A stretch of DNA of 24,368 bases from a virus: IMG/VR virus record IMGVR_UViG_3300021093_000347, positions 1 to 24,368 of that record; one strand, written 5' to 3'. The first letter of the stretch is position 1, and every line of letters starts with the position of its first letter. Shown here piece by piece: positions 1 to 24,368 of this stretch. Under the pieces are notes generated by a model that saw nothing but the letters and a program-made list of their open reading frames with translations, had not been told where the DNA came from and searched no databases. The translations under genes were made by a program, and so were the position numbers.

Positions 1-214
1 CTCTCGATCTGCCTCTATCAATATCAGCCTGTGTAATTTTATATTTTAAATATAATCTTGCGATACCATCATAGTGTCTCTCTTGGAAGACTTGAACAGC
101 GTCATCCAATAGATCTTCAAATTGCTCGTCCGCAACGTTGATTTCCAAAACAGGATACCCAAGTTGTCTCTTGGCATAATCAATTAAACCGCTTCTGGAA
201 CTTGGTTGAGCCAT
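1..214 (-). CDS. 13: gp13-like neck protein, N-terminal part (runs off the left edge)
   Basis: Only the first 71 codons are present. The start is ATG at 214, with an AAAGG Shine-Dalgarno at 227-223 and 8 bases of spacing. The visible protein opens with MAQPSSRSGLIDYAKRQLG, followed by a PVLEINVADEQFEDLLDDAV stretch and an FQERHYDG segment. From memory, this pattern (LIDY..RQLG.PVLEINV..DQ..D..DDA...F...H.DG) is typical of the gp13 neck protein of marine T4-like phages. gp13 joins the portal end of the filled head to the tail, together with gp14. The position agrees: in T4, gene 13 directly follows the baseplate and whisker genes. A CTAAATA late-promoter motif lies 19 bases upstream of the start. 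The downstream part cannot be judged. Identification rests on the N-terminus and synteny, so another neck-type structural protein is possible. Confidence 0.72.
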   Translation of the reverse strand, partial: MAQPSSRSGLIDYAKRQLGYPVLEINVADEQFEDLLDDAVQVFQERHYDGIARLYLKYKITQADIDRGRSR

Positions 215-222
215 TCATCTAA

Positions 223-227
223 CCTTT
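223..227 (-). promoter_or_regulatory. Ribosome binding site of the gp13-like gene
   Basis: AAAGG read on the minus strand, 8 bases before the ATG at 214. It supports this start over other possible reading positions. It lies in the 14-base gap after the stop codon of the 77-residue gene. Confidence 0.6.
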
Positions 228-228
228 A

Positions 229-462
229 TTAAGTATTTAGTTTCTGCACTATGGCGGATAACATATCCTTGATGTCACCAATATCATTTTTTACATTATC
301 AAGTTCTTGTCTCATTATATCAAACTCATTTTCCTTGATCTGCATCGCTTTTTTTCTTGCCATATAGGATTGATATTCCACTTTATTTCTATTGATAATT
401 GCAGAGGAATCCTGGTCTCGATAGAGACCAGACATTCCTTCGACGGGAATTAAATTTTCCAT
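229..462 (-). CDS. Small coiled-coil protein between the DUF4815 tail protein and gp13
   Basis: This 77-residue protein is not assigned to a named family. The C-terminal half forms a very regular coiled coil. F47, M50, L54, V57, I61, I64, L68, I71 and L75 alternate in strict 3-4 spacing over about four heptads, flanked by charged residues. The N-terminal 40 residues are polar, contain RNKVEYQSYMARKKAM, and show no signal peptide or membrane segment. The ATG shares its first base with the TAA stop of the 2514-residue gene (TAATG), so translation is probably coupled, and no separate Shine-Dalgarno is evident. The gene sits where T4 carries wac (fibritin, a trimeric coiled-coil whisker) just before gene 13. 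It is far shorter than fibritin, so the link is positional only. A small virion or assembly protein that oligomerises through the helix is the best guess. Confidence 0.72.
   Translation of the reverse strand: MENLIPVEGMSGLYRDQDSSAIINRNKVEYQSYMARKKAMQIKENEFDIMRQELDNVKNDIGDIKDMLSAIVQKLNT
234..240 (-). promoter_or_regulatory. Candidate T4-type late promoter (CTAAATA) before gp13
   Basis: CTAAATA on the minus strand overlaps the last codons of the 77-residue gene and lies 19 bases before the gp13-like ATG. The same heptamer occurs upstream of gp25. CTAAATA/TATAAATA is the -10-like element recognised by the gp55 late sigma factor in T4-like phages. In AT-rich DNA a 7-mer may occur by chance. The spacing and the repeat before another structural gene make it a reasonable candidate. 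Confidence 0.45.
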
Positions 463-3400
463 TACGCAAACGCAATTGCTCTAAGTTCTCTAATAATTGG
501 TGGTTCAGCTTGACTTGTGCCAACCATATCAATTTTAATCTGAAACTTAGTAAACGGTGGAAGAGCTCTAGAGTTAAATGAATAGTCTTTAAATTCAAGG
601 CCTAAACTCGGAGTCACCAATAGATCTGGAAGACCATTGTTATTTGATAAATTAATTATCTCTCCATTTTGATTAATATTTGTGTATCCAGGGAACAATT
701 CAAAGTTTTGATCAAAACTGTTTTCAGCTGAACCTTCAGAAATAATTTTATAGAATGCGCGAATATCACTAGTTGATCTTCTATAGGCAGCAAACTCAAG
801 TAAAATTTGAGTGGCAGGGCTATCAAGAACAACCATTTTAGAAACATATGTTGCAGCACAAGGATCTTGGCCAGTAATATTAACTGTTCTATCGGTTGCA
901 AAGTTTGTGACTGGATTATTAACTCTATTAGTGGTGAGAATGGTACTTACACGATCAATATCAATCACTGGAGAAACATCTGGATTACTAGAGCGTAATG
1001 CAACTTCAAAAGTCATTGATTTATTACCGGGCAATTCAGAGAGACTATCATTTTCATTCACTTTAGATGCAACCATTCTTGGATCAATAAAATGGTTTTG
1101 ACCAGCAATATCAACACTTTGGAATCCTTTATCTATAAATGACTCTTCAGATCCACTCACACTAGTTGCGCTAATTGTTCTGACCCTTGCAGACACTGTT
1201 GTGCCTGGCGGGGTCATTGTTTGAACATTGGGTGTGATAGTTTCAAACTGAATATTTTGAGTGGCTCTAATATTTTTTCCGCCGGCTCTTTTTGTAACAT
1301 TAAAGAAACAGTCTGGTAAAGTGCCGCTACTTCTGTCTGTACCGTCAGTATTCATGTTCAATTTAATGTGATAATAATCAAGATCTTTTTCATTTGGAAC
1401 AGTTGCGTCCGGATCATTCATATCATGTGTTTTATTGATCCTTCTTAATGAAATACCACCAAACTCATACTTACGGACTTCTGTACCAGAGGGATAAGTA
1501 AACGCTCTTGTATTATCGATACCTCTAGTTGTGATACCTGTGATTGAACCACTAGATGTCCCTGTATATGCAATAATTTCGTCACCAATTTTTAAATATC
1601 CGAAGTTTGTTGTTCCAACACCAACTCCCTCAAAGGTGTCGAAGTTAGAAGAAGAGACAACAGAAATATTAGCGGTTGATTCACTTGTATAATCTGTGGT
1701 TAAAGTTGTGACGGGAACATCAGATTCCACCCCAGAAATTTTCACTAGATTATTGAAGGCGTGCATCGCATGAGCACGATGATTGACTTTAAAATGTAAA
1801 CCATCATTTGTCGAATCAACATCAAACGTGCTGATGGTGCAACCATTTCCGATTACAACAACATTAGAACCATTATTAAAAGTGATTGTCCCCACACCAG
1901 TTATGAATGAACCTTGAATTTGATCAACAATAATTGTGTTTGTTGAAGTTACAACTCCAACGGCAAGGACAACACCATCACCATTTCCAAGTCCAAGTGT
2001 TCCAACACCTACAGTGTCGCCAACCGCAAAGTTTTTACCACCGTTAGTTACAGTAACTGCGGATATTTCACCGTTATTGACGGTCACGTTGCCAATCATT
2101 CCAGAACCTGATCCAGTTAATTTAGGTAATGTGATATTTGAATATACAAAACTTCCACTAGACGGAGTGTACCCAACACCAGGATTAATAATGGTAAGTG
2201 TTTGAGATCCAACACTTGCAATGCCAGCAGTGCTTAATAACTTTGCGGAAGCATTTGAGTTTCCACTCTGAGTGATTGTTACTCCAGGAACAAGACCAGC
2301 GGGTGAACCAAAGGTTGTTCCAATACCAATCACAGCTTTTTTGGATAGAATTTGAATGGCATTTTCTTCTAAAGTGATGATCTGATTATTACCCTCTGTC
2401 AAATCTGGATTAAAAAATCTTGCAACTCCGGGGGTTGTATCAAATCTAGCTTTATACAAAGTGAATTTAAGATCTTCATATTGACTAGGATCCCAAGTCG
2501 TACCATTTTGTGATTTAAATAAAGAACCAAGATATGGTTGTTGACTAATCAATACTCGTTCATTATCTGGAAGATTTGCAGTTGAAATATCAATTTCACC
2601 CATTCTAGAAATCCAAGCATTATAATTTTCTGATGGAGTTACCACAACAATTGCATATTCTTGTTCACCACTCAAATAAACTGGTGATGGAAATGTAAAT
2701 CTTGTTGGAATTGATGCATCATCGGATGTTCTAACATCCTTAGGTTCTTTGACGACAATACTGAAAGGTAGAATCTTTGATGTTGGAAGACCAGTTTCAA
2801 CTGTTCTAACTTGCATTGTTAAAGGTAATTCATCATCTTTATCTCTAAGAAAAACATCAACAGAGGTTAAGAAAGCTCCAGTTGTCTCATCAACTCTAAA
2901 TGTCTGCGCGAGAGGGTCATAATATTGAACGCCCGTAAACTCCGTCTGATCGTTACCTGTTGGCCTGCTGATTCTAGATTGAATAATTCTTTGATCTCTT
3001 ACAGTTAATCTTTCAATTTTAGGAACTTTAAGACTTAAAACATTTTCTTGAAGGGTTTGAAGTTCACCTTGAGCATAGAAATTAGACTCAGCTGATCCAG
3101 TCACAGTTCCACCAACAAGTGAGTTTGTAGAACTTGTGGTAAGTCTAAATGTTTTTGTACCAGTTTCCCATCTTGGATTAGCCTGAACGTTTGGATTTGG
3201 GATGAAAAAACAACCTTTTATAAATCCAAGAGAGTCTGATACAAAACGTGAATTAGAGACAGTCGCTTGGGCTCCACTCGTTTGGCCTCTTAATTTCATT
3301 CCATTTTGAACATATCCATAGAAACCACCTTGAACTTGAGTTGTAAGACTAAATGTATCAACATTTAAAAGAGTTGATGAGGTCGCGTATACTGTAGAAA

Positions 3401-6400
3401 TGCCGGCAGCACTACTATATGGGTTTAGTGAATAGACGTTAGTTGGATTATTATATGGGCCATCCTTATGATTAGGAGTTGCAAGTCTAAAAGAAAAAGA
3501 TGGTGGCGACCCGCCGGACAACTCCGCAGTGGTGTATCCAAATACTGTCTCACCTATTTGGAATAATCCAGAATTCATTGTGACTTCAATTAGTTTTGGA
3601 GTAATATAACGAGAAACATCAATTCCATCAAAAAATCCATAAAAACGAGTTCTAGGTTTCATTCTAGTTGCAACAAGTTCAATATTTCTCGATCTCATGA
3701 AAGGTATAATGTCTCTGCTAACAAGTCTATCTCCTAAAGACTCAGTGACCTCTTGCGGTTCTACTTTAAACTGAACGCCAGTTCTAGATTGCTGAGTAGT
3801 TGTCTCAATATCTTGTATTTGTCTACGAGTCGTGCGAACTGCATTAGTGATAAGAGCCTCTCTTTGATCAACGAACCTGCCATTATTTCGCTGAGTTTGA
3901 GCCGCATCAGCAACCTCTCTAATATTTCTTCTTGCTCCAGCGGGTATCTGATTTGGATGAATAGTGCCTAAATTTTGTACATTTACCTCTGTTCTATTCG
4001 TAACTCTCTCAGAGCTCCAGTTTGTTTCCCAACTACCCCAATTAACTTCACTCATACCAGTTTGAACGTTAACGCCTAGCATTGCAACAGCACTGTCATA
4101 TTCACTTGTTCTACGAATAACATTAGCGTTAAGTCTCTTAGTATCCATCCAGATATCCGAATCTGGAGTTAAATCTAAATCACCTGCATAATAAACAATT
4201 AAAAATGGATTAACATTTTCAACTCTAGAGGCGTAAGGCTGCGTAATCATTGGAACTTCATCATAATTTAAAGTCAAAACTCTGCCAGTTTTTTTAACAT
4301 TTTGACCATCAAGATCATTTAAGAAATTAATATCGAGTGTTGGATTGGCTGTGGTTCCAATTCCAATAAAAGATTGTGAGCCGACAATAAGATCTAGGCA
4401 AGTTGTATAATGTCCAGGTCTTAAATACCCATTTTTTGCATCAGTGCTTGCAGAAAAATCTGGGTGACCTATCTGATGACTATCATGTGATTTAAAATTA
4501 TCTACAAAAAATCCACATTTAAATCTATTAAGACCATTTGCATCAGAAACTTGAAGATTTGCCGTATCAGTCTCTAACAATGATAGTCTTGTGTAATATT
4601 CTACATTTTTTAATCTATCATCAATTCTACTGATATCAGCCATGGTATATCGTTTGTATTGACTTCTAGAAATCGATACATCATTTACATCATTTACATA
4701 CGCAGGTAAATTAATTGTGGCTATTTCAATCGCATCACCAATGGTCGGAGGCTCAGCTGGATCATCTGATGGCACGCCTCTTATATAAGAAAATTTACCA
4801 TCTTTGTCTAAAAATAATCTATCTTTTCTTGGTAAGTAATAATTATAACCAACAATTAAAGATTCATCTGGGACCAAAGGATCTGGAATGCTATCTCCAG
4901 ATGATGAAAATGATCTAGATACAAAATCAAATGGAGATTTAGTGGATGAAGTGTTGTAAGCACTTACTCTTGGTCTTACGTCGATTAAATCACTCGTAAT
5001 CACATTATATGATTGATTGACAGGAATAAGTTTTTTAGTTCCAGTTGGATAACTAGATGCGCTAAAAAAGTCTCCAGTATCATCAGAAGTTACGAAGAAG
5101 TTTTTAAAAACAATTTTTAATCTATTGGTTGGGTCTGAAAAATTTTTATTTCTTTCAATATATGAAAAATCGTAATAATTTGGTTTATCATTAGTGTTCA
5201 ATAGATATTGATTTGTGACATTTCTATCACCTGCATTGTTAGATACAACAATTGCAGTTACACCAGATTTTATAGTTTTAACAGTTTCACCAAGAATGAA
5301 ATTATTTTCATTGAGTGGGACGACTCCAAGAGATGTTGAACTTGGTTTTTCAATGACAACTGCAACTGCATTACTCTCTAAACCAATAATCTGTTCACCA
5401 ATAATAAAATCTGTATTGTTCCCACTTGGACCAGAATAACCACCCAGTGTCAATGACGGTAGGTCTGGGTCTGATGCGTCATTTGATTCAAAAACAGCTA
5501 AAAGCTCTACAGCATCAGCAACATTTAAAGAGATTTTTCTATCTTGTATTCTTGTTCCATAAACTCTGCTAAAGGTTAAACCATCATTTAACGTATTTGT
5601 ACCAATTCCAGATGATGTAAGTTTTGAACGATTAATAACAATAACATTTGCATCATTAATTTTTTTCTGTTTATTTCTTACTGTCCCCTTAAGAACAGTG
5701 GCAAATAAGTTTGCTTTACCACTAGACTTTCTTAATCCAACGAATGTAACATTTTTTTTATCAGCTGATATAGTTATTTGACTTGAAGTTAAGGGTTCAA
5801 TGGTCCCGTCATCATATGAAATAAAATATCTTTCCTCATCAAACGGCTGAAAGAACAAATTAGTTCCAGCGTTTGGAGAAGTAAATGAATTATTTGATAC
5901 CGTAATATCTGAGTATTGTTTTCTAAATTGAATTGTGGTAGTTGTTACATCTAAACTCTCAATATTTTTATGATTTACTGGAGTTAAGAAACTGTTATTA
6001 GTAAGATCAAATGATGTATTTCTAATTAACATATCACTAATAGAGGTTGTGCCAGCTGGCACACCTCCACTACACACATTAGGCACTGTTGTTATACCAG
6101 CAACAGTAATAAACGTTCCGTTCGTTGCCACTCCGGTCACTCTATTAAAAGTAGGGACTGTATTACCGCCAACTGTGTAACTAATAATATTTCCACTTGT
6201 CACAACACCAGCAAAGTTTGATCCTGAAGCAGTAATAATACCGACGTTCCCACCAGTCCTTGAGAGTTGTAAATTGTTTGAGACAAGATTAGTTAATCTG
6301 ACCCCTTTATCTAAAACAATATCAGCTTCAAATGTTGAAACTCCAACTGAACTACGAATGGATTTAATATCATTAAGATTAAAATCTTTTACTTTAGTAA

Positions 6401-8006
6401 TGACTCTACCATCACTAACTCCATTAATTAAAATAGATTCGTCCTTCAAAAATTTACCAACAGCATCGATAAGAGTTAATTGAGTTATATTTGATCCTCC
6501 GGTGACCACAAATCCCGCAGCACCACTTCTTGACCCTTCAATGAAATCAGAGGCAGTAATTGATGTAATCGCAGTTCCCACTGTTAATTTTGTAAATGTT
6601 TTAATGTCAAATAATCGCATTTCATAATTAGTTGATTCATTTACATAACTGGCGGATTGTGCTTTAAAATCATAAAGTCTTGCTAGTCCCATCTCCTCCC
6701 CATCGGGAGCCAATCCAACAGTTGTTAATCCAGCTCTTCTGGTGCTTACAAGAGAAACGGTCGCAGTGGTTCCAATTCCAAGACTTGGAGATCCAAAAAT
6801 ATTATTAACAAATAATGGAGAACCAGTAGAGTATGATACAGATTCTTGTTTAATTTCTTTAGTTGTTCTAGGTTTTAAAACATCTATAAATGATGTCGCA
6901 ATTTTTTCTACATCATAACCTTTAATATACGCTTTACCAGGTGATACTTGAATTAACATCAAATCATCTGATGGAGTCCCACCCTGTTGAGTTTTTTGTG
7001 TTGAGATATAGATACCTTTATTACCGATTTGATCATTCAACGACTCTTTTGCAAATAATTCAAATGGTTTGATATAATAATCACCAGATTCATCATAAGT
7101 TCTAGCTGCAAGAGTATCACGAATTAAATTATATTGAGTATCCTTTACAAATGATTGTAGAATACCGTTTTCTACTCTAGCAATTTCTACAAAGTTTTGA
7201 TCGTTTTTATCATCTATAGATTTTTTGATTAAATTAATTGATATTTTTAGTCTATCAGCTCCAGGAGCTGCAAAATTTGTAAAACCAGAAGCATTATCAT
7301 TTAATGATTCATCCTCATCTGCAGTTACAAAATCCTCAGAGACATTAAAACCAATCCTAAATGAGGGAGTGTTAGAATATTGTTCTAAAATCAAAGTTTC
7401 ACTTTGAACTTGAACAAAAGTGCCTCTCACAAAATAAACACCTTCACCAATGGACATCGCAGAGCCAACTTCAGATGCTCCAAAAGCAAGAGCATTCGCA
7501 AAAGGTGAATTTTGAGAAATTACATTTAATCCATAAACGATATCTTTATTAGTGAGGAGATTTTCACCATCGGAAAATTTTTCTTGAGAAAAATCCCCGA
7601 TGCCAGATTTTTCATATTTTACATAAAGAGTGATATTTCCTCTATCGGAATCTTTTTGAGAAAGAATCTTTTTGACTGTAGCTGTAACACCAGATCTTTC
7701 GCCAGTGATTCTGATTCCAATTAATTTATCAAGGTACAATGATATTGGAATACCTAGAAATGTTGGATCAATTTGAACACATTGAAAATTATCATCATAG
7801 GTTAAATTACCGGGAATAACCTTAGCTCCCTCTTTAAAAAAGTGAATGCCAAATTGTTCAATCTGATTTTGAAGAATTGACTGGAGAGTGCTAAGTTCTC
7901 TAGCCTGCACAGGAATACCTGGTTTAAAAAGAACCTTATAATAGTTTTTATTTTTATCAAAATCGTCAAAATAAGGATTGACGTTGAGGTTAGTTTCCTG
8001 TGGCAT
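462..8006 (-). CDS. Giant virion tail protein with a DUF4815-type N-terminus
   Basis: This is a 2514-residue structural protein, probably a baseplate-attached fibre or adhesin. The start, MPQETNLNVNPYFDDFD, with KVLFKPG.PVQARELSTLQS and the following QNQIEQFG..FFKEG, is the N-terminus of DUF4815-type phage proteins. Further signatures, in order: YNYYLPRKDRLFLDKDGKF (about 1053-1072); an RIDDRLKNVEYYTRLSLLE helix (about 1130-1150); DANGLNRFKCGFFVDNF (about 1160-1176); PFMRSRNIELVATRMKPRTR then FYGFFDGIDVSRY (about 1430-1470); DPLAQTF (about 1697) with a receptor-type beta domain to about 1800; a glycine-rich GxGY module (about 1925-2010); an IGDEIIAYTG module (about 2135-2195); and the conserved end domain (about 2306-2514) with SKVNENDSLSELPG and IIRELRAIAFA. 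It begins 6 bases after gp8 with only a weak Shine-Dalgarno and ends in a TAATG overlap with the next gene. It occupies the T4 gene 9-12 slot but does not resemble my recollection of gp9 or gp10. The attachment role is inferred. Confidence 0.88.
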   Translation of the reverse strand: MPQETNLNVNPYFDDFDKNKNYYKVLFKPGIPVQARELSTLQSILQNQIEQFGIHFFKEGAKVIPGNLTYDDNFQCVQIDPTFLGIPISLYLDKLIGIRITGERSGVTATVKKILSQKDSDRGNITLYVKYEKSGIGDFSQEKFSDGENLLTNKDIVYGLNVISQNSPFANALAFGASEVGSAMSIGEGVYFVRGTFVQVQSETLILEQYSNTPSFRIGFNVSEDFVTADEDESLNDNASGFTNFAAPGADRLKISINLIKKSIDDKNDQNFVEIARVENGILQSFVKDTQYNLIRDTLAARTYDESGDYYIKPFELFAKESLNDQIGNKGIYISTQKTQQGGTPSDDLMLIQVSPGKAYIKGYDVEKIATSFIDVLKPRTTKEIKQESVSYSTGSPLFVNNIFGSPSLGIGTTATVSLVSTRRAGLTTVGLAPDGEEMGLARLYDFKAQSASYVNESTNYEMRLFDIKTFTKLTVGTAITSITASDFIEGSRSGAAGFVVTGGSNITQLTLIDAVGKFLKDESILINGVSDGRVITKVKDFNLNDIKSIRSSVGVSTFEADIVLDKGVRLTNLVSNNLQLSRTGGNVGIITASGSNFAGVVTSGNIISYTVGGNTVPTFNRVTGVATNGTFITVAGITTVPNVCSGGVPAGTTSISDMLIRNTSFDLTNNSFLTPVNHKNIESLDVTTTTIQFRKQYSDITVSNNSFTSPNAGTNLFFQPFDEERYFISYDDGTIEPLTSSQITISADKKNVTFVGLRKSSGKANLFATVLKGTVRNKQKKINDANVIVINRSKLTSSGIGTNTLNDGLTFSRVYGTRIQDRKISLNVADAVELLAVFESNDASDPDLPSLTLGGYSGPSGNNTDFIIGEQIIGLESNAVAVVIEKPSSTSLGVVPLNENNFILGETVKTIKSGVTAIVVSNNAGDRNVTNQYLLNTNDKPNYYDFSYIERNKNFSDPTNRLKIVFKNFFVTSDDTGDFFSASSYPTGTKKLIPVNQSYNVITSDLIDVRPRVSAYNTSSTKSPFDFVSRSFSSSGDSIPDPLVPDESLIVGYNYYLPRKDRLFLDKDGKFSYIRGVPSDDPAEPPTIGDAIEIATINLPAYVNDVNDVSISRSQYKRYTMADISRIDDRLKNVEYYTRLSLLETDTANLQVSDANGLNRFKCGFFVDNFKSHDSHQIGHPDFSASTDAKNGYLRPGHYTTCLDLIVGSQSFIGIGTTANPTLDINFLNDLDGQNVKKTGRVLTLNYDEVPMITQPYASRVENVNPFLIVYYAGDLDLTPDSDIWMDTKRLNANVIRRTSEYDSAVAMLGVNVQTGMSEVNWGSWETNWSSERVTNRTEVNVQNLGTIHPNQIPAGARRNIREVADAAQTQRNNGRFVDQREALITNAVRTTRRQIQDIETTTQQSRTGVQFKVEPQEVTESLGDRLVSRDIIPFMRSRNIELVATRMKPRTRFYGFFDGIDVSRYITPKLIEVTMNSGLFQIGETVFGYTTAELSGGSPPSFSFRLATPNHKDGPYNNPTNVYSLNPYSSAAGISTVYATSSTLLNVDTFSLTTQVQGGFYGYVQNGMKLRGQTSGAQATVSNSRFVSDSLGFIKGCFFIPNPNVQANPRWETGTKTFRLTTSSTNSLVGGTVTGSAESNFYAQGELQTLQENVLSLKVPKIERLTVRDQRIIQSRISRPTGNDQTEFTGVQYYDPLAQTFRVDETTGAFLTSVDVFLRDKDDELPLTMQVRTVETGLPTSKILPFSIVVKEPKDVRTSDDASIPTRFTFPSPVYLSGEQEYAIVVVTPSENYNAWISRMGEIDISTANLPDNERVLISQQPYLGSLFKSQNGTTWDPSQYEDLKFTLYKARFDTTPGVARFFNPDLTEGNNQIITLEENAIQILSKKAVIGIGTTFGSPAGLVPGVTITQSGNSNASAKLLSTAGIASVGSQTLTIINPGVGYTPSSGSFVYSNITLPKLTGSGSGMIGNVTVNNGEISAVTVTNGGKNFAVGDTVGVGTLGLGNGDGVVLAVGVVTSTNTIIVDQIQGSFITGVGTITFNNGSNVVVIGNGCTISTFDVDSTNDGLHFKVNHRAHAMHAFNNLVKISGVESDVPVTTLTTDYTSESTANISVVSSSNFDTFEGVGVGTTNFGYLKIGDEIIAYTGTSSGSITGITTRGIDNTRAFTYPSGTEVRKYEFGGISLRRINKTHDMNDPDATVPNEKDLDYYHIKLNMNTDGTDRSSGTLPDCFFNVTKRAGGKNIRATQNIQFETITPNVQTMTPPGTTVSARVRTISATSVSGSEESFIDKGFQSVDIAGQNHFIDPRMVASKVNENDSLSELPGNKSMTFEVALRSSNPDVSPVIDIDRVSTILTTNRVNNPVTNFATDRTVNITGQDPCAATYVSKMVVLDSPATQILLEFAAYRRSTSDIRAFYKIISEGSAENSFDQNFELFPGYTNINQNGEIINLSNNNGLPDLLVTPSLGLEFKDYSFNSRALPPFTKFQIKIDMVGTSQAEPPIIRELRAIAFA

Positions 8007-8012
8007 AGTTTT

Positions 8013-9584
8013 TTAAAATTCCAATACGATTTTGATGTCTTCCTTTTGTTGTGAACTACGTGTGACAGACGCCCTGTTATCTACATAGATAATTTCTCCA
8101 CTATACTTTTCAACTTCTGGGTTTGCAACACCTTGAACAAAACTCATACCCAGGTTATATGTCCTATTATTTATTGAGGTTGAAACACCTGGAGTAGCTA
8201 ATGTTCCAAAGTTAGTATCAATATTTAAATTTAAAGATCCACCAAAAACAGTGGTGCCAGCACCAGATGTTGGTGAGGGTGTAAATCTAAACAACTTAAA
8301 ACCATATTGTGGATTAGTGTTAGCTGTCCCATCAGTATTAAAACCAGCAAGTCTACGATCTTGCCAATATTTGATAACACCAGTAGTTGAATCCCAGTTA
8401 ATGACTCTCCCAACAGCTGTTGACCCAATACCAATCTTCTGTGTAATGTCAGCGTCGGCTGCAAATGTTGTTGTAGTCGCACCAGCCCCAGTTAGTTTAA
8501 GCGCATAAGTAGCACTAGCTTTTGATATAGTGAGTTTATTTGTTGATCCAAATGCGAATGGATCTTTTACAAGACCAACTCTAGCAAATTGATTACCAGT
8601 GATAAAGTCTGGGTTTGTCACATCATTTTCAAGTCTTGAATAAATCAAAACTCGATACGCGCCTAATTCTCTATAGATGTCTGCCCCATGGCCACCTTGT
8701 GGTGGTATGATTACATTAAATGCAGCATCAGTTGAACCAGATGGATTAATTAAACCAACTGCAGTTAAATCAACTGTGGCAAATGTATATTCAGAACCAC
8801 CATTAGTTATTTCTACAGAGTCAATTTTACCCGCAGCATTAACTACAACAGAACATTTTGCACCATCTCCATCACCTTTAATTGGCACATTGTTATATGT
8901 TGTAGCGGTGCCATAACCAACACCTCTATTCGTAATAGTTACTATTTTTAATAGACCGCTAGTGGAAGAGTTATTTCTTACAGCAGCAACATCAGTGTTA
9001 GTTGACCAGTCTTGAGGAAGAGGAATAAAACTTGTTGAGTCAAATTTAATTAAATCATTTGGCTTAATTGTAAAAAGATATTTCCAAATATAACCATCAC
9101 CAGAGCTACCGGCAGATCTTGGTTCCAAGTCAGTAAATAAAGGTTCATCCAAAGACGGTCTACCACTTTGGTTTTCTGGATTAGTCCCGTTTTGAAGACA
9201 AATATAAACTCTATAATCAGAGTTCATCACATAAAAGTTAGTATCATATAAATTGGTGGAACTTGTTTGTGGGGAAATATTTGATCTAGAATAATCATGA
9301 CGATACATTTCATAGGTTGTGCCAGATGTCCAAGTAATTTTTCTTACCACTCTGGCAGCATCAGCTGCATTAATTCTTTTTAATGCAATCATCGTATCCC
9401 AATAATCATTCTCTTCATTGAATGAATCTTTGGGAGCTGGAGAAGCTGTATCCCAACTCGTATCAAACTCTGTCGCATTAGGAAGACCAATCCAAACGTA
9501 ATAACTATTGGTGGTTGATGCGATTCCTGTTACAAAATTTTGAGAATTTAATATACGAAGTTGATCAGTTATAATTGCTGACAT
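8013..9584 (-). CDS. 8: gp8 baseplate wedge protein with an inserted glycine-rich module
   Basis: At 523 residues this is longer than T4 gp8 (334). The match to gp8 is seen at SGDGYIWKYLFTIKPNDL (161-178), compared with GDGYVWEYLFEI in T4. The very C-terminus also matches: KYSGEIIYVDNRASV then QQKEDIKIVLEF, compared with SGEMIYMENR and EEINILFTF. The N-terminal half carries PAPKDSFNEENDYWDTMIAL (49-68), YRHDYSRSNISPQT (94-107) and YRVYICLQNG (124-133). gp8 is a dimeric wedge component that binds gp7 and gp6 in T4. The extra length includes a GxGY-type beta module at about 211-300 (VTITNRGVGYG and VEITNGGSEYT), and further glycine/threonine-rich sequence at about 345-480. The gene starts with ATG 28 bases after the giant gp7-like gene. 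It has a late-promoter motif in that gap but only a poor Shine-Dalgarno. Confidence 0.92.
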   Translation of the reverse strand: MSAIITDQLRILNSQNFVTGIASTTNSYYVWIGLPNATEFDTSWDTASPAPKDSFNEENDYWDTMIALKRINAADAARVVRKITWTSGTTYEMYRHDYSRSNISPQTSSTNLYDTNFYVMNSDYRVYICLQNGTNPENQSGRPSLDEPLFTDLEPRSAGSSGDGYIWKYLFTIKPNDLIKFDSTSFIPLPQDWSTNTDVAAVRNNSSTSGLLKIVTITNRGVGYGTATTYNNVPIKGDGDGAKCSVVVNAAGKIDSVEITNGGSEYTFATVDLTAVGLINPSGSTDAAFNVIIPPQGGHGADIYRELGAYRVLIYSRLENDVTNPDFITGNQFARVGLVKDPFAFGSTNKLTISKASATYALKLTGAGATTTTFAADADITQKIGIGSTAVGRVINWDSTTGVIKYWQDRRLAGFNTDGTANTNPQYGFKLFRFTPSPTSGAGTTVFGGSLNLNIDTNFGTLATPGVSTSINNRTYNLGMSFVQGVANPEVEKYSGEIIYVDNRASVTRSSQQKEDIKIVLEF

Positions 9585-9603
9585 TTGAAAAGACTTTTTG
9601 TTT

Positions 9604-9610
9604 TATTTAT
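9604..9610 (-). promoter_or_regulatory. Candidate T4-type late promoter (ATAAATA) before gp8
   Basis: ATAAATA, in the context ACATAAATAAAA on the minus strand, lies in the 28-base gap between the giant gp7-like gene and gp8, 19 bases before the gp8 ATG. This matches seven of eight bases of the T4 late element TATAAATA. A promoter here would let gp8 and the downstream tail genes be expressed independently of the 12-kb gene upstream. Confidence 0.5.
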
Positions 9611-9612
9611 GT

Positions 9613-12600
9613 TTAAATGTAGACCTCTTTTAAGTCTCTGGTTCTAATTATGACAGGTCCCGTTATTATACCTGTAACTCCATCGTTTTTAATAACAGAA
9701 AATTCTTTTGTATCTGACTTTACAAAATCGTGAAGACGACCCCAAGAATACTCACCAAAATTCTGACTGCTTCCAAGACTTACATTTGCAGTGGAACTAA
9801 CACTTACAGTAACTCTAGTAAGAGTAGTCACTCCAACTCCAATTGCACTACCAGACACGTTTTGAACGGACATAACTTTGTAAATATTGTCAATAAACGA
9901 AGTTCCAATACCAACAGTCGTAGTTCCAGCCGCATTTTCATAAGCGGTAAGACCACTACCAGTATTAGAGTTAAACACAATAAAGTAATAGTCTGTTTTA
10001 ATACCACTTGAAGTAATTGGAGTTGTCATTATAGATGATTTTCTGAGTGGAGAATCAAGAGGAATAAACAAATCAAATGTTAACCCCGTTGTAGCAATAC
10101 CAACTACAGAAGTAGTTCCAATACCGGTAATAATACCAAAGTCTCCTTCATACTTAACACTTGTCAGAGTGTCATCAGTTTGAGCTTCAGGTTCAATCAT
10201 CACAATTGGTGGGTTTGTATTAGTATACCCAGCCCCAGCATTTGTGATTGTTACAGAGGAGACGGTGCCTAAACCAGAGATAACTACAACGCCAGTAGCG
10301 TTAGTATTCATTGTAATACCAATACCAGAATGTATGGTTCCGATGCCAGCCGTTACGCCAATCGAAACTGTGGGAGCAGTAGTAAATCCAGCACCACCAT
10401 CGGAGATGATAATACTTGAAATTGTCCCAGCAGCAGATACCAGTGCTGTTGCAGCCACACCAATCTTAGTTGTTGCATCTAAAATTAAAACAGCCTGTTT
10501 GGTTTCTACAACATCATCAATTTCATTAAAGAGAGGGACAACGTTATCAACGAAGACTTCAGTCACAGCTGCACCGACACTCTTAATAATATAAGATACT
10601 GGCCTTATACCAGCCTCTAACTCTGGTCTATTTTTGGTAATATTAAAATTACCAATAATTAAATCTTGAAGTTGTTTCTTCCAAGTTACAGGTCTTAACA
10701 AGGATCTGTCAGTGATAATACCAACGTCAACATAAGTGTTAGTACTTACAGCATCAGATGTCGTAATGCCAGTGACTGTTCTAGGAAGTTGTTGATAACC
10801 ATCGATATATCCAAGATCAGGATATGAATTGATTGTTAATTGATCTCCAACTTTTACAGTCTCTAAAATATCAACTTCTACAACGTCATTATCTGAGCCC
10901 CGATAAAAATAAATCCTCACTTTATCGCCAGCCTTTGGTGCTTCAGAGAAAGTAATCTGTGATCCACCAATTAATTGATAACTTTCTGTTGGGATCTGAA
11001 GAATATCATTAACAAATATCAACATATTATCTTCAATTTTAATTGGAGACCCTTTTGCAGATCTGAGTGTAATTGGTGTGGCTGTGGCACCAACTGTCTT
11101 AGTAAGATTAAATATTTTTCTTACACCATCAAATAAATCTTCAAATGTGTTTAGTTTTTCAAGTTCACCAAATGTCCAACCTGAGAAACTATCATTAAAA
11201 GTTTCAGTGACCGTTAATCTGAATGAAGTGAATGCAGCTCCAACAGATGCGTCAGTTGGCACACCAGCTTGACCGTCAGTTTCGACTGATAACACGTCTC
11301 CGATCTTAAAATTACGACCATAGTTTGTGATGTTAAAACTGATCACACTCTTTGCAAGTCCAACAATAACAGAAACAGAGGCACCGACACCAGTTGGACT
11401 ACCAACTAATTTAATATTTTCGTAATTTAATGGATTTTCAAATACTAATGTTGGTGGATTTGTGGAAGTAAATCCAGAACCAGGATTTGTGATTGTCACT
11501 GAAGTCACAATGCCTGCGGTCACATTTGCGCGACCAATGGTGACGATTCCAGAACTTGTAATCGCTTTAACAAGAATATTAGTTTGAACACCAACTCTAT
11601 AACCAGAACCACCATTACCAATTGAGACAGAGGAGATGGTTCCAGCAATTGATACAACTGCTGTGCCTCCTGCAGAGACTAGAGGTTGATAACCAAACGA
11701 ATTTGTCTCCGCAACAGATACAATAATTCCACCTCTAGGAATAGAGGAAACATTTACATCATAACTTACAGATACACCAGCTCCAGTAAAACGGATTGAA
11801 GAAATACCCGCAGTTTCAGTAATAACATAATCATCTGGAGAAGCCGGGTTTTGAAAAATTTCATTAACCAAAATGACACCATTATTGGTTGCAAATCCAG
11901 TTACGTTTTGACCCTCAGACTTAAGAATAAATGAAGATGCAATGCCCGTAAATTGATTTTCAAACGTGTCAAAAACATGATTATTTTTATAGGTATCTTG
12001 GTTACCGTTTGGAATACCAGTTCTAACAAATGCTCTGGCTGTAAAAGTAGATGTTGTGGTCAAACCAGTCGGCCCTTTTGATCCCTTAGGTGGATCAGTG
12101 AAGTTAATAGTGTCTCTAACAATCTGATAGTTACCAACGTATTTTGTAATTGTAGCTCCAGCACTATGATTTGCAAGAACCGAGTTGAGTTGAGCTCTCT
12201 TTACAAGAACAATATTTGTGCCACCAATGCCAATTGTATCAATTTTCATAAATTCATCATCAATCTCAATAATATCTCCAGAGAAGAACGATGAAATACC
12301 TGCCATTGTAATAAAATCAGTTGTGGTCGCAACAGAAGTGCTAAGACCTGTATTAATTGGTGATTGAATAAGTGGGCTCTGAATGTTGTTATCGAGCGTC
12401 ACCAACATTTTAGAGTTTAGATTTCTTGATGTAAATGAGTGAGTTGTGCCTACACCAACAGAAGTGATATCAAGAACAATGGGGACAGTTAGAAGTGCAT
12501 TAGTAGCACTTGTCGCAACTCTGAACTTATTCTCTGCAATTTTAACTGCATAAACTGTGGAAGGAAGTTTATCTGTGGTGCCAAACCCAACAATAGAAGT

Positions 12601-15600
12601 TGTTCCAATACCCACACTCATTGTCGTTCCAGCACCAGTTGGAGTGTAGGTTAATTCTTCACCGGTGGTAAAAAAGTGATTATTAATAATAAATTCATTG
12701 TTTGTAGGGTTAACTACACTACCACTTGATGCATCAAAAATCTTATGGAAAACAGAATCTCCTCTGTGTTTAAGATCAAACGAAAAGACAATATCATTTT
12801 CTGTTCCTGTATAAGATCCATCTTCAGATACAAGTTTTGAATTTGTAAAAGTTCTAATTCCAACACCAGATCCAGCAGTCTCTGTAAGATTATACTGAAA
12901 TACCTTGGTTGTAACAGCAGTGCTAGCTGGCGGAGTTAATCTTAATTCTAAGTCTGGGCCAGTTGAAGAATAACCAACACCAATCGTTCCAATCCCGGCA
13001 CCATTGAAATTATTAAAACTTGCATATTCATTAAAGTATACATTGGTTCCATCATGAATTATAGTCACCTGAGTGACTTCATATCGATTGTTAGTTGTAT
13101 CATGAATCTGAATTAGACAATCTGCAGCTCGAAAAGTATTAGAGGAGAATCCACTGATGCGAGTTGCCTGTGGCACAGTTGTAGAACCAACGGATGTAGT
13201 TGTGGTTAGAATTTGAGATGAGGAGATTGTTGTGCTACCAATACCGGTTGCAGAGGAATCAATTGAGGTCTGATGCACTCTCATCGTTACACCAACACCA
13301 GAGAGTGGTGTAAAATAAACACTGGTGATGCCTGATCTCACATCAGCACCAAAAGTCCCAAGTCCAACCGATGGAGAGTTGGTGATCGAGGTATTCTCGG
13401 TTATCATCTGAGCATAATCAAGTAAGTAAGCCTCAGTGCCATCTTGAAGGACAACAAGTTCATTAATTTGATGTCTTTGATCTCCTGTGGTTTCTGTTGT
13501 TTCAATAAACAATTTGGTTGTAGTAAATGTTGATGTGTTAAATCCTACAACTTGGAATGGAACTGGTGATGTTGCTGATGCAATTCCAGTAGCTGTTGAG
13601 ATAATCTTATAACCCGTTCCAATCTCAGTGGATCCAATGCCACTCTGAGAGTTAATGAGTGTCTGTTGAGATAAAACTCTTAAAGCATAGTTATTTGTTG
13701 TAGATTTTGCTGGAACAAATCTAAGAGAACCTGTGGAACCAGAAATACTAAAATCAAAAGTTCCCAGATCAATTTCTGTTTCAACTCTGCCAAAAGGCAT
13801 GATGAATCCAGTTGAGCCATCATGGATTAAATTAACTTGAATAATTTCTTTTTCGCCACTGAATCTTCTATCAAAAACAAGAACATAGAATTTAGCACTT
13901 CTTATTTGATCAATATCAAAAGAAGCAATATCAGAAAATGCAGTTGATCTAGGCAGATCATTAAACTCAGAACTAACACTATCAATTGAAATGGCTCTAT
14001 TCGTTCTAGATTCAATATAATCACTAATAATCTTTCCATCAAAACGAATTTCATCAGAGGCAACAACTTGATCAATACGAAGAGAATTTTCTGAAACTAA
14101 ATCAAAATCATATTTACTATGGACAGATTCTTTTTCACTAATAAGATCAATAACAATAGATACAACATCAGTCCCGACACCAGGTTTAGCGGTTCTTCTA
14201 TTTTTAGAATCAGTTGAAGCTGTAGATATAATATTAGTATCTGCAAAATTTTTAAATCCAACAACGTGACCAAGACTATTAACAGGATCTCTCCAAGTTG
14301 AATATTGAACTTGACTCTCTAATGAATAAGAAAATAACTGATAATAATCATTATCTTGTAATCTTTGTAGTTCGTCACTTAGTTTACCGGTTTGTTTTTG
14401 CCAACCGTTTTTAACTTCAGAAGTTGGATTGATATTAAAACTAGATTCTAGTTTAGTTGCCTCTTGAATGACGGCAACTGATTTAGATGATTGACCACTA
14501 ATTGAATCATTAATCTTGAAAGTATCACTGGAAAGAATCTTAACATACTTGTTATCTGGATTCCAGTTTACAACAATACCCGATTTATCACCGGTGCTTA
14601 CAGTTTCTCCAATACTAAAATTATTTGGTTCTGTCGTAATTTTAAAGATTGGTAAATGTTCAAAAGGAATGACTCTACCAGATGAAGATGATCCACTAAA
14701 AATACCAGGGTTAACGACTGATGAATCTAAGTTATAAGAAACGGTTGCATTACCACCACCAATGTTTGTGTTAACACCTGTGATTGTAAAGAACTTATGG
14801 CCATAATCTTTCGAATTATAACCACTGCCAGTTGACCCGATCCCAATATTTTCAACGTATATTTTTCTACCTAATACAAATGGATAAGTGGATGTATTAA
14901 ATCCAGTTGTTCCACTTTCAAGAGTTAATGTCACAAGTCTAGAAGCACTCGTATAAGCTAGATTTGTAATTTTAATTCCATTTGTATTATTAATTGTTAA
15001 TACCAGTGGTTCAGTATCATAAAGATTTTTCGTATTTCTAAGGATATTAATTTTCGAAACTGATGTGCCTTGAATCTCTGATGTGGCCAAAATGTCATTG
15101 TTAACCAATCCAGTTACTCTATCCACAACCACAAGATTTGGTGGTTGAATATAATTTCTACCACCTGAAGTGATGCCAATATTGGAAATACCAGATAGTC
15201 TGTTTAATCTTAAAATTTGAGGTAGTTGAACTGATGGTTGAATTGTCTTATCAGCAGAATAATCAAACCCAATATTTTTAATTGTATACTTTCTAAGGAC
15301 ACCAATTGTGTCACTGCTAAGTTTAATAATGCCACCGACACCAGAGGTTGATGCGATAGATGTTACTACTGGAATACTCTTATAGTTCTTACCTTTTGAT
15401 ACAATTTGTAGTTTATCAATTGAACCATCAACTCGTGCTGATGTTGTAGAATAATTAAGTATAGTGGCTTCTGCAGTTGTATATGAATCTTTTTCTGGTT
15501 GAGAGGGAATATTGAATGAAAATGTTGTGCTTCCGATTCCAGTCACTGAAAATTCACCATTATATTTACTTTTGGATACATCTAAGGTTGAGTGATTGAT

Positions 15601-18600
15601 AATATCAGTATCGATAACAGGATTCTTTCTGGTGTTTGAAATGATATCTAAATTTATAGGATCAAGTTTGTAAAACAATTGTTGTGGAGTATTTTCATCA
15701 ACAGACAAGTTTACCACGGCAGTGGTTGTTACACCTACTGTTCCAACACCAATGACTTTAAACGCGCCTTCTTCTGGATTGGAAAAATATGGTTTAGTGA
15801 AGTTTACATCTCTATAGAAATTGAGATTAAAAACTTGTTTTCTTTTTCCGGATAAAACTTGGCCAAGGCTTGTGTCGGATACAGCAAATCCAACTTTATA
15901 TCCACGGACAATCTCAAGTCTAGGATTAATAAGGCCAACTTCATGATTAGATCCAGAAGAACTAATTCCAATTGTATCTGGTATTAATTTAGTTGACTTG
16001 TAATATGTCTCTGCGAGTCTAAACGTATTTTTATCATCTCGAACAATAAAGTAAATTTCATTGTTAACAAGAGGAACTGCTGGATTAGTTGACGTATAGA
16101 GAATCTTCTCACCAGTCTTATATCCGTGATTATTGATTGTAATTGAATGACTATTTGTATTAATTCCAGCTGATCCAAATGTTTTCGGATTTACAATCGT
16201 TCTGTTTGTGGTTTCATTATATCTAATATAATAAGACGTTGTAATACCTGGGGTAACAGATACATAAACTTTATCATTTTGAAGTAACCCATGTGGTTCA
16301 GAGCAAACCACTGTCCCTACTACCTTTTCAACAAAACCTGTAATTTCAGTATTTTGTGGCTTTAGACTATGAATAACACCTGAACCATGGCTATTAAAAA
16401 ACAATCTATAAGCAGTGGATCCAATACCCGTGATTGCTCCAGTTGAACCAATACCAAGTGGATTTGTTGAAATACCTAATAGATCTTTTCCAGCATTAAT
16501 TGCATAAACAAAGGAATTATTTGGTAGACTAAACGTAGAAATCCCATTATAAACTTGAATAGAATCCCCCCCACCATTGGAATAAATCAGTTTTTGGCCA
16601 TCGACAAAGTTATGATCTGGAAGGTAAATATTTTGTGTTAAAATAAACTTAGTTGTGGATCCTCCACCAACAACTCGAAATGAATAAGAAATGGTTGAAC
16701 CAATTCCTACTCCTGTTGTTGTCCCCAAAGCTAAACTCTCTAGTGGATTAAAATAATATGGAATATTTCTATTTGTGATAACATTCGTATTAATACCGAT
16801 ATTAAACTTTATAGTTCGATTCAAGACAGTAATAATAGACGCTCCACTGTGAGCGGTGCCAAGAACACCATCATATTCTCTCTGAACACGAATTTTATTA
16901 TTGATAGCATCTACATTAAGAACTAACATTCTTTCTGAAGAAATACCAATGATATCATTTGGAGCAATATTACTTGGATCTAAATTACCACTAACTGAAA
17001 TTCTAGTGACACTACTGGTTAATCCAGTTGATCCAATGCCAGTGTTAAGTGACAGAAATGCTGTATTGAATCCAATGACATGTCTTCCATCAAGTCTTTT
17101 GAGAGAGTCTGTGGACAATCCTGAGACGGTTATAACGTCACCAACCACTAATCCATGTGGTTGACTAGAAAAACCAGTTACACCACCGGTAAAGTTATCG
17201 TATTCAAAAACAATGTTGTCAATTTTGACAACAGTTGATGCTATTGATACAATATTTTTTCCACCAACTCTAGAAATTTTTCCTGCAAACCCACTTCCGC
17301 CACCAACGTTGTTTATTACAAGTTGTTCATTAACTCGATACCCAGAACCTGCGTTTTCTATTTGATAATTTTCTATTCTACCAGGAGTAGCATAATTAAC
17401 CTCAGTCTCTTGAAGAGTTGATTTTCTACTATCATAGATGCCCTCATATGAAACACCTTGACTATCAAGTTTATATGGATAAGTGTTTCTTCTAAGATTT
17501 AAAGTATTAAGATTTTTATAATCTTGATTATTAGTTTCAACAAAATTCCAATCATCTGGTTTTGCAGAAAATCTATCGCCAATTAGATAAGGAAATACAG
17601 GTGAACGAAAATTTTTAAATACACCACTAGTTTCGTTTCGATTAGGATCAATTGTTGCAAAATAAGCATAGATACCATTTGGATAATCGGGGGTAATGCA
17701 GAAACGCCCATTGTTTCTATCGAGATCTCCATTACCAATAAACTCATAGTCATCGACAAAAAATCCAAGAGCAAATAAACTGACCGCAGGGCCATTCTCT
17801 CTGGTTGTTTTTAATGAATATCCAGAACGCATAATCCTAACAGTGCCGCCATCCTTTCTATCATATCCATATGGTCCATAAATTGGATTACCATCATATG
17901 CCCATCCAATAATTGGTGAGTGAGCACTCATCGTCTGTTCAGAATTATTAGAAATGGTTAAATCATTTTGTGCGTAGTCAGATGTGCCATCATTATTTTT
18001 TTGTTTTAAAATCTTTCGAAGAGCACGAGGAGCATAGAGTGTTGTAAATTTCATTCCAATGTCGTTATCACCTCTAGTTAAGAACCCATCATCTTGCCCA
18101 AAAATTTCTTTATATCTCTGAACATTATCAATGTTCCAGCTGCGAACTTTGGTTAGAAATTTAACTCCCGATCCAGGAATAGATTCAGACACAGTGATTT
18201 TAGATGTTGAATATCCAACACCACCGTTAACAACATTTACAGCAGTAACTTGACCATTTCCAATCTGAGCAATGATTTTTGCGCCGACACCATCACCAAA
18301 TATTCTTAGATCTGGTGGTGATGTGTATTGTGTGCCAGACTTAGTAATGATGACTGACTGAATTTTACCATTCTGAACAATTGCCTTATATTCTGAAGAA
18401 GATCCAGATGATACTCTGACTGTAGGAGGAATGGTAAAATTTAAAATTGTGGAGGATCCGTACCCGACTCCAGATTCCTCCACGTTAATTGATGTAATAC
18501 TGCCCCTTACAATTGGATTTACAACAGCATGATAATTTTCAGGAGATATTGTATTAACACCAATTGTACCTTTAACGTTAACGGTGATTGGTGGATAATT

Positions 18601-21600
18601 AAAGATATGGTTTCCAGATCCAACAGAGGTCAATCCAACATATTGACCCGTAATATAATTTATGTCGGATAAAGTAGATCCAATACCAGCAGCAGCTAAT
18701 CTAAATTGACTATCATTTATTTTAATAACATAATATTCCTGAGTTGTATTGAGTCCACCAATATTGATACCATCATTAGAATATCTTATGAGATCCCTGT
18801 CTTTAAAATCATGATTTGCATATTCTATATAATCCAAATAAGTATTAATGCCTGACGTTGGGATTAATCTTCTTTTATTTTCATATCCCTCTCCAGGATT
18901 CTCAATAATGATTTGAGAAATAACTTTCTTTTTCTCTAAGCTTTCAAATCTCTGTACACCATCAGCAAACGCAGTGATATTAAGTAAATTAGTTTTTGTT
19001 AAAGCTTCATCTTCAGTGTTAGCAAGTTTAATCGTTAATGCGTCAATTTTAGAGACAAAATAAACCGATTCATTAATAAGTCTTCTATCTGGGCTAGTTT
19101 GAATACCAGAAACACCAGAGGTGCTAGCGATGCCAATTGAACCAGTATTTTCAAAAGTTCTATAAATTACCGCCTCACCATCTCTAAACTTATGAAACGT
19201 GGTGAACCCAATTGTATTATCACTGATATTGATTCTACCACCGGTCGCAGATGCATCAAAATCAATGAAGTGATCAATTTCTTTTAACGTTGATCTTGCA
19301 ATTGCATTTTTGCCATTACCTCCAGTAATCTCAATTAAAGGTGGATCAACATAATCAAATCCAGGATTAATAATATCAATACGTTCAAATAAACCTTTGA
19401 CATTAGCTGTAGCTGTTGCACCTACTCCAGTTGTGCTTTCGATTGTGACTGTCGGTGGGGTGATAACATCATATCCAGAACCACCCTCTAAAACATCGAT
19501 GGATTTAACTCCACCATAAAAAATAACATCACCGGATTTATAGTTTAAAATTTCTGTGCCATTGATTAAGATACCAGTGGTTCCAGGAATTGTTTCATAT
19601 TGTTTTCCATCAAATAATGGATTTAATGAAATTCTCTTTAAAAGTTTTTGATGTTCTAATTTTTTATTTGTAAGAGTCGGAACAGAAATCTTAAACGTGC
19701 CACTACCAGCCGCACTAACATAAGTGCCGTTAACAAGATCTGAGAGAGAATTTGAAAGTTGAATTTCATTTGAACTAACACGATTGACAAAATAATTTTT
19801 CCCATCAACTAGGTTACCGAGATAACCACTAATCACGTTAAATGTGACAACTTCACCAGAGTAAAATCCATGATCGTTAGCCCCAGAGGTGACCTGAATA
19901 AGTTGAATTACATCTCCACCGGTCGCGCCAGTCCATGTGATAGATCGATCTGAAGCCGTGATTGGCTCTTGACCAAGACTTGGGATCGATGAGGCAGCTA
20001 CATAAACGTGAGGATCAGGTGAAACAGCATTGACATTGTTACTTTCATGATCATAACTATTTTGAATGTCAGTTGTATACTTAGTAATATTATCATGAAT
20101 CACACTTACACCACGATTTATATTTCTTCTTATGAATTTAACTTTTGATGCATCAACACTAGGCAGCTGCCCTAAAACAAAATTATTAGTACTGGTCACA
20201 GCGCTAATTTTACCCACACCAAGAACACTTGATGCATCATTTAAAACCTCTATAAAATCATTTTCATAAAAATCATGAGATGATGTTGTGCTGACGTTAA
20301 ATGAATCTACACTTACTTGTTGAAATATAGTTGGGGTATGTTTAACACAGACATTATGCACCCAAGAATTAAATTTAACATCTTGTAGACTCTTATTAAC
20401 TCCTAACGCACCAACTCTAATTTTGTCTCCTTTATTAAAATAGAAAGTATTATCTGGAATTTTAAAATCCGCAAGAACGCCAGTGATTAATACTTCAATT
20501 TTTTGAGTTGAGCTACCAGCGGAGTATCCATAAGCAACATTTCCATATTTCACTTCGTCACCAATTTCATACGCAATTGGCATTGTCGCCAACCCAGTAA
20601 ATTGATTGATTGTCTTTCCCGAGTAAGTTGCAATACCGCTAGTGCTGAGATTCAGTTTGCCACTTGTTGGGAAACCAACCGTAGTGTCTACTGTGAGAAC
20701 CGTAGCCCCCACTGAAACTGCGTTTGTGAGTCTAGTCCTGCCTGGGATTACAAACGTGCCCTCTGTTGAATCTTTTGTAATACTGATTTGATAGTAATTT
20801 TCCCCACCATAGAGAAATTCTTTAACATCAGAAATGGCACCAGACGCGCCGGTGATATTTAAGTCTTCGATATCTTTATCTTGGAATAAACTAGATCCTT
20901 TTAAAGCCCTTGGATCACCCGTTATTTTTTTAACAACAAAATCTTGAGTGATACTGTAATCAGCATCAGATGGCTTAAATAAAAACTCTGACGGTTTTAT
21001 AACATTAATTTCTTCACCATATAAAGCTTTGAATAAAATTTTATAAGATTCTGTTGTGCCTTTTGTTTTATAAAAATCCTTAATTTGTCGAATAAATTTT
21101 ACTGAATCAATATCGCTATCTAAAGTTCTATTCTGGAACCCGTCAGCAAAAGTAATCTTCAATTTGTTAAAAAATTCTCTCAAGAACAGATTAGAGAGAT
21201 TATGAACTTTTGTACCGCCAGTATGTGCAGCTCCAATTGTTGATTTGAAACTTAAAAGATCGGGCCTTGTGGTTTGATCAAGTGAATCCACACCACTGAA
21301 TCCACGAATACATCCTGTAAACGATGTCGTCCCGATCCCAGTATATGTGATAATTTCATTATCAATTTTTAAGAGACCATATCTTTCAGGCCAACCTTGT
21401 GTGGTTTTAACGTAAATTGTAGTTGAATGAGACTCTGTGTCCGTAGAGAGTCCTGTAAATTCACTTAAAGCTGTGCCAACGTATGTTTGTAGTTTAGTGT
21501 ACTTATCAATATTTTCTCCAATATCAACCGCCGCTCCTTGGTATTCCTGTGAAACATAATATTGTTTCATAAATTCCACAAAAAGTGGATTTTCACTCTG

Positions 21601-21669
21601 AACAAATTCAGGTAATTGATTTTCGATTACCTGACTGATTTTAACTCTTTGGAGGGAGGTATCGATCAT
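9613..21669 (-). CDS. 7: Giant gp7-like baseplate wedge protein (4018 aa) with repeated modules and a YHYH-type domain
   Basis: This is a single uninterrupted frame of 4018 residues. The N-terminus (about 1-240) has ENQLPEFVQSENPLFVEFMK (16-35), LFLREFFNKLKITFADGF (161-178) and FYKTKGTTESYKILFKALYG (199-218). These match the conserved C-terminal segment of T4 gp7 as I remember it (SNFEAFCEAYIQYLS, then FYSTKGIEASYKFLFKVLYN). Its place between gp6 and gp8 is that of gene 7, whose product nucleates the wedge. Downstream are about 15 glycine-rich modules (GxGY/F, for example about 730, 1064, 1150, 1439, 3353, 3814). There are also about nine N/D-H-x-F/Y-x-x-G-D/E units, a YHYH-type domain (about 1190-1370), three tandem ~117-residue units (about 2584-2934), and a LFDGVRKIFNL/FVNDILQIPTESY segment (about 3505-3600). 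T4 gp7 has 1032 residues and lacks these. ATG start with AGGA 9 bases upstream, 22 bases after gp6. The peripheral arm or host-contact role is inferred. Confidence 0.85.
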   Translation of the reverse strand: MIDTSLQRVKISQVIENQLPEFVQSENPLFVEFMKQYYVSQEYQGAAVDIGENIDKYTKLQTYVGTALSEFTGLSTDTESHSTTIYVKTTQGWPERYGLLKIDNEIITYTGIGTTSFTGCIRGFSGVDSLDQTTRPDLLSFKSTIGAAHTGGTKVHNLSNLFLREFFNKLKITFADGFQNRTLDSDIDSVKFIRQIKDFYKTKGTTESYKILFKALYGEEINVIKPSEFLFKPSDADYSITQDFVVKKITGDPRALKGSSLFQDKDIEDLNITGASGAISDVKEFLYGGENYYQISITKDSTEGTFVIPGRTRLTNAVSVGATVLTVDTTVGFPTSGKLNLSTSGIATYSGKTINQFTGLATMPIAYEIGDEVKYGNVAYGYSAGSSTQKIEVLITGVLADFKIPDNTFYFNKGDKIRVGALGVNKSLQDVKFNSWVHNVCVKHTPTIFQQVSVDSFNVSTTSSHDFYENDFIEVLNDASSVLGVGKISAVTSTNNFVLGQLPSVDASKVKFIRRNINRGVSVIHDNITKYTTDIQNSYDHESNNVNAVSPDPHVYVAASSIPSLGQEPITASDRSITWTGATGGDVIQLIQVTSGANDHGFYSGEVVTFNVISGYLGNLVDGKNYFVNRVSSNEIQLSNSLSDLVNGTYVSAAGSGTFKISVPTLTNKKLEHQKLLKRISLNPLFDGKQYETIPGTTGILINGTEILNYKSGDVIFYGGVKSIDVLEGGSGYDVITPPTVTIESTTGVGATATANVKGLFERIDIINPGFDYVDPPLIEITGGNGKNAIARSTLKEIDHFIDFDASATGGRINISDNTIGFTTFHKFRDGEAVIYRTFENTGSIGIASTSGVSGIQTSPDRRLINESVYFVSKIDALTIKLANTEDEALTKTNLLNITAFADGVQRFESLEKKKVISQIIIENPGEGYENKRRLIPTSGINTYLDYIEYANHDFKDRDLIRYSNDGINIGGLNTTQEYYVIKINDSQFRLAAAGIGSTLSDINYITGQYVGLTSVGSGNHIFNYPPITVNVKGTIGVNTISPENYHAVVNPIVRGSITSINVEESGVGYGSSTILNFTIPPTVRVSSGSSSEYKAIVQNGKIQSVIITKSGTQYTSPPDLRIFGDGVGAKIIAQIGNGQVTAVNVVNGGVGYSTSKITVSESIPGSGVKFLTKVRSWNIDNVQRYKEIFGQDDGFLTRGDNDIGMKFTTLYAPRALRKILKQKNNDGTSDYAQNDLTISNNSEQTMSAHSPIIGWAYDGNPIYGPYGYDRKDGGTVRIMRSGYSLKTTRENGPAVSLFALGFFVDDYEFIGNGDLDRNNGRFCITPDYPNGIYAYFATIDPNRNETSGVFKNFRSPVFPYLIGDRFSAKPDDWNFVETNNQDYKNLNTLNLRRNTYPYKLDSQGVSYEGIYDSRKSTLQETEVNYATPGRIENYQIENAGSGYRVNEQLVINNVGGGSGFAGKISRVGGKNIVSIASTVVKIDNIVFEYDNFTGGVTGFSSQPHGLVVGDVITVSGLSTDSLKRLDGRHVIGFNTAFLSLNTGIGSTGLTSSVTRISVSGNLDPSNIAPNDIIGISSERMLVLNVDAINNKIRVQREYDGVLGTAHSGASIITVLNRTIKFNIGINTNVITNRNIPYYFNPLESLALGTTTGVGIGSTISYSFRVVGGGSTTKFILTQNIYLPDHNFVDGQKLIYSNGGGDSIQVYNGISTFSLPNNSFVYAINAGKDLLGISTNPLGIGSTGAITGIGSTAYRLFFNSHGSGVIHSLKPQNTEITGFVEKVVGTVVCSEPHGLLQNDKVYVSVTPGITTSYYIRYNETTNRTIVNPKTFGSAGINTNSHSITINNHGYKTGEKILYTSTNPAVPLVNNEIYFIVRDDKNTFRLAETYYKSTKLIPDTIGISSSGSNHEVGLINPRLEIVRGYKVGFAVSDTSLGQVLSGKRKQVFNLNFYRDVNFTKPYFSNPEEGAFKVIGVGTVGVTTTAVVNLSVDENTPQQLFYKLDPINLDIISNTRKNPVIDTDIINHSTLDVSKSKYNGEFSVTGIGSTTFSFNIPSQPEKDSYTTAEATILNYSTTSARVDGSIDKLQIVSKGKNYKSIPVVTSIASTSGVGGIIKLSSDTIGVLRKYTIKNIGFDYSADKTIQPSVQLPQILRLNRLSGISNIGITSGGRNYIQPPNLVVVDRVTGLVNNDILATSEIQGTSVSKINILRNTKNLYDTEPLVLTINNTNGIKITNLAYTSASRLVTLTLESGTTGFNTSTYPFVLGRKIYVENIGIGSTGSGYNSKDYGHKFFTITGVNTNIGGGNATVSYNLDSSVVNPGIFSGSSSSGRVIPFEHLPIFKITTEPNNFSIGETVSTGDKSGIVVNWNPDNKYVKILSSDTFKINDSISGQSSKSVAVIQEATKLESSFNINPTSEVKNGWQKQTGKLSDELQRLQDNDYYQLFSYSLESQVQYSTWRDPVNSLGHVVGFKNFADTNIISTASTDSKNRRTAKPGVGTDVVSIVIDLISEKESVHSKYDFDLVSENSLRIDQVVASDEIRFDGKIISDYIESRTNRAISIDSVSSEFNDLPRSTAFSDIASFDIDQIRSAKFYVLVFDRRFSGEKEIIQVNLIHDGSTGFIMPFGRVETEIDLGTFDFSISGSTGSLRFVPAKSTTNNYALRVLSQQTLINSQSGIGSTEIGTGYKIISTATGIASATSPVPFQVVGFNTSTFTTTKLFIETTETTGDQRHQINELVVLQDGTEAYLLDYAQMITENTSITNSPSVGLGTFGADVRSGITSVYFTPLSGVGVTMRVHQTSIDSSATGIGSTTISSSQILTTTTSVGSTTVPQATRISGFSSNTFRAADCLIQIHDTTNNRYEVTQVTIIHDGTNVYFNEYASFNNFNGAGIGTIGVGYSSTGPDLELRLTPPASTAVTTKVFQYNLTETAGSGVGIRTFTNSKLVSEDGSYTGTENDIVFSFDLKHRGDSVFHKIFDASSGSVVNPTNNEFIINNHFFTTGEELTYTPTGAGTTMSVGIGTTSIVGFGTTDKLPSTVYAVKIAENKFRVATSATNALLTVPIVLDITSVGVGTTHSFTSRNLNSKMLVTLDNNIQSPLIQSPINTGLSTSVATTTDFITMAGISSFFSGDIIEIDDEFMKIDTIGIGGTNIVLVKRAQLNSVLANHSAGATITKYVGNYQIVRDTINFTDPPKGSKGPTGLTTTSTFTARAFVRTGIPNGNQDTYKNNHVFDTFENQFTGIASSFILKSEGQNVTGFATNNGVILVNEIFQNPASPDDYVITETAGISSIRFTGAGVSVSYDVNVSSIPRGGIIVSVAETNSFGYQPLVSAGGTAVVSIAGTISSVSIGNGGSGYRVGVQTNILVKAITSSGIVTIGRANVTAGIVTSVTITNPGSGFTSTNPPTLVFENPLNYENIKLVGSPTGVGASVSVIVGLAKSVISFNITNYGRNFKIGDVLSVETDGQAGVPTDASVGAAFTSFRLTVTETFNDSFSGWTFGELEKLNTFEDLFDGVRKIFNLTKTVGATATPITLRSAKGSPIKIEDNMLIFVNDILQIPTESYQLIGGSQITFSEAPKAGDKVRIYFYRGSDNDVVEVDILETVKVGDQLTINSYPDLGYIDGYQQLPRTVTGITTSDAVSTNTYVDVGIITDRSLLRPVTWKKQLQDLIIGNFNITKNRPELEAGIRPVSYIIKSVGAAVTEVFVDNVVPLFNEIDDVVETKQAVLILDATTKIGVAATALVSAAGTISSIIISDGGAGFTTAPTVSIGVTAGIGTIHSGIGITMNTNATGVVVISGLGTVSSVTITNAGAGYTNTNPPIVMIEPEAQTDDTLTSVKYEGDFGIITGIGTTSVVGIATTGLTFDLFIPLDSPLRKSSIMTTPITSSGIKTDYYFIVFNSNTGSGLTAYENAAGTTTVGIGTSFIDNIYKVMSVQNVSGSAIGVGVTTLTRVTVSVSSTANVSLGSSQNFGEYSWGRLHDFVKSDTKEFSVIKNDGVTGIITGPVIIRTRDLKEVYI
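10200..11660 (-). repeat. Cluster of GxGY/F beta modules in the C-terminal part of the giant
   Basis: Five copies of the glycine-rich module lie here: IGNGGSGYRVGV (~3353), ITNPGSGFTSTNPP (~3398), ITNYGRNFKIGD (~3449), ISDGGAGFTTAPT (~3760) and ITNAGAGYTNTNPP (~3814). Each follows a stretch of the type G-x-I/V-S-S-V-x-I. Two copies are still similar as DNA: bases 11451-11515 and the matching stretch from about 10206 agree at about three quarters of aligned positions, which indicates duplication. Confidence 0.7.
12870..13920 (-). repeat. Three tandem ~117-residue modules in the giant gp7-like protein
   Basis: Three consecutive units begin near residues 2584, 2706 and 2836. Each has an aromatic/beta lead (KFYVLVFDRR, KLFIETTETT, DCLIQIHDTT). 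This is followed by a strand and turn of the type QV.IIHDGT (IIQVNLIHDGST, INELVVLQDGTE, VTQVTIIHDGTN), an E/D-Y/F segment, a GTFG or GTIG turn, and a strand ending in a F/L-x-P step (LRFVPAKS, VYFTPLSG, LRLTPPAS). The order is constant in all three, so they are a true tandem protein repeat, although the DNA is diverged. Confidence 0.72.
17550..18100 (-). other. YHYH-type domain inside the giant, with a YAYF signature
   Basis: At residues 1247-1270 the protein reads MSAHSPIIGWAYDGNPIYGP followed by YGYD. A GDLDRNNGRF motif follows at 1314-1323, then TPDYPNG.YAYF ending at 1337, and FPYLIGDRF at 1359-1367. This is the order of the YHYH domain family (H..G.A.DG.PIYGP, then DLD..NGRF, then Y-H-Y-H, then FPY..G). 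Here the name-giving Y-H-Y-H is Y1334-A-Y-F1337, so both histidines are replaced, while H1250 and D1259 remain. The domain function is unknown in general. Confidence 0.75.
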
Positions 21670-21678
21670 TTATACTTT

Positions 21679-21682
21679 TCCT
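21679..21682 (-). promoter_or_regulatory. Ribosome binding site of the giant gp7-like gene
   Basis: AGGA on the minus strand, 9 bases before the ATG at 21669, in the 22-base gap after gp6. It fixes the start of the giant protein. A weaker ATAAATT sequence at 21692-21686, one mismatch from the late-promoter core, overlaps the gp6 stop codon and could be an additional promoter, but this is uncertain. Confidence 0.55.
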
Positions 21683-21691
21683 GATAATTTA

Positions 21692-23782
21692 TTAATAATA
21701 GGATGAAGACGAACCGCCAGAGGAGGATCCACCAGAGGACGAACCACTAGAGGATGAACTACTGGTTGTCGATCCACTGGTCGTTGAACTACCAGTAAAT
21801 GAACTACTGGTTGCTGAGGTGCTAGTTGTCGTGTTAGAAACAGCTATGTTTGAAGTTGCAGTTGTTGTCGTTAATGCACTAGTCGTAACTGGTGATAATG
21901 ATTTTCTTGTGTAAGTTGGAGTATTGTAACTTGATTCTCTTGTAAATCTAGATCCAGAGGTATTTTCACCAGATGATATAATATCCTGAATCATTGTCAA
22001 TGAAGTGTTTGTCATATCAAGTTTGACATACAAATCACGCAGACCAACTACATCGTTGGAGTGTGGCACGGCTTGCACTTCAATAACATTATTTGACACT
22101 GAGGTAAAAAGAATATTCACAGTATCTATAATAATTTCACCAATGTCATATTTAACTATGCCAGCATTTTTTTTAATAATGTTCGGCACTCCTCCCTCTG
22201 TATAGGTAAAGAAGAAGATACGACCTCGATCCTTATCAATGACCTCATCCGACATATAAACGAGATCAGGAACTCCATTAATTCTAAATCCAGTTGAAGT
22301 GACGTTGTAAGATGACTCTGCAACGTGGAATCTATTTCCAAAACAAAGTTCATACTGAGCAAACTTACTAATCTCTGCATTTAGATTTCTTCTCATCACA
22401 ATTCTTGTAATGTTTGATGTGATCGAGGAGTCAACTCCATCAATCAAAGTTTGTGTTTTACTATACTTAAATCTACCACCAAACTTATTCACATCGATCG
22501 AACGTGAATATTGAGTTAATGCACTTGAAACCAGACTGCTTAAATTATTTGGATCGTCACTAAAGTTTGTGTTATAATAAATGAATGATTTTAATTCAAC
22601 ATACAAGTATTTTAGATCAATAAATTCTGGCACAATACCCGCGACGGCATAATTTTTTAGTTTTTGAACTAATTCTCTCTTTGTATTATCTGATAAAAAA
22701 TCACCATTTCTTGGTTTTGCTGAGATAAAGACTTTTCCAAATTTTGGCGGAGTCAACTCCTCTCCACCGTAGGCAGTGACAGACTCGATATTCGGATAAA
22801 TGTATGCAAGAACAGCTTCATAGTCAGAGGCAGTAACTGCCCGATATTGAGAGGAGTAAATTCTTGGAGCATAGTACTTAATTGATGAAATTGACTCAAT
22901 TGTGTCTCCATCTCTCGATGATTGATCTGTTGATACCAAAGAAATCTTATCTGGATCGATCACAGAGTTGTCTTGATCAACAATATTACCAACAAAACTA
23001 AATTCTGCAGCTCCGTTACCCTCTTTCCCTGATGTAATGATGTAAGTAATGGTAATATAGTTGTTATTACTAAGTTTTTTACCAATTACGCCGTCTCCAA
23101 ACAAAATTTCATACTTTTCATCCTCAATTTCTTGCAATAAGTATGAAGAAGACGTAGAAGTGATGCCAATAACGTTATCAAGTTGTTTATAAGTGATAGA
23201 AGTTGATGAATTTTGTGTTGGTTTAACTTTTACACGTATAGTTGATGTGTCAATGAACGAATTTTGAAGAATATAACGTTGATTATACTGTGCGGTATTA
23301 ACTGTAAAGTTCTGAGTAATGAAAGAACCCTCGTAAATTTCAATTTCGTTGAATTTTGCGACTCCATCAACGACATTGACGGTAATATCCTCTGGAAGTG
23401 AGAATACATACGTTGTATTTGCTGCGATACCATTGCAAATGATACCTGATTTGAGTTTAAGAGTGACTTTACCAGTTAGTCCAGTCACACTAAACGAAAT
23501 TTTTGCTCTGGCGGATCTAGTTGATCGAGGCACATAACCAATATTACGAGCCAGAGAGACAACATTTTCTCTTAATGTAGCGGAATCGAGAAAACTTTCG
23601 TTCACTGCCATGTTTGTATTGTAGGCAGTGATATAAGTGTTATATGCCAGAGCATCAATGATGATCGAAAGGTTTGAACCTTCAAAATCGTAGTCAGTAA
23701 AATTCGAATTCGCCCTCAGATAGTCTCTGATTGACGTTTTAATTTGATCGAAGTCTAAATTAACGTACTGACCGAAAGTCAT
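21692..23782 (-). CDS. 6: gp6 baseplate wedge protein with a Ser/Thr/Gly-rich C-terminal tail
   Basis: This is a 696-residue wedge protein; T4 gp6 has 660. The N-terminus matches T4 gp6 strongly: TDYDFEGSNLSIIIDALAYN (33-52), then an ESFLDSATLRENVVSLARN helix and IGYVPRS. The middle has the gp6/J-type features YEILFGDGVIGKKL and an ASDYEAVLAYIYPNIESVTA segment followed by FGKVFISAKP. gp6 dimers tie neighbouring wedges into the inner baseplate ring and bind gp25 and gp7. The ATG overlaps the gp25 stop (TAATG), so translation is likely coupled and wedge stoichiometry kept in step. The last ~95 residues (about 602-696) are unlike T4: they turn into pure Ser/Thr/Gly, ending in SSSYY, and are encoded by a 15-bp tandem repeat. 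This tail is probably disordered and may be a linker or surface-exposed tag. Confidence 0.95.
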   Translation of the reverse strand: MTFGQYVNLDFDQIKTSIRDYLRANSNFTDYDFEGSNLSIIIDALAYNTYITAYNTNMAVNESFLDSATLRENVVSLARNIGYVPRSTRSARAKISFSVTGLTGKVTLKLKSGIICNGIAANTTYVFSLPEDITVNVVDGVAKFNEIEIYEGSFITQNFTVNTAQYNQRYILQNSFIDTSTIRVKVKPTQNSSTSITYKQLDNVIGITSTSSSYLLQEIEDEKYEILFGDGVIGKKLSNNNYITITYIITSGKEGNGAAEFSFVGNIVDQDNSVIDPDKISLVSTDQSSRDGDTIESISSIKYYAPRIYSSQYRAVTASDYEAVLAYIYPNIESVTAYGGEELTPPKFGKVFISAKPRNGDFLSDNTKRELVQKLKNYAVAGIVPEFIDLKYLYVELKSFIYYNTNFSDDPNNLSSLVSSALTQYSRSIDVNKFGGRFKYSKTQTLIDGVDSSITSNITRIVMRRNLNAEISKFAQYELCFGNRFHVAESSYNVTSTGFRINGVPDLVYMSDEVIDKDRGRIFFFTYTEGGVPNIIKKNAGIVKYDIGEIIIDTVNILFTSVSNNVIEVQAVPHSNDVVGLRDLYVKLDMTNTSLTMIQDIISSGENTSGSRFTRESSYNTPTYTRKSLSPVTTSALTTTTATSNIAVSNTTTSTSATSSSFTGSSTTSGSTTSSSSSSGSSSGGSSSGGSSSSYY
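21711..21830 (-). repeat. Eight 15-bp tandem repeats coding the gp6 tail
   Basis: Eight consecutive 15-base units run without gaps (starts 21711, 21726, 21741, 21756, 21771, 21786, 21801, 21816). On the plus strand most begin with GA(A/T)C and continue with (C/T)(A/G)C followed by an AGAGGA- or TGGTTG-like half. Because 15 is a multiple of three the frame is kept. The units encode TTSTS, ATSSS, FTGSS, TTSGS, TTSSS, SSSGS, SSGGS and SSGGS at the C-terminus of gp6. The units drift gradually from TT-type to SG-type along the array, as expected from stepwise duplication. Confidence 0.85.
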
Positions 23783-24180
23783 TATACTCTAGCTGGGAAA
23801 AGAAGAACGTCTACTGTTTGAGTAGGGACAGGAAGACCAACAATATCGTATTGAATTGTTGCGAACATTGCATTTGTATCCACTTCAAGTGACACAGTAA
23901 CGACAATATTTGCAACTCTTGGCTCGAACAACGATAAAGCGGAACGAATTTGTTCCTCAAGACCCACCGCTTGGACTGATGTGTTCAATTCAAACAGAGA
24001 ATCACTAATGTTCGTGCCAAAGTCTGGTTCAAAGGGTTTCTCTCCGACGATGGTGAGAACAATATTTTGAACCGAACGTTTAATGGCATCTTCATTCTTG
24101 ATCACCAGAATATCATTCGTCACCGGATGACGTTTAAATGACAAACTAACGTCTCTGAATGCTCTAGAAATAGATGCCAC
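23782..24180 (-). CDS. 25: gp25 baseplate wedge protein
   Basis: At 132 residues it has exactly the length of T4 gp25. The family signature is present: a G-E-K-P-F-E-P-D-F-G run (46-55), then ISDSLFEL (58-65), and the EPR motif at 86-88 (SLFEPRVANIVV). The C-terminus ends in RV, as in T4. gp25 is the sheath-initiator-like core wedge protein shared with T6SS TssE and P2 gpW. It binds the gp6/gp53 core bundle and starts sheath polymerisation. The start is GTG at 24180: no ATG occurs upstream before an in-frame stop, and the next Met is residue 105. The only good Shine-Dalgarno (AAAGAGG) lies 19 bases upstream, which is longer than usual. A CTAAATA late-promoter motif is 27 bases upstream. Unlike T4, where 25 is far from 6, it directly precedes and overlaps gp6. 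Confidence 0.96.
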   Translation of the reverse strand: MASISRAFRDVSLSFKRHPVTNDILVIKNEDAIKRSVQNIVLTIVGEKPFEPDFGTNISDSLFELNTSVQAVGLEEQIRSALSLFEPRVANIVVTVSLEVDTNAMFATIQYDIVGLPVPTQTVDVLLFPARV

Positions 24181-24199
24181 TGATACGATATTGGTTGAA

Positions 24200-24206
24200 C
24201 CTCTTT
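24200..24206 (-). promoter_or_regulatory. Likely ribosome binding site of gp25
   Basis: AAAGAGG on the minus strand is a strong Shine-Dalgarno, but it sits 19 bases before the GTG start of gp25, well beyond the usual 5-10. No ATG, GTG or TTG in frame lies between them. Initiation at the GTG is therefore probably inefficient, helped by mRNA folding, or uses a rarer codon such as ATC at 24189. Confidence 0.45.
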
Positions 24207-24207
24207 A

Positions 24208-24214
24208 TATTTAG
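24208..24214 (-). promoter_or_regulatory. Candidate T4-type late promoter (CTAAATA) before gp25
   Basis: CTAAATA, in the context GACTAAATATAAAG on the minus strand, lies in the gap between the upstream gene (stop at 24222) and gp25. The core is 27 bases before the start codon. The identical heptamer precedes gp13 at the other end of the window. It would drive the gp25-gp6-gp7 unit late in infection under gp55/gp33-type control. Confidence 0.55.
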
Positions 24215-24221
24215 TCGCAAT

Positions 24222-24368
24222 TTAGAGCACTTGACGACCGTAGTTTGGTTCAGTGCCATATTCCCAGTCATCATAATCCTCATCATTACGAATTTTTTCA
24301 TGTAATTCGTTAGCTGAGTCAAATTTTTTGGTTTTTTTCAACATATCGTCGTTCACCACCTCTTGAAG
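24222..24368 (-). CDS. Unidentified acidic protein, C-terminal part (runs off the right edge)
   Basis: An open frame enters from the right edge and runs 48 codons to a TAA at 24224-24222. The visible end is charged and hydrophilic: KKTKKFDSANELHEKIRNDE, then DYDDWEYGTEPNYGRQVL. No domain can be recognised. It is read in the same direction as gp25 and ends about 40 bases before it. In marine T4-like phages this place is often held by other baseplate, tail-tube-cap or recombination genes, but nothing in the sequence decides between them. A Met at the ninth visible codon could in principle be the start of a very small protein, but the frame is open to the edge, so a longer gene is more likely. 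Confidence 0.6.
   Translation of the reverse strand, partial: LQEVVNDDMLKKTKKFDSANELHEKIRNDEDYDDWEYGTEPNYGRQVL

Follow-up and report, generated by a model that had tools for sequence, protein, structure and literature searches.

The window, by which we mean the whole 24,368-nucleotide stretch of viral DNA that was analysed, carries the following genes:

23782-24180, minus strand: gp25
21692-23782, minus strand: gp6
9613-21669, minus strand: a giant protein of 4018 aa at the gp7 position
8013-9584, minus strand: gp8, 523 aa
462-8006, minus strand: a DUF4815/VrlC protein, 2514 aa

The giant, gp8 and the DUF4815/VrlC protein share a GxGY unit of about 43 residues that is mostly paired, with 13 copies and two weak ones in the giant and two copies in each of the others. 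The strict motif [IVL]x[IVLF]xxxGxG[YF], which is the first half of the pattern given in a preliminary description of this DNA, occurs nine times in the giant, once in gp8 and once in DUF4815, against means of 0.26, 0.018 and 0.06 in 500 shuffles per protein, and is found in neither gp6 nor gp25; a looser form occurs twice in gp8 (aa 215, 257) and twice in DUF4815 (aa 1937, 1984). The 'about 15' copies previously counted in the giant correspond to 13 units of at least 6 bits in a profile scan together with two weaker ones near aa 917 (5.9 bits) and 2272 (0.7 bits). The copies, and a short DNA match discussed below, lie as follows:

19264..19512, minus strand: giant doublet, unit starts aa 720 and 760
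18124..18501, minus strand: giant triplet, unit starts aa 1057, 1102 and 1140, upstream of a YHYH domain
17251..17379, minus strand: giant single unit, start aa 1431, 11.8 or 6.2 bits in two profile scans
15064..15423, minus strand: giant pair, unit starts aa 2083 and 2160
11221..11640, minus strand: giant triplet, unit starts aa 3344, 3387 and 3441, containing the second copy of the 14-mer
11604..11617, minus strand: 14-mer in the giant, NGGS codons (aa 3352-3355) plus one flanking base on each side
10138..10425, minus strand: giant doublet, unit starts aa 3749 and 3802
8685..8972, minus strand: gp8 insert, aa 205-300, two GxGY units with motifs at aa 215 and 257
8792..8805, minus strand: 14-mer in gp8, NGGS codons (aa 261-264) plus one flanking base on each side
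1791..2426, minus strand: DUF4815 block, about aa 1861-2072, missing from pelagiphage VrlC, with the two-unit module at about 1941-2210

A search profile built from 12 of the giant's copies found gp8 at 20.2 bits (domains 7.4 and 13.7), above every one of 200 shuffles of gp8 (best shuffle domain 5.4). The DUF4815 protein scored 10.5 bits (domains 5.9 and 8.2), and this single-sequence score must be counted as background because the best shuffle (8.5) exceeds both domains; likewise, single DUF4815 sequences were matched at 7 bits in only 20 of 76 cases, which counts against the explanation we favour below. The relationship was recovered with ortholog profiles: in a comparison of full-length DUF4815 and gp8 profiles the sole significant alignment was the module (E 1.1e-7, probability 94; next best probability 1.5), and the DUF4815 insert profile matched 161 giant doublets with a probability of 97 (E 1.3e-10). 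Motif counts, the giant profile on gp8 and the ortholog profiles for DUF4815 thus bear out the core of the preliminary description, that one module is common to the three proteins, and these comparisons at the sequence level establish homology of the unit among the gp7-position giant, gp8 and DUF4815/VrlC.

Short units of low complexity invite a different explanation, in which glycine-rich beta-hairpins arose separately and resemble one another without homology, and unrelated Pfam beta families do match by chance. We consider such convergence very unlikely. The DUF4815 and gp8 profiles align across 57 columns with probabilities of 94-98, and the spacing within gp8 pairs is 40-44 in all 34 scored pairs. 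In a background scan of 1,577 stop-to-stop ORFs from 85 loci, each shuffled once, the real set gave 63 matches of at least 8 bits, spread over 25 ORFs that belong to none of the three families, and the shuffled set gave none. Conservation extends to individual residues: G221, G237, G239, G263 and Y266 never vary among 48 gp8 relatives with identity down to 24%, and GSGY and GxGY are invariant in 41 giant segments.

The module behaves as an insertable domain, since its DUF4815 copy sits inside a block of about 200 residues that pelagiphages do not have and its gp8 copy is without a T4 counterpart. In pelagiphage VrlC, nine residues replace 96 of the window protein in 25 of 26 rows, the 26th row stopping earlier. 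T4 gp8, already said in the preliminary description to have no such insert, aligns to the gp8 profile at positions 3-192 and 484-517 only, on either side of it, and the T4 record yields no module match at E<=0.01.

The preliminary description pointed to a 14-base match between gp8 and the giant, which raises the question of recombination or gene conversion between copies of one genome. The match is indeed exact (8792-8805 and 11604-11617; 0.00 expected from shuffles). Both genes have T|AAT GGT GGT TCT|G there, in the identical frame, and given codon usage the chance that two NGGS copies have identical DNA is 0.018. We rejected the 14-mer as a trace of DNA exchange: same-frame NGGS points to a common peptide combined with codon preference. 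A mild excess of GGT GGT is also seen, in five of five NGG/DGG motifs examined versus 15 of 48 GG pairs overall. Were copies swapped within a genome, both of these observations could follow, but comparison within and between genomes makes such swapping extremely improbable. Among units of relatives, 345 of 366 counted had the syntenic window unit as their best match (giant C-terminal units 190/196, gp8 85/94, DUF4815 70/76), in a count that drops units with fewer than 30 aligned residues (giant 4/200, gp8 0/94, DUF4815 18/94) and takes in nine of the 17 units in the window; the remaining eight, all N-terminal in the giant, were compared only as own paralog versus other genome. By the latter comparison every one of the 17 window units scores higher with its best match in another genome than with its best own paralog, although for DUF4815 unit 1980 that match is a gp8 unit. 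In relatives below 55% identity, the gp8 units score higher with the ortholog than with the best paralog of their own genome in 20/20 and 16/20 cases, the giant units in 27/27, 20/27, 26/27, 18/23 and 21/27, and the DUF4815 units in 24/27 and 14/27, so that at long range the two sides are level for DUF4815 unit 1980. Because units track syntenic position across genomes, neither conversion within genomes nor a recent spread is supported; the copies are old and fixed in place, with no homogenisation within genomes.

The gp8 of the window belongs to its family by score and by predicted fold: it reaches 42.1 bits against Phage-Gp8 (PF09215; gathering score 25), which 47 of 48 relatives also match at E<=1, and its model matches 1n7z with Z 19.6. 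An AlphaFold model of the insert has predicted strands at 214-219, 228-237, 243-248, 254-261, 269-271 and 288-292 and a helix at 273-276, and these six strands and short helix are what has been described in the literature for Domain I of gp18, the T4 sheath protein (PF22639; PDB 3fo8, 3foa), an inserted all-beta domain of about 90 residues. Domain I is also the best structural match of the insert: residues 213-294 superpose on T4 gp18 99-187 with Z 5.8, an rmsd of 2.9 and 19% identity over 74 aligned residues, a Z below the telling level that may reflect a common arrangement. The match recurs in three T4 gp18 entries and, at Z 4.8, in a Klebsiella phage sheath; apart from sheaths, the only one of the best 50 structural matches confined to the insert was an S-layer chain (Z 2.4). 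For the giant model, gp18 was not among the best 50. The gp8 model suggests that the module fold resembles T4 gp18 Domain I.

Sequence support for this link is suggestive only. Domain I starts with I-x-T-P-G-S-N-Y-x-x-G-D, reminiscent of the module, and a T4 gp18 family profile aligns best at residues 98-121 both with the giant doublets (34.1; best of 60 column shuffles 19.2) and with the DUF4815 insert (32.7; best of 60 column shuffles 20.4), the gp8 insert scoring barely higher than its shuffles (21.5 vs 20.6). With a doublet profile, gp18 ranks first of 813 T4 ORFs; the E values for T4 gp18 are nonetheless 0.38-0.78, two profiles rank an unannotated ORF ahead of it, and with the 12-copy profile it falls outside the top four, all of which makes for a weak connection. 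The modules differ from Domain I in staying below the Pfam gathering score (27 bits), which no scanned protein reached except T4 gp18 itself (control, 126.2 bits); the family was not reported for window proteins in a Pfam scan. Sub-gathering matches occurred in 2 of 27 units (best E 0.0087), 2 of 41 giant segments and 1 of 48 gp8; HTVC008M gp7 (10.1 bits) and OLIVR5 gp8 (10.5 bits) were matched at the module. An unrelated family, FlgD_tudor, matched 13 of 41 giant segments (best E 3.9e-5). A further difference is that the second GxGY of T4 gp18 is missing from the other 14 distinct relatives aligned. Sheaths of Kyanoviridae were considered as a bridge and dismissed, an alignment of 43 gp18 scoring only 14.5 against giant doublets; Gp18_dom_I gave no match in either of the two Kyanoviridae sheaths scanned. 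An alignment of seven gp18, six of them S-PM2-like, scored 36.4 with the DUF4815 insert, 33.4 with the gp8 insert and 25.4 with the giant doublets (P 0.011), with an alignment confidence of 0-2 where the S-PM2-like sheath insert would meet the T4 Domain I site. Searching for a known structure with the module profile gave chance matches only (E >=0.22, the best being antibody light chains), and phmmer searches with gp8 and the giant found T4-type gp8/gp7 outside the module and otherwise kinases at E >=0.14.

In T4, Domain I projects from the sheath, makes no contact with other gp18, and binds the baseplate and the retracted long tail fibres, and the substitutions G106S, S175F and A178V inhibit fibre retraction, according to the published account (PMC3004832). 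We take G106 to be the motif glycine because numbering without the initial methionine is the only way to fit all three mutated residues to the T4 sequence. We hypothesize, with a probability of about one half, that the two-unit, sometimes three-unit, GxGY all-beta domain is a surface knob that T4-like marine phages have inserted promiscuously into their virion proteins, similar to Domain I and used for docking. In gp8 and DUF4815 it is an insertion missing from relatives; on the baseplate of this phage the knobs of gp7, gp8 and VrlC would face outwards and may offer docking surfaces to folded-back fibres or to adjacent proteins of the wedge, and the GxGY loop would probably lie at or near the contact. 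The T4 domain differs in residing in the sheath, not in gp7, gp8 and VrlC. An 'interlocking decoration', as proposed in the preliminary description, comes close to this reading, since the fold nearest to the gp8 insert is a knob that docks fibres and baseplate.

The distribution of the unit in related phages bears on this and on other functions. The unit is also present in the gp14 neck protein, the gp5 hub, a few gp18 sheaths, a tail-fibre-like protein and very large proteins; S-PM2 gp18 is matched by the module profile, and a unit above 4 bits is found in only four of 80 gp18, T4 among the four, which counts against the link to gp18. The earlier picture of a mobile beta module within one baseplate therefore stands as regards an insertable domain and fails as regards confinement to a single baseplate. 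In 80 pelagiphage-type contigs, by comparison, units of at least 8 bits occur only in gp7 (57 of 63 ORFs) and gp8 (79 of 81), and matches in the whole HTVC008M record are confined to the same two proteins. Such a pattern would suit a homotypic clasp, in which the knobs of gp7 and gp8 (and VrlC where present) bind one another and hold the wedge with no role in fibre docking, and T4 gp8 does touch gp7 in the same account (PMC3004832). This seems to us rather unlikely. The gp7-gp8 pair is not always there, as the gp8 of S-PM2 and S-H34 gave no unit match in the profile scan, although their gp7-position protein and VrlC did; the clasp also sits poorly with the copies in neck, hub and fibre-like proteins and with the freedom of the T4 knob from contact with other gp18.

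Beta domains that are exposed and repeated could plausibly bind sugars, and the preliminary description had proposed carbohydrate binding as one possible role, which would be at the host surface. Its presence in tail-fibre-like and very large proteins would fit, as would the early mutations of evolved S-PM2d, which, counted by ORF, fall in gp8 and four large unit-bearing ORFs (PMC9910659); these ORFs, however, are large mutation targets. S-PM2 gp8 is itself without a detectable unit, the neck copies would be left unexplained, and Pfam scans found no known sugar-binding family, a result that sugar binding could survive. We regard this function as improbable. A structural spacer, that is, a beta stack that is readily inserted and makes virion proteins longer or stiffer with no specific partner, is unlikely but the more credible of the two: units are both tandem and dispersed along the giant, and giant C-terminal segments range from 525 to 749 aa in 52 relatives. 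Invariance of the motif residues across the 48 gp8 goes beyond what a spacer needs, though folding alone could demand it.

Returning to the docking knob, it is tempting to speculate that Domain I exemplifies a general device that marine T4-like phages place in wedge (gp7, gp8, VrlC), hub (gp5), neck (gp14), some sheath and tail-fibre-like proteins, such that a single interaction surface is repeated all the way between neck and baseplate and holds folded-back fibres in place along the tail; we think this extension doubtful. In cyanophages and pelagiphages, the giant proteins at the gp7 position, VrlC and the tail-fibre-like proteins are mostly unexplained, and a recurring domain that can be excised, folded and set beside a solved T4 domain provides a handle on them. 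Such a domain would also make old T4 genetics, in which a Domain I glycine of gp18 is required for tail-fibre retraction, testable as a general fibre-docking rule in contractile phages.

Promiscuous immunoglobulin-like domains are small beta domains scattered over unrelated phage virion proteins as accessories. The GxGY module is likewise one small beta domain spread over unrelated virion proteins but has a different sequence signature, and none of the Ig-like Pfam families passed its threshold when the units, gp8 and the giant segment were scanned; Kre9_KNH came nearest, below threshold. Among the open-access papers listed on the motif, gp18 Domain I, Ig-like promiscuity, cyanophage baseplates, YHYH and gp7/gp8 modules, no title or abstract opening names a shared module. 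PHROGs assign the proteins concerned to whole-protein families (438 for gp8, 2885 and 701 for the giant, 460 for head closure Hc2 and 358 for the DUF4815 protein), in which the module is neither separated nor named. The sharing is already visible in the profiles of that library, since PHROG 460 and PHROG 701 each hit gp8 as well as the giant, and PHROG 438 hits the giant too, at 1092-1163.

A glycine-rich module, first described in three neighbouring baseplate proteins, is common to all three, and its range is wider than was first noted. The window, a virus record of 24,368 bases, encodes the proteins in a T4-like phage baseplate cluster on its minus strand, comprising gp25, gp6, a giant protein at the gp7 position (4018 aa), gp8 and a DUF4815/VrlC protein (2514 aa); Kyanoviridae such as P-SSM2 have the same annotated gene order, with the giant's counterpart named gp7. 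Among the matches listed, the closest phage-record gp8 comes from an unannotated marine record (63.8% identity) and the closest annotated gp8 from Bellamy (59.3%). Each unit of the module has a strand with a terminal GxGY/F turn; a short second strand, in many cases entered via proline or GD, is followed by a loop rich in glycine and then by a further strand. Units occur in pairs, spaced 40-44 residues apart in 34 of 34 scored gp8 pairs; in giants, 195 of the 237 spacings below 200 residues measure 35-59, and a further 155 neighbouring units are at least 200 apart. The window's giant contains 13 units at 6 bits or more, its gp8 two (aa 215 and 257) and its DUF4815 protein two (aa 1937 and 1984).

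A profile built on the giant's own copies scored gp8 above all shuffles and the single DUF4815 sequence at shuffle background. Membership of the latter is settled by ortholog profiles: between full-length DUF4815 and full-length gp8, the sole significant alignment is the module (E 1.1e-7). Against a profile of 161 giant doublets, the module-bearing inserts of gp8 and DUF4815 reached probabilities of 96 and 97, respectively. On inspection by eye, the majority of 37 distinct DUF4815 relatives show the motif; at 7 bits, only 20 of 76 individual sequences match. Among 1,577 stop-to-stop ORFs from 85 loci, 63 matches of at least 8 bits occur in 25 ORFs beyond the three families, and one shuffle per ORF produced none at that threshold.

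Other features of the giant and of gp6 are as follows.
17641-17937, minus strand: YHYH domain (PF14240, E 2.1e-24) at giant aa 1245-1343, with a module triplet upstream of it.
10897-11178, minus strand: giant aa ~3498-3591, located after the final module triplet and before the final doublet, and predicted to resemble in fold the N-terminal domain of T7 gp17 as well as further tail-fibre/neck attachment domains (Z up to 7.7).
21692-21985, minus strand: Ser/Thr/Gly-rich C-terminal tail of gp6, ~95 residues, outside the region matched by the gp6 PHROG.
The giant's C-terminal segment is 551 aa in the window versus 712-749 aa in five relatives (L039, L041, L047, L082, L087), and Pfam FlgD_tudor matches 13 of 41 such segments (set A4; best E 3.9e-5), with none listed for the window's own.

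In whole records, the module profile (A2) matched 8 of 10 (Bellamy 17 matches, S-PM2 16, P-SSM2 12, DLP6 5, S-H34 5, OLIVR5 4, HTVC008M 3, BUCT-ZZ01 3), with no match in whole T4 or phiM7. Besides gp7, gp8 and VrlC, annotated carriers are the gp14 neck protein, gp5 hub-lysozyme, a tail-fibre-like protein and the S-PM2 gp18 sheath, and unnamed large proteins of related phages likewise bear units. In 80 pelagiphage-type contigs, which are partial genomes (forward ORFs of at least 150 aa, threshold 8 bits), units were confined to gp7 (57/63) and gp8 (79/81), with none in gp6 (0/55), VrlC (0/80) or other ORFs (0/236); the complete HTVC008M record agrees with this pattern.

The AlphaFold model of gp8, from 48 gp8 sequences, has a mean pLDDT of 84.7 (block means 81-91 over residues 211-300), matches T4 gp8 as a whole (Z 19.6) and predicts six strands and a short helix for the insert. 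The insert itself best matches residues 99-187 of the T4 tail sheath protein gp18, within its Domain I (Z 5.8, rmsd 2.9, 74 aligned residues, 19% identity; three entries); among the best 50 listed, two further matches are confined to the insert, the sheath of a Klebsiella phage at Z 4.8 and, much lower, an S-layer chain at Z 2.4. For giant aa 3320-3870 (41 sequences) the model has a mean pLDDT of 66 and pTM of 0.33 (triplet 71-89 by block), with strands at the motif positions of the triplet, and gp18 is absent from its best 50 matches listed. Against a viral structure library, the gp8 model retrieved mainly gp8 relatives, then a gp14 neck protein, a fibre and other cyanophage structural proteins, a ranking that, in a list lacking aligned ranges, is compatible with a shared module.

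At the sequence level, the T4-family gp18 profile aligned best at residues 98-121 with the giant doublets and DUF4815 insert, above all 60 column shuffles, and with the gp8 insert barely above them; this control is lenient, because column shuffling also destroys strand patterns. Across 813 T4 ORFs, gp18 ranked first with the doublet profile and second after an unannotated ORF with two other profiles (E 0.38-0.78), and fell outside the top four with a 12-copy profile. Since these scores are weak and the Pfam Domain I model fell below cut-off in every scanned protein but T4 gp18, we call the module gp18-Domain-I-like rather than a member, and regard the resemblance, with moderate confidence, as a useful lead. 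Six S-PM2-like sheaths (L181-L186) have a GxGY unit in a variable region, and most of 80 sheaths scanned have no match there. The T4 record AF158101 (L180, aa 147-152) reads TGKNYA in Domain I, with NY missing in 14 other distinct relatives aligned, either a variant or a sequencing difference.

Domain I of T4 gp18 is described as protruding, lying outside gp18-gp18 contacts and binding the baseplate and retracted long tail fibres, with fibre retraction inhibited by G106S, S175F and A178V (PMC3004832). These three residues fit the T4 sequence together only if the first Met is uncounted, and so G106 would be the glycine of the TPGSNY motif. By analogy, the knobs of the window phage may serve as docking surfaces on the baseplate exterior, receiving either folded fibres or adjacent proteins of the wedge, which is the weak step of the argument; possible alternatives to docking are a homotypic clasp between gp7 and gp8, binding of sugars, or service as a simple spacer. 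In evolved S-PM2d, early mutations, counted here per ORF, are reported in gp8 and in four ORFs (081, 084, 088 and 218; PMC9910659) whose size makes them large targets. The S-PM2 counterparts of these four ORFs carry units in the A2 scan, and a module profile scan detected none in S-PM2 gp8.

In an alignment of VrlC from HTVC008M, 25 of 42 long pelagiphage sequences (one being HTVC008M again), the window and four cyanophage-type relatives, 25 of 26 pelagiphage rows have 9 residues in place of the window's 96, the 26th stopping earlier; cyanophage-type rows have 93-96, and conserved EDLK..LYKA and KINH..HGM stretches flank the site. T4 gp8 aligns to the gp8 profile only upstream and downstream of the insert, and five module residues are invariant across 48 gp8 with identity down to 24%. 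Units of relatives find their best match in the syntenic window unit in 190 of 196 cases for the giant C-terminus, 85 of 94 for gp8 and 70 of 76 for DUF4815, in a tally from which some rows were dropped; long-range comparisons gave weaker results. From the insert alignments and syntenic matches it follows that different proteins have acquired or lost the module as a domain, each copy since evolving in place. The mobility proposed in the preliminary description is, as a recent event, without support, and the evidence favours an old promiscuous insert. The 14-base match between gp8 (8792-8805) and the giant (11604-11617), considered as a sign of DNA exchange, falls in frame on NGGS in both and is accounted for by a common peptide and codon preference.
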